NCBI GenBank assembly: GCA_033977485.1
Contig: CM066991.1
Coordinates: 33,601,850-33,665,849 of the forward strand
Source: Hydrangea macrophylla
Lineage: Eukaryota; Streptophyta; Magnoliopsida; Cornales; Hydrangeaceae
Direction of reading: 5' to 3'
DNA length: 64,000 nt
The position numbers and the translations under genes were made by a program. The notes under the pieces were generated by a model, which ran no database searches, was not told where the DNA came from, and was given only the letters and a program-made list of their open reading frames with translations. Positions 1 through 64,000 of the stretch are shown piece by piece (position 1 is the first letter of the stretch; each line of letters opens with the position of its first letter).

Positions 1-616
1 ACTTGTATTGTGCCACAAATGCCTTAATCACTTCTTCCCATACTCTGGTTTTGCTTGGCTCAAGTGTAAGGTACCATGACAGAGCAGCTCCTGTTAAGGT
101 TTGTTGAAATAGAACAGCCATCATGGTAGTGCTCAGTCCACTAGGCTGAAAAGCTCTTATGCACATTCGGACATGACTGCGGGGATTGCCTGTGCCATCA
201 AACTTATCGAAAACTGGCATTTTGAAACCAGCCGGCAGCGTTTCGTGGACTCCGTCATTCAATCCTTCCAGTTCCATCAAATAGGTATCCACTCCCTGAG
301 CCTTGCGCATTACCCTTTCCAATTTTTCTATCTTCTCAGTCAGCAGCTTCTCCTTCTCATCTTTTTCTCTGTCCCTGTTGGCTCTTAGTGCATCGTTCCA
401 ATGTGCCTCTTGATCGTCGAACCAATCTCCGTCTCCTCCTCCCAAAGGCGGGTCTATAATGGGTGGAATTACATGCGGCGGCGGTCGGCGATTCAGCTCC
501 TCTATCATTCCCATCATGCGGTTCATGTTCTCGGCCTGTCTCCTCATTTGTTCCGCTTGCTGTTCGACTAGTACCCTTAATCCGGTCATCTCTTCGTTGT
601 TTCTTTCTTCGGCCAT
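1..616 (-). CDS. gag: Gag, N-terminal part, Ogre/Tat element
   Basis: The minus-strand frame is open from the ATG at 616 to the window edge (about 205 codons). The first 60 residues form a charged, Gln- and Met-rich stretch that should be a coiled coil; a Pro-rich hinge follows. Residues from about 125 match the Ty3 Gag capsid core, with LPAGFKMPVFDKFDGTGNP and further on LTGAALSWYLTLEPS, the usual WY motif. Gag would form the cytoplasmic particle that packages the element RNA. The frame stays open upstream to about 700 without another ATG, so 616 is the best start. No stop or frameshift is seen in this part. Confidence 0.85.
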   Translation of the reverse strand, partial: MAEERNNEEMTGLRVLVEQQAEQMRRQAENMNRMMGMIEELNRRPPPHVIPPIIDPPLGGGDGDWFDDQEAHWNDALRANRDREKDEKEKLLTEKIEKLERVMRKAQGVDTYLMELEGLNDGVHETLPAGFKMPVFDKFDGTGNPRSHVRMCIRAFQPSGLSTTMMAVLFQQTLTGAALSWYLTLEPSKTRVWEEVIKAFVAQYK

Positions 617-1780
617 GTTAGCGTATCCTCTCCTTACAAGTCTTGCCGTAGGATCCCTGAACCACGCTTGATTGGCTATCTTTGCTCCTACAGCAGATTT
701 TAAGTTTTATTATTTTTTTAGAATACCTTTTTACCTTTATTTTAGCAAAACTTTTATTTTGTATGTTATGCGGATGCAATGCATGTATGCGTGTGTGCCT
801 ACTCTATATGCCAAAGAAAACGAAAAAAATCTAACCCTAACACATAAGCACATAAGCACATAAAACCCTTACCCATGTCAAGTACGATGATTTCTCCATT
901 CATTGTGACCCTCTTTACCCTTCGATGTTTGGAAATTTTAGGGTTTTCGAAATTCATTTGAAAAGCATTTCTGATGAAATCTTTAGAAAACAATTTTCAA
1001 GAATTTTGGATCACGCTTTTCAAAAAGTGATTGGGTTGAAACTCCTGTTTTGAAAAGTGTCTTAGCTGATGAATAACCTTGGTTTGGCTCTGAAGTTTTA
1101 ATCAAAAAAATGAACTGCCAATTTTTTTGAAAAAGCGATTGAAAACTTTGGAATAAAGATGGCAAAAATCTGTTTGCTTTTAAAGATGGATTTAAAATTC
1201 TTTGGACAGAAGGATCACACGATCGGATTATCACCGTACTTTTCATGAATTTGGATACATACAAGGTCAATGATGCTTAGCTAAACATGATATAAGAAGT
1301 ATAATCTTATAATCAGGGTTCGGCATGTTCCCCAAATGTCGTGGAACATGAGGAGAAATTGCAAAAAGGTGATTAAAAGATTATACATCTTTTATCAAGC
1401 AAGTATCGTCATCATCTCAAGTAATCCCTTCCGGGCATACAAAACTTCCTAACACATAACCCTAATCAAGAATTGATTTCCTAAGATTGAAATGTTCTAT
1501 AGAAACTACTATGCAAGGGCCGGGTTTTGGTCAAATAAGGGACCCTTGACACACACCCGATAGGATGCTTCATATACCAAATCATGGTACGAGATCAAGG
1601 GTGATCACACAGTCCCATGATGACTTGACCGACCGGGTTGCCCCGAGCCTCCAAGGTCATAGTTCCGTGCAATCGACTGGCTGGACATGCAAGTGAAATG
1701 CAACAGGCACACAAAGATTAATAAATTTGATTAAAAGGATGTTTTTCAAGTCTAATCCTCAAGTGAACCCAAAATCAGAA
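617..1780 (-). other. Ogre leader (5' untranslated region)
   Basis: About 1.2 kb between PBS and gag on the minus strand. I find no long conserved frame in it. It is AT-rich with several poly-purine and poly-pyrimidine runs. Confidence 0.6.
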
Positions 1781-1782
1781 TT

Positions 1783-1832
1783 CTGGTCTGCGAAACCAGA
1801 GATTCTGGGTTCGATCCCCAGCAGAGTCGCCA
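1783..1832 (-). other. Primer binding site extended into a 50-nt tRNA-Arg 3' half
   Basis: The PBS on minus starts TGGCGACTCTGCTGGGG, three bases inside the LTR end. On plus, 1783-1832 reads as the 3' half of a tRNA: anticodon stem CTGGT/ACCAG, 7-nt loop CTGCGAA with the universal T33, variable loop, T-arm GGGTTCGATCCCC, acceptor strand and CCA. It agrees with plant tRNA-Arg(ACG) as I remember it, except for G instead of A at position 34 and about one acceptor-stem change. It is a retroelement feature, not a tRNA gene: the 5' half is absent and CCA is encoded. Confidence 0.85.
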
Positions 1833-4098
1833 GATTGTGGATATCGCAGGTTGACTTACCCACAGCTTTTCAAAATCAAATTCAAAAAACAAAATGAGTC
1901 GCCACTTAATTTTTAAAAGGAAAATTAAGAAACCATTTTAAAGCAACCGATCTTTTTGCGAAACCAAAGATTAACTAAGTTCGGGGATTATGGAATGAGA
2001 GAGGAAGGAGCCCGTCGGACTAAAACACCCTCTCTCATCCTATCTTGCGATAGGCCTCTACTCAATATCCTTTTAATCGAATTTATTAATCTAAGCATGC
2101 CCTCAACTAATACATATATACATATACATCACAAAAGCGTGTCCAAAGGGTGTAAAATTACAATTGACAAAATACCATTCAAAAGCCACATAATTCAGGT
2201 AGCAAGCGATATGATATGCAATAGGGAACAAGTGAACTTACCCGGGATCCAGCAGCGATAGTAAACGTGCAATGCATGCGAATAAAAGAAAATCCTAAAA
2301 AAAAGAGTCTCTAATCACATATACAAATAAGGCAAAACCTAATTCTAAGGTGTCGCGCATTAAGTCGAAAAATCAATAAAATCAAGAAATTAAGATAAAC
2401 TAAAGAGGAGTTCTAGAAATCGTACCTTAATAGCGCTACAAAACAAAGGGTCAGTCCACATGATATGCAAAATACGATGTTAAAAATGACAATCCTAAAT
2501 TTCTAACTTACATCTATCTAATGTAATTAAATCCAAAGCAAATAAGTCTTAATTACAAGTGTCGAATCATATAGATGAACATGTACATGGACAAGGATAA
2601 ACTATGAAATATTCTTAAACTTTGAATTCAAGCTCAACTAATCATTATTAAAGCATGGTTTAAGCCCTAGATCATAGAAAAGTCATTTGGACCCTTATTT
2701 ACAAAGTAAGTATAAATTGTAACAAAACTCTGAAAATTCCAGAGAGCAGACCCGAACTTCAAAGAAATAAAAGGCATGGCTCCTGTGGTTTGATCTTGAT
2801 GATTTTTGGACTCAATATGCCTCCGTGAGTCTAGTTTTCAAATCAAAAAAAAAAATCAAAGTTCCAACGGTCGGATCTCCGGGAATATGAAAAATACTAG
2901 ACATCACTCAGCACTTTACAACCTTCTGTCTAGAATTCTTGCACGATTTATTAAAAATAGTAAAAAAATCCGAATTGCTTTGTTCTTTTTAGGGTGACTT
3001 CCTAACACATTAAACTTCATAGAAAAAATTATTTGGAGTCACAAACACTTTATTAGAACTCTGATTTAATTGTTTTAAAAGAGTGTCACTGTTCTGAAAC
3101 TATTCTGAAATTCTGGACAGATTGTATTTGTGTCACAAAACTCATGATCAAACCATCCTAAACATGAAACCACCTTAAAAAAAAATTTAAGTGGTAGAAT
3201 ATCGTGTTATTGACACTTTGCCGTTGGTTTCACTTGATTTCAACGGTTAGATTTCGAACTAAAAATCTTTGATCAAAAACAGTTTGTGGATTCACTGTTT
3301 TTATTTTGCTAGTTCAACTTTTATTTGGTAACTCCAACTATTAAACCATGAAGTTGAGTTGAACCAAACCACTTCTCCTACCATTTGATGGCCATTAGAG
3401 ACTACAAACCTTTATTCTTCATAGATTTCAAATGAAATATGGATAGACTTCATGAAATCTATAAGATAAGGAATCTAAACCATGGAGATGGGTTTAGACT
3501 CAAAACTACATTCACCTACCATTTGATGGTCATTGGAGAGGGAGACATGACTATGACTCATGAGTCCTAAAGGAATATAGAAGGGATTCCTCAAGACATC
3601 AAGTTTAGAAGATCCGAATCATGAGTATGGACTTGGATCCTCTTATGAAGTGGTGATCAAACTTTGACTCCTATGTGAAGCACAAGCCTACATGGGATTC
3701 AAAAGATCATGCTCAAGAGATCAAAAGAGATATTGAAGATCTCCAAGACCTTCAAGAGAAGAATATAAACAAGAAAGTGGAAGAAAGTAATATGGAAACA
3801 AAAGAAACTCCTAAGTTTACTTGATAAACAAATAAAATAGTGAAAGATTTTAGGATTAGAGATTTTAAAAGAAGAAAGAATAAGCCAATAATCTATGGTT
3901 AGAAGATCACCTCCAAATTATCCTCAAAATTTTCTTTTCTTTGAAGATCTTCCAAGCTCTTCTCTCTAATTCTCTAAACACTCTCTTTTCTCTCTAAAAA
4001 ATGTTGGTGTAATGGAAGTATTTTTGCATATGCTCTCTCTCTCAATATGTTTCTTGGTGTTCTTCTTGGTCTCTCCTCTTTTAGGAAGATCCCTTCTC

Positions 4099-4105
4099 TT
4101 TTATA
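4099..4105 (-). promoter_or_regulatory. TATA box of Ogre 5' LTR
   Basis: The minus strand reads CTTATAAAAGAGAAGG here. It is the best TATA match in the LTR and lies about 100 bp downstream of the GC-palindrome array at 4206-4533, so U3 would be 4791 to about 4075. Confidence 0.6.
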
Positions 4106-4205
4106 AGCAAAATTACCAGGTATTTTTGGTGAATTTTGGAGCAAAAAAACAGGTGTAATTCTCTCATTTGTTGGCACAATGTGTACTTTCTGAATTTAGA
4201 CAGAC

Positions 4206-4533
4206 TGCTGTCCAGTGCGGCAGTCCAAATACTGCCGCGGTAGTCCGTGACTGCCGCTGCGGCATTTCATGACTGCCGTTGCGGCACTTCATGACTGCCG
4301 CGCGGCATTCATCAAATGCCGCGGCCATTAATGGATTGCCGCATTTTTGTCAGTCTTACTTTATCATTTTTTTGTTCTTATTCGCATACGCATACGTATT
4401 GCTCTGCAAAATACAGACTTTAAAAGCGAACGGCAGTCAAAAATCTGTGGCGGCACTCAGTGAACGCCGGAACGGCACTCTCTGACTGCCGCGCGGCACT
4501 CAGGGAGTGCCGCGACAGTCTGCCGTGTGCCGT
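4206..4533. repeat. TGCCGC/GCGGCA inverted half-site array in Ogre LTR U3
   Basis: More than ten occurrences of the half-sites TGCCGC and GCGGCA, often paired head to head with 0-2 bp between them. Around 4249-4312 they form three consecutive units of about 22 bp, each GACTGCCG, 0-2 bases, GCGGCA, then an ATTTCAT-like spacer. An AT-rich gap near 4345-4425 splits the array into two parts. Matching clusters lie upstream of the antisense genes at 45417 and 48881. Confidence 0.9.
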
Positions 4534-4791
4534 TTTTTGGCTAAGGTTCCCCTTTTAGGTCTTTTATCTTTTTGAAACAAATTATTTTTGAATATCTTTT
4601 CCAAAAGTTGTGTTTTATATCTGAATTCTCCTAAATACCTGGTATTTCCGTCTTTCTGTGAAATTTTATCGCGTTTTGGAGAACTTTCTGAAGAGCTTGG
4701 AATACTTCGAATTTTTCGGTCATTGTCATCATTGGACGTGGAGGTGACGCTCTCCTAAATTCGATGGCTGGTCAAAATTGGGGTGTCTACA

Positions 4792-5921
4792 CCACCACAC
4801 TTCCTTTACGCAAGGATTCTTTCATCCATTTAAGCCACATACATACTTTAGACGAATCTAAAGTATTTTGACCAACATGTCAAAACAGATGTCCTTATCT
4901 CTGGATGATTGCTTAAGTCCGTAGACTTATGCAAATCATATACCACAACTTCCTTATCACAAAACTTCAATGAACAAGGAGATTTTAACAACGCTAAGAA
5001 TTCTCCTACTAGAATGAAGTACCGATGTAGGAACGGATGAAGAGGTAGTAGATTTTAGTTCTAGATGATTTATAGATTGCTTTAAGATATAAATTACTTT
5101 ACTCTTTTATATTATCTTTCCTTTGCAAAATTTGGTCTCCAACCAACTTTTGTTTTCTCTGGAAACACTACAAAAGTATTATACTTCTAATCTAGATTCA
5201 AAAGGCTCAACATTTCTTTACACCAAAGTGCTAGACATCCTTATCCAAAGTTACCATGAGAAAGAAGTCGCATTCTTTTCACAACTTTGGGGATGTCTAT
5301 CGAAAAGATTTTCTTTTGAACAAGATCCAGTATATACATTGTAGTTCCATCGAGAAAAACAAGGAACGGTAGTAACTCTAAATAACTCATCCCATGACCC
5401 AGTCATATCTAAAAGAAGATAGTTTCTTCTACCTGCTACACCATCCCGTGGAGGCGCACTAGGTGTAGACTGTCGAGAAAGAATTTCATTCTTATCTCTT
5501 ATAGACAATAAACGCATTAGACAGATACTCACCATTTTGATCAAATCAAAAGGCAACAATATTCTTTTACCAATTACTCTTCATTCCAAAACTTTTGAAT
5601 TTCTTCAAAATTGAGGATGAAGATGCAATAAGTAAATGTATATCAGTATCCAGAGTAGTCGAAATTACTTTTCAACTCTAATGTTTATTGGCCTACATAC
5701 TTGAGTATGCCTAATTCTTATAAGTCTTTGGTCGTGTGATCTTTCAAAAGGAAAATCACCTGATCACATTACCCTCTAAATAGGATTGACAAATAGGCAG
5801 TGGTCTTAGCAACCAAAAAAGTCTAGGATCCAATCCTCTACTTCCTATTTATCCTATTTAGATTAATATGATCTGATCACGTTTACTCTCTAAATAGGAT
5901 TGACAAATAGGCAATGGTCTT
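4792..5921. other. Unassigned interval, probably 3' region of the interrupted copia element
   Basis: No recognisable domain on either strand. It is flanked by an Ogre LTR and an Athila-like insertion, and its right end continues beyond that insertion at 14333, as the duplicated target GTCTT and the repeat at 5755-5921 show. The copia gag lies further right on the minus strand, so this is where its 3' part is expected, but no pol motif is visible. Confidence 0.45.
5755..5921. repeat. About 120-bp tandem duplication, second copy split by the Athila-like insertion
   Basis: The phrase CTCTAAATAGGATTGACAAA is repeated at about 5771 and 5888. The first copy continues with GTCTTAGCAACCAAAA at about 5801; the second copy is cut at GTCTT (5917-5921) and resumes with GTCTTAGCAACCAAAA at 14328. 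The second unit therefore predates the insertion. Confidence 0.8.
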
Positions 5922-6817
5922 TGATGTTGTCAGAATCAAGATATAAAAGTATTCTTTACTTTTCAAAAGATTTGCAGTGTGGAAGTAAAGGTCGAACCCA
6001 CAGAGATTGATTACTACAGCTCTTAATTTTAAAACCTAAGTCTAATTAACTAAGAAAAACGGATTTGATTTGGATTTAATTAAACTAAGAACAATAAAAG
6101 TAAATCTAAACTAGGAAAGCAATTAAAGTTGTTTTAAATAATGTTTAAGGGAACCTAGGATTGCAAATCCACCACTAGCTTCATAATAGGAATATTTATG
6201 AATTACTTTAGCTTATTAAGTTGGATGATAATGGGGAATTGTAGCTACAAGCCCAATTCCTTCGACAAGAAGATAATCATGGTTCAAGCACCAACATACT
6301 CCATCTTCGATTAGCACGAATTATCTCACACTAAACTAGGGTTGTGATCTAATCCGTCTAACCTAGGCATGGACTATTCGGATACTTGATAGCACGAATC
6401 AATAAAGCACCATCACATGTAAACAACCTAAACAAGCACAGCAAGAATAGATCGTTGAGCACATCACAGTCAAAATAGATCTAAGACAAGAATAAATTCT
6501 GAAAGCAATGATTTAATCACTAGAAGTACGATTTATTTATAAAAATCCTCTAAACATGTGACTGTCATCCATACATAATAAAACTAAAATAAAAACATAA
6601 ATAAAACCCTATTACTCGTCTAGGGCTTCATTGAAACCCTAGATCTATGATCTAGCCGTCCATGGAAGTGATAGATGGCAAGTAGTTGATGGAGGAGGCC
6701 ATGGAAACCCTTGGTCTTCTTCTTCTTCTCCTTGCTTCCCTCCCTTCAATGGCTGGAAATATGGTTGTAGAATGTGTATGTATGGGTGTGTAACCCTTTA
6801 ATTGAAGTAAAATAGAG

Positions 6818-6825
6818 TATATATA
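6818..6825 (-). promoter_or_regulatory. TATA box, Athila-like 3' LTR
   Basis: TATATATA in a minus-strand context CTATATATACTC. It lies about 140 bp downstream of the CGCGCGAGCG cluster on the transcribed strand; the identical site in the 5' LTR is 13892-13899. Confidence 0.65.
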
Positions 6826-6966
6826 GATTTACAACAAGTTTTGGAAGCCTTCCCAACCCGAAACGGACTGAAACTGATGTAATTTACAATCTGGACGTCA
6901 TTCAGCAGTTTCGTTTGCACAGGAGTCTTCAGTATACTGAAATACGCACTTTTGCTTTTTACACAT

Positions 6967-7077
6967 ATCGCGCGAGCGCGACAATTGGGACTTCGCACGC
7001 GCGGATCGCGCGAGCGGTTTTGGGATTCTCGCGCGAGCGATTTCTGGTTCTTCGCGGGCGCGGGTCGCGCGCGCAAC
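6967..7077. repeat. CGCGCGAGCG-type motif cluster in LTR U3
   Basis: Five or six variants of TCGCGCGAGCG or CGCGCGCG, separated by short pyrimidine-rich spacers. It stands out sharply from the AT-rich LTR. Confidence 0.85.
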
Positions 7078-9405
7078 TTATCTTTTTCAGCTTCTTTAAC
7101 TCTGCTTTTTCACCCTGTTTAGCCTGGTTTAGTTGATTTCTTCCAAAACCTGTCAGAAACTAGAAAACGAAGTAAAAATAAACAAAAACAGGATAAAACG
7201 GTCTAACAAATGCACATTAAGGCGTATATTTAGGATTAGTTCTCTCCCGATCACACCCCCAAACCTACATTTTGCTAGTCCTCGAGCAAAACTAAACTAA
7301 AAACTAACTACTAATAACATACTATTCCATTTTTGCATGGATCACGATTGCATTTAGCATATGCAACAAGCCTTTTAAACCCCTAGGTGTCCCTAGTCGG
7401 ACGAGTGAAGTCTCGTGAGAGTTCTCGTCAACAAGTCACCCACAACCATCTTTATTAACTTAAAAATTTAAAAAGTTTTATTAAAACGAAAAACTAATAA
7501 ACAATACTCCTTATTATAAACAACGATTTGAAATAGAATAACGAACAAGAAGAAACAGAATCAAACGTTCACCTATATCATGAAAAACAATCTCAAGTAC
7601 ATGCATCGTATAAATCAATAGAGTTCCTCATACAATTGCACTGTGTGATATGGTAGTCAAATAAACACGAGCATGTCATGAACTTGGAATATAACTCGGA
7701 TGACCATCTAACTATGCTTCGACTACGAATCTCACAATGTTAATTACACTCTCAAATGAAACACTCAGAAACATGTGTAATTTTTCTAATATATGTGAGT
7801 AAAGGAAATATATTTTCAAGACGAGAAATGCTCACATATGACTCGAAAAGGACGCATGACACGAAAGAATAGTAGTCTCATGGATAGGATGCCAACAATC
7901 AAGAAAAATTAATCATTACCATGTTTTAATCCCCCTCCCATCATTTATATATCCAAACCATGTTTCCTAGGATCAAATAGGACTTTTCAAAGGTTGTATT
8001 GTGGCTCAGGTAATGGAAAAAGGATAGAATGGATATATCAAGTAGTTTCAGAATGGCATTGTAAGGCATGTTTGATTTCTTTCATTCTTCTTCTACAAAC
8101 TTTCATCTTTTCTTTCTCTTCATTCATTTTCATTCATTTTTCTTCTTTTCTTTCATTTTTTTTTCAACCTTCCTCTTTTTTATTTTTTTTCTTTTCCTTT
8201 TTCTTTTCTCGCTTCTCAAATGACTATGAATTGAATACCAATCAACTACCCCAATAGCATCTTATTTTCTTCTTCTCAATCAACACATCGCCTTAATACT
8301 ACTAAAAGTTGATCACTCTTCCAGTGGTATACTCCAAGTTGATCAAGTTGGAGCTTTTACAGAGGATAATGGTGAACCAAGAAAAAGAGGCATTGTAACG
8401 GCTCAAAGGGGCGAACTAAGGAAATTTTTATCTTTTATCGGTCGGCAGTAAACAAAGAAAAATCATGTCCTATGGTTATATGGTTCTTCAATATTTACAA
8501 CGGAAGATTATTTAGCATGGTAACAAGTATTTTATCTTGACTATCAACCAAATTAAGCAAGAATAATGAGACTAAACAACAAGTTAATGCGCTATTTCAA
8601 TGAAATTCGACAAACACAATGTATTTATAACCCTCTAAAAAGAAAAGATAGGCTCAAAAGCTCACCGGGTTTAGTCTCTACCATGTGTTATCTAGAAATC
8701 TGAATCATATTATAGTTCACAACCAACATGTATTCCAATGACTACGTGTAGTGCATAGGTTTATGTGCAAATCTATGATATAAAACTACGATTCAAACAA
8801 TACATAACTTAAAACGTCATATCATAACTTCAGCAAATGTTTAATCACCTCTTCTCTTATTTACCATTCTATAACAATTCAAAGTTCTCTATCAAAAAGT
8901 ATCAAATTGATATTGCAAAAACGTCGGTAACATCGTTTATTTAAACACACTTATTGAAAAATTTTAAAATTTTGCATAAACTAATGTGCATGTGTGAGTG
9001 CATACCCCCAAACCTAAACCTTTCATTGTCCCCAATGAAACAATAAAACGAAAGAAATGAGAGTACATAAGGAAGGAACGATAGTACCTCGATCTTGACA
9101 AGGAAAATAGGTGAACACAAAAGAATAGGTCAATAAAGTTCAATGTACCTGTTAATACTAGATAAAAAGAAACTAAACAAAAGAATATTAAAAGTAAAGA
9201 AACCTAAACATGGAATATAAGTCTAAAAACTAAACGAAACTAGCAAATGGAAAGAAATAAAACGAAAAAGTAGAAATGTAACAAGGAAAACAACGAACAC
9301 AAACTAAACTAAACCAAATAAACAAAAACAGAAAAGGAACACAAATAAAATAGATAGGGGGAAGGATATAGAAAACAAAAGGGAAAAAATAGGAAAAGGG
9401 AAAAT

Positions 9406-9615
9406 CGCGCGAGCGGCCGTCGCGCGCGCGAATCCCAAGGTTTTTTTTTTTTTTTAATAAATCTCGCGCCAGCGAGGTTCCTCGCGCCCGCGAAACCAGG
9501 CGCGAGTAAATGCTGAGAGCTCATATAAGGAAAAAGAAAGAAAAAACACTAAGGCACATTCTCGTGCCAGCGGGCCGCGCGAGCGATGTCTCGCGCGAGC
9601 GGGCCGCGCGCGCGA
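9406..9615. repeat. Internal CGCGCGAGCG cluster
   Basis: About ten variants of CGCGCGAGCG, CGCGCCAGCG and CGCGCGCG in two groups (9406-9506 and 9560-9620). Same motif class as in the element's own LTRs, but located in the internal region downstream of the coding part on the transcript. Confidence 0.85.
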
Positions 9616-9760
9616 GAATGGTATTTCCCATTTTTTGGTTAAAATTATGTATATAATAGTAAGATAAATTAATGCAAACCCCCAAACCTGTCCAAAATGT
9701 CCAAAACAGACTCAAACAGACTCAAAAACGACCAAAAATAAGAAAAACGAACGAAATAAA

Positions 9761-9785
9761 GCTTGGGTTGCCTCCCAAGAAGCGC
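9761..9785 (-). other. Conserved GGGAGGCAACCC hairpin motif downstream of coding region
   Basis: The minus strand reads GCGCTTCTTGGGAGGCAACC followed by CAAGC. From memory this phrase recurs just downstream of the coding part in many Athila-type elements. GGGTTGCCTCCC can fold as a short hairpin. Function unknown. Confidence 0.55.
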
Positions 9786-9826
9786 TAACTTTTACGCCTT
9801 CAGCTAGACCATTCTAGCTCAAAATT

Positions 9827-10036
9827 TTATGGAGGTTGAAAATCAGATTTTGTACCCTTAATAATGTCAGGTAGAGCTCGGTGGTAAGCAGAAATCACGT
9901 CGCTTCGAATTAATTCAATCGACGGTTTGTCAGTATGTTCAAATCGATTTCTTACCTTCCGAGTAGATTCAGCATTAGGGTCCGAGGTATTAGGATTCAT
10001 CCAGTCATCATCCACTATATCTTTTTTGTTACTCAC
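9827..10036 (-). pseudogene. Short frame following protease, probable start of lost pol
   Basis: The open frame has no ATG at its start (GTG) and lies in another frame immediately after the protease stop. Its 69 codons are hydrophilic, with PDIIKGTKSDF near the end. It may be the protease-RT linker left after deletion of pol. No domain recognised. Confidence 0.4.
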
Positions 10037-10038
10037 AT

Positions 10039-12528
10039 TTATTCTTTGGTAGGCTCAATATTCCGTCTTACCTCACCTTCCGCCTCACATAGGTAATCGT
10101 CATCTTTAGGAGGTTGATCCATAGCATTAAAAACGTTTAATTTTAAGTTCATGTTCCCAAACGACACTTTCATTACCCCCGTCCGGCAGTTAACACGTGC
10201 GTTAGCGGTTGCTAAGAATGGACGGCCTAAAATGACAGGAGTATGTTTCCTAGTATCAAGCACAGGTTCAGTGTCAAGGACCATGAAGTCTACAGGATAA
10301 TAGCATTTATCAACCTTAACCAAGACGTCTTCGACGATTCCTCTAGGTACTTTGACGAAACGATCCGCTAATTGAATAGTAGCGATCGTAGGTTTAAGTT
10401 CACCTAATCCTAGCTGTTGATAGACATGATAAGGTATGAAATTAACACTAGCACCTAAGTCAAGGAGAGCCCTATGAATGATAGTGTCACCTATGACACA
10501 TGAAATAGTAGGCGTACCTGGATCCTTATATTTCGGAGGAGCGTGTTGGAAAATTGAACTTACTTTTTCCGTGAGGAAGACCTTTTTAGGCGTATGACTG
10601 CGTATTTTGCGTTTTTGTGTACAAAGGTCTTTTAGACATTTAGCATAAGCGGGAATTTGTTTTATAGCGTCGAGGAAAGGAATATTGATTTTAACTTGTT
10701 TAAATACCTCGAGTATATCCTCAACCTTAGACTTTTTATTTGTAAGATTAGACGGCTCCTCAACATTAGGTGGATATGGCATTCTCGAAATATAATTCGT
10801 TGGGACCGATTCTTTTTCTCTCTTATTTTGGCTCACGTCCTCACCCTTCTTCGTATTAGAGTTGATATTCATATCTTTCACATTCTCATTCGGAATTTCT
10901 ATTACCTCTTCCTCTCGTGTAGTCAACCTAGTTGAGACGGCGTTTACTTGCTCATTCGACCCCTTAACCTCATATTGTCCCTTAGGGTTTTGAATTGTTT
11001 GACTAGGCAACGTCCCCTCGTTTCTACGACTCACTACAGTAGCTAGTTGTCCCATTTGAGATTCAAGCTTCGCAATGGACTGTGTATGAGAGTGCACTAT
11101 TTGTGCTTGTGCTTGTACTTGCGTTTCAATTTTATTAAGGGATGCCAACACCTTTTCCTCAAAAATGTTACCCCTTGGAGGGTTCGGATTAGGATGCGGT
11201 TGTTGGTATTGATTAGGTTGAAACTGAGGTCGATATGCATTAGGAAAATTAGTCGCCTCATTAGGATTATTATTATTATTTTTCCATGAGAAGTTAGGAT
11301 GGTTTCTCCATGGCGCATCCGGATTATTAGTAGTTGCATTATAATTATTTCGTGGGTATTGTTGAATAGAATTAATGTGTTGCTCCACGAATTCCGGAAA
11401 TTGACTCGCCGATGGACATGCAAGTATCGAATGTGAAGGATCAGAACATAATGCACAAATTTCACGAGCGGGTGAGGCTGTCGTTTGGTTCATTGTTAAA
11501 AGTCGGTCAAGTTTGTTAGATAGTTCTTTTATTTCAATTGACTGACTTGACTCGAACTTTACCTCCCTCTTAGGTTGTGAATGATATCCCTCGGAACGTA
11601 CTGATACAGCCTGATGCATCGAATTCTCGCTTAACGTTTCAAAAAATTTCCAGGCCTCATCGGCACTTTTGTGTAGGAAGGTACCCGCACAAACAGCATC
11701 GACGGTGTTACGGACCGAAGGAATAAGTCCCTCGTAAAAGACCTGAACAAGTTGCCACTTAGGAACATGATGATGTGGACACGAGCGTAATAATTATTTA
11801 AATTTCTCCCAAGTGTCGTAAAGCGTCTCCCCATCTTGCATCACAAAGTTTGTTATAGATTTTCTTATCTGATTCGTACGCATAATAGGGAAAAACTTTT
11901 GTAAAAATGCGGTGTGTAAGTCTTCCCATGTTCTAATTGTGTTTGGCTCCAAAGATTGGAGCCAATATTTAGCTTTGTCTTTTAATGAGAATGGAAAGAG
12001 CCGCATTTTTAATTCATCATCAGTAAGATTTTGAATTTTCAAAGTAGAACATATATCTTGAAAATCTCCTAAGTGTTTATATGGATCTTCATTTAAACAG
12101 CCATGGAAAGATGGAAGTAGCGAGATGGTAGACGACTTTATCTCAAAGTGAGATGCCGTCGCCTCCGGTAATTCAATACATGTTTGTGGCGTGTAAGTCG
12201 TCGGAATAAAATAATCTTTAAGTGGAGGAGGTGGTGGTATATTAGGATTATTCATATTAGCTCCGTTGTTAGTTTGGTTGTTGTCGTTATTATTTCCAAT
12301 GTCTGCCATTTTAATCGGTTCTATGTTATGAAAGCGTGGTTTCTTTAGTCTTGTAAGAGTACTACGTATTTCAGATTCAAATAAAGACGTTGGTTTTGGT
12401 GTCAAATCATCGTCTATTACAACCCTTGTTCTAGAAGTTAAGTTTGAAGACTTGTTAAGTCTTAATGTACGTTCAAGTTCAGAGTCTAAAGGTTTTAATT
12501 CTGGTTTATTTGAACGTGTACCTATCAT
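10039..12528 (-). pseudogene. gag: Gag-protease of Athila-like element, one in-frame stop
   Basis: A single frame of about 829 codons from ATG 12528 to TAA 10039, broken only by TAA at 11792-11794, where DTWEKFK is followed by stop and then LLRSCPHH. The order is an Asn-rich N-terminus; Gag core with FSLKDKAKYWLQSLEP and LHTAFLQKFFP; zinc knuckle CALCSDPSHSILAC; a Gln/Asn-rich linker; and a retroviral-type aspartic protease with DLGASVNFIP, LGLGELKPT and VILGRPFL near the C-terminus. The protease active site reads DLGA rather than DTGA, as is common in Athila. There is no RT. The stop looks like a single-base change of a Glu or Gln codon. Confidence 0.93.
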
Positions 12529-12970
12529 AAACTAAAAGAAAGTAAACTAAAAACAAAAACTGACTCAACTAAAAAAAACAAATAGCAATCACGCAACTAC
12601 GATAACAAGCACTCAACTACTGTGATGCATGAATATTATCCTGTAATGCAATGACCGCGTCAAGCCCAGCGCCCCGGGTTTCCTAGCTAATGCAGTGCAA
12701 TTAACCCTAAACTAATGCAAATAGTGCGTCACAGCGCCCTGACTTACAGTGGTTTAAAGCGAAGTTAAAGCGAGCAATTTACTTAATTCTTATTTGTTTT
12801 ATTTCGCGTAAGCTCCTTTGATGTAATTAGCTACTCCACCCGGAAACGTTGACTACAAAATAAAAGAACAAGTTAGTAACTAAAAATAAAACGAAAAATA
12901 AGAAAAGGAAACCTAATCTAATATTTACGAATTAACTAAACTACGATTCTAAAACTAAAGGTAGTAATAC

Positions 12971-12989
12971 AATCCCCGACAACGGCGCC
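12971..12989 (-). other. PBS of Athila-like element (tRNA-Asp type)
   Basis: The minus strand reads GGCGCCGTTGTCGGGGATT, six bases inside the LTR end. It agrees with the 3' end of plant tRNA-Asp with one or two mismatches; tRNA-Asp priming is typical of Athila. Confidence 0.8.
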
Positions 12990-12995
12990 GAAAAT

Positions 12996-14327
12996 TGATG
13001 TTGTCAGAATCAAGATATAAAAGTATTCTTTACTTTTCAAAAGATTTGCAGTGTGGAAGTAAAGGTCGAACCCACAGAGATTGATTACTACAGCTCTTAA
13101 TTTTAAAACCTAAGTCTAATTAACTAAGAAAAACGGATTTGATTTGGATTTAATTAAACTAAGAACAATAAAAGTAAATCTAAACTAGGAAAGCAATTAA
13201 AGTTGTTTTAAATAATGTTTAAGGGAACCTAGGATTGCAAATCCACCACTAGCTTCATAATAGGAATATTTATGAATTACTTTAACTTATTAAGTTGGAT
13301 GATAATGGGGAATTGTAGCTACAAGCCCAATTCCTCCGACAAGAAGATAATCATGGTTCAAGCACCAACATACTCCATCTTCGGTTAGCACGAATTATCT
13401 CACACTAAACTAGGGTTGTGATCTAATCCGTCTAACCTAGGCATGGACTATTCGGATACTTGATAGCACGAATCAATAAAGCACCATCACATGTAAACAA
13501 CCTAAACAAGCACAGCAAGAATAGATCGTTGAGCACGTCACAGTCAAAATAGATCTAAGACAAGAATAAATTCTGAAAGCAATGATTTAATCACTAGAAG
13601 TACGATTTATTTATAAAAATCCTCTAAACATGTGACTGTCATCCATACATAATAAAACTAAAATAAAAACATAAATAAAACCCTATTACTCGTCTAGGGC
13701 TTCATTGAAACCCTAGATCTATGATCTAGCCGTCCATGGAAGTGATAGATGGCAAGTAGTTGATGGAGGAAGCCATGGAAACCCTTGGTCTTCTTCTTCT
13801 TCTCCTTGCTTCCCTCCCTTCAATGGCTGGAAATATGGTTGTAGAATGTGTATGTATGGGTGTGTAACCCTTTAATTGAAGTAAAATAGAGTATATATAG
13901 ATTTACAACAAGTTTTGGAAGCCTTCCCAACCCGAAACGGACTGAAACTGATGTAATTTACAATCTGGACGTCATTCAGCAGTTTCGTTTGCACAGGAGT
14001 CTTCAGTATACTGAAATATGCACTTTTGCTTTTTACACATATCGCGCGAGAGCAACAATTGGGACTTCGCGCGCGCGGATCGCGCGAGCGGTTTTGGGAT
14101 TCTCGCGCGAGCGATTTCTGGTTCTTCGCGGGCGCGGGGCGCGCGCGCGACTTGTCTTTTTCAGCTTCTTTAACTCTGCTTTTTCACCCTGTTTAGCCTG
14201 GTTTAGTTGATTTCTTCCAAAACCTGTCAGAAACTAGAAAACGAAGTAAAAATATACAAAAACAGGATAAAACGGTCTAACAAATGCACATTAAGGCGTA
14301 TATTTAGGATTAGTTCTCTCCCGATCA
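12996..14327 (-). repeat. 5' LTR of Athila-like element
   Basis: A 1332-bp copy of 5922-7253. The TATA box at 13892-13899 and GC motif cluster at 14041-14151 are in the same places. Several differences between the LTRs fall inside the GC cluster, as expected for CpG decay. Confidence 0.96.
14041..14151. repeat. CGCGCGAGCG-type cluster, 5' LTR
   Basis: Counterpart of 6967-7077. Here GAGCGCGACA reads GAGAGCAACA and CGCACGCGCGG reads CGCGCGCGCGG. Confidence 0.85.
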
Positions 14328-14726
14328 GTCTTAGCAACCAAAAGAGTCTAGGATCCAATCCTTTACTGCCTATTTATCCTATTTAGATTAAATGTGATCT
14401 AACCTCTAAACCAAAAAGTTATAGAATTAGTTAAAGGTGCTATCCATTTAGATGGTAAAATACCCATGAGTCATTTAAATACTACATTAGATAATATATG
14501 AGAACAAGAGTAAATAGGTGAGATACTTGCTTGACAAGTTATTTAGATCACATAAAAGAACGCTTTCTTTTAATCAAGAATTTCAGTACCAAAATCAAAA
14601 GAATAAATATTATTCATTAATTCAAAACTGAAATCCATCTAATAACTCCATAAATTTTATTACAATATAAAACTACTAATCTAATAGCAACTCTTGCATC
14701 AGATCCCAAAAGGCAATCAAGATCTT
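14328..14726. other. Continuation of interrupted copia 3' region
   Basis: Begins with the duplicated target and completes the tandem repeat unit cut at 5921. AT-rich; no coding sequence recognised before the copia gag stop. Confidence 0.55.
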
Positions 14727-15590
14727 CTAATCACTGCACATTCTAATTTTCCAATCCCCTTGCCTTTTGGCAGTCAAGTATTCCACACAGTTCCTTTTCC
14801 AATGCCCTCTCACGCCACAATGGAAACACTTTCCTTTCGGCATATCACCAGCCTTTCCCTTTCCAAGTCTTGCCTTCTTCCTAATAATTGGGTTAGGCTC
14901 ACCTATCCTTGAGTCTTGCTTCTCTTTCTCTGAACTTATGCTCTTAGGCTTAGTTCCAGAAGATGAAGCCATTCTAATGTTTTGAACATTTGACTCCTCT
15001 TTGACTATATCCATCGTTGCCTCAAGAGAGCTCATCAATTCACTTGTTGAAAAACCTGTTTTACTCATTTTAAAAACCTTTTTAAATTGAGTGAATGATG
15101 AAGGCAACGAATGCAAGATTATGTCAACTTGAGTCTTACCATCAATGTCGGAACCCAGAACTTCCAGTACTTTGAAATAAGTAATCATTTTAAAAACATG
15201 CTCTCTTATAGAAGTTCCTTCCAACATTTTGGTGTCCATGACTAACTCCAAGGCTCTAAGCCTTGCAGTTCAACTCAGCTCCCCAAACATCTCCTCGAGG
15301 TTCAATATTATAGCACGGGCAGTGTTCAAAGGTTGATGTTGCTGCTTCAACACATCAGACAAAGAGTTTAAGATGCTAGAGCGAGCTATACCATCAAATC
15401 TTATCCACTGCCAATATTGATCTGCAAGATCAGTTGGGGTGTCATGGCATGGAATAGGTGGACAGGGAATGGTAAGAACGTATTTACATCCATTAGCAGT
15501 TAACAATTCATCCAGTTCCAGTTTCCATTCAACGTAGTTGTTTCCAATTAGCTTATTCTTGATCATGGTTATAGCAAGTGGGCTAGACAT
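14727..15590 (-). pseudogene. gag: Ty1/copia Gag with one in-frame stop
   Basis: The frame runs from ATG 15590 (MSSPLAITMIKNKLIGNNYV) to the stop at 14727, about 287 codons. TGA at 15270-15272 interrupts it and lies where Arg would be expected between FGELS and TARLRALELV, a plausible CGA to TGA transition. The N-terminus has the copia Gag start NNYVEWKLELDELL. The middle has the UBN2-type Gag with HSLPSSFTQFKKVF and the C-terminus a zinc knuckle, CFHCGVRGHWKRNC. The protein ends soon after the knuckle with no protease or pol downstream. Confidence 0.9.
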
Positions 15591-17390
15591 AATGAATCTG
15601 AAATACAAATAATGTAACAGAATTATAATATGGAAATCATGAATATGACAATTTATATGATACATTGGAATTCCCTTAACCAACTCATTAATTGTCTTCA
15701 GGATGTCAAGCCTATGAAGTTAAGTCTCCGTGTGGCGATCATAACCTCATAGCCTGATTGGAAAACCCATCACGAATGTCATGCAACTCTTACAAAACAA
15801 TTTATGACTCCTGAACTTTTGGTCTCTAAGTTTCTGGATAATGCTCCGTGTGGAATCCCTTACACATAGCTTAGCTAGTGTTTACCATTAACTAGAATCC
15901 AATGACAACCACCTCAAGTAGTGCCTCAGTGTAGTGGTCACCCTCTAACGCGTCTCATTGATTCTATCCAAAGGAAGTTCATATCTAGTAAACAATGAAT
16001 AGTCTATCCTCCGTATGGAATGATCACCCATGGCTGGGTGACACATAATATACTACCCACCTTACAATGAACCGTTTATGGAAGACCGTGGGAGTTATAA
16101 AATAAGTCCCTCTCCCACTAGATTTTTATAAGAAGTTCATATCTAGTAATCAATAAGAAATACCCTCCGTATGGAATGATCACTCACAAATGAGTAACAC
16201 AGAGTATTTCTCATACTTACAATGAACTAATAGGAATTTTTCAATTTGAAAGAAAAATAAAATGTTTCTTCACATTGCCCATAAACATCAAGTGTTTACT
16301 AATGTGTTGGAAAAAGGTTTTGAATTTAATTTTAGAAAACTTGTTTTACGTGTATGCAAGTAGTAACAATATATAAAATGCCAATCACAACTAAGCACAT
16401 AAAACAAAATACTAAAATGAAACAAAAACATTCAACAATGCCTCTATCTCCCATGGCTCTATCTCCATAACCTTCTTCTTGGTTTGATTGCCTCCGACTC
16501 CATCTTCATGGACAACAGCTTGCTCTTCCATCTTCATGGAATTTCTAAATCTATTAAATTGGTCCTATGCTTCTTTTGAAGCTTATAATTTATCTAGAAT
16601 CAAAATATCAACATCAAAATAAAAGGCTAGGGAAACCGGTGCGACTTTCCTTTTCGTAGGATTGAAGTCGCAGCGCCCTTTACACATGCCTTTAAAACCA
16701 AACCAAAATAATACATTCATCATTCACCAATCTCAAACAATTAAATACAAAATTTAAAAGTCTTGGTGCCATGGGAGATAGCGGACTAAACTTGCTGCAA
16801 AAGGGTTAGTCGCATGCACACCCACGCATATATAACAAATAAATGTATCATTGGAACCCCTAATTGATTCACATAGTATATAAACTCTTTACATACTGAA
16901 TTAGAACTTAAAACAGCATCACAATTCTCTGTCACACTTCGATCGATCAAAAAGGTTTGATCGATTGAACCTTCGATCGATTGAACATAGTTCAATCGAT
17001 TGAACTTTCAGTTTCACAGAATGTTTTGAAAAACTTACAGAAAAAATAAAAATTTAAAGTAAATGTTTTAAAACCTTTAAATCTGTAAACTGAACACCTG
17101 GATAAAAGAGCAGTCTCGATCGATCGACCAACATTCGATCGATCGAACAGAACCAAAGTTCGATCGATCGAAACTAGTTCGATCGCTTGAGAACAGATGA
17201 TGTTCGATCGATCGAGACTACTTCGATCGATCGAACCCTCCTTGCATCCAATGCAATCACAGATTTGTATTCTGCTACATAAACACTGCAGAAACTGATC
17301 TGTGACGATGCAGTTTTGAAAACAGTCCTAAATTCAACATGCAAATCAAAACTAGTGTTTCAAAATGCATCTATAGATCCAAACAAGCGA
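15591..17390 (-). other. Long leader of the copia element
   Basis: About 1.8 kb between PBS and gag on minus. It contains two direct repeats of about 100 bp (near 15973-16078 and 16131-16228, sharing AAGTTCATATCTAGTAA and CTCCGTATGGAATGATCAC) and a TCGATCGA-type palindrome cluster (16935-17237). No conserved coding frame. Confidence 0.65.
16935..17237. repeat. RATCGATY palindrome cluster in copia leader
   Basis: About ten sites of the form TTCGATCGATCGAAC or TTCAATCGATTGAAC in two groups (16938-17006 and 17116-17236). The motif is the same as in the element's LTR and in the Athila (36 kb) and Tekay LTRs. Confidence 0.9.
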
Positions 17391-17404
17391 GGCTCTGATA
17401 CCAA
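17391..17404 (-). other. PBS of copia element (tRNA-Met)
   Basis: The minus strand reads TTGGTATCAGAGCCTCG, the standard complement of initiator tRNA-Met used by Ty1/copia elements. It sits two bases inside the LTR end. Confidence 0.92.
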
Positions 17405-17764
17405 TTATAGGAAAAACAGGTTTAAAATTGTTTTAAACGCGCAGCGGAATAATCGAGTTACAAAATCTTTTATTGGTAGCCCGGATCTACTACTTGTTAA
17501 CTCTATAGATGCGTAGAATAAGAGGGAGAGAATGCGATACCTTACGGCCTTGAACCCAATTCTGAATATGGCTTTCTTTAGCAATATCCAGTAGCAACCT
17601 CTAGGTGATCTTCACTCTTATGTCTCCTCGAACGCTTCCCGGAGAGGCTAGAGATGGTGGGATCTTTAATGGAGAGGATGAAGAAGGTTTGGGAACCCTA
17701 AAACAGTTTCAGCAGCTTAGGGACGTTAAAAACAAAGAACTCTTTTCCCTGGACGCAGCTGCCC

Positions 17765-17772
17765 TATTTATA
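17765..17772 (-). promoter_or_regulatory. TATA box of copia LTR
   Basis: The minus strand reads CTATAAATAGGGC, a strong plant TATA box. The palindrome cluster at 17798-17889 begins about 25 bp upstream of it on the transcribed strand. Confidence 0.7.
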
Positions 17773-17797
17773 GATTCCCAGAACCGACCTTATTTTC

Positions 17798-17889
17798 AAT
17801 CGATCGAAGTGAGTTCGATCGATCGAACATTCGATCGATCGAACGAAACTCGATCGATCAAACCTGCCTTGACTTCAATCGATCGAACC
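17798..17889. repeat. RATCGATY palindrome cluster in copia LTR U3
   Basis: Five sites within about 90 bp, each CAATCGATCGAA or TTCGATCGATCGAAC with variants. Positioned directly upstream of the TATA box. Confidence 0.9.
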
Positions 17890-18903
17890 AGTCTTGACAG
17901 CATCCTCATTTGTCCTTCCAAGCATTCTGGCGGAACTAAGAGTGGGACCTCCTAGGTTCTTAATTACTGGCTCTGATCAATTATTATTCCATCTAGTCAA
18001 TACTCTTAACTAAGGAATCAATAATTGATCAATTATCATTAATGCCACTATAAAATGATAATTGCACTCCAGTGCATAAGAACATAATCACACATACATA
18101 AGCGATTGCTAGACTTGTATAATATGATACGGATGTCCCTCTACCAAGCAGTATTCGTATCTATCATTGGGATGTATGTTTTAAGATACTATCGACCCAA
18201 TAGATAGTACATCTTATATTCCTCGAGTATCATTCATTACGCTTGGATTACTAAACATGTCAACAATAACACTTTGTTGACAAGGCTGGCCAGCTCTCAG
18301 TAATCACTCCTAGTGACATTCTCGAGGGAATACTTACTCTTTGTTTTATTGAAGAGGGTAGAATTCCATCTTGACAATATATGTTCCCAACGTTGCATAC
18401 TTGATTTACCCAAGATACCCAGGTGTTGATCTTGCAAGACCTCACTGATTGGTAAGTCAAAGCAACCAAGCATACAACTTGCGTCCATAACTATCTCAGG
18501 ATTAAGGACATGTATCCCTATACAAGTTTTGAGTTCCTATTGACGGTGATAGCATTTTGGTGTCAATAGGTTTAACTCAGGTCCATCAATGCACCGAGTG
18601 CACTAGCATATTAACCAAGAGTCAAAGACTCTTATGAATGAGATTCATCATTCTTCCCCGTAGACGTTAATCATGCTACAGTGTATACCTAATAAGTTAT
18701 CCAGACTTATCATCCACTGTGACTTATTTGAAACAACAAGGATTTGTGATTCATATCTCACACGTGTAGTCACATACACAAATGAACCATATACAATGTT
18801 GTTTAAGGATTTCAGTCTAATATTCATCTCATGAACTACCATGCATAAATGCATTATGATATTCCATTTTCTAACTATCTGGTTTGAGGGCATATTCCCA
18901 ACA

Positions 18904-20514
18904 CGTCCTTATATACTTGGGGATCGGGGCAGCTGGCCCTGAACGAGTATGAGCTTATCGTCCATGAGTTTCTCTAGACACACCGACCGTTTCCCGTACA
19001 TGGGGAGACCAGGTTCTTTTCTCTCGGGGCTCGGCAGGGGATAAAGATCATAATGAATTGCCCGAGCAACAACAAGGGTTGGAAGAATAGATTCTTCCAA
19101 GTATCCACCCTTGGACTATGTGAGCGGGCCCCGGGGATCCAGATGAGGACTTCCTGGGCGGGAGAACTAAGGGGTAAGTTAGTGCAGTAACTTTCGCTCA
19201 CTTCCTTTACTCTGATTTGAGACTAACTGCATTACATTTTGCGTTGCAGCGGGATCAACCAGCCCACCTAGTATTCCCGGGGAGTGCCAAGAGAGAATTA
19301 GAAGCTTGGCGAACCATCCTATCAATATTTGGGACGTTCTAACCCGCTTGGGAGATCAGAGAGGCGATCACCAACCAGAACACCCCACCGAGGCCCCTGT
19401 CTTTCCCTCAATCATCTCGGGTAAGAGTTTGATCAGCAACTTAATTTTGGTTATCCTTCATTATCTTGTTGCTCTGATTACTAACTTTGTGGCTGCTTTC
19501 CTTTTGTAGAAATGGCCCCAAAGAGGAATTTGGAGCAGTTAAGGGAGAGGCAGGGTGCTGTTGCTGGTACCGCCTGGTTGGCGGTGGCACAAGGAAAAAG
19601 GCCTGCCGCAGAAGCCTTGTGCAGCGAATGCACGCTGAGGCGAATCCGGCACGGGACTGCGAACCATTCGGAACCCGTCGGGACTTCAGCTCCCCACGTA
19701 GTGGTGGTCAACTTCCCCCCGAGCGGGAATACCGTTCGGGGCACCAGTTGAAGAACCAGCAGTGATCAGGGAGTCCGCCCTTCTCCCCAGCCAGGTGGAG
19801 GCGTGTGCGAACATGTCTCCCGAGGCATTTCAGGGATGATTATACGGTCTTTCCCATATGGTAAGCACTTGGCGCTTCTGCTCCTCTTCACCACAACTTC
19901 TCATGTGTTTAACTTGTTAACTAAATGTCTTAGATTCTTTACAGGTCGGTTGCATGGCCACAAGGGCTGAGTCCTTACTGCCCTCTTTGGTCGGGAGGGC
20001 CGTTGCTACTGAAGCCGCTCTGTCTGAGGAGAGAGTGACCTCGGAGGCCAGGTAAAATGCCCTGGATTTGGAGAAGGATAAGGTGAAGGGCTTGGTCCTG
20101 AGCCTTGGTACAGCCCAGGCAGAGTTGGCGACTGCCTTGGCAGATCTGGAGGCTTCCCGGGCCATTGCGGATGCTGCAGAGGCTAAGGCGAAGGCGAAGG
20201 CTGCGACCGAGGCAACGACGGTGGGAGCCACGGAGGAGGCTTTTGATGATGGCTTCTTCCAAGGCTACAAGGACCTCAAGCGAAGGCTATCCCGAGATCA
20301 ACTCGAATGGGACATCTTGTCCTCTGAGGGGATTGATTCGGACTACTGGGACCTCGGTCCTGTTGCTACCGATGCTGCCGCCCCAACTGAAGAAGCTGAT
20401 AACTCTACCGCCTTGGCCGGAGTTGCTGATGGTTTTGCTGCCCCAGGCGGAGGAGCCTCCCCGTTTGGAGAGACCGGAGAGACTGAGGACGTAGTCGAGA
20501 TTGATGACGCTTAG
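18904..20514 (+). pseudogene. Antisense gene A of Tat element (PF04195-like, coiled-coil), degenerate
   Basis: The 5' part is missing. By comparison with the better copy at 24471, exons are about 18904-19173, 19250-19420, 19510-19860 and 19945-20514, all with GT-AG introns. Exon 1 keeps the end of the 'putative gypsy-type transposon' domain (NCPSNNKGWKNRFFQV); the name is historical and no transposase catalysis is implied. The last exon encodes an Ala/Glu/Lys coiled coil and an acidic tail ending DVVEIDDA. Defects are an internal deletion with a TAG in exon 1, TGA at 19837-19839 where copy B has Trp, and TAA at 20053-20055. Function unknown. Confidence 0.75.
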
Positions 20515-21321
20515 TCCTTGAATTGTATTTTCTATTTCCCTCTTTGTTGTTGTTGTTGTTTTATTTTTGGGGAGGCTACTACAACTACCCCCAAGTTGTA
20601 CAAACTGTTTTTTTAATTAATGAAAAGGTCCTTAAGACCAGTCTTTCCATCAATTGTTTTTGCACTTGAATACCTGTTTGTGATTGCCTGTGACCGACCG
20701 GTTGTAAATCCAGTAGGAACCTTGCCTTAGCAAAAGTTAGGACTGTAACTGGTAGAAAACACTTGGTCTTTCAGGGACCTAATATGGGGGTCCTATTTGG
20801 GTATAGTACAAGTTTGTGACTGTTTACTACCCGGGCTATTTCTCTGGGTACTGTAGGTACTTAGGAATATTAGAAGTGTTCTAGGATTCTAAGTCCTGTT
20901 AGTATCCTGTGTGATTTCCTGTTTAGTCTGCCTTGCCCCCCAAGCTTTTGCTAAGGCTGGCGTATAGAGGGGGTGACTGTAGGAAACTGACTTGGAACGT
21001 GGGTAGTTGTAGGGTCTTTTGGGACTTGCCATCATCAGCCACCTAGGGGGCATTGCTCCCCCCCTCCCCGTCGGTTGGACCTAAGCGAAGCCTGTGCCTC
21101 AGGTTATGCTCCAGAGGTCATTTAAGTGCTTGGGGTCGAACCCTGAGGTCTTTTTAGTGCCTGGGACGAGGTCTTTTTAGTGCCTGGGGTCGGACCCCGA
21201 GGTCTTTTAAGTGAACAAGCACGGAGAAGAGTTGTTTGGTGAAAAAGAAACTTTTATTACTATATGAATAGATATACTTGGGTCGAGCTACATTGTTCCT
21301 AGACAACATTATTGTCATGCT
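20515..21321. other. Spacer between antisense gene and integrase in Tat A
   Basis: Includes the 3' flank of the antisense gene, with GGGGAGGCTACTA and AATTAATGAAAAGG also found in copy B. Near 21105-21215 are three imperfect repeats of GAGGTCTTTTTAGTGCCTGG. No coding domain. Confidence 0.7.
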
Positions 21322-21878
21322 TTACTGGAAGTACTTGCAGAGGTGCTGCACGTTCTATGCATGAGAGAGGTCGTGGCCGTCTAGAGTTTGTAACCAATTG
21401 GTGCCCGGGTGGTTGACTCGGGTAACTAGGTATGGACCTTCCCAGTTTGGCCCCAATTTTCCATGGCTCGGGACTTTTGTGGACTGGTTGACTGTCTTCA
21501 GGACCAGATCTCCTATCTAGAAACTGCGATGCTTCACCTTGCTGTTATAGTATCGGGAGACTCTCTGCTTGTAGGCTGCCACTTTCAGATACGCCCGGTC
21601 TCTTTTCTCTTCTACCAAGTCAAGTTCCGCCTTAGGGCATCTTCATTGTCCAGCTCGCTAGAATTTGCCACCCGATAAGTAGGTAACCCAAGCTCCGTGG
21701 GGACCACCGCCTCAAAGCCGTAGGTTAGAGAGAACGACGTTTTGCCTGTGGCCACTCGGGGTGTAGTGCGATAGGCCCATAAGAGGGTCGGTAGTTCCTC
21801 TGCCCATAATCCTTTGGCGCTTTCAAGCCTCGTTTTGATTGATTGAAGAATAATTCGGTTGGTCACCTCGGCTTGGCT
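21322..21878 (-). pseudogene. Integrase C-terminal part, Tat element A
   Basis: Minus-strand reading gives integrase past the catalytic core (AEELPTLLWAYRTTPR and FSLTYGFEAVVPTELG), then a C-terminal domain with KLGPNWEGPY and a terminus like HLCKYFQ before TAA at 21322. One frame is open only from 21866 to 21612; beyond that a frameshift and stops occur. The N-terminal zinc-binding part and core DDE residues are missing, cut by the AT-rich sequence at 21879. Confidence 0.85.
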
Positions 21879-23007
21879 AAAAAATCGGAAAATGAATGAA
21901 ATATATATATATATATATATATTTAATAATCAAAGTAATGATGGCTAAAAAATCGGAAAATGAATGAAATATATATATATTTAATAATCAAAGTAATGAT
22001 GGCTAAAAAAGAAAAAGTAGTTATGCAGAGTGGGACGGAGAGAGTAATGTTAACTATATTTAGTAAACCTGAAATTTTTTAAGTCAAATAAAACTCTTTC
22101 AAGCTAAAATCTATGCTACTTGTCTTTAACTCATTAGGTTATTTTTATGCCTAAATAACCTCATATTGCTATAACTTTTGTTTTATCATACGAGATCAAT
22201 ATTAACCACGAGAAATACAGGGAAAAAAAAACATTAAAATTAATCAAATATGAAAAACTGTATTTTTTTTGCATAAATATAATAAAAACATATTTCTTTC
22301 GTAAAATTTGCACCATAGATGCACAGATCTTGAAAAAATACAGGAAATCAAAAAAAAAAAAAAAAAACCAAGTCACCCAAAAAGCCCAAGAATTGAGAAA
22401 GTTATGGTGGTTTAAAGTTTACAGATAATATTCTTTGTCTTCAAACAGAAAATATTTTTGTTAGACAAATATAATCTCAAAATCAGATTCTAACTTATAC
22501 TTTTTTTGTAAAATTTTCAAGTCCAATGTGTAGATCTCAAAGAAATACATCAAAAAAAAGAGAGAAAATTATGATCGTTTTCGTGAATATTATCTGCGTA
22601 CAAACAGATAATATTATCTGTTTAATATTATCTATTTTCTGTTTAATATTATATATTTTTATCTATCAGATGAGCTTTTTGCTGAATAAAAAAGTAGCGA
22701 AGGGATTTTTAAAAAATGGTCAAATTGTGTGGGTTTTTGTCTAATGCACTTAATTTTTAGGGGTCTATAACCTAATATCCCAATTTTAAAAATACCACTA
22801 TAAACACATATAATAAAACCGAATTATGAATTGTTGTAGATTCAGTGAAACCAAATAAAGAGTTGTTTATCATATATCTAGCCAAATTAGAAAGAAAATC
22901 CAGTTATGATAGTGTTGGATAAGCTAAATATATATATATATATATACATATTATAAAGTGGAATGCAACTTTGGATTCAAAACCCAATTCTATAAAACAT
23001 TACTATC
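21879..23007. other. AT-rich spacer of unknown origin
   Basis: No coding domain. It opens with a tandem duplication (21880-22008), each copy GGCTAAAAAATCGGAAAATG, an (AT)n run and TTTAATAATCAAAGTAATGAT. A Stowaway-like end follows at 22031-22044. The rest is AT-rich with (TA)n runs near 22927-22945. Confidence 0.6.
22031..22044. repeat. Stowaway-like MITE terminus (single end)
   Basis: TGGGACGGAGAGAG followed by TA resembles the complement of the Stowaway terminal repeat CTCCCTCCGTCCCA with its TA target. I could not find the opposite end, so this is a truncated copy or a chance match. Confidence 0.35.
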
Positions 23008-23627
23008 TGATGATGCCTAAAACTGGTAAGAAAGGTTTAGAGAGAGATTAGAACAATTTGTATGTGGTTCGGTCCCGTTAACAAGGTGACCTACGTCCAC
23101 GGTCGCGTCTGTGCGCTCTCACTAGCAGATCACCGGCGGGCCTGGTGAGCCAACAAAGGTGGGCGGCACTACCAGTAATACCGGCCGGGTTTATGCGTAT
23201 GGTGGTGAGTTCTCTGCTGTATGCTTGTTAGCTAGAGAATAATAATTGGATTGGAATCCGGATCCCTGTAAACAGGGTAGGTGGGCTCTTTTATAGATGC
23301 AAGAGTCCACCCCCACATGGTAAGTTGATGGGATTAGGAAGCCTAATTTAATCACAATAGATTTACATGATTTTAGGAGAGTTTCCTAAGTGGTTTAGGA
23401 AACTGCCATATTCCGTTTCACAGACTTGTAGTTGATTTAGGAAACTGCTGGACAGGTCGGGATGGCGGGACGCCGTGACCTTCATGCCCAGTCCGTTGGC
23501 ACGAACCGCGCGGTCTGCTTGAACACCTCGAGAATGCTTGGCCCCACGGGGACGCCCTTACCGGAATAACCGGCGCCTCTGGGTGACTTGGCACTGTCTT
23601 CACGGCTAGATTATTTTGGACATATCA
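23008..23627 (-). repeat. 3' LTR of Tat element B (about 620 bp)
   Basis: On minus it starts TGATATGTCCAAAATAATC right after a polypurine tract, and ends near GGCATCATCA; the exact inner end (23008 or 23011) is uncertain because the second LTR is not in the window. A TATA box sits mid-LTR. Unlike the other LTRs here it has no obvious palindrome cluster. Confidence 0.65.
23288..23295 (-). promoter_or_regulatory. TATA box of Tat B LTR
   Basis: The minus strand reads CATCTATAAAAGAGCCC, a good plant TATA box roughly in the middle of the LTR. Confidence 0.6.
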
Positions 23628-23642
23628 GCTGCTCCCCATTTT
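23628..23642 (-). other. Polypurine tract of Tat element B
   Basis: The minus strand reads AAAATGGGGAGCAGC directly before the LTR start TGATATG. This is the expected plus-strand primer position and fixes the LTR edge. Confidence 0.7.
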
Positions 23643-24020
23643 CAAAACTAACCAGATGCGTCATCGGGTGAGGATTCGAAAATCGGTAGCTTCTTGGAAA
23701 CCACCCAGATGTGGTCCGGGAGCGCTGCTCGGGATGGGACCCACACTCCAGATTCCCCGGTGGAGTAACCGACCGGTACATGTGGGAGCTTGGGTGTGAG
23801 TATTGCCACGTGTTAGGGAGTGATTGGCCTGGTCAGGATCCAGTGGAGTTGGTTCAGATGTAATCGAACAATTGCGTGGTAACCGGACTGTCACGTCACG
23901 CATTTAATGCGCGCGAGATTCGAGGCGATCCTTCATGTGCCCGAGGTGACAGCTGTTGACGGTTCTTGGCGGGAAAAATTCTGAGCATTGGATCTGATTG
24001 ATCTGGACCGTTCGCTACTT

Positions 24021-24030
24021 CTATATAAAG
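24021..24030 (+). promoter_or_regulatory. TATA box of antisense gene B
   Basis: CTATATAAAG on plus, about 450 bp upstream of the first good ATG. A GTAAG donor near 24146 and an AG before 24460 allow a 5' UTR intron, bringing the ATG close to the transcript start. Confidence 0.6.
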
Positions 24031-25362
24031 AACACTTGGCTCATTTCTTCAGTTCCTGCTGCCAACTGAGAGATTTTCCCGAGCGGTTTGAGAGCAACCA
24101 AGACTCCCGAGCAAGATTCCCGAGTCCTTTTCTACGCTAAATTTTGTAAGTCCTCCCTTTCCGCCCTTAGTTCTTCATTGTCTTCTTCTTTTCTTGAACA
24201 AAGCTGGAGGGAGTGAACCCACTTGGGCTAGAGCGAGCTTGGGATTTCTTCTTCCTTCGGTTTTGTCACTTCTTTCGGTCTGGGGGTACGCTAGAGCAGA
24301 TTAACCGAGCGGGAGTTCCCGAGGGAGCCTTGAGAGAGTGTTGTTTGTCTTCTAGAGTCTTGTACGACCTGCCCTTTAGGTTGTTAGATCTACCTCCCCT
24401 GTATATAAGATTTGGAGTTCTTGACCCATTCTTAGGTCGTCTGCCCTTTAGGTCTTCTTTAGACGTATTCATGTGTCATTCGGATTTCAACTCATCGTCC
24501 CGGTCGGAAGACGAACAGTTGCGATCAGGGTCTATGAGTTCAAGCCCGGACCCTCCTTCCCTGGCCCCCTCAGACCAGCATAGTGAGGGAATAATCCCCC
24601 GCTCGGGCGTTTCACGAGGAAGCGCACCGGGATTCTTCCGTAGCCTCAACGTCTCGGGGGTCGGGCGATGAAGGGTCTGTGCCAAACAGTCCCAGAGTTA
24701 TCTTCGCGTGTGAGTCCATTGTTATCACCTTACGTGGTCCTGACTTGGATCGAATTAGGGACAGGTACGAGCTTCCCGGTCCCTTTTCTCTTGCCGTGCA
24801 CGATAGCGGAGCTCACTTCCATGAGTTGGGCTTTGTCACTCTGTACGAAGATGCTTTCATGGCGGGCCTTCGTCTGCCTATCCACCCAGTCGCCCGAGAC
24901 GCGCTCATCTACCTCGGGATCTCTCCCGGGCAACTCACGCCGAACGGCTGGCGAAACCTGATGGGTTGCATATCTCTGTGGCCCCAGGTCCTCGGGTATC
25001 AGCTCACATTGCAGGAATTCTTCTGGACCCACCGACCATTCCAAGTTCACGGGGAGGCCGGCTTCTTCTCGCTCTCGGCTAGGCAGGGGCGAAAGATATT
25101 CGTGAATTGCCCGAGCAACAACAAAGGGTGGAAGAAGAAATTCTTCCAAGTTGACCCTGGGTCTGTGTGAGAAGGCGCCGGGTATTCAGCTGAGGACCTC
25201 CTGGGCGAGGAAGCTGAGGAGTAAGCCCAATCACTCTTTATTTCTTGCTTAGTTTCCTTACTTTACCTTGACTAACCCATTTGTGTGTTTGTCTTACAGT
25301 GGGAGCAGTTGATCCGCCGAGTCTTCCCGACGAGCTCCAAGCGAAGGTCCTGTCACTGGTGG

Positions 25363-25367
25363 ACGAC
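25363..25367. repeat. TSD of solo LTR, left copy (ACGAC)
   Basis: Matches 28664-28668 exactly. Removing one copy plus the LTR rejoins exon 2 of the antisense gene. Confidence 0.93.
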
Positions 25368-26210
25368 TGTAGACACCCCATTTTGTCAGCTATCAGATTT
25401 AGGAGACCCATAGCTTGGTGGTTCACAATGATCGAAAAAGACTCAAAAGGACTCCTGGAAGTTAGCTCTATCTCTCAGAATGCTCAGAATGACCAAAATG
25501 CCCCTGAAAGCCCAAAAGCTCCCAGATTCGGACCAAAAGTTCTGGAAACATACTACGTCATAAAAAAAGTGATAAAATGAGTTTTTAAGTAAAATCGGAT
25601 GAAACCGTCAGCTCCCAGAGACCCCCGGAAGTCCCGGAAGTTCTCGGAAAGTCCCTGTTGATCGGTTTGACCAAGGTTTGACCAAGTTTGACCAAAATCG
25701 TCCAAATTAACCAGAATCATTCTGGATCATGTGGAAAATATTAAAATGAGTTTTAAAAGGAAATCGAGCGAAAACGTCAGCTCCGGGGAGCTCCCAGAGG
25801 TTCCTCGAACTTCCTGGGAATCCCAGGTTTGACCAGTTTGACCAGAATTTGACTTTAAAACCGGGGCACCATAACAATTTTCAAATATTTTTCATGGATA
25901 CTAGAGGTCAATAGCTTTCCAACGGTATATCGCACATAATTTTTGGATTTAAAACGAGTTTATTATGAATTTTTGAAGGCGAAAAAGGCGATCAAATCGG
26001 CTTTTATCGCAAATACCGCAAAACTTTTCAAAGTGACCTATCCCCGATTTATTTTTTATGAAAATTAGACTCCATTAACTTTTAAACGGTATATCACAAC
26101 CTCAATTTGGAGTTTGTATGCATTTTCTGTGAATTTCGGACGAAATAGGGCCTTTTTGCGAATACCGGAACCTCTGGGGGCCTAAACAGCATTATCTGGA
26201 CGAAGGAGGA

Positions 26211-26305
26211 GCAGTGCCCCCGCGGCACTGGGCCTAAACAACATTATCTGGACGAAGGAGGAGCAGTGCCCCCGCGGCACTGGCCCAGTGCCGCCGCGAC
26301 ACTCC
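26211..26305. repeat. GTGCC/GGCAC palindrome cluster in solo LTR
   Basis: GCAGTGCCCCCGCGGCACTG occurs twice (26211 and about 26262) within a direct duplication of about 52 bp, followed by CCCAGTGCCGCCGCGACACT. The cluster is about 145 bp upstream of the TATA box. Confidence 0.85.
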
Positions 26306-26447
26306 CCTCCAGAACAGCGTGTTTTTGTAAATAATTTTGGGGTTCCATTTTGATTAATTAAAAACCAAAACGACGTAGTTTTATGATTTCAGATGTTTGG
26401 AGCCAATAGGAATACTTCTAAAACCCCAAAACCACCCCAAGTTAGCC

Positions 26448-26455
26448 TATATAAA
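26448..26455 (+). promoter_or_regulatory. TATA box of solo LTR
   Basis: TATATAAA in GCCTATATAAACCCCC, a clear plant TATA box on the LTR sense strand. Confidence 0.7.
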
Positions 26456-28663
26456 CCCCCCTTGACTTCTCATTTTGGGTGTCAAATGCAAGTTTAGAAA
26501 AAGTTTGGGAGAGAAAGTTGTAGAGATAAGGTTAGAATAGAGAGAAAAGAAGCTTCCTTCTTTGATTTTCAAAACAAAAGTGACTACTAAACTTTGTTTT
26601 TACTACATTACTCCCATTTACTTCAACATTCAATACACCCAACCACCATTTTAGTGAGCATTTAAGAGAGTGAAAGCTTCTTCCATGTCCAATGTCATTA
26701 CATATGAGTGAAACACCAAACTACAAGTTCTATACTTCATGAATATCATCTATTGATCATTATTTATTTGCTTGTTTATTCATTATTTATCTCTTCTTAC
26801 CTCATTTCTTTTTGATCTTTCTTTATTTACTTACTAGTTCATCATCATCTAGATGATGACATGAAGTTTGAGGTGAGTGAATCCTTATGGATAGTAGCTC
26901 TTGACCTCAAAAACATGTTTGATAGATGATGATCATAACTTCAATACCTCCAAGGTATCCTTGAAGTTATGTTCAAAATAAAAATAAATCTCTCCAACAA
27001 TCTTGGAGGCTCTTGATGATGAGTTTGAATTTGATATTCCAAGAGGTTATAATCTCTATTTGATGTTGAAAATATACTTTCAAAACCTCTATTTCAAAAC
27101 CCATCTCAATTCCTCTCATTTTGATTTCAAGAAAAAAAACTCAAGTTTTTCCCCAAAATCTTCAAAACAGTGAGTCAAAATAGTGAGTGAGCTGAGTTCA
27201 AAGATTTCTCTAGAACTCAATACTCAATGTATGAATGAAAGGCCACTTGGAAAGTCTTCCTAACTCATTATAGAACACCCATGATTTTTGGTTTGACTTG
27301 GAAATACTTGGAAATGGTCCATTTGGACCCAAACATTCCTTCCAGACATTCTATTTTTACTGTCACAGCAGTTAGGTCCACTTCCAAGCTCTTTTTCAGA
27401 AAACTTTTCCAAAAGGGGTGGTCCTAACTTATTTGTCTCTTAAACTTCAATGTCTTAGGGAACTTTCTGTATAAAATGGGCATCTAGATCATTCGTTTTC
27501 ATTTTCTAAGATTTTTCAATATTTCAGTCGACAGTACGGACTCTATTTCTGAGTGACCTCTGTTGTTCATATGATTTCTCTCAATCTGTGATAGTTATTA
27601 AATATTGGCTTTTTGGGTAGTGTTATAAACACAATAAGGAAGATCTCCATAAAAAATAATGCACTGAAAATAGTTCTAACCCTTCTTTTCAATTTCTAAA
27701 ATATCATGTTACTGTTATGTCCACTATTCACAGCAAGCACATCTTAACTTTCATTCTTTGATTTGATGCCTACATGCACTCCAAATTAGCTCATGTCTTA
27801 GGAAGTAGTTCATACTATATTTGTACATATCCCATGTTGATTTCATTCATTCATTCATACACATTCTAGACTTCTAAGTCATTCTAGGAATCCATGAACA
27901 CAAAGCACACTACAACCTTGGCACATTTTAGATACATACATTGCATCCATGCAAAGATTTGGGGCTTTTGTGACTCCTAATCTAAGAAGATTATAAGGAA
28001 TGATCATGATCACACGTTCATGCTTCCCCCGATCTAATCATCCTTTCTCATTCATCCCGGGGATTGAGAGGTCTTCTTTTCTCAAAGAATAACATGCATC
28101 ATACTAGCTTGCTAAGCATATTTTGATTTCTTTGATTATTTTGTTTCAAGAACAATTCATGTCCCCCTTTAGATTAGGAAAACTTATTTACTTGATACAT
28201 GAGTAGATGATTTTTCCTAGGTTTGTTTTGTGTGATCTTTCACTTTGCATTGTGTGATACTTGGCTTAAATCTTATGAATGATATCTTATCTTTTGATCT
28301 TCCAATTTCAAGTTTCTTATGTGATGTAATATATTACCATAGTACTAATTGTCGAACCATACATAGTATAAGATGATTATTTGGATGCTAATTGAGGCCC
28401 GTCGAAAGACGGGGCGAGTTGAGGGTGTTTTAGTCGTGACAAAGGCTCCTTCTTCTCTCGTACCAAAACCCCGAACCAAGTTCTTTAGTTATGAAGGGCC
28501 GGTGCCCTTTATCCATTTGGGTGAGTCAAATTAGGTTTCTTGGTTCCTTAAAGACCAAGTGGCGACTCTGTATCTGTTTTCAACAGACCTTTTCTCTTTC
28601 TTTGATCCAAATCAATTTCAAACAAGCATAACAAAAGTGGATGAGCGATCCCACGTGTCCACA

Positions 28664-28668
28664 ACGAC
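28664..28668. repeat. TSD of solo LTR, right copy (ACGAC)
   Basis: Direct repeat of 25363-25367. Confidence 0.93.
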
Positions 28669-29953
28669 CCTATTGATATTAACAAGGTGCTAACCCGGTC
28701 GGGAAGTCCAAAGATTTCCTACAAGTCCCAGCGCCTCAAAGCTCCTGTTCTCCCAGGGATCATTCCTGGTAAATACTATTTCTTGACCGTCCGGTTTTAC
28801 TGTTCGTTTGGGATTTTGCGGAACTAACATGCTCTCTGGTTTTGCAGAAATGGCTCCAAAGAACGCGGAGGCGTTAAAGGAGAAGGAGGCAACTTTTATG
28901 GCTCGGGCTGGCCAAAAGAGGAAGAAACCAGCCCCTGAAGAGGATTTCCCGGGGGATCTCCATCCGGGCTGGGAAGGAAGCTGCTGCTGCTTCTACACTC
29001 GTGGTAACAATTGCTGCACCACCACCACCACTGCTGCGCCTTCACCACTCCCCCCAGTAGCCAAACTGTCGGGGGTCTCCTTCCTGACCATGGAGGAGGC
29101 TCGTGTGGGCCCCTCTTCGTTGCCGGAGACCGAGACAGCAAATGACGTCCGCAGAAGAGTACGGCCCAGGCTGTTGCAGAGTCAGGTTGACAAGTGCACC
29201 CTGATGAGCCCCGAGGCCATTATCGGTTGGCTATATAGCATCAACCACTTGGTAAGTTTCTTTTTTGCAATGTGAACATTAGCTTTTCCTCCATGCCTAT
29301 ACTGACGTTTCCTTGTTCTTGCAGATCGACTGTATTGCACTCTTCCCGGCGTTGCTGAGAGGTTGGCCACTGCAGAGGCCGACCTCTCCGTGGAGAGGGC
29401 CGCTCGGGAATCCGCAAAGTTTGCCCTCACTGTGGAAGAGGAAAGATCTCGAGCAACGGCCCTGGAGCTGGGGGAGGTCCGTGACTCCCTGTCAACCGAA
29501 CGGGCTGCCCGAAAGGCTGCGGAGGCTAAGGCTGCGGCTGCGGAGGCCGGGAGGGTCACCGCCGAGAAGGTTGCTGAGGCCAAGGTTGCAGCCTCGGAGT
29601 CCGCGAAGATCTCTGCCAAAAAGGATCTCGAAGCTATGACGGTCACGCTCTCGGAGCTTACTGCTGCTTGGGAGGCTGAAGCCAAAGAAGTTGAGGAGGA
29701 ATTCGAGACTGGGTTCCTCACAGGCTACGCCGACCTGGCAAAGCGGGCTGCTGCTGACCATCCTGACTGGGATATGTCTGAGTACTCCTGGGCCGAGTCC
29801 GGTTACTAGAAGGAAGGCCAGGCTGACTCCGAGGTAGCCGCTAAGGCCGAGGTCGCTGCCGAAGCTGAGGTCGCTGCTGAAGCTGTACCGGCCGGGGACC
29901 CCTCTATTGATGCGCAGGCCGCGGGGGAGGAGGAAGTGGCGGTTGTAGATTAG

Positions 29954-30492
29954 GGGTTTTTTTTTTTATGTTTTCTTGTAGTTTTTTTCTTTCTGGGGAG
30001 GCTACTATAACTGCCCCCAGGCTTTGTACAGTTTCTTTTAATTAATGAAAAGGCCCTCGAGGTCAAACTTTTCATTAACTGTGTTCTTTCTCTGCACTGT
30101 GCTTGTTTGTAATTGGTAGTATCCATTCGGTTTTTGGCCAACCTAACACCTGCCTTAGAAAATGTTTTAGGACCGTAACCAGTAGAACACCTAGTCTTTC
30201 TGACCTGTTTAAAAGGTAATTGCCCGGAGTGCTGTAGGAACTGCTCCTGTTTAGCAGTGCTGTAGGAACTGGTCCTGTTTAGCGTCCAGGATCGCCCGAT
30301 GTATTATAGGAATACCCAGTATTACCGTCCGGGATGTCCCGGTGTATCATAGGTGTATCCTGTTTTACTGTCCGGGATATATCTCTGATCACTGTAAGTA
30401 CTTGGGAATATCTTCCAAGTTCTTGTAGTGACTGGTGTGATTCCCTGTTTTGGCCTAATATTCCCCTGCCCCCAAGCATTTTGCTAAGGCGG
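29954..30492. other. 3' flank of antisense gene B
   Basis: Contains GGGGAGGCTACTA and AATTAATGAAAAGG, as downstream of gene A, and a short duplication of GTGCTGTAGGAACTG-type phrases near 30230-30280. Probably 3' UTR and spacer. Confidence 0.6.
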
Positions 30493-30500
30493 AGTGCAGG

Positions 30501-31063
30501 CAAGGCCGGCCCTGAGGTTTTGGGGGCCTTAGGCAAATTAATAAAATGAGGCCCTTTGTGTATAACATGAACCAGTTATCAAATCCAGAAATGTAGTTCC
30601 TAAAAGCCATTTAGGTCTATTGGGAAACCTAAATTGTTTTTTAGGAAGGGGTGCCCTAAGAATTTGAATGTTTTAGTACAAAGATACCCCAAAAACACTG
30701 CAAGTAAGCTCAATAAATTCAAATATTCAGTTCTATAAATAAAATGTAAGGAAAGTGGCCAAAAACATTGAAAAGTCTTACATTTGGGAAAGTTGAGAAG
30801 GTATTTTTTTTATAAGGAAAATGCTAAGTACACTAGTTTTGTGCACCTAATGAGTAGTTTTATTCCCCAAACAAGCCCCTAAAAGTGGATAAGTCCATCG
30901 CAAAGTAGTTGACTTCCTTGGGTCTTGGGGTTTTTAAGTTGTGTTTGGGGCCTTTGGACTTGACAATTATTATCCAGTGTTTGAAAATGAGGGCCTAAAA
31001 TTATTCAAAATATTGGGGGCTTTAGGCGGAGGCCTACAATTTCATATACCAGGGCCGGCCCTG
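30501..31063. mobile_element. hAT-type MITE with 8-bp TSD
   Basis: The element begins CAAGGCCGGCCCTG and ends CAGGGCCGGCCCTG, terminal inverted repeats that match at all but one position. The 8-bp direct repeat AGTGCAGG lies at 30493-30500 and 31064-31071. An 8-bp TSD and CAGGG-type ends fit the hAT superfamily. At 563 bp with no transposase frame it is non-autonomous. GGGGGCC..TTAGGC phrases near both ends are likely subterminal repeats. Confidence 0.93.
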
Positions 31064-31309
31064 AGTGCAGGAGTGAATGGCCCTAGGGAACCGACCTGGA
31101 ACATGGGTGGTTGCAGGGTCATTTGAAGCTTGCCATCGTCGGCCACCTAGGGGTTTGGCCCCGTTGTCGGCTGGACCTAAACGAAGCTTTAAGTAATTTC
31201 CTATTTAGGTCTAGTATCCCCTTGCCCCCGAGCGTCCTGTGAAGGCGGGGGCGTGTTGAGGAGCGACCATAGGAAACCGACCTGGAACATGGGTGGTTGC
31301 AGGGTCCTT

Positions 31310-31526
31310 TTGTGCTTGGGTTCGGAGCCCGAGGTCTTTTTAGTGCCTGGGTTTAGTGCCCGAGGTCTTTGTGCCCTGGGGTTAGGCCCAAGGTCTTTGG
31401 TGCCTCGGGGTTAGGCCCGAGGTCTTTTGTGCCTTAGGGTTAGGCCCAAGGTCTTTTGTGCCTTGGGGTTAGGCCCAAGGTCTTTGGTGCCTCGGGGTTA
31501 GGCCCGAGGTCTTTTGAGCATTGCAC
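31310..31526. repeat. 29-bp tandem repeat in Tat element B
   Basis: About seven imperfect units of GGTCTTTTGTGCCTTGGGGT followed by TAGGCCCAA. A shorter, older version occurs in Tat A near 21105-21215. Confidence 0.88.
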
Positions 31527-31656
31527 GGTGTACTGACAGGAGTAAATTTCAAGTAAACTTTGCAATTTTATTTAAAAACAAGAATTTATGATGGTTGCTC
31601 AATCAGAGCTACAAAAGGAAATTTCTCTACCAATACTAAATTCCCGTGGGCAAATG

Positions 31657-32077
31657 CTACTGATAATACTTGCGGAGGTGTTGTACGTTCCAAGGATGAG
31701 AGAGATCGAGCCCGTCCATGCTCTGTATCCAGTAGGTTCCCAGTCGGTTGACCCGGGTTACTTTATATGGGCCTTCCCAGTTTGGCCCCAATTTCCCATG
31801 ACTCAGGATTCGGGTAGATTGGTTCACTGCCTTGAGGACGAGGTCTCCGACTTGAAAACTGCGGTGCTTCACCTTACTATTGTAGTATCGAGAAACCCAT
31901 TGCTTGTAGGCCGCCACCTTTAGGTAGGCTTGGTCTCTCCTTTTCTCCACCAGATCTAGTTCTGACCGGAGGGCTTCTTCGTTATCCGGCGCACTGAAGT
32001 TGGCCACCCAGTATGTTGGCAACCCGAGCTCTGTTGGGAATACTGCCTCAAATTTGTAAGTTAAAGAGAACGGCGTT
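31657..32077 (-). pseudogene. Integrase C-terminal part, Tat element B
   Basis: The minus strand is open from 32022 to the stop at 31657, with RRDQAYLKVAAYKQWVSRYY, KLGPNWEGPYKVTRV and the terminus VQHLRKYYQ. Codons upstream of 32022 continue to about 32077, where homology stops in the middle of the TSFSLTYGFEA-type region. The catalytic core is missing. Confidence 0.88.
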
Positions 32078-32447
32078 ATATAATCCCAACATCAAGTAGT
32101 TTTAACACTTCTTTTTTAACTACCTCTTGCATGTTGGGATTCAAACGCCTTTGCATTTATCGCGAAGGCTTAGCATTTTCCTCCAAGTATATTTTATGAG
32201 TGCACACGGATGGGCTTATGCCTTTGAGGTCGGCAATCGTCCATCCTAATATCTTATGTTGTTTTAACAGTTGAATTAACTTACCCTCTTGTTCAGGATT
32301 TAACGTAGATGAAATTATTACGGGGTAAGTCTTTTCAGTCCCTAGGAAGGCGTATTTGAGCTCTATTGGAAGCTCCTTTAACTCTAGATCGAGAAACTGA
32401 AAATCGGAAGGCATGACCAGTTTTGTTTTTTTGAGGTAGTGATTCAT
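32078..32447 (-). pseudogene. pol: Start of reverse transcriptase, Athila element
   Basis: Minus reading includes LKQHKILGWTIADLKGISPS and THKIYLEENAKPSR, then a stop at 32157 where the second copy has Gln; it continues as RLNPNMQEVV and LLDVGII, the N-terminal side of Athila RT. It ends before the catalytic domain. Confidence 0.85.
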
Positions 32448-32477
32448 ATGGTGTTACCCACATGCATTCAGCTCTAT

Positions 32478-33472
32478 CTAAGTGTGATTTAAAGCAGCAT
32501 CCAATGGGGTAGAATCATTAGGTTGATAGATCACATCAAATTGTGACACAACTACCTCCAAGGGATCTTTGTAATCTACAAAATCAGACTCGTCTTCGAT
32601 GACCGTTTCAATATAATTGATTTCTTCCTCATCCTCGTATTCTTCAGGTCGGGGATTTGAGAAAATCTTGACATTTAGAGTCATGTTCTCGAATACGATG
32701 GTCATAATACCACTTCTTATTTTGATTGTGGCATCTATGGTGTTGAGGAATGGACGTCCAAATATCACCAGGATTTGTGAACATGGATTAGACACAGGTT
32801 CAGTGTCCAAAATCACAAAATTGACCAAGAGGACAAATGAATCTATCTGCACCAGAACGTCCTCCAGTATTCCTCTAGGGTATTTGACTGACCTGTAATA
32901 CCTGAACTGTCTGCCAGTTGTAACGCAACTCGGGTAGGTTTGAGTTCACCCAACCCTAATTGTTTATAAACTGAGTATGGTAGTAGGTTTACGCTTGCTC
33001 CTAAATCAAGGAGTGCGTTGTCTATCCTTTGATTCCCAATTCGGCAAGAGACAGTTGGGGTACCGGGGTCTTTGAGTTTCAGAGGCAATTCATTTTGGAT
33101 GATTGCGCTTGCTTGACAAGCGACATAGGTGTGTTTCTTTACACTTTGCCTCCTTTTGACCGTGCATAAGTCTTTAAAGTACTTAGCATAGGCCGGCACA
33201 TGTTTGATTGCATCAAGGAGTAGTAGATTGATTTTGACTTGTTTAAACAACTCCAAAAACTCCTGATTCTTTGCCTCGTTTTTAGGTTTCTTAAGCCTTT
33301 GAGGATAAGGCGCAGGGAAAGGGCATTTAGGTAATTCATCAATGAAAGGCTCCTTTCCGGGCCTTCTCTCAACTTCTTCGACTTCTTTAGGAGTGTCATC
33401 ATTTGATTCTAATGGTTTGTCATCAGTGGACGACTCCTCTTCTTGAGTGGATGGTTTGATTTTATTTACCAC
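32478..33472 (-). pseudogene. Aspartic protease region, Athila element
   Basis: The frame 33472-32843 has the linker and NALLDLGASVNLLPYSVYKQ and LGLGELKPTRVALQLAD. A frame change near 32895 is followed by the second part (32852-32478) with NFVILDTEPVSNPCSQILVI and FGRPFLNTIDATIKI. The active site reads DLGA. Confidence 0.88.
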
Positions 33473-33479
33473 ATTATCC

Positions 33480-35041
33480 TCTTTATACTCTTCAAGGGTA
33501 GAGAAGGGTAAATTGCACCCTATAATCTTACTGCTACTCAGAGTAGTTACGATTTTTGCTTGTTCGTGATTAGTGGGACCATTGTTGTATCCCTTAGGGT
33601 TTTAAAGTGGTTGCGCAGGAAACGTTCCACTTGACCCCTCTTGTCGTGGATCCATTCTCTCTAATGTTGCGGACGTTTTACTCATCATTTGAATTAACTA
33701 TTGTGTTAAATTTGCATTAGAGATTAGATCTTCCTCTTGCACCTTTTTGTGCAGTGGCACATAGATATTTGATTGCGGATTATTAGAGGGTTGGGCATGG
33801 TTATAGTTATTTGATCTATTTTGATTGAATGACTGGGACTGCCTATTGTATTGCCCTTGATAGTGATTATTGTTATTGTAGGGCTGTTGTTGTTGATATT
33901 GGTTTAGGGTCCCAGCATCATTTTTTCAATCAAACCCGGGGTGATTCCATCGATTGTTATTCTGAAAATTGTTATTATTGTAGGAATTCCCCGCCCCCTT
34001 ATATCCTTACATGGCATTCATTTCCATGTGGGCTTGTTCTTGAAAGTACGGCACATTGGGACAATATTGATTGGTGTGTCCCAACATGTTGCATGTGCCG
34101 CATGCTTCTTCAGGTAAAACCTGCCTAGAACTATATCCTTTCATTGTCAACTCTTCTACCTTCTTAACTAGTTCTTCATATTTACTCATTAGATGATCCT
34201 CACTTTTTAATTGGTATAGACTCTTCTCCTCTACACAGGATATCTGTGAGCGTGGCACATCTTCCGAATTGGACCATTCATGGGCATGTTCAGCTAGCCA
34301 CTTGAAGTGAGCTTCTGCTTCTTCCGTGTTTTTACGAAGAAATGACCCTGAACTTATGGTTTCGAATAACTTTTTAGTTTCACCATTTAACCCTTCATAA
34401 AAGTAGCTTATGGTTCACCATTTCTCATACCCGTGATGTGGACATGAAAGAAGCAAATCCTTGAAACGCTCCCAAATTTGAGTGAAGGTTTCATTGCTCT
34501 TTTGTTTATAAGAGTTAATTTGTCATTTAAGCTGAGTGGTCATGCGCGGTGGAAAGAATTTCTTTAAGAAAACAGTGTTCATCGCATGCCAGGTATAAAT
34601 CAAATTCGGCTTCAAAGTGAGTAGCCACGCTTTTGCTTTATCCTTCAAAGTGAAAGGAAATAGCATTAGACATGTCACATCTATAGGGCAATTTTGTAAG
34701 AATGTTTTACAAACATCCTTGAAGTCCTTGACGTGTAGATATGCCTTCTCGATATCCATTCCATGGAAGGTTGGAAGGAGTTGAATCATTCCGTTGCGAA
34801 ATTAAAATTCGCCAACATGAGGTGGAATGAGAATATAAGAAGGTGTAGGTGCATGTTCGGGTGTCATGAGATCGCACAAAGGACGAAGTGAATCATCAAT
34901 TGGTACAACCACATTCTCATCATTTTCACTTTGATTGTCAGCCATTGAATCGGTTCGTGTGGCTACAGGATTAATAAAATCAGAGGAATCGGCTAAGTAG
35001 AATGGATTTCCGTAGATTCCTTCAATGGAATTATCGAACAT
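33480..35041 (-). pseudogene. gag: Gag of Athila element
   Basis: The likely start is ATG 35041. Gag core has LLPTFHGMDIEKAYLHVKDF and FTLKDKAKAWLLTLKPN (34523-34789); zinc knuckle CGTCNMLGHTNQYC lies in 34007-34258. Stops or frame changes near 34800, 34520 and 34000 break it. The order and motifs match the Athila-like Gag at 10039-12528. Confidence 0.85.
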
Positions 35042-35155
35042 AAAAGGAAAGATCCTAAGTAGTTTTAATCTAAAGAATAAGAGACAAAAGAACAACAAAA
35101 GAAAATATAAAGAGGTAAAGATAGATTGAGGTAATCTAGCGTTAGCTTGTCGCTT

Positions 35156-35173
35156 TCCCCAGCAATGGCGCCA
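35156..35173 (-). other. PBS of Athila element (tRNA-Asp type)
   Basis: The minus strand reads TGGCGCCATTGCTGGGGA, six bases inside the LTR end; close to the tRNA-Asp complement. Confidence 0.8.
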
Positions 35174-35837
35174 AAAACTTGACACGGTTAAAAATGTGTG
35201 TGCTTATGTGCTATACCCAAGTATAGGTAATCGTGCAAGTAGTAATCTGGTTAAGACCAAGTCGATCCCACAGGGAAGGTGATAAACTAAATACTTAGAT
35301 TAAACTCTAAAAGGAAAATAAAAATCAATATATGAAAGGTTGTAGAACACGAAGTTCCACGAAGTAACTACTAAAATTAAAGCAACTAAAGTAAATTAAA
35401 CTAATGATTAACTAATTAACTAAAGCGATGTTTTAAAACGTGTTTTTTCTTAATAAAAGGGAATGTTGGGATTACACGAATCCACCGCGACCTAGCTATC
35501 TACCATGCAATTACATTGAAGCTCAATGGAGCACATTTTCTACAGCATTCCATATTTCTCTTAGAATAAAGAATCCATAGTCCTTTCATGACCGGGACTA
35601 TATCATCACAGTTAATTTGAAACACATGAAAGCGGTTTAAAACCATAGTTAAGACTCGCACCTACAATGGTGTTAGCATTGAAGGTGGTTTACAAAAGAT
35701 ATTGAAGAAAAATGCCTTAAGGCTTTAAGTTCAGAGACTGTTTTGACAAACTGAGCATTTGGGGACAGTTTGATAACGAATCTCTAAAACAGAAAGTCTA
35801 GGAATACTACATAGAATGTTCTCAAGAATCAAAGGGT

Positions 35838-35960
35838 GCGATCGATCGAAGCGCTTTCGATCGATCGAATATCTTCATCTCTCGATCGATCGAAATGTCT
35901 TCGATCGATTGACAGTGTCTCTGGTCCGATCCATCGAACAAACTTCGATCGATCGAACAC
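35838..35960. repeat. RATCGATY palindrome cluster, inner part of Athila LTR
   Basis: Six sites such as GCGATCGATCGAAG and TTCGATCGATTGAC in about 120 bp. They lie downstream of the TATA box on minus, in R/U5. Confidence 0.88.
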
Positions 35961-36377
35961 AGGAATTATTCTTCTGCATGGCAGAGGCTTGAGATCACGA
36001 TTTCATCGTGATCTCCCAACCTGGGGACTACTCAGACATGGTTTGGAGTGTCTTAGATTTGTTTTTAACATAAAAGTCCATTAAAGTTTTGTTTGTTTGC
36101 GATTTAAATATAAAATCTATGAAAACTAATGATTTAACCCTATCTAACATGAAATACTATGGTTCTAGCAGATTAACCTACAATAAATAGCAAGTAGACT
36201 GTAAACAAAACGATAAGAAGTAACCTGGAATGATGAACTTATATTAAACTTAATAAAATCCAACCAAAAACAATAGAAATCCTTGATAAAACCTACAAAA
36301 ATAAGAACAAACTCTCTTCTCCCTATGTAAAACTGATAAAAAGTGAAGTGGCCGCCCTTCTGGACGTATACAAAACG

Positions 36378-36391
36378 TATATATATATATT
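36378..36391 (-). promoter_or_regulatory. TATA box of Athila LTR
   Basis: An uninterrupted TATATATATATAT run, the best promoter candidate on minus. The cluster at 36457-36570 begins about 65 bp upstream of it. Confidence 0.5.
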
Positions 36392-36456
36392 ACACTTAAG
36401 GCTAGGGTTAAAAATTCCATTTCTGCTGCGTGCGCATAAATTCTGATAAAAACCAT

Positions 36457-36570
36457 GTTCGATCGATCGAACATCCCTCGATCGATTGAACTTCTGGGAT
36501 CTTCGAGCGCTTGAACATAATTCAATCGATTGAAACCTTGATCGCTCAAAACCTCCTCGATCGCTCGAAA
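36457..36570. repeat. RATCGATY palindrome cluster in Athila LTR U3
   Basis: Six sites in about 115 bp: GTTCGATCGATCGAAC, CTCGATCGATTGAAC, TTCAATCGATTGAA, and decayed forms with GATCGCTC or TTCGAGCGCTTGAA. Confidence 0.88.
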
Positions 36571-36693
36571 CTTCCTTTTCATGTTTGAATTGTCTTCATT
36601 AAAACCAAGCACTTCCTTTTATCTAGCTCATTCAGTTCCTCACACAGTAATAGTAATCTGCACAAATAACCACTAAAACAATACCACTTATCA

Positions 36694-39600
36694 TAGATTA
36701 ATCATATTGTATAAAAATTGGCATTGTAATTCAAATTGCAGATATACAAGGGAATTGTAGACTAAATCAGTATATTTTCTTCTTTTAGCGCGGTTGTATT
36801 TTACAAATACCCCCGCTTGTCATTTGTAGTGGACCGTCGATCAGTCGGGTCACCTGTCCAATCGGCATCAGAATAAGCACGGAGCTCGAGTGAAGAATGA
36901 GCAAAAAGTGTAAACCATAAAACATTGTTCCCTTGATATATAAAAGAATGTGAAGAACAATAACATAATAAGATGATTGAGGGGTAGAAAGAAAGTGGCT
37001 GACAATATGAACTACATATGCAATATCAGGTCGAGTAACTGTGAGATAAACTAGACTCCCAACTAGCTGGTGATATATTATGGGATCACCTAGAAGAGTA
37101 CCATCCATAGGTGTGAGCTTAGAATTGAGTTCAAGAGGAGTAGGACTGGTCTTGTTATTTGTGAGTCCCACACAAGCAAGAAGATCAGAGGAGTACTTAG
37201 CTTGAGAAAGGTAGTAACCTTCAGAATTGGCAGTGATCTCAAGTCCTAGGAAATAGTTTAGCTTCGTAAGATCTATCATTTCAACATGTTTGCTTAAATG
37301 GGGTTTGAGACCCAAGATTCCATATATATCATCTCCAGTGATAATCATATCATCCACGTAGGGTGGAAAAAGTACCTCAGTCAGTTTGGCAAATGAATAG
37401 AGCCGAATCATAAGAGCTAGCTATGAAGCCGAAGCACTCAACAATTATGCTAAATTTTGCAAACCAGGCTCGTGGAGCTTGTTAGAGGCCATACAGAGCT
37501 TGTAGAGTTTACAGACTTGGTGAGAATGATAAGGATAACCAGGAGTAGGATGCATATAGACTTTTTCAGTGAGATCACAATTAAGGAAAGCATTTTTGAC
37601 GTCCATTTGGAATAAATCCAATAACGGACTGCAGCTACGGCAATGAGGCTGTGAATAGGAGTAAGATGAGCAATTGGGGCAAATGTTACCTCATAATCAA
37701 TCCAATACTCCTGGGTAAAACCTTTGGTTACAAGACGGGCTTTTATAGTGATCAATGGATCCGTTTGAGTGAGTTTTGATTTTGTAAACTCACTTACATC
37801 CCATAGCATTTTTGCCACTTGGTAATTCTACCATATCTCATTGTGTGATTTGTTCAAGCGCCTGTAATTCATCATCCATTACTTTTTACCAAAGAGGATT
37901 AGAGCTTGTTCGCGGTATGATTGAGGTTCAGAATGAGAAAAAATTATAGAAAAAGCAACATGATCACGAAGATGAACAAAAGGAGTTTTTACCCTGTCAC
38001 TTCATTAGAGAGGTGGAATAGTCCATTAAGCGGGTTAGGTAGCTCAGAAGAGAGTAAAATGGATAACTCAGGAGCATCATCAGGAGGAGCATGCAAATCA
38101 AGTGAGGGGGATGTGGAAGAAGGCTGATCTGTAGCTGCACTTTAGGAAATAGGTCTATGGAAGGATCAGTGAAGACAAGGGGAGTAGTATCAGGTGAGAG
38201 GTGAAACTTGGACATGGAGGAAAACATCTTGTGTTCCCAGAATGCCTGGATACACAAAGACATTTGGAGTAAGGATCCCAACATCTGTATCCCTTGTGTT
38301 CAATACTATATCCAAGGAAGCACCATAGTCGGGATTGGGACTCTAATTTGGTGCGTTCATGAAGTTGAAGAAAAACAAAGAAAGCACTGCCAAAGACCTT
38401 GAGTGTACTGTAATCAGGTGAATGACCATATAGTCGTTCATATGGAGATCGATTTTCAATGATTGGAGATGGAAAAAGATTCTTTGTATAGATAGCTATA
38501 AGAGCGGCTTCCCCCAAAACATATTTGGGACAAGAAGCAGATGTAAGGAGAGTACGAATAATGTTTAGAATATCTTGGTGTTTTCGCTTAGCACGTCCAT
38601 ATTGTTGGGAGGTGCCTGGGCAAGAACGGCATGGGAGAGAACCATGCTGGCATAGGAAATTAAGAACTCCAATATCAGTGTACTCAACAGCATTGTCTAC
38701 ACAAAAAACTTTGATATTGCAGGAAAATTGAGTTTTAAACATAGTTGTAAAGTCAAAGTATAGTTGAGATAGTTCAGATCGATTGTGTATGAAAAAAATC
38801 CAAGTATAACAGGAATAATCATCAATAAAAATAACAAAGTATCGTGATCCTCCCATAGTGACAGTGGGAGAGGGGCCCCATACATCTGAATGAATATTAA
38901 AAGGAGCAGAAGAAAATGAATCACTTTTATTGAATTTCAATGCTATTTGTTTTGAAAGTTCACATGGAAGACAATAAATTGGTTCCTTATTAATAGATCC
39001 TAATTAACCACTAGAAACCAAAGGTTATAGGCAACCAATTGAGGCATGGCCAAGACAAGAGTGCCAGAGACTAATAAATGAACTGGAGGAGACTGGAGCA
39101 GCTATCTGAATAGAGGGGCTGAGGTGAGACAGTTTGTGATGATTGATAAGCTCAAAGAGTCGTCCAACTTTACGGCCTATCCCAAGAGTCTATCCCATCT
39201 GCGGATCCTGCACACAATAACCAGAGTATGAAAAAAAAATAATAAGACCAAGATCACACAGTTGTCCAACAGATATAAGATTTATAGTAAGTTTGGGAAT
39301 GTAATAAGTGTGAAGAAATAAAGTATTAGAGGTGAAAACCTTGCCTATATGACTAACCAACATCGGATTACCATCAGCGGTTTGAATGCTTAGTGTGTGT
39401 GCAACATAAATTATGGTAGTGAAAAGAATTGGATCAGGTGTCATATGATTACAACAGCCAGAGTCAAAAAACCAAGATGAGTTACCTGATGTGTCGGAGA
39501 GAGCAATAGGATTGGGATTACCGGTTTGAGCGAAGAATTGTTTGACAAAATCTTCCACATGGGAGGCAGTAAGCCCTTCGGCAAAAGTCTTGGATGGTGA

Positions 39601-39753
39601 ATGATCGACTGTAGTAGCAGCAAATTTAGAGGGACCACCTCGAGGCATGGAGTACTGTTTGACAGGGTGTCGGGTGCAGTCATATTGAAGGTGACCTGGA
39701 CCTTACTTTTGATAGTATTTGCATATTTAAACACGACAATCTAAGAGAGTGTG
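36694..39753 (-). pseudogene. pol: Ty1/copia Gag-Pol remnant
   Basis: Minus-strand pieces in copia order. 39734-39190: end of gag and protease with WFFDSGCCNHMTPDP. 38940-38155: integrase core with FVIFIDDYSCYTWIF and ENRSPYERLYGHSPDYSTLK. 37818-37450: RT start with KARLVTKGFTQEY. 37411-36785: RT active site YVDDMIITGDD, LGLEI and RPDIAYVVHIVSHF, then a frameshifted RNase H. Many stops and frame changes. The N-terminal side is cut by the Ogre LTR at 39754 and the C-terminal side abuts the Athila LTR at 36693. Confidence 0.9.
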
Positions 39754-42012
39754 TGTGGATATCGCAGGTTTTCTTACCCACAGCTTTTCTAAATTAATTT
39801 CTAAAACAAATGAGTCGCCACTTAATTTTTAAAAGGAAAATTAAGAAACCATTTTGAAAGCAAACTGATCTTTTAGAAACCAGAGATTAACTAGGTCTGG
39901 GGATTATGGAATGAGAGAGGAAGGAGCCCATCGGACTAAAGCACCCTCTCTCATCCTATCTTGCGATAGGCCTCTACTCAACATCCTTTTAATCAAATTT
40001 ATTAATCTAAGCATGCCCTCAACTAATACATATATACATATACATCACAAAAGCATGTCCAAATGGTGTAAAATTGCAATTGACAAAATATCATTCAAAA
40101 GCCACGTAATTCAGGTAACAAGCGACATGATATGCAATAGAGAACAAGTGAACTTACCCGAGATCCAGCAGCGATAATAAACGTGCAATGCATGCGAATA
40201 AAAGAAAATCCTAAAAAGAGTCTCTAATCACATATACACATAAGGCAAAACCTAATTCTAAGGTGTCGCGCATTAAGTCGAAAAATCAATAAAAACAAGA
40301 AATTAAGATAAACTAAAGAGGAGTTCTAGAAATCGTACCTTAATAGCGCTACAAAACAAAGGGTTAGTCCACATGATATGCAAAACACAATGTTAAAAAT
40401 GACAATCCTAAATTTCTAGCTTACATCTATCTAATGTAATTAAATCCAAAGCAAATAAGTCTTAATTACAAGTGTCGAATCATATAGATGAATATGTACA
40501 TGGACAAGGATAAACTATGAAATACTCTTAAACTTTGAATTCAAACTCAACTAATCATTATTAAAGCATGGTTTAAGCCCTAGATCATAGAAAAGTCATT
40601 TAGACCCTTATTTACAAAGTAAGTCAAATGTGTCATAAAACTCTGAAAATTGCAGAGAGCAGACCAGAACTTAAAAGACATAAAAAGCATATCTCCCATG
40701 GTTTGATCTTGATGATTTTTGGACTCAATATGCCTCTGTGAGTCTAGTTTTCAAATCAAAAAGAAAATCACAGTTCCAACGGTCGGATCTCCGGGAATAT
40801 GAAAAATACTAGACATCACTCGGCACTTTACAACCTTCTATCCAGAATTCTTGCACGATTTATTAAAAATAGCAAAAAAATCCGAATTGCTTTGTTCTTT
40901 TTAGGGTGACTTCCTAACACATTAATCTTCATAGAAACAATTATTTGGAGTCACAAACACTTTATTAGAACTCTTATTTAATTGTTTCAAAAGAGTGTCA
41001 CTATTCTGAAACTATTCTGAAATTCTGGACAGATTGTATTTGTGTCACAAAACTCATGATCAAACCATCCTAAACATGAAACCACCTTAAAAAAAAAATT
41101 ACAGTGGTAGAATATTGTGTTATTAACACTTTCCCGTTGGTTTCACTTGATTTCAACGGTTAGATTTTGAACTAAAAATCTTTGATCAAAAACAGTTTGT
41201 GGATTCACTGTTTTTACTTTGCTAGTTCAATTTTATTTGGTAACTCCAACTATTAAACCATGAAGTTGAGTTGAACCAAACCACTTCTCTTACCATTTGA
41301 TGGCCATTAGAGACTATAAACCTTTATTCTTCATAGATTTCAAATGAAATATGGATAGACTTCATGAAATCTATAAGATAAGGAATCTAAACCATGGAGA
41401 TGGGTTTAGACTCAAAACTAACTTTCTCCTACCATTTGATGGTCATTGGAGAGGGAGACATGACTATGACCCATGAGTCCTAAAGGAATATAGAAGGGAC
41501 TCCTCAAGACATCAAGTTTAGAAGATCCAACTCATGAATATGGACTTGGATCCTCTTATGAAGTGGTGATCAAACTTTGACTCCTATGTGAGGCACAAGC
41601 CTACATGGGATTCAAAAGATCATGCTCAAGAGATCAAAAGAGATATTGAAGATCTCCAAGACCTTCAAGAGAAGAATATAAACAAGAAAGTGGAAGAAAG
41701 TAATATGGAGACAAGAGAAACTCCTAAGTTTACTTGGTAAACAAAGAAAATAGTGAAAGATTTTAGGATTAGAGATTTTAAGAGAAGAAAGAAAAAGTCA
41801 ATAATCTATGGTTAGAGGATCACCTCCAAATTATCCTCAAAGTTTTCTTTTCTTTGAAGATCTTCCAAGCTCTTCTCTCTAATTCTCTAAACACTCTCTT
41901 TTCTCTCTAAAAAATGTTGGTGTAATGGAAGTATTTTTTGCTTGTGATCTCTCTCCCAATATGTTTCTTGGTGTTCTTCTTGGTCTCCCCTCTTTTAGGA
42001 AGATCCCTTCTC

Positions 42013-42019
42013 TTTTATA
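42013..42019 (-). promoter_or_regulatory. TATA box of Ogre 3' LTR
   Basis: The minus strand reads GTTATAAAAGAGAAGG, equivalent to 4099-4105 in the other Ogre LTR. Confidence 0.6.
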
Positions 42020-42124
42020 ACAAAATTATCAGGTATTTTTGGTGAATTTTGGAGCAAAAAACAGGTGTAATTTTCTCATTTGTTGGTACAATGTGTACTT
42101 TCTGAAATTATGCAGACTGCTGTC

Positions 42125-42443
42125 CAGCGCGGCAGTCCAGATACTGACGCGGCAGTCCATGACTGCCGCTGCGGCATTTCATGACTGCCGTTGCGGCACT
42201 TCATGACTGCCGCGCGGCATTCATCAAATGCCGCGACAATTAATGGATTGTCGCATTTTTGTCAGTCTTACTTTATCAGTTTTTGTTCTTATTCGCATGC
42301 GCATACGTATTGCTCTGCAAAATACAGACTTTAAAAGTGAACGGCAGTCAGAAATCTGTGGCGGCATTCGGTGAACGCCGAAACGGCATTCTCTGACTGC
42401 CGCGCGGCACTCAGGGAGTGCCGCGGCAGTCTTCCGTGTGCCG
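42125..42443. repeat. TGCCGC/GCGGCA array in Ogre 3' LTR U3
   Basis: Counterpart of 4206-4533 with the same two sub-clusters. GACTGCCGCGCGGCACTCAG near 42395 is also found, nearly unchanged, upstream of the PMD gene at 45078. Confidence 0.9.
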
Positions 42444-42700
42444 TTTCTGGCTAAGGTTCCCCTTTTAGGTCTTTTCTCTTTTTGAAACAAATTATTTTTG
42501 AAGATCCTTTCCAAAAGTTGTGTTTTATATCTGAATTCTCCTAAATACCTGGTATTTCCCTCTTTCTGTGAAATTTTATCGCGTTTTGGAGATTTTCGGA
42601 AGAGCTTGGAATACTTCGGATTTTTCGGTCATTGTCATCATTGGACGTGGAGGTGACGCTCTCCTAAATTCGACGGCCGGTCAAAATTGGGGTGTCTACA

Positions 42701-42719
42701 GTTTGCCCCTCTTTGACAG
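42701..42719 (-). other. Polypurine tract of second Ogre element
   Basis: The minus strand reads CTGTCAAAGAGGGGCAAAC directly before the LTR start TGTAGACACC. Confidence 0.75.
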
Positions 42720-43142
42720 AGCTTGTGGAGCAACGCGTCCCATAAGTGAATGTCAAAGCCTGTGTGAAGACAAGCCTTTGACCTGCCTGTCGAATTTAGG
42801 CAAAAACAAAATGCGTTGCAAAAACGGGCGTGCAGCGAAATTCTAATTGGTCGTGCTCCATGACGAGCTGCCTACGTATCCCTGTCAGGAATCAGACCAA
42901 AGCGTAGTTCAGGCATGGGTTGAACATTCACAAACGCAAATAGTCACACGGATGGATGCACCTATCCTGTCGTGATGCACGTGCTATACAACGGTGTTGT
43001 CTGAATTAACCTGGTTATGTAAATGTCATGCTTATCACATTTTCCCTATAAATGACGCGCATTTCGTGGCGTGTTAGTCAGGGAATATTATCTATGCGAG
43101 AATCTGTCACAGGAGTCATGAGAGTGCTTTTGACTTGATCAC
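42720..43142 (-). other. Ogre 3' untranslated region before the tandem array
   Basis: Non-coding. It contains GAGCTGCCTACGTATCCCTG, a phrase I remember as common near the 3' end of Ogre-like elements. No domain. Confidence 0.55.
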
Positions 43143-44709
43143 GAAGGTCAACGCAAGTCCGTCGCGAAAACCGGGAATATAAGTCCGCTATATTCTAAAA
43201 AATGAGGGTTGACGCAAGTCAGTTGCGAGAACCGGGAATATAAGTCCGTTATATTCTCAAAAACGCGGGTTGACGCAATTCCGTTGCGAGAACCGGGAAT
43301 ATAAGTCCGTTATATTCTCAAAAACGCGGGTTGACGCAAGTCCGTTGCGAGAACCGGGAATATAAGTCCGTTATATTCTCAAAAACGCGGGTTGACGCAA
43401 GTCCGTTGCGAGAACCGGGAATATAAGTCCGTTATATTCTCAAAAACGCGGGTTGACGCAAGTCCGTTGCGAGAACCGGGAATATAAGTCCGTTATATTC
43501 TAAAAAACGAGGGTTGACGCAAGTCCGTTGCGAGAACCGGGAATATAAGTCCGTTATATTCTCAAAAACGCGGGTTGACGCAAGTCCGTTGCGAGAACCG
43601 GGAATAAAAGTCCGTTATATTCTCAAAAACGCGGGTTGACGTAAGTCCGTTGTGAGAACCGGGAATATTAGTCCGTTATATTCTAAAAAACGAGGGTTGA
43701 CGCAAGTCCGTTGCGAGAACCGGGAATATAAGTCCGTTATATTCTCAAAAATGCGGGTTGACGCAAGTCCGTTGCGAGAACCGGGAATATAAGTCCGTTA
43801 TATTCTCAAAAACGCGGGTTGACGCAAGTCCGTTGCGAGAACCGAGAATATAAGTCCGTTATATTCTCAAAAACGCGGGTTGACGCCAGTCCGTTGCGAG
43901 AACCGGGAATATAAGTCCGTTATATTCTCAAAAACGCGGGTTGACGCAAGTCCGTTGCGAGAACCGGGAATATAAGTCCGTTATATTCTAAAAAACGAGG
44001 GTTGACGCAAGTCCGTTGCGAGAACCGGGAATATAAGTCCGTTATATTCTCAAAAACACGGGTTGACGCAAGTCCGTTGCGAGAACCGGGAATATAAGTC
44101 CGTTATATTCTCAAAAACGCGGGTTGACGCAAGTCCGTTGCGAGAACCGGGAATATAAGTCCGTTATATTCTCAAAAACGGGGGTTGATGCAAGTCCGTT
44201 GCGAGAACCGGGAATATAAGTCCGTTATATTCTCAAAAACGCGGGTTGACGCAAGTCCGTTGCGAGAACCGGGAATATAAGTCCGTTATATTCTCAAAAA
44301 TGCGGGTTGACGCAAGTCCGTTGCGAGAACCGGGAATATAAGTCCGTTATATTCTCAAAAACGCGGGTTGATGCAAGTCCGTTGCGAGAACCGGGAATAT
44401 AAGTCCGTTATATTCTCAAAAACGAGGGTTGACGCAAGTCCGTTGCGAGAACCGGGAATATAAGTCCGTTATATTCTCAAAAACGCGGGTTGACGCAAGT
44501 CCGTTGCGAGAACCGGGAATATAAGTCCGTTATATTCTCAAAAACGCGGGTTGACGCAAGTCCGTTGCGAGAACCGGGAATATAAGTCCGTTATATTCTC
44601 AAAAATGCGGGTTGACGCAAGTTCGTTGCGAGAACCGGGAATATAAGTCCGTTATATTCTCAAAAACGCGGGGGTTGACGCAAGTCCGTTGCGAAAACCG
44701 GGAATATAA
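43143..44709. repeat. 61-bp tandem array, about 26 units
   Basis: Each unit reads GTTGACGCAAGTCCGTTGCG, AGAACCGGGAATATAAGTCC, GTTATATTCTCAAAAACGCG, G. Units differ by 0-4 bases; the outer ones have diverged most. Each contains two inverted repeats with the same loop: CGCAA-GTCCG-TTGCG and GAATATAA-GTCCG-TTATATTC. The array lies in the 3' UTR of the minus-strand element. Confidence 0.97.
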
Positions 44710-44895
44710 ATCTGGGCCCACGGGCTCAGATGTTTTCAATTTTTCAAGAGTCGGGGCCCGCGAGCTCAGACATTTCGATTTTCAAAATTGGGAGCCCACG
44801 GGCTCAAATATTTTTATTTTCATAAATCGGGAGTCCACGGGCTCAAACATCTCCAATTTTCAAAAATTGGGGGCCCACAGGCTCAAACATTTTTA
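44710..44895. repeat. About 40-bp tandem repeat, five units
   Basis: Units of the type GGGAGCCCACGGGCTCAAAT followed by a T-rich ATTTTCAAAA spacer. The core GAGCCC-AC-GGGCTC is a perfect inverted repeat in the third unit and nearly so in the others. It adjoins the 61-bp array. Confidence 0.85.
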
Positions 44896-45047
44896 AAATT
44901 CCAAAATTTGTAGTCGATGTGTACCCAAGAAACGATCCTGAGGGCCAAAAGCGCAATGAGGGCAATTTTTGGGGCCTCAAATTTAATTTTCGGGACTTGA
45001 TTTGAATTTTTGGGGGGAAAGTAAATATCTTTGAACCGCCTTAATCG

Positions 45048-45180
45048 CGGCACACGCGGTTTTCCGCGGCAGTCCGTGACTGCCGCGCGGCACTCACGGA
45101 GTGCCATTGCGGCACTCGGCGAGTGCCGCGCAGCAGTTGACTGACTGCCACGCACGGAAAAATGAGTGCCGCGTTTGAGG
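45048..45180. promoter_or_regulatory. TGCCGC/GCGGCA array upstream of PMD gene
   Basis: About ten half-sites in 130 bp, including GACTGCCGCGCGGCACTCAC followed by GGAGTGCC. This matches the Ogre LTR array nearly base for base over about 28 bp. It ends about 240 bp before the PMD start codon, so it is probably promoter-proximal. Confidence 0.85.
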
Positions 45181-45416
45181 GGCAGTGGCTTAAACCGCCG
45201 GGGTTCTCTTCCCTTTCTCTCATTCTCTCACTCTCTTCATCTCGAGATCTCTCTGGAGAAAAATTTCCTTTTTCTTTCCTAGCTTGGATTGATCTACCAG
45301 GGGCTTATCAGGTTCGTTCTACTCGATCAAAACTTGATTAATCTCGTTTATTTCCTTGTTTTTCTAAAATTTTCATGAATCTAACGCTCGAATTCTCTCT
45401 TTTCTTTTGATAGATT

Positions 45417-48271
45417 ATGGCGAGTGGTTCAGGACGCAAGAAGAAAGCCAGATATACTGCCACTCATCACCTAGACGCCACGCTTCTACTGAGGGATCCT
45501 GATGAGCATTTATCAGCCCGTGCGTTTAGGCGCGAGGTAAACGCTTCTCTTTTCTTATTTCTCGTCTTTCTTTCTCGTATATCCTCCTCCTTGTGAATGT
45601 AACGTAGAATTGTCACTACTCTTAGATACCCTGTTCTGCATGACATGCTCGTGGCGCCCTTGCGCGTCTCTGATGCTTTATTTGTAAAGAAGTTTTATTC
45701 ATTTTGTTATTATGAACTTCATGCTTGACGAATCAAAACTTATTATTCTCCCTCGTTCATTGGATTTTCGGGTGTCCCAACTGTATCGGTTCTTTTATTT
45801 CCCTTTCAACTTTAAAAGATTTTCGGCTTTTCTCAATTCTTTTCTGTTCCTCTTAGGGTTTACGAATGTGATGTCATTTGAATGAAATCCTGAACATTCC
45901 CCTTTTACTTATTATACTTGTGAATTTTCTCGGGTGTGCTAAGCGCCCTTTTATTGTTCAGACTTGGCTCTTGAGTGCTTGTGATCATATACTACTTCCC
46001 TTGGATTCATATATGCATGTATTTCAGAAATGCGGACAAACTACTTTCCTCTTTTCTTCTCTTTTCGAAACCTTGCTAGAATATTGAATGTTTTTTTCGT
46101 TTATTCATTTCTTCTTGAATGCAAACAAGTGCCTTGCTTGTGAAATCCCTTATGAATACTTTTGGGTTTTTTATTCCTTTATTTATTATTCATTTACTGT
46201 TGTTGCTCTCTTCCTTATCCATTCCCTAACAACAAAACTTTCTATTCTTTTCTTGCAGTTGCAGCCGAAGGTGCTGAAGGGGCATGGCAGCCTCGCCCAC
46301 GGCCACGAGTGGTACACAGAGCTGAGCCCGACTGTGAGGGCTTTGGTGGATGCAGCAGGGTTTGGAGACTTCGTCAAACTTTTGACGAAGAGCTCCAACA
46401 ACCTTCAGCAGATGCACGCGCTGACTGAGCGGTGGTGGGATACCACGAGTACCTTCCACTTCGATTTTGGAGAGATGACGATGACCCCCCTAGACTTCAG
46501 CATGATCACGGGGATTCCATTCGGAGGAGAGCCCCTGCGGCACCTTACAGACCAGGAGTGGGATCAGATGGAGCCCTTGCTAGGGGTGGTCCCGGAGGAG
46601 GCCTTGGTCACTGCTCGATGGTTTATGGATACTTTCCGGGGGAAACCCGGCTTTACGGACGAGCAGATGGCCCGAGGTTTCTTGATGTATGTGCTGGGGT
46701 GCTCCTTGTTGAGCACCAAGGGGGACCGGATTTCCGCTTCCTTGGTAGCGTCGTTGGAGCGCCTGGACCAGGTTGCCGAGTACGACTGGGTTGGTACAGG
46801 GTTGGCCATCCTGTACAGGCACATGAGCGTCATTTCCCGGGACAGGTCGGCTGCTACTGGCGGGTATTGGAGAGCGTGGGAGGTATACTTTTTTCCTATA
46901 TTGCTCATTATCATTTTTCTTTCTTCTTCCTTTTTTTTTTTTTTTTTTTTTTTTAAATGTGAGACTAATCTTCTTTCTTCTCTCTTTGTATCACAGATTT
47001 GGTCCCACGAGTATCTTCGCATGATGTCTCCTCAGACGCGTGATGCCGACGCCCTTATCATGCCCCAGGGGCTGAAATGGGCGAAGGATAGGGTTGGGAG
47101 GAAGACCGGTGCTCATGATTTTGTTTCGTTCAGGAACTTCCTGACGAACCTGAGGGAGGGGCACGTGCACTGGCAGCCGTGGCTCAGGGTGCTGCCCGAG
47201 GCTAGTGTGGGGATTCGAGAGTCGGCCGGGTATGACCCGACGAGGCGACTTCTTGATGGTGGGTCAGAGGGTATGGCGTGGTATTTGGGGGAGAGGGTGA
47301 CCCGGCAGTCGATAGCGGCCCCTGGATTCTTTGTGCCGTTCCCTCCTCCCGTCTCTATGAGGGCCACAGACACGCTTTAGGGCGGCGATCTTACGGCTGC
47401 TCGAGCCGGCTTCGGTATCCACGGCTTTTTGGACGACCCGTCAGGTTATGCGGCTTTCCGTGCCGCCAAGCTGATGCCGAACTTTCCTCTGATGGAAGTG
47501 ACTCAGGTGAGTAAACGATTCCTTTATTATTTATGTGAATTTTCTCTTTATTCTTTACCCATGCTTTATTTCTTTTGCTTGCAGCCTGTTCCTGCCGTGG
47601 TTCGAGCTCCTGCCTTGCCCGAGTGGGACTGGACTATGTCGACCGTCTCATTCAGAGAGCCCCACTCGACGACGATTCCTCGACTTTCACATGGTGCTCC
47701 CACCATACCTCTACATTATGACGTCGTCCCGCGTGCTTATGCGGAGGAGGGCCTAGCGTATGCCCATAGCGTGCGGCAGTGGGTTCTCGGGCGGGAGTGG
47801 ATGGTAAGAAAATTTATCCCCATTCCTACTTTTGACCGGGATTGTATCTCTTTTTACTGATCTTTATTCCTGGCTCTTGTTTTCAGGCTGAGGGAGCTCG
47901 GGCGACTGCTGCGGTTCAGTTGAGGGCCCAGGTATGATCTCCTACCCTTTCCATATTCTTAGTATTCCAAATGTCCTTTCAACACTTTTCTGGACTCATC
48001 CCCTCTCTTCCAGATGGAGGAGAACAGAGTCCTGTCTCAGCAGGTGGGACAGCTCCAGCATTGGCTTCAGCAGTTCGGCATCTCTCTCAGCGATGCCCCC
48101 GGAGGTAGCGGTGCTGGGCGTGGCGGAGGCGTCGGCGAGGGCACTAGCGGTGGCAGAGGCCGAGGCAGCGGGCGTGGAGAGAGTGGTGGAGGCAGCGGGA
48201 CTGAGTCAGAGGAGGAGCCTCTTAGGCGCACGACCCGTCAGGCTCGCGGCCGGGGTCGGGGTCGGAGCTGA
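45417..48271 (+). pseudogene. Plant mobile domain (PMD) gene, six exons, antisense in Ogre element; one internal stop
   Basis: Exons 45417-45536, 46259-46882, 46997-47506, 47585-47803, 47887-47931 and 48014-48271. Every intron is GT-AG and every exon is a whole number of codons (40, 208, 170, 73, 15 and 85 plus stop). Exon 1 is basic (SGSGRKKKARY). Exon 2 holds the PMD (PF10536-like) with WWDTTSTFHFDFGEMTMTPL and DFSMITGIPFGGEP. Exon 5-6 adds a short Gln-rich helix, then a Gly/Arg/Ser tail with RGRGSGRGE and RGRGRGRS, like RGG boxes that bind RNA. TAG at 47378-47380 in exon 3 is the only break. PMD proteins such as MAIN/MAIL1 act in silencing and expression in the nucleus; transposon-borne forms are known. 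A 5' UTR intron ends at about 45413. Confidence 0.85.
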
Positions 48272-48660
48272 TCCTGCTTATATATTTTTTTTGTTTTCTT
48301 TTGAGAGGATTTTTTATTTTGGTGGATGACTGTATATATATACACATATGCTTTATTTTGATGGTTGCTTCCTTATAGTTGGTAGGATAGATGTTTTGCA
48401 CTTTTATGTTTTCTTTGCTTACTCACCGTATGTGTGACCATAGCTTGGTCCAACTCTTGCCGTATGTGGGACCATGGCTTGGTCCCGACTTTATTTTGAA
48501 TGCTCTTGCTTCTTTTATCTTTTGAAAATAAATGAAATGAATGAATGAATGTATTTGTACGTGCTGCATGATGCGCATGTTTTTATTGCTTCTCAATTAG
48601 TTTTCTGTTTACAGGTGGGCTGATCGTGTTACAAACAGATTCTGGCCAATGAAAAACTCA
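48272..48660. other. Interval between the PMD and DUF7745-like genes
   Basis: Contains the PMD gene 3' flank (TATATATATACACATATG near 48335) and two near repeats of CCGTATGTGNGACCATNGCTTGG (48427 and 48459; N marks varying bases). No further gene. Confidence 0.65.
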
Positions 48661-48662
48661 GA

Positions 48663-48791
48663 ACGGCACTCGGTTAGGCCTCCGCGGCACTCAGTGAGAG
48701 CCGCCACGGCAGTCTTTAAATGCCGCAACGGCATTCACTGACTGCCGCGCGGCGCTTCATCGAGTGCCGCTGCACTTTATCGAGTGCCGCG
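48663..48791. promoter_or_regulatory. TGCCGC/GCGGCA array upstream of DUF7745-like gene
   Basis: About ten half-sites, including GACTGCCGCGCGGCGCTTCA and two GAGTGCCGC sites. It ends about 25 bp before the TATA-like box at 48816 and 90 bp before the ATG. Same phrase as in the Ogre LTRs and before the PMD gene. Confidence 0.87.
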
Positions 48792-48815
48792 GGTAGGTAG
48801 ACAGCCTTATTCTTC

Positions 48816-48824
48816 TATTTATAT
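48816..48824 (+). promoter_or_regulatory. TATA-like box of DUF7745-like gene
   Basis: CTATTTATATCCC, about 57 bp upstream of the ATG at 48881, directly after the palindrome array. Confidence 0.55.
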
Positions 48825-49295
48825 CCCTTCATTCTCAAAGTTCCGCAAAACACTTCTCATTCCTCCTTATTCTCCCCTCAATGGCCCCCATTGGTTCTCA
48901 AATCCTCTTCCCATGGATGGATACTCTCTCGGGTATTGACAGACTTAACTTTGAGTGTTTCAGACTGAACGATCTCTTTTCGTTTCGACGGATGAGTTTG
49001 AATGAGGGTCTACTTCGGGCTGCCATTCAATGTTGGGATCCCACTTTCAATGTCTTCCGCTTTGGTTTTCAAGAGATCTGCCCATTGTTTGAGGAGTTTA
49101 GCGCCATTCTCCACACGGATCCTTCTGCTGAATTGATGGTTCCTCAGATTCAGGCCGGGTATGTTCGGGACTTAGCCAGCCTTCTCCGCACGTCTCGGAA
49201 TGCGGCGGGCTCTTTTGTTCATGACAGGCAAATCGACTTTGAGCGCCTTTCCTCTGTTTACGCTCCCATAGGGGACCCTTACGATGGTGAGTATC

Positions 49296-49300
49296 AGATC
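49296..49300. repeat. TSD of Tekay element, left copy (AGATC)
   Basis: Matches 59738-59742; its single-copy state restores the reading frame of the interrupted gene. Confidence 0.93.
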
Positions 49301-49402
49301 TGTAATACCCTGTATTCTTGTAATGTATTATATAACTAAGACATTGTATGTTTATTTTAATACTTGTATGAGCTTGGCCTTACCCTTGGTATATTTTACA
49401 TA

Positions 49403-49508
49403 CCAATCGATTGAACTTTATCTCAATCGATTGATTATTCCAATCGATTGAACTCTATACCAATCGATTGATTATATCAATCGATTGACACTTATGTCAA
49501 TCGATTGG
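49403..49508. promoter_or_regulatory. CAATCGATTGA cluster in Tekay U3
   Basis: Six sites in about 105 bp, ending 60 bp before the TATA box. The core is the 10-bp perfect palindrome CAATCGATTG. The 3' LTR has the same cluster at 57625-57730 with one decayed site. Confidence 0.9.
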
Positions 49509-49549
49509 AGGCAGCTGGGCAGATTCTTTTGCTCTGGCTGGGGGGAAGG

Positions 49550-49576
49550 CACGTGAACACTCTCTCCTTATATATA
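49550..49576 (+). promoter_or_regulatory. G-box and TATA box of Tekay 5' LTR
   Basis: CACGTG at 49550-49555 and TATATATA at 49569-49576. The expected transcript start is near 49600, within GGGCGTATTTCTG. G-box-binding bZIP or bHLH factors are candidate activators. Confidence 0.7.
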
Positions 49577-49639
49577 CCAGCCCATTTTGGGCGTATTTCT
49601 GTTTACAGAAATCAGAGAGAGTGAGAGGGAGAGTTTTGT

Positions 49640-49815
49640 GTGTGTTTATATATATATATACACTCATATATATATATACTCATATATATACATATACTTA
49701 CACACACACAGATATGGACTGAGACAAGAAGAAGAAGAAGACCAGAAAGAAGAAGAGAAGAAGGAGAAAGAGAAGAGAAAAGACAGAGAGCAGAGGAAGG
49801 AGAGGGAGGAGCCAC
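49640..49815 (+). repeat. Microsatellite and purine-rich leader in Tekay LTR
   Basis: (TA)n and CACACA runs at 49647-49712, then a GAAGAA/GAGAAG purine tract at 49725-49815. Probably the R/U5 start of the transcript. Confidence 0.85.
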
Positions 49816-49998
49816 CATTAAAGCTCCAAGCTTCAACACACATTCCCAAACACACCCTTAACGCCTAGGTGAGTTCTAAACTCACTTGGTAACTTGATAT
49901 TGATGTTAGGACATGTTTTGAATGAAGAAATGGAGAAGAAACCATGTATTTCCCGTTTATATGTGCTGGGCAGTCTTCTCTGTGAAGAAGACGAAGTG

Positions 49999-50165
49999 TC
50001 AATTGATTGACACTATATCAATCGATTGACATCTTTCATGTCTCAATCGATTGACATTTTATGCAATCGATTGACATGGATTGTGATCCAATCGATTGAA
50101 CTTTCTTCCAATCGATTGACACTACTTTTATACCAATCGATTGACATCTATATCAATCGATTGGA
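49999..50165. repeat. CAATCGATTGA cluster in Tekay R/U5
   Basis: Eight sites in about 170 bp, most reading CAATCGATTGACA; one is CAATTGATTG here and CAATCGATTG in the 3' LTR. Transcribed if the start is near 49600. Counterpart at 58221-58387. Confidence 0.9.
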
Positions 50166-50487
50166 AGTTGCAGTTTACTGTCTTACTTGTTTAGATAATG
50201 TAATAACTGTTTTGTTGTTTATTTACTGTTCAGTACTTCCCAGCATGCTTCATTATTGTAATACCGACATGATAACGAGTTAATGCAGCATAGGATCGTA
50301 GTAATAACAAGACTATCGAATAACGTTATAATGTTAGATAACGGAATAGTTGTGAATCCTTTGGAGTTAACGTTCAGTTCATTCAGAGTAGTCGGGCCAC
50401 ATTGGGATTGTCATGTATCGGTAATAGAGTTGAACTTAAGTAGGTTTGCTAAGATTCGGGAACCTTGCGTGGGCGGGCTTTGGTCGA

Positions 50488-50815
50488 TCATATGTTCTTA
50501 AAAGCGGTAGACAGACGAAGGTGTCTATGACTTGCGGTGAACCGGACCATTTGCCCTAAAATAGCCAGATGATCTAATCATATGTTCTTAAAAGCGGTAG
50601 ACAGACGAAGGTGTCTATGACATGCGGTGGACCGTGATCACTGGTAGACGTCGCTAAGTCGTGGCATAGAATGATGTACTGTTGTTTAAAGCGTTATATC
50701 CCTGACATGCGGTGAACTGTGCATATGTTCTTAAAAGCGGGGGATGGACTAACGTGGTATCCATGACATGCGGTGAACTGTGCATATGTTCTTAAAAGCG
50801 GTGGATGAGCAATGG
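50488..50815 (+). repeat. Diverged tandem repeat in Tekay LTR
   Basis: Four copies of CATATGTTCTTAAAAGCGG, each followed by a GTATCCATGACATGCGGTG-type phrase, spaced about 60-130 bp apart. No known element matches it. Confidence 0.8.
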
Positions 50816-51021
50816 TGTGTTATAGAGTTGAACTACTGTCGAGTCTGTTCCCCTATCTAGACGTATTATCGGTCTTATAATGAGTAAAACGTCAGTAATC
50901 GGATCATTGGTCGATTAAAGGAGTTACCCTTACTGAATTCTAATTTGATTATGGTTTATAACTTGTAATAATATCAATAGTCGATACCCTGTTAGTATCT
51001 AACTCACTCGGCTTTCATTAA

Positions 51022-51204
51022 GCTGACGGCGTTTATGCCGCTGGACATTTCTACGTTCCAGCGCATCCTGGTTATGACTATACAGGTGAAGGGCCTGCAG
51101 AAGAAGACTACTATGCCAGTGACGGAGTTCCTGTGGAGGATTTCCCCGATGGAGGTCAGACCGAAGAAGACTACTACGCCGAGGACTACCCTTATGCCAA
51201 CTGA
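51022..51204 (+). other. Acidic Tyr-rich open frame inside Tekay LTR
   Basis: A 60-codon frame without ATG, preceded by a stop and ended by TGA. It has two related blocks, AEEDYYASDGVPVEDFP and TEEDYYAEDYPYAN. The 3' LTR copy (59244-59426) keeps the frame. The upstream TTTCATTAAG could act as a 3' splice site, so it may be a captured terminal exon. Confidence 0.4.
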
Positions 51205-51522
51205 AGACTAGACTAGAATTGTAGCTAATTGCCTTTACCGTTTTAGAACTTTTTGTAGTCAGGCATATGTTGCCTTGGCATTTGTACTTCCGCTGCTTTA
51301 TATTTAATTCGAGACTCTGATATGTAATAGTTAGTAACTTCTGTTGACTTTATGTTACGTTGAGATCAGAACCTAGACTTCATTCTTGTTACACTATTAC
51401 TTCTTGTTGCTTAGTACTGCGTGGTGTGGACAATCATGTGACTTCACCCGTCATTCCCTATGGACCCATAAAGGAAATTTATTTTTCTCTATTTATGCCG
51501 TTCCGGGGCATGACAGGATTTT

Positions 51523-51539
51523 TGGTATCAGAGCCTAGG
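51523..51539 (+). other. PBS of Tekay element (tRNA-Met)
   Basis: TGGTATCAGAGCCTAGG, starting seven bases after the LTR end GACA. Standard initiator tRNA-Met complement. Confidence 0.93.
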
Positions 51540-51653
51540 TCGTATACCTTTTCGCTCACAGATTGTCCCACACCATCTGGTCCTAGAACCTTGAGATTCT
51601 ATAGATGAGTATTAAGATTAGTTCTGACTTAAGGTAGTTCCTTTTTAGGTAGC

Positions 51654-52577
51654 ATGGCACCGCCGCTGTTCGTTCCAGACGAGTTCGGAGGACACTATAT
51701 GTATGAGAGTAGTATTGCGCCAGCAGATCCAGAGTACTATGCCTGGAAGGTTAGACAGAGAGCTATTGCAGAGACAGAGCGAGACATGCAGATCGAACAG
51801 CAGAGATTTGGGACCCAGGACCCAGAAGTGATACGTCAGGAGATGATCTACCGCAAGGAGACCTTCAAACGCATCGAGGAGGATTCTCTATTGATGTTAC
51901 GAGACCGTTCTTTGTACCAGGTTCTACTTGCACAGGTTAGAGCAGCACCTCCACCCCCACCAGAAGAGGACATGGCTGATGCACCCCCAGCAGATGAGGA
52001 TCCGGAGGATGATGATGAGACCGATGACGACGATGAGCCAGAGGATGCAGATGAGGAGATGGAGGATGAGGAGGACGAGGACACCGATGACGAGGAGCCG
52101 GAGTATGATCCAGAGGAGGAGGACCCCGTGGACCCAGCCGGTATGGACGTGCCAGTTGGCGTTGATATTGTAGTTGCAGAGGGTTATCCGATAGAGGAAG
52201 AGGAGGTAGCCACAGACGATGATGCAGTAGTACCAGTCTTACCAGGAGGAGTTATAGCACAGCTAGCAGCTGAGTGGGCCGCAGAGATGGCTGCACATCC
52301 CCATGGATTCGAGATCGGAGCACCGGAGTTGGCACAGGCTATGGTACAGGCTGAGGCACTTGCAGCCGCATTTGATGCAGCCCAGGCTGACATGGCCGCT
52401 GATGCAGGAGATCTGGGAGCTGTTGTGGAGCATGATGGACCCGAGCTGATCGAGGACGTAGTGATAGAGGATGAGGATGTGATGGATGACGATGACATGG
52501 ATGAGGATGATGTTTTGTCTGAGGTTGCCCCAGAGGACGAGGCTTCCATCTATGGATCCGATGTGGACAACTTTTGA
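51654..52577 (+). CDS. Acidic ORF1 of Tekay element, 307 residues, unknown function
   Basis: Intact frame between PBS and gag, in a different frame from gag-pol. Residues 1-100 are a mixed helical part (VRQRAIAETERDMQIEQQRF, ending SLYQVLLAQVRAA). A Pro run follows, then a highly acidic tract at about 105-160 with almost only Asp/Glu. Residues 160-260 are Ala-rich and 263-307 acidic again. No membrane segment or zinc finger. Most chromoviruses I know have gag directly here. Acidic tracts of this kind occur in histone chaperones and activation domains; either role is inference. How the downstream gag-pol is translated (390 bp later) is unclear; splicing is possible. Confidence 0.8.
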   Translation: MAPPLFVPDEFGGHYMYESSIAPADPEYYAWKVRQRAIAETERDMQIEQQRFGTQDPEVIRQEMIYRKETFKRIEEDSLLMLRDRSLYQVLLAQVRAAPPPPPEEDMADAPPADEDPEDDDETDDDDEPEDADEEMEDEEDEDTDDEEPEYDPEEEDPVDPAGMDVPVGVDIVVAEGYPIEEEEVATDDDAVVPVLPGGVIAQLAAEWAAEMAAHPHGFEIGAPELAQAMVQAEALAAAFDAAQADMAADAGDLGAVVEHDGPELIEDVVIEDEDVMDDDDMDEDDVLSEVAPEDEASIYGSDVDNF

Positions 52578-52966
52578 GCCCAGTACCTTTAAGACTTAGA
52601 CTTTTACGCTTGACTTTAGGACATGTTGTCCACTTACTTTTGACGCTTACATAGACAGCTATTGACCGTAACCTTTTTGTATAGGTAGCCACCAGTAGTG
52701 GTTTTGTGTATATCTTTCTTTTGTTTAGATCTTGTATAGGATCATGTACTACGCGGTACACAGATGATTTATTGTGTACTCCGCTGTACATCTTTTGGGT
52801 ATATATATATGGCAGATCGTTTCTCTTGGTTATTTCTGTTATCATCTCATTATTATGTTATGGTTGTGATTTTGATTCATGTTATGCTTCTTGTTATGAT
52901 CATTTCCCCGAGAAGATTGTCAGCTAATCGTTAGATCCTTCATAGGTACACCTCACACGGATCACT
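52578..52966 (+). other. Spacer between ORF1 and gag
   Basis: Non-coding. Contains GTACACAGATGATTTATTGT, TATATATATATGG and, just before the gag ATG, CCTTCATAG/GTACACC, which could be a splice acceptor. Confidence 0.5.
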
Positions 52967-55900
52967 ATGGTGGGACCCACAAGGAACCAAGCACGACTGG
53001 GAGCACCCATTCCCGAGGGTATGGACCCAACTGGAGTCTTCGAAGCTTTCATGCAACGGATGGAGCACATCGGCGATACCTACAATCATGCCACCAACGA
53101 CAATGGCAACAACCACTTTGTCCCTCCAAGGCAGACATGCGATAAGCTATTGGAACGATTTCGTGGCCTGCGACCCGAGAAGTTCGACGGCATGGCAGAG
53201 TCCTGGAAAGCAGAGCAATGGATACGAGAGTTGGAGCTAATCTTTGAAGCCCTGGAGTGCAGTGAGCTTGACAAGAGACGTCTAGCCGCATTTCAACTGA
53301 CTTACTCCGCCGCGGACTGGTGGGAGGCCGAGAGAGCCACGATTGGAATTGACGCTGCAAGGAGAATGCCTTGGGAAGCATTCAAGACTCGATTTCTCGA
53401 GAAGTATTTCCCTGAGGACGAAAGAGACCAACAAGAGAGGAATTTCCTGAGTCTAACCCAAGGAAACTGGACGGTCAGGGAGTATACTACACAATTTGAG
53501 CGACTTTCCCGTTTCGCTCCACATATGATAGACACCTCCGTCAAGAAGGTCAAGCGATTTCACCAAGGACTCAACCCACACCTCCGGCACATGATGATAG
53601 GCCATCTGGGCCAGTTGTTTGAAGGGATTGTCCGTCTTGCTTCAAGTTTGGAAAAGGATGCTTACCCTGTGCAAGGACCACAAGTGAATCAACCTCCACC
53701 CAGGACCTTCCAACCAAGGAACTTTCCCGCGCAATCATCAAAGAACAATCAAGGATGGAAACCCCAGACCAACAACTATCAGGGAACCAAGCGCACATGG
53801 GATGGGACAAGGAAGCCCCAAGCCAATTTTCCTCGACAACAGAATCAACAGCGAGGACCACCTCAGGCACAGCCCGTCGCCCAGCGACAAAACACTGATG
53901 GATGTTTCAACTGTGGAGTGCCCGGACATATTGCAAGGTATTGCACAGCTCCCAAGACCAACCGGCGTAATGACCTCGTTTGCCGCAACTGTAACAAGCC
54001 TGGTCACATAAGCAAGGATTGTCGAGCACCACGTGGAGGCTACTATGGAGTGCCTGCTCAAGGACAGCAAGGACAGGTTAGGGTGAATGCCATCATCCCT
54101 GACAATGCAGGGTATAATGCGGATGAACAGCAAAACTTGGAAGGTACACTCATTTTATTTCACTGTCAAGTTAGAGCTTTGTTTGATACCGGTGCCGCCC
54201 GTTCTTTCATAGCTATTAAGATGGTACGTGATTTGGGTTTGCTACCCCTAGCACTTGAGCCGACCCTTAATGCCGTTTCGCCCTTGGGAGTATCCATTAA
54301 GTTAGGTAAGGTGTGCAAGGATTGTCCCTTGACACTAGAGGATAGGAATTTTCCAGCAGACTTGATAGTCTTGTCAATGTCTGAGTTCGATGTGATCCTA
54401 GGAATGGATTGGCTTACTAGGTATGGCGCTAACCTGGATTGTGTTAGTCGGACCATTGTCTTTTCGACGCCTGGTTGCCCGCAGATCAGATTTCAGTGCC
54501 AACCGTTGAGCGACATGTTTATCACGAGCTGCCTAGCCACGATTAAGACCTCAAGCACGGAGCTTACTATCAAGCAGATCCCTGTTATTCAAGACTTTGA
54601 AGATGTGTTCCGAAGTATCTCAGGACTTCCGCCGAAGAGAGAGATAGACTTCTGCATTGAGTTAGCACCCGGAACATTGCCGATTTCCAAGACCCCGTAT
54701 CGGATGGCGCCAACAGAAATGTTGGAATTGAAGAAGCAAGTTCAGGAACTCGAAGATTTAGGTTTTGTTCGCCCCAGTACATCGCCTTGGGGAGCACCAG
54801 TTCTATTTGTGAAGAAGAAAGACAGAGAGCTACGACTCTGTATCGACTACAGGGAGCTGAATAAGGTCACGATCAAGAATAGGTATCCACTTCCCCGGAT
54901 AGACGACCTGTTCGATCAACTACAAGGATCAAGGATATTCTCGAAAATCGATTTGCGTTCAGGATACCATCAATTACTAGTTCGGCCGAAAGATATACCG
55001 AAAACTGCCTTCAGGACGAGATATGGACACTACGAATTTCTAGTGATGTCTTTTGGATTGACTAATGCCCCGGCAGTATTCATGGACCTAATGAATAGAG
55101 TATTCAGACCCTATCTGGATCAATTCATTATAGTATTCATCGACGACATTCTAATTTATTCAAGGACGGAAGAAGAACATAAGAAGCATCTACAAATTGC
55201 TCTACAGACTCTTAGAGACAACAGTCTGTATGCGAAATTCAACAAATGTGAATTCTGGCTTCAGGAAGTTAAATTCCTGGGACATGTGATATCACAGGAT
55301 GGGATTTCCGTAGACTCATCTAAGATCGATGCAGTCTTGAGCTGGAACAGACCAACCAACGCGACCGAAGTTAGGAGTTTTCTTGGATTGGCTGGATATT
55401 ACCGGAAATTTGTGGAAGGATTCTCTAGAATCGCAGGACCGTTGACAAGCCTGACTAGGAAAGAGACGAAGTACGAATGGACCGATAGACATGAGGATGC
55501 ATTCCGGGAATTGAAGGAGAGACTAACCTCAGCACCCGTGCTTGCGATATCTAAGAGTGGTGAACAATTCATAATCTATAGTGATGCATCACACCAAGGA
55601 CTTGGTTGTGTGCTAATGCAAGAGGGGAATGTCATCGCATATGGATCAAGACAATTGAAGCCGCATGAGAAGAACTATCCGACGCACGACTTAGAACTAG
55701 CCGCAATCGTGTTTGCCCTGAAGATTTGGAGACACTATTTGTATGGAGAAAAGTTTGACTTGTTCTCAGATCACAAGAGTTTAAGGTACCTGTTCTCTCA
55801 AAAGGAGTTGAACATGCGACAACGGAGATGGATGGAGCTACTCAAGGACTACGACTTCTCTTTGCAATACCACCCGGGTAAAGCGAATGTTGTAGCCGAC

Positions 55901-57472
55901 GCTCTGAGCCGGAGGCCACGCCTTTTGGTTGCTTCAATTTTGATTAGAGAATGGCGAGCATTGGAGACGTTAGCCGAATTCGATCTTCAACCAGTGGAAT
56001 CAGGAGAAGGACAACACCTTGGATGCCTTGTTGTACAACCGACTCTCATCAGCCGAATCTTGGAAGCTCAACAGTCAAACGAGGATTTAAAGTTATGGTT
56101 TGCCAAGATGTCCGCAAAGGAACCCGAGATCTGGAGTATTAGTACGGACGGAGCACTGAGATGCAAAGGTAGACTCTGTGTGCCAAATGACGATGGACTC
56201 AGGAAGAACATTCTGGACGAAGCACACAAGTCAAGGATGACTATCCACCCAGGAGGAAACAAAATGTATAAGGACTTGAAGAGAAACTTCTAGTGGCAAG
56301 GAATGAAGCGAGAAGTGGCCGAGTATGTATCGCAATGTCTTATTTGCAAACAAGTGAAGGCAGAGCATCAGAAACCACCTGGACTCCTGCAACCGCTACC
56401 GATTCCTCAATGGAAATGGGAGCACATCACCATGGATTTTGTGGTTGGATTGCCGAAGTCTCAACAAAACCACAACGCTATTTGGGTAATAGTGGATCGA
56501 CTCACCAAGTCAGCACATTTTATCGCCTACAGCATGACACACCCTGATGAAAGATTGAGCCGGATGTATCTAGAGTAAGTAGTGCGACTGCACGGAATAC
56601 CCGTCTCAATAGTTTCAGATCGAGATTCACGCTTTACCGCAGAATTCTGGAAGAGCCTTCAGACAGCAATGGGAACTTCATTAAATTTGAGTTCAGCCTT
56701 TCACCCACAGACAGACGGTCAGACAGAACGAGTCAATCAAGTGATGGAGGATATGTTGCGAGCCTGTGTCATTGAATTCGAGAGTTCATGGGAGACGCAT
56801 ATACCTTTGATCGAGTTTGCCTACAACAACAGTTACCACACGAGCATAGGGATGGCACTGTTTGAAGCTTTGTATGGAAGGCCTTGCCGATCGCCGCTAT
56901 GTTGGACCGAAGTCGGAGATACTCAACTACTTGGGCCCGAGATGATTCGAGAAACCAACGAGAAGATCCAGATTGTACGAGAAAAGATGAAGACAGCGCA
57001 GTCCAGATACAAGAGCTATGCCGACAAGCGACGGAAAGATCTAGAGTTTGCAGTTGGAGATCACGTACTACTTAAAGTCTCGCCAGTTCGAGGTATCGTC
57101 AGATTCGGACAGAAAAGAGGCAAGCTATCGCCGCGATTCATCGGACCATTCGAGATCCTAGAACGTGTTGGGAAGGTTGCTTATCGACTTGTGTTGCCGC
57201 CAAAGATGTCAGGAGTGCACAACGTTTTCCACATCAGCATGTTGAGGAAGTGTGCCCACAACCCAGCGCACGAGATCAGTTTTGAAGATATCGAGGTGAA
57301 CGAGAACGTGACCTACAACGAAGGACCAGTGCGTATTCTAGACCGAGGAGTGAAGAAGCTCAGAAACAAGGATATTCCGCTAGTGAAGGTTCAGTGGAAG
57401 CACCACGACGAAGGAGAAGCTTCATGGGAGCTGGAGTCGGAGATGCGAGAGAAGTTTCCATTTTTGTTTTAA
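52967..57472 (+). pseudogene. gag-pol: Gag-Pol polyprotein of Tekay chromovirus with two stop codons
   Basis: One continuous frame of about 1501 codons, broken only by TAG at 56291-56293 and TAA at 56576-56578; no frameshift. Gag core at about 60-200; two zinc knuckles [14 protein letters not shown] (about 313) and [14 protein letters not shown] (about 339); protease [10 protein letters not shown] (about 405); RT with [10 protein letters not shown] (about 723); RNase H with [10 protein letters not shown] (about 871); integrase zinc domain from about 1095, core TMDFVVGLP, SDRDSRF and FHPQTDGQTERVN; chromodomain at about 1452-1500 (PVRILDRGVKKLRNKDIPLV, WELESEMREKFPFLF). TAG stands where family members have Trp in the integrase zinc domain, and TAA where a Glu is usual. 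Both would remove integrase function. Confidence 0.96.
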
Positions 57473-57522
57473 CCCAGTTTATTTTGGATTTCGGGGACGA
57501 AATCTTTTGTTAGTATCAGATC

Positions 57523-59737
57523 TGTAATACCCTGTATTCTTGTAATGTATTATATAACTAAGACATTGTATGTTTATTTTAATACTTGTATGAGCTTGGC
57601 CTTACCCTTGGTATATTTTACATACCAATCGATTGAACTTTATCTCAATCGATTGATTATTCCAATCGATTGAACTCTATACCAATCGATTAATTATATC
57701 AATCGATTGACACTTATGTCAATCGATTGGAGGCAGCTGGGCAGATTCTTTTGCTCTGGCTGGGGGGAAGGCACGTGAACACTCTCTCCTTATATATACC
57801 AGCCCATTTTGGGCGTATTTCTGTTTACAGAAATCAGAGAGAGTGAGAGGGAGAGTTTTGTGTGTGTTTATATATATATACACTCATATATATATATACT
57901 CATATATATACATATACTTACACACACACACAGATATGGACTGAGACAAGAAGAAGAAGAAGACCAGAAAGAAGAAGAGAAGAAGGAGAAAGAGAAGAGA
58001 AAAGACAGAGAGCAGAGGAAGGAGAGGGAGGAGCCACCATTAAAGCTCTAAGCTTCAACACACATTCCCAAACACACCCTTAACGCCTAGGTGAGTTCTA
58101 AACTCACTTGGTAACTTGATATTGATGTTAGGACATGTTTTAAATGAAGAAATGGAGAAGAAACCATGTATTTCCCGTTTATATGTGCTGGGCAGTCTTC
58201 TCTGTGAAGAAGACGAAGTGTCAATCGATTGACACTATATCAATCGATTGACATCTTTCATGTCTCAATCGATTGACATTTTATGCAATCGATTGACATG
58301 GATTGTGATCCAATCGATTGAACTTTCTTCCAATCGATTGACACTACTTTTATACCAATCGATTGACATCTATATCAATCGATTGGAAGTTACAGTTTAC
58401 TGTCTTACTTGTTTAGATAATGTAATAACTGTTTTGTTGTTTATTTACTGTTCAGTACTTCCCAGCATGCTTCATTATTGTAATACCGACATGATAACGA
58501 GTTAATGCAGCATAGGATCGTAGTAATAACAAGACTATCGAATAACGTTATAATGTTAGATAACGGAATAGTTGTGAATCCTTTGGAGTTAACGTTCAGT
58601 TCATTCAGAGTAGTCGGGCCACATTGGGATTGTCATGTATCGGTAATAGAGTTGAACTTAAGTAGGTTTGCTAAGATTCGGGAACCTTGCGTGGGCGGGC
58701 TTTGGTCGATCATATGTTCTTAAAAGCGGTAGACAGACGAAGGTGTCTATGACTTGCGGTGAACCGGACCATTTGCCCTAAGATAGCCAGATGATCTAAT
58801 CATATGTTCTTAAAAGCGGTAGACAGACGAAGGTGTCTATGACATGCGGTGGACCGTGATCACTGGTAGACGTCGCTAAGTCGTGGCATAGAATGATGTA
58901 CTGTTGTTTAAAGCGTTATATCCCTGACATGCGGTGAACTGTGCATATGTTCTTAAAAGCGGGGGATGGACTAACGTGGTATCCATGACATGCGGTGAAC
59001 TGTGCATATATTCTTAAAAGCGGTGGATGAGCAATGGTGTGTTATAGAGTTGAACTACTGTCGAGTCTGTTCCCCTATCTAGACGTATTAATGGTCTTAT
59101 AATGAGTAAAACGTCAGTAATCGGATCATTGGTCGATTAAAGGAGTTACCCTTACTGAATTCTAATTTGATTATGGTTTATAACTTGTAATAATATCAAT
59201 AGTCGATACCCTGTTAGTATCTAACTCACTCGGCTTTCATTAAGCTGACGGCGTTTATGCCGCTGGACATTTCTACGTTCCAGCGCATCCTGGTTATGAC
59301 TATACAGGTGAAGGGCCTGCAGAAGAAGACTACTATGCCAGTGACGGAGTTCCTATGGAGGATTTCCCCGACGGAGGTCAGACCGAAGAAGACTACTACG
59401 CCGAGGACTACCCTTATGCCAACTGAAGACTAGACTAGAATTGTAGCTAATTGCCTTTACCGTTTTAGAACTTTTTGTAGTCAGGCATATGTTGCCTTGG
59501 CATTTGTACTTCCGCTGCTTTATATTTAATTCGAGACTCTGATATGTAATAGTTAGTAACTTCTGTTGACTTTATGTTACGTTGAGATCAGAACCTAGAC
59601 TTCATTCTTGTTACACTAGTACTTCTTGTTGCTTAGTACTGCGTGGTGTGGACAATCATGTGACTTCACCCGTCATTCCCTATGGACCCATAAAGGAAAT
59701 TTATTTTTCTCTATTTATGCCGTTCCGGGGCGTGACA
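57523..59737 (+). repeat. 3' LTR of Tekay element
   Basis: 2215 bp, matching the 5' LTR. CAATCGATTGA clusters at 57625-57730 and 58221-58387. The bases directly before it, AGTATCAGATC, equal the host flank of the 5' LTR. Confidence 0.95.
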
Positions 59738-59742
59738 AGATC
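59738..59742. repeat. TSD of Tekay element, right copy (AGATC)
   Basis: Direct repeat of 49296-49300. Confidence 0.93.
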
Positions 59743-60544
59743 ATTCGACGTAGTGCCTTGTCGATTGATATGCTCTCTTACTTCCTATTCCAGTCATCTT
59801 CTGACATTCTTATACCCATGGCATGCGGCTTGCGGGAGATGAAAAGTGCTGTTATGCTGGTCCTTGGTGAAACTCTGATCGGGCTGGGCCATGCCCATGC
59901 TACTGGGGTTATGTTATCTGCCGGAGCACCTTTTGTCTTGCAGGTTTGGCTCATGGAGCGTTTGGACCTCTTCATTCATGCTTCCCATCTCCGTGGGTCA
60001 CTTCCTTATGATCGCATGGAGATTCACAGCTTGTTTCAGTCCGCCGACACGTGGCTTGATTGGCTTCAGGGTCTTTCTCCTAGTGACATCTGCTGGGTTT
60101 GTCCGTCGTGGATCCATCGCTCTGTTGCTGTACGCCTCCCAGGGCGACCTGGCATCTGGCTGCCGGGTTTGTACGCTACGACTTTCTACATTCCTGACCG
60201 AGTCGTCCGTCAGTTCGGACTTTTGCAAGATGTCACAGACTCTGTGACTGCTGATTTCACCAGGGGGTTCCCTTTGCGTCCTTCTATCGTGAAGGCTTTC
60301 ATGGAGGCTTGGCCCAACAGAATGGCTGCTCCGTTCCCGAGGATTCCTACTTTGACTGTGCCTACTACTGAGTATCTTCTAGAGATCCAAACCTTGGCTG
60401 CGAGGCGAGCTTGACAGACACATGCATAATAAAGTAGACGAAAACAGGGAAAATGCCTGACATTTTACAAAATTCTTCTGACAGACCCTGCCCACCCTTT
60501 GTTTGCGCTTTTGAATGTGATTTTTCCCTTGGATTCATATATGC

Positions 60545-61197
60545 ATGTGTTCCTTGAGAAAGGACAGTACTATTTTGTGATCATTGCGTCTTTTCGATAT
60601 CGCTTCTACCCATTTTGATACATCTTCCATAGCTAGGAGTATATATTCACAGTTGTTAGATTTCGGAAACGGGCCCAGGAAGTCTATGCCCCAATAATCG
60701 AATATTTCAATTGTTATAATTGGAGTTAAGGGCATGGAGTTCCTTTTTGAAATTGTACCAAGCTTTTGACAGCGTTGGCACGTTTTGCAGAAAGTGTAAG
60801 CATCTTTACACATGGTGGGCCAGTAGAAACCGCTATGTAGAACTTTTTATGCGGTCTTTTGCGAAGCAAAATGGCCTCCGTAAGCCTCAGAGTGGCAGGA
60901 TGCTAAAATGACGGTTATATCCTCATTCGGGACGCACCATCTGATGACTTGATCAGCACAATACTTGAATAAGTAAGGGTCATCAAAAAAGAAATGGCAT
61001 GCGAACGAGAGAAATCGTTTCTTATCCTGATTTGACCAATGACTAGGGGTCTCTCCCGTAACCAGATAGTTCACTATATCTGCATACCAAGGCAAACTGG
61101 AACTAGCCATCAATTGCTCATCTGGGACTTCATCCTTTATCGGTGTGGGTTCAGTGTTATCAATAAATGTTAACCAAGATAAATGGTCAGCGACCAC
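60545..61197 (-). pseudogene. Integrase N-terminal and core part, Athila copy 2
   Basis: 61197-60847 includes the RNase H-integrase linker ([14 protein letters not shown]) and [16 protein letters not shown]; after a stop, 60813-60545 has CKTCQRCQKLG completing the HHCC zinc site and FDYWGIDFLGPFPKS with the first catalytic Asp. Homology ends after LSFLKEH. Confidence 0.88.
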
Positions 61198-61269
61198 ATT
61201 TTCTACTCCTTTTTTGTCCTTGATTGTGATATCGAATTCTTGGAGTAGGAGTATCCAATGGATAAGCCT

Positions 61270-62580
61270 TTACTTCGCATCCTTCTTAGATAACAAGTAC
61301 TTCAGGGCTGAGTGGTCTGTAAAACAAACAATTGGGGACCCTATTTGATATGACCTGAACTTATCTAGAGCGAAGACTATTGCCAGTAGTTCTTTTTCGG
61401 TAGTCGTATAATTCATTTGAGCTTCGTTAAGTGTTCGACTATCATAGTAGATTACGTAAGGCTTATTATCCTTCCTCTGTCCTAGAACTGCGCCAATAGC
61501 ATAGTCGCTAGCATCGCACATTAACTCAAAAGGCAAACTCCAGTCGGGTGCCTGTATTATCAGTGCAGAGGTAAGGTGTTCTTTTAGTGCGTCAAAAGAT
61601 TTTTGACAGTTTTCTGACCATTCGAATGGCATGTCTTTAACCAACAGTTGACACGGTGGTCGGGAGATCACACTAAAATTTTTTATAAAGCGACGATAGA
61701 ATCCCGCATGTCCCAGAAAAGAGCGGATGTCTCTGACTGTACGAGGGATAGGTAGGTTTGAGATTATATCAATTTTTTTCTTTATCGACTTGGATACCCT
61801 TATTAGAAATAATGTGGCTGAGGACAATTCCCTTGGTCACCATGAAGTGACACTTTTCCCAGTTTAATACTAGGTGTTTGTCCTCGCATCGTGCTAATAC
61901 ACGTTCCAGATTATCCAAGCAATTTTCAAAGCTGTGGCCGAACACTGAAAAATCGTCCATAAAGAACTCAAGTATTTGTTCGACTATATCGCTAAAGATA
62001 CTTAACATGAACCGCTGAAACGTAGCAGGTGCATTGCATAACCCGAAAGGCATACGTCTGTAGGCTAAAGTACCGAACGGACACGTGAAAGTTGTTTTCT
62101 CCTGATCTTCAGGAGCAATTTCTATCTGGTTATAATCGCTGTATCCGTCCAAAAAGCAATAGTACTTATGACCCGTCACTCGTTCTAGCATTCGATCCAT
62201 GAATGGTAATGAAAGTGGTACTTTCGGATCACAGTATTCAGTTTTCGATAATCAATACACATTCGTCATCCGGTGGGGATGCGTGTTTGTACTAATTCGC
62301 CATCTTTATTAGGAATAACAGTTATGCCTGCCTTCTTGGGCATAACCTGGGTTGGACTGACCCAGGGGCTGTTAGAGATAGGATATATAATCCCAACATC
62401 GAGTAATTTAAATACTTCCTGTTTAACTACTTCTTGCATGTTGGGATTCAGACGCATTTGCATTTGTCGCGAAGGTTTAACGTCTTCTTCCAAATATATT
62501 TTATGAGTGCACACGGACGGACTTATGCCTTTGAGATCGACAATGGTCCATCCTAATACTCCCTTATGTTGTTTTAGCAT
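61270..62580 (-). pseudogene. pol: Reverse transcriptase and RNase H, Athila copy 2
   Basis: 62580-62266: RT N-terminus with ISPSVCTHKIYLEED and LNPNMQEVVKQEVFKLLDV. A TGA follows PTG where Trp is usual, then CIDYRKLN. A frameshift near 62215 leads to 62200-61769 with FLDGYSDYNQIEIAPEDQEK, MPFGLCNAPATFQRFM and the active site FMDDFSVFG. 61827-61270: thumb and RNase H with FLGHAGFYRRFIKNFS, MCDASDYAIGAVLGQ and FTDHSALKYLL. Confidence 0.92.
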
Positions 62581-62939
62581 TTGGATTAATTTGCCCTCTT
62601 GTTACAGACTGAGAGTGGATGAAATTATAACAGGATAAGTTTTTTCAGTCCCCAGGAAAGCATACTTGAGCTCTTTAGGAAGCTCCTTCAATTCCAGATC
62701 GGGAAATTAAAAATTAAAGGGCATAACTAATTTTGTTTTCGGAGGTAGGGGTTCATATGGTGTTACCCACATGCATTCAGCTCTATCCTCCTCTCACGTA
62801 TCCACATGAGGCAAGTGTGATTTAAAGCAGAATCCAATGGAGTGGAATCTTTAGGTCGATAGATAGTGTCGAATTGCGACACAACTATCTCCAAAGGATC
62901 TTTATAATCAACGAAATCTACCTCATCTTCGATGACCGT

Positions 62940-63575
62940 TTAAATGTAGTTGACCTCCTCTTTGTCATCGTATTCTTCAGGTCGGGGATTTGAGAAAATT
63001 TTGACATTTAAAGTCATGTTCCCGAATACGATGGTCATAATACCACTTCTTATTTTAATTGTGGCATCTATGGTGTTGAGGAATGGACATTCGAAAATCA
63101 CCGGGATTTGTGAGCATGGATTGGACACAGGTTCGGTGTCCAAAATTACAAAATCAACCGGGAAGACAAAGGAGTCTATTTGCACTAGAATGTCCTCCAG
63201 TATTCCTCTAGGGTATTTGACGGACCTGTCTGCCAGTTGCAACGCAACTCGGGTAGGTTTGAGTTCACCCAACCCTAATTGTTTATAAACTGAGTATTGC
63301 AGCAGGTTCACGCTTGCTCTGAGATCAACGAGGGCGTTGTCTATTCTTTGATTTCCAATTCAGCACGAGACAGTTGGGGTACCGGGGTCTTTGAGTTTTG
63401 GAGGCAATTCGTTTTGGATGATTGCGCTTGCTTGGCAAGCCACATAAGCGTGTTTCTTCACACTTTGCCTCCTCTTGACCGTGCATAAGTCTTTAAGGTA
63501 CTTAGCATAGGCCGGCCCTTGTTTGATTACATCAAGGAGTAGAAGATTGATTTTGACTTGTTTCAATAGTTCCAA
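62940..63575 (-). pseudogene. Protease, Athila copy 2
   Basis: 63575-63360 carries the linker ending PGTPTVSC; 63311-62940 continues with YSVYKQLGLGELKPTRVALQ and VDFVILDTEPVSNPCSQIPV. Stops near 63356 and 62940. The strand between them has a DLRAS-like active-site region, so the active site is probably lost. Confidence 0.85.
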
Positions 63576-63578
63576 GAA

Positions 63579-64000
63579 CTATTGATTCTTTGCCTCATTT
63601 TTGGGGTTCCTAAGCCTCTGAGGATAAGGCGCGGGAAAAGGGCATTTGGGTACTTCGTCGTCAACGGGCTCCTTTCCGGGCTTTTTTTCAACTTCCTTTA
63701 TTTGTTTAGGAGCTTCAGTGTTTATTTCTAATGGTTCATTATTAGTGGATGGCTCCTCTTCCTGAGTAGAAGGTTTATTTTTATTCACCACTTCGTCCTC
63801 CTCATACTCTTCAGGAGTAGAGAGAGGCATATTTAGCCCTATAGTTTTGCAGCTTCTCAGAGTAGTCACGGCTTTAGCTTGTTCATGGTTAGTGGGACCA
63901 TTGTTGTATCCCCTAGGGTTTTGAAGTGATTGGGCAGGAAATGTTCCACCGAATCCCTCTTGTCGTGCATCCATCCTATCTAACGTCGCAGACATTTTGC
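63579..64000 (-). pseudogene. gag: Gag C-terminal linker, Athila copy 2 (partial at edge)
   Basis: Frame open from about 63995 to 63579, with NPRGYNNGPTNHEQAKAVTT and GKEPVDDEVPKCPFPAPYPQ. The same Glu/Lys/Pro-rich linker precedes the protease at 33250-33472. The upstream part lies outside the window. Confidence 0.85.

Follow-up and report, generated by a model that had tools for sequence, protein, structure and literature searches.

One Ogre-like retrotransposon of Hydrangea macrophylla carries a single cis-element, an array of short half-sites in alternating orientation, at its long terminal repeat (LTR) and at both of its antisense genes, and this is confirmed in the window (the whole 64-kb stretch of DNA analysed; Table 1). 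A preliminary description had reported clusters of TGCCGC/GCGGCA in the U3 of the 3' LTR, upstream of a PMD gene and upstream of a DUF7745-like gene. The clusters lie at these places, at densities beyond those of shuffled sequence. It is quite plausible, if still short of probable, that they form a shared cis-regulatory array read by the element's own VANC-fold PMD protein in a positive loop.

The same description had taken the LTR to be that of an Ogre element with antisense genes, an identification borne out by the adjoining PPT-like tract and by the minus-strand reverse transcriptase (RT) and RNase H. The pol open reading frames (ORFs) are on the minus strand, and hence the PMD and DUF7745-like genes, on the plus strand, are antisense. 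An LTR of 2.95 kb and a PMD gene lying antisense between pol and the 3' LTR agree with an Ogre/Tat assignment. Further marks of that lineage are a second RNase H placed between RH and INT and a tRNA-Arg PBS, for which the PBS-like sequence beside LTR copy A is a candidate. The RVT_1 and RT_RNaseH models versus RVT_2 separate Ty3 from copia elements. The pol pieces of this element, copy B, match RVT_1, RT_RNaseH and RT_RNaseH_2 and not RVT_2, while a copia ORF at 36785-37420 matches RVT_2. The window does not reach the 5' end of copy B; its LTR is 95.1% identical over 2.96 kb to that of copy A. No tRNA genes were found in the window.

Table 1. Positions of the array-bearing element and neighbouring features in the 64-kb window.
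Feature	Position	Strand	Basis or remark
5' LTR, copy A, another family member, runs off left edge	1836..4791	-	PBS-like ~1805-1835
LTR copy A arrays	4217-4342 and 4431-4532		motif clustering
3' LTR, copy B, Ogre/Tat-like Ty3/gypsy; body to right	39754..42700	-	PPT-like tract right, no PBS left
TATA-like box (TATAAA) of LTR B	42014..42019	-	~110 bp downstream of U3 arrays
U3 array 1, alternating TGCCG/CGGCA	42129..42234		motif clustering
U3 array 2	42342..42443		motif clustering
Purine-rich PPT-like tract adjoining 3' LTR	42701..42714	-	sequence
61-bp tandem repeat, 25.5 copies, between 3' LTR and PMD gene	43151..44709		repeat detection
Array upstream of PMD gene, 6 GASTGCCGC	about 45047..45172		motif clustering
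Antisense PMD gene, six coding exons	45417..48271	+	drawn by eye, GT..AG introns
PMD exons	45417-45536, 46259-46882, 46997-47506, 47585-47803, 47887-47931, 48014-48271	+	each a multiple of three
Array upstream of DUF7745-like gene, 4 GASTGCCGC	about 48664..48790		motif clustering
TATA-like box of DUF7745-like gene	48816..48824	+	downstream of array
DUF7745-like/PMD-superfamily gene, first part	48881..49300	+	PF24924 E 0.0017, below cut-off
Inserted Ty3-type LTR retrotransposon, interrupts DUF7745-like gene	49301..59737	+	target duplication AGATC (5 bp)
DUF7745-like gene, second part, PMD C-terminal signature	59743..60414	+	PF10536 E 5.6e-5
Element's pol, RT and RNase H parts	61270..62251	-	Pfam RVT_1, RT_RNaseH

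The half-site extends beyond the hexamer first described, to the 9-mer GASTGCCGC, of which the window holds 25 copies (0.28 expected). All 25 fall within four clusters, the 9-mer being confined there to the arrays of the Ogre-like family, with 7 and 8 copies in the U3 of the two LTR copies and the remainder upstream of the two genes; the cluster in LTR copy A, at 4217-4513, is absent from the preliminary description. The hexamer itself occurs 53 times against 10.7 expected, a count reached by none of 100 shuffles, and its density peaks at 9 per 150 bp, where the maximum was at most 2 in 200 of 200 Markov simulations. Its clusters at the element span 42129-42428, 45047-45172 and 48684-48790. 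GA stands at positions -3 and -2 of TGCCG in most array sites (LTR A 12/18, LTR B 13/17, PMD 6/7, DUF7745-like 7/8) and in 3/58 sites elsewhere. The array half-sites (TGCCG/CGGCA) face alternately one way and the other along a lattice of 21-22 bp, with a mean of ~11 bp per half-site, and those of the same orientation (pairs up to 70 bp apart) are spaced by 19-22, 40-44 or 62-65 bp. A sequence pair said to be almost unchanged between LTR and PMD gene does recur exactly, with GACTGCCGCGCGGCACTCA at 42395 (LTR) and 45078 (PMD) followed at both by one base and then by GGAGTGCC. Between LTR copies A and B, half-sites and spacers differ at 3/80 and 13/155 positions respectively (p 0.27, not significant), and CpG retention goes in the expected direction (p 0.066, not significant). 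TGCCGC sites at 26222-26294 were set aside as part of a 52-bp repeat whose half-sites have no GA flank. Two viral contigs contained an 18-bp pattern, taken as chance.

The clusters had also been described as lying near promoters. Of three arrays examined, those of LTR B and of the DUF7745-like gene have a TATA-like box downstream; at the PMD gene there is only a TTAAA, at 45190. We suggest that the clusters act as one cis-regulatory element upstream of the TATA-like box of the LTR and of both antisense genes, at putative promoters and start sites. The arrays may be occupied by a factor that touches at least two half-sites on the same helical face, and occupancy would couple the responses of the LTR promoter and the two antisense promoters. 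The factor would most likely be the element's own PMD-family protein, which folds, as modelled, like the transposon protein VANC21, a binder of motif arrays that removes silencing. The PMD protein could sustain the activity of the LTR, of its own gene and of the sister gene in a positive loop. Rather doubtful is the wider reading of a complete selfish regulon, in which VANC-fold PMD proteins and cognate arrays at the LTR and both PMD-family genes form a retroelement counterpart to VANDAL anti-silencing, and PMD and VANC belong to one ancient superfamily of sequence-specific DNA readers later used by plant hosts in gene control.

The PMD assignment is firm for ORF 46088-47380 (PF10536, E 4.6e-33, 115.3 bits, above the cut-off of 34.9). 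For the DUF7745-like gene, the same model scores 22.9 bits, below cut-off, the PMD profile aligns weakly with its two pieces in hhalign (probability 1.4 and 2.8), and no homolog of its second half was found among 377 candidates. The Pfam scan took in all 28 window ORFs of at least 150 aa, and PMD matches in the window are limited to these two genes. Both are broken in the present copy, the PMD gene having an in-frame TAG at 47378-47380. The element inserted in the DUF7745-like gene encodes gag, protease, RT and RNase H, with a chromodomain-like tail below cut-off, and its LTRs are 99.15% identical. Among 96 stretches of viral contigs with a matching peptide pattern, none was a PMD relative.

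A parallel with the VANC proteins of VANDAL transposons had been drawn beforehand, and it finds its support in predicted structure. On realignment, the best solved match of the PMD model was VANC21 bound to its target DNA (9LNJ; matched part, residues 295-505), as it was with a second model, and the PMD protein is thus predicted to have the VANC21 fold. The match is mostly helical and the models are of low overall confidence (pLDDT 58.5 and 41.5); Foldseek alone gave E 0.14 for the first and did not have VANC21 among the best 50 of 55 matches for the second (Camellia) model. In sequence, DUF1985 leaves a sub-threshold trace in PMDs, with no match at E <= 1 in the window's PMD segment and E 0.11 (12.9 bits, below the cut-off of 35.1) for exon 3 alone; DNA_pol_lambd_f, which is taken as a false match (2/58 members), reaches a lower E (2.2e-4) than DUF1985. 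A PDB sequence search with the PMD profile gave none at E <= 1, and the PDB matches of exon 3, two designed repeat proteins over a 28-29-residue stretch, were rejected. The VANC21 motif is not enriched in the window (1 site, 2.1 expected), nor is the DOWN motif CATGCAGTTT of MAIN/MAIL1 (2 one-mismatch sites in 64 kb, 4.4 expected), its sites at 17307 and 26860 both lying away from the array-bearing promoters; a protein reading the arrays would therefore have its own specificity.

The arrays might instead be read by a host transcription factor for GCCG-type half-sites, the element having acquired sites for it at each of its promoters, much as Sireviruses acquired their RM boxes, and the PMDs acting elsewhere. 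We hold this to be a real possibility, though more doubtful than not. AP2/ERF or LBD proteins would presumably be the candidate readers. Three other element contexts of the window also contain palindrome arrays, and PMD matches are confined to the two genes; in the element at 5921-14327, 10 of the 17 ORFs of at least 50 aa that surround its internal array were scanned in Pfam and gave no match. In the accessible part of Bousios et al., 2010 (PMC2829016), Sirevirus RMs have the same anatomy, the Sorghum RM contains both GCGGCA and TGCCGC, and the Tnd-1 RM ACAATCGATTGT contains CAATCGATTG of the window's inserted Ty3-type element. Since arrays are present in other elements without PMD matches and Sireviruses share the anatomy, the reader could be a protein of the host. 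Palindromes common to unrelated elements are what a host factor predicts, by a comparison made post hoc, and if it reads the arrays, palindromes common to copia and gypsy would suggest that one host regulator acts on many retrotransposons. However, GASTGCCGC is limited to one family in the window, the PMD/VANC fold match is left unexplained, and Bousios et al. found no one factor that would bind all RMs. The overall proposal of the preliminary description, one factor coordinating LTR and antisense promoters, is supported in so far as the LTR and the two genes carry shared cis-arrays, while the three other array-bearing contexts leave room for a host factor.

Explanations in which no protein reads the arrays fare less well. 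They could be CpG-rich repeats grown by slippage and either kept for DNA or RNA structure (e.g. hairpins feeding small RNAs) or functionless, which we judge unlikely. Their predicted RNA folds are much more stable than those of shuffled sequence (z -6.2 to -9.5), and PMD genes are described as yielding phasiRNAs in tea (accessible part of PMC10673657), but any palindrome array folds so, with z of -9.7 and -7.5 in two other element contexts. Facing half-sites match at the variable base in 5/11 cases against a shuffle mean of 3.6 (P 0.27). On these folding controls and the variable-base test, RNA hairpins were rejected as the main explanation, and slippage leaves unexplained why the same half-site lies upstream of three promoters with unrelated flanks. 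Template switching or recombination could also have carried LTR arrays to the gene promoters without any function, which would account for the word common to LTR and PMD arrays (20-23 bp at its longest, with one 20-mer in common and no 24-mer). Yet no homology was found between the array flanks of the loci, and the PMD and DUF7745-like arrays have no 16-mer in common. Base -1 is most often G in the PMD (5/7) and DUF7745-like (4/8) arrays and C in LTR B (8/17), a difference which argues against one recent copy event; copying of this kind appears very improbable.

Under the reading that we prefer, with the PMD protein as reader, one of the closest parallels would be VANDAL/VANC. As far as the accessible parts of the sources go (PMC5735166, PMC10398659), both systems have an element protein of the matched fold, as modelled here, and a short motif, specific to the family, that is densely repeated in the element's noncoding DNA. 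VANDALs, however, are DNA transposons, their motif YAGTATTAY has one orientation (PMC5735166) where the Ogre-like arrays alternate, and VANC has DUF1985. Motif binding and demethylation have been demonstrated for VANC (PMC5735166, PMC10398659). The link between PMD and VANC folds is stated neither in the accessible part of PMC8616336, a review which already suggests counter-silencing by PMD, nor in related titles and abstract openings. PMD genes are present in 57% of Ogre elements (PMC6317226) and share ancestry with host silencing factors, clades PMD-A1/A2 being exclusive to Gypsy elements (PMC5418596); promoter arrays are not mentioned in the accessible parts of these two papers. With a concrete DNA target in front of the LTR and gene promoters and a VANC21 fold to go with it, the review's suggestion would become open to a direct binding experiment.

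Pelissier 2025 is reportedly a further reference on MAIN/MAIL1 and the promoter motif. These host genes, in the accessible parts of PMC7156037 and PMC9899485, likewise combine PMD proteins, a promoter motif (DOWN) and expression of the motif-bearing genes, with PMD-DNA contact left open. Sirevirus RMs are palindromic arrays as well, with a CGG-CCG core in every case except one; they lie upstream of the TATA box in the LTR and, in ENV-bearing elements, upstream of ENV, and they form CpG islands (accessible part of PMC2829016). Sireviruses are Ty1/copia elements with an ENV-like gene, and RMs are there called Sirevirus-specific, whereas the Hydrangea element is Ty3/gypsy and Ogre-like, with two antisense PMD-superfamily genes, a 9-mer and a 21-22 bp lattice. 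The Ogre-like arrays would thus resemble RM arrays in working without being members of them, the element not being Ty1/copia. Retand and Grande (accessible parts of PMC11963269, PMC7264820) share the antisense gene between pol and the 3' LTR, with its own promoter in Grande and a proposed regulatory role; about half of Retand elements have tandem repeats in this region, as does the Hydrangea element. Their gene is TRP28, not PMD, and no array in common with the LTR promoter is described in those parts. In Del (Ty3/gypsy), too, the 5' end of the LTR is CpG-rich over a stretch of variable length, a CpG island proposed to aid escape from host control, with no palindromic half-site array or extra gene described in the accessible part of PMC4029996. 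In the Hydrangea element, the CpG observed/expected ratio is high as well (1.49; 4 CpGs in 95 bp) in the AT-rich sequence separating the U3 arrays, a point against the reading preferred here.

Nested retroelements are dense across this stretch of plant DNA. Two LTRs, at 1836-4791 (LTR A) and 39754-42700 (LTR B), belong to one family, with 95.1% identity and both on the minus strand. A PBS-like sequence lies on the left border of LTR A and a purine-rich tract on the right border of LTR B, and hence they belong to two different copies: LTR A is the 5' LTR of a copy extending past the left window edge, and LTR B is the 3' LTR of an Ogre-like Ty3/gypsy copy with its body to the right. Among recently active Retand elements, about half carry tandem repeats in the region corresponding to that of the 61-bp repeat here (PMC11963269). 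Stretches 32077-33679 and 62384-63998 are 83% identical and may be remnants of a second related gag-pol region; a Pfam scan of ORFs 32478-32945 and 32843-33601 gave no match.

Between the RT/RNase H pieces and LTR B lie a PMD gene and a DUF7745-like gene, both on the plus strand of a minus-strand element and therefore antisense. Modelled by eye, the PMD gene has six coding exons whose lengths are all divisible by three, GT..AG introns and a single in-frame stop (47378-47380); its last exon (48014-48271) codes for a Gly-Arg-rich tail (GRGRGSGRG, RGRGRGRS). The first piece of the DUF7745-like gene matches DUF7745 (E 0.0017) and the second PMD (E 5.6e-5), both below the curated cut-offs, and profile comparison of the pieces with the PMD alignment is weak. 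The Ty3-type insert that splits this gene contains gag, protease, RT and RNase H, with a chromodomain match below cut-off. Both genes are thus broken, and this copy itself is unable to make an intact form of either protein.

Features of the window, with strand where assigned
Feature	Position	Strand	Remarks
TCGCGCGA-type sites / TCGCGCGAGCGA-type arrays	6968-7065, 9405-9610, 14042-14145		gag-protease element 5921-14327
TCGATCGATCGA / TTCGATCGATCGAA arrays	16939-17881 and 35839-36558		next to ORFs of copia gag and pol
61-bp tandem repeat	43151-44709		adjoins LTR B
PMD gene	45417-48271	plus	PF10536, E 4.6e-33 for ORF 46088-47380
DUF7745-like gene	48881-49300 + 59743-60414	plus	sub-cut-off Pfam matches
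Ty3-type element splitting DUF7745-like gene	49301-59737		LTRs 99.15% identical, target duplication AGATC
CAATCGATTG palindrome, 26 copies	49404-49498, 50019-50154, 57626-57720, 58222-58376		LTRs of Ty3-type insert
RT and RNase H pieces	61270-62251	minus

The preliminary description placed clusters of the half-site TGCCGC in the LTR U3 and upstream of both genes, and this is borne out with a longer unit, GASTGCCGC. TGCCGC occurs 53 times in the window (10.7 expected), while GASTGCCGC occurs 25 times in the 64 kb against 0.28 expected, every copy falling within four arrays (LTR A 7, LTR B 8, PMD upstream 6, DUF7745-like upstream 4). GA at -3,-2, which played no part in site finding, precedes 12/18, 13/17, 6/7 and 7/8 of the array sites respectively, compared with 3/58 of the TGCCG outside arrays. 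Neighbouring half-sites are often spaced by 14 and then 7-8, and among distances up to 70 bp those in the same orientation recur at 19-22, 40-44 and 62-65 bp, or about two helical turns. No homology was detected between the array flanks of the LTR, PMD and DUF7745-like stretches (blastn, E <= 0.01), the single match between different stretches being one of 20 bp, shared by the flanks on either side of the LTR array. LTR B and the DUF7745-like gene have TATA-like boxes downstream of their arrays (42014, minus, and 48816); the PMD promoter has TTAAA alone, at 45190.

A single cis-element thus precedes both antisense genes and the LTR's TATA-like box, and could make the three promoters respond together; a shared regulon is likely, which supports the original interpretation in part. 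The further proposal, that one factor, possibly the PMD or DUF7745-like protein, binds all three arrays, is less certain. In the contested part of the mechanism, the element's PMD protein would read the arrays and, in the manner of VANC proteins, might hold its own promoters in an active state. VANC21 binds densely arrayed tandem copies of YAGTATTAY and strips members of its own family of their methylation (PMC5735166, PMC10398659). MAIN/MAIL1 support genes whose promoters contain a motif, and a 2025 paper, by its title, concerns modules of PMD protein and DNA motif that work against Polycomb silencing. Counter-silencing by TEs via PMDs has already been suggested in print (PMC8616336), as it has for MULEs (PMC5418596). 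Weak DUF1985 matches in 22/58 PMD proteins (46259-47377 and its homologues, as aligned) suggest a common ancestry of PMD and VANC. We consider an element-encoded reader possible, at somewhat under an even chance, and only slightly ahead of its main rival, a host factor, which is itself plausible though a little less probable.

Bearing on this choice, palindrome arrays are common among the retroelements of the window and only partly special to the Ogre-like element. A survey of hexamers with >2 different letters (cluster, four or more within 130 bp; 61-bp repeat left out) gave 17 with three or more clusters, 15 in palindrome families and two A/T-rich. Of 28 CAATCGATTG copies, 26 lie in the two LTRs of the Ty3-type insert; the copia gag ORF (14727-15269) and pol pieces (36785-39702) beside other arrays are all on the minus strand; and the gag-protease element has arrays in both LTRs and at one internal place (9405-9610), near which 10 of 17 small ORFs were scanned, with none matching Pfam and no accessory gene recognised. 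Across all 28 window ORFs of at least 150 aa, PMD matches occur only in the two antisense genes, a scan that could miss a PMD divided into small exons. Within its reach, palindrome arrays need no PMD gene in the same element, which moves a host reader marginally up and an element-encoded one marginally down. The Sireviruses, which are copia elements, have the same array anatomy, with palindromic repeats in the LTR ahead of the TATA box and, in ENV-bearing members, ahead of ENV too; a CGG-CCG core is present in all but one of these repeats (PMC2829016). The Sorghum repeat includes TGCCGC, and the repeated motif of Tnd-1 includes CAATCGATTG (PMC2829016), likenesses noted after the motifs were seen and so of uncertain chance level. 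Such convergence of unrelated elements suggests shared host readers; however, Bousios et al. (2010) found no common binding factor for Sirevirus repeats (PMC2829016). RNA structure is a weaker explanation than a host factor: the arrays fold strongly as RNA (z -6.2 to -9.5), yet two arrays from other elements fold strongly too, and at the variable base facing half-sites agree no more than by chance (5/11, P 0.27).

Between the LTR copies, 4/28 CpGs differ in arrays compared with 18/51 outside (p 0.066), and differences fall in 3/80 half-site columns and 13/155 spacer columns (p 0.27). Arrays have a CpG o/e of 1.2-1.3, compared with 0.37 for LTR B 39754-42100; the value is likewise high (1.49, from 4 CpGs) in the short AT-rich stretch that separates the U3 arrays. 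Elsewhere, a 52-bp direct repeat with CCGCGGCACTGG (26178-26294), near a Transposase_28 ORF (24595-25170), contains TGCCGC matches without the GA flank.
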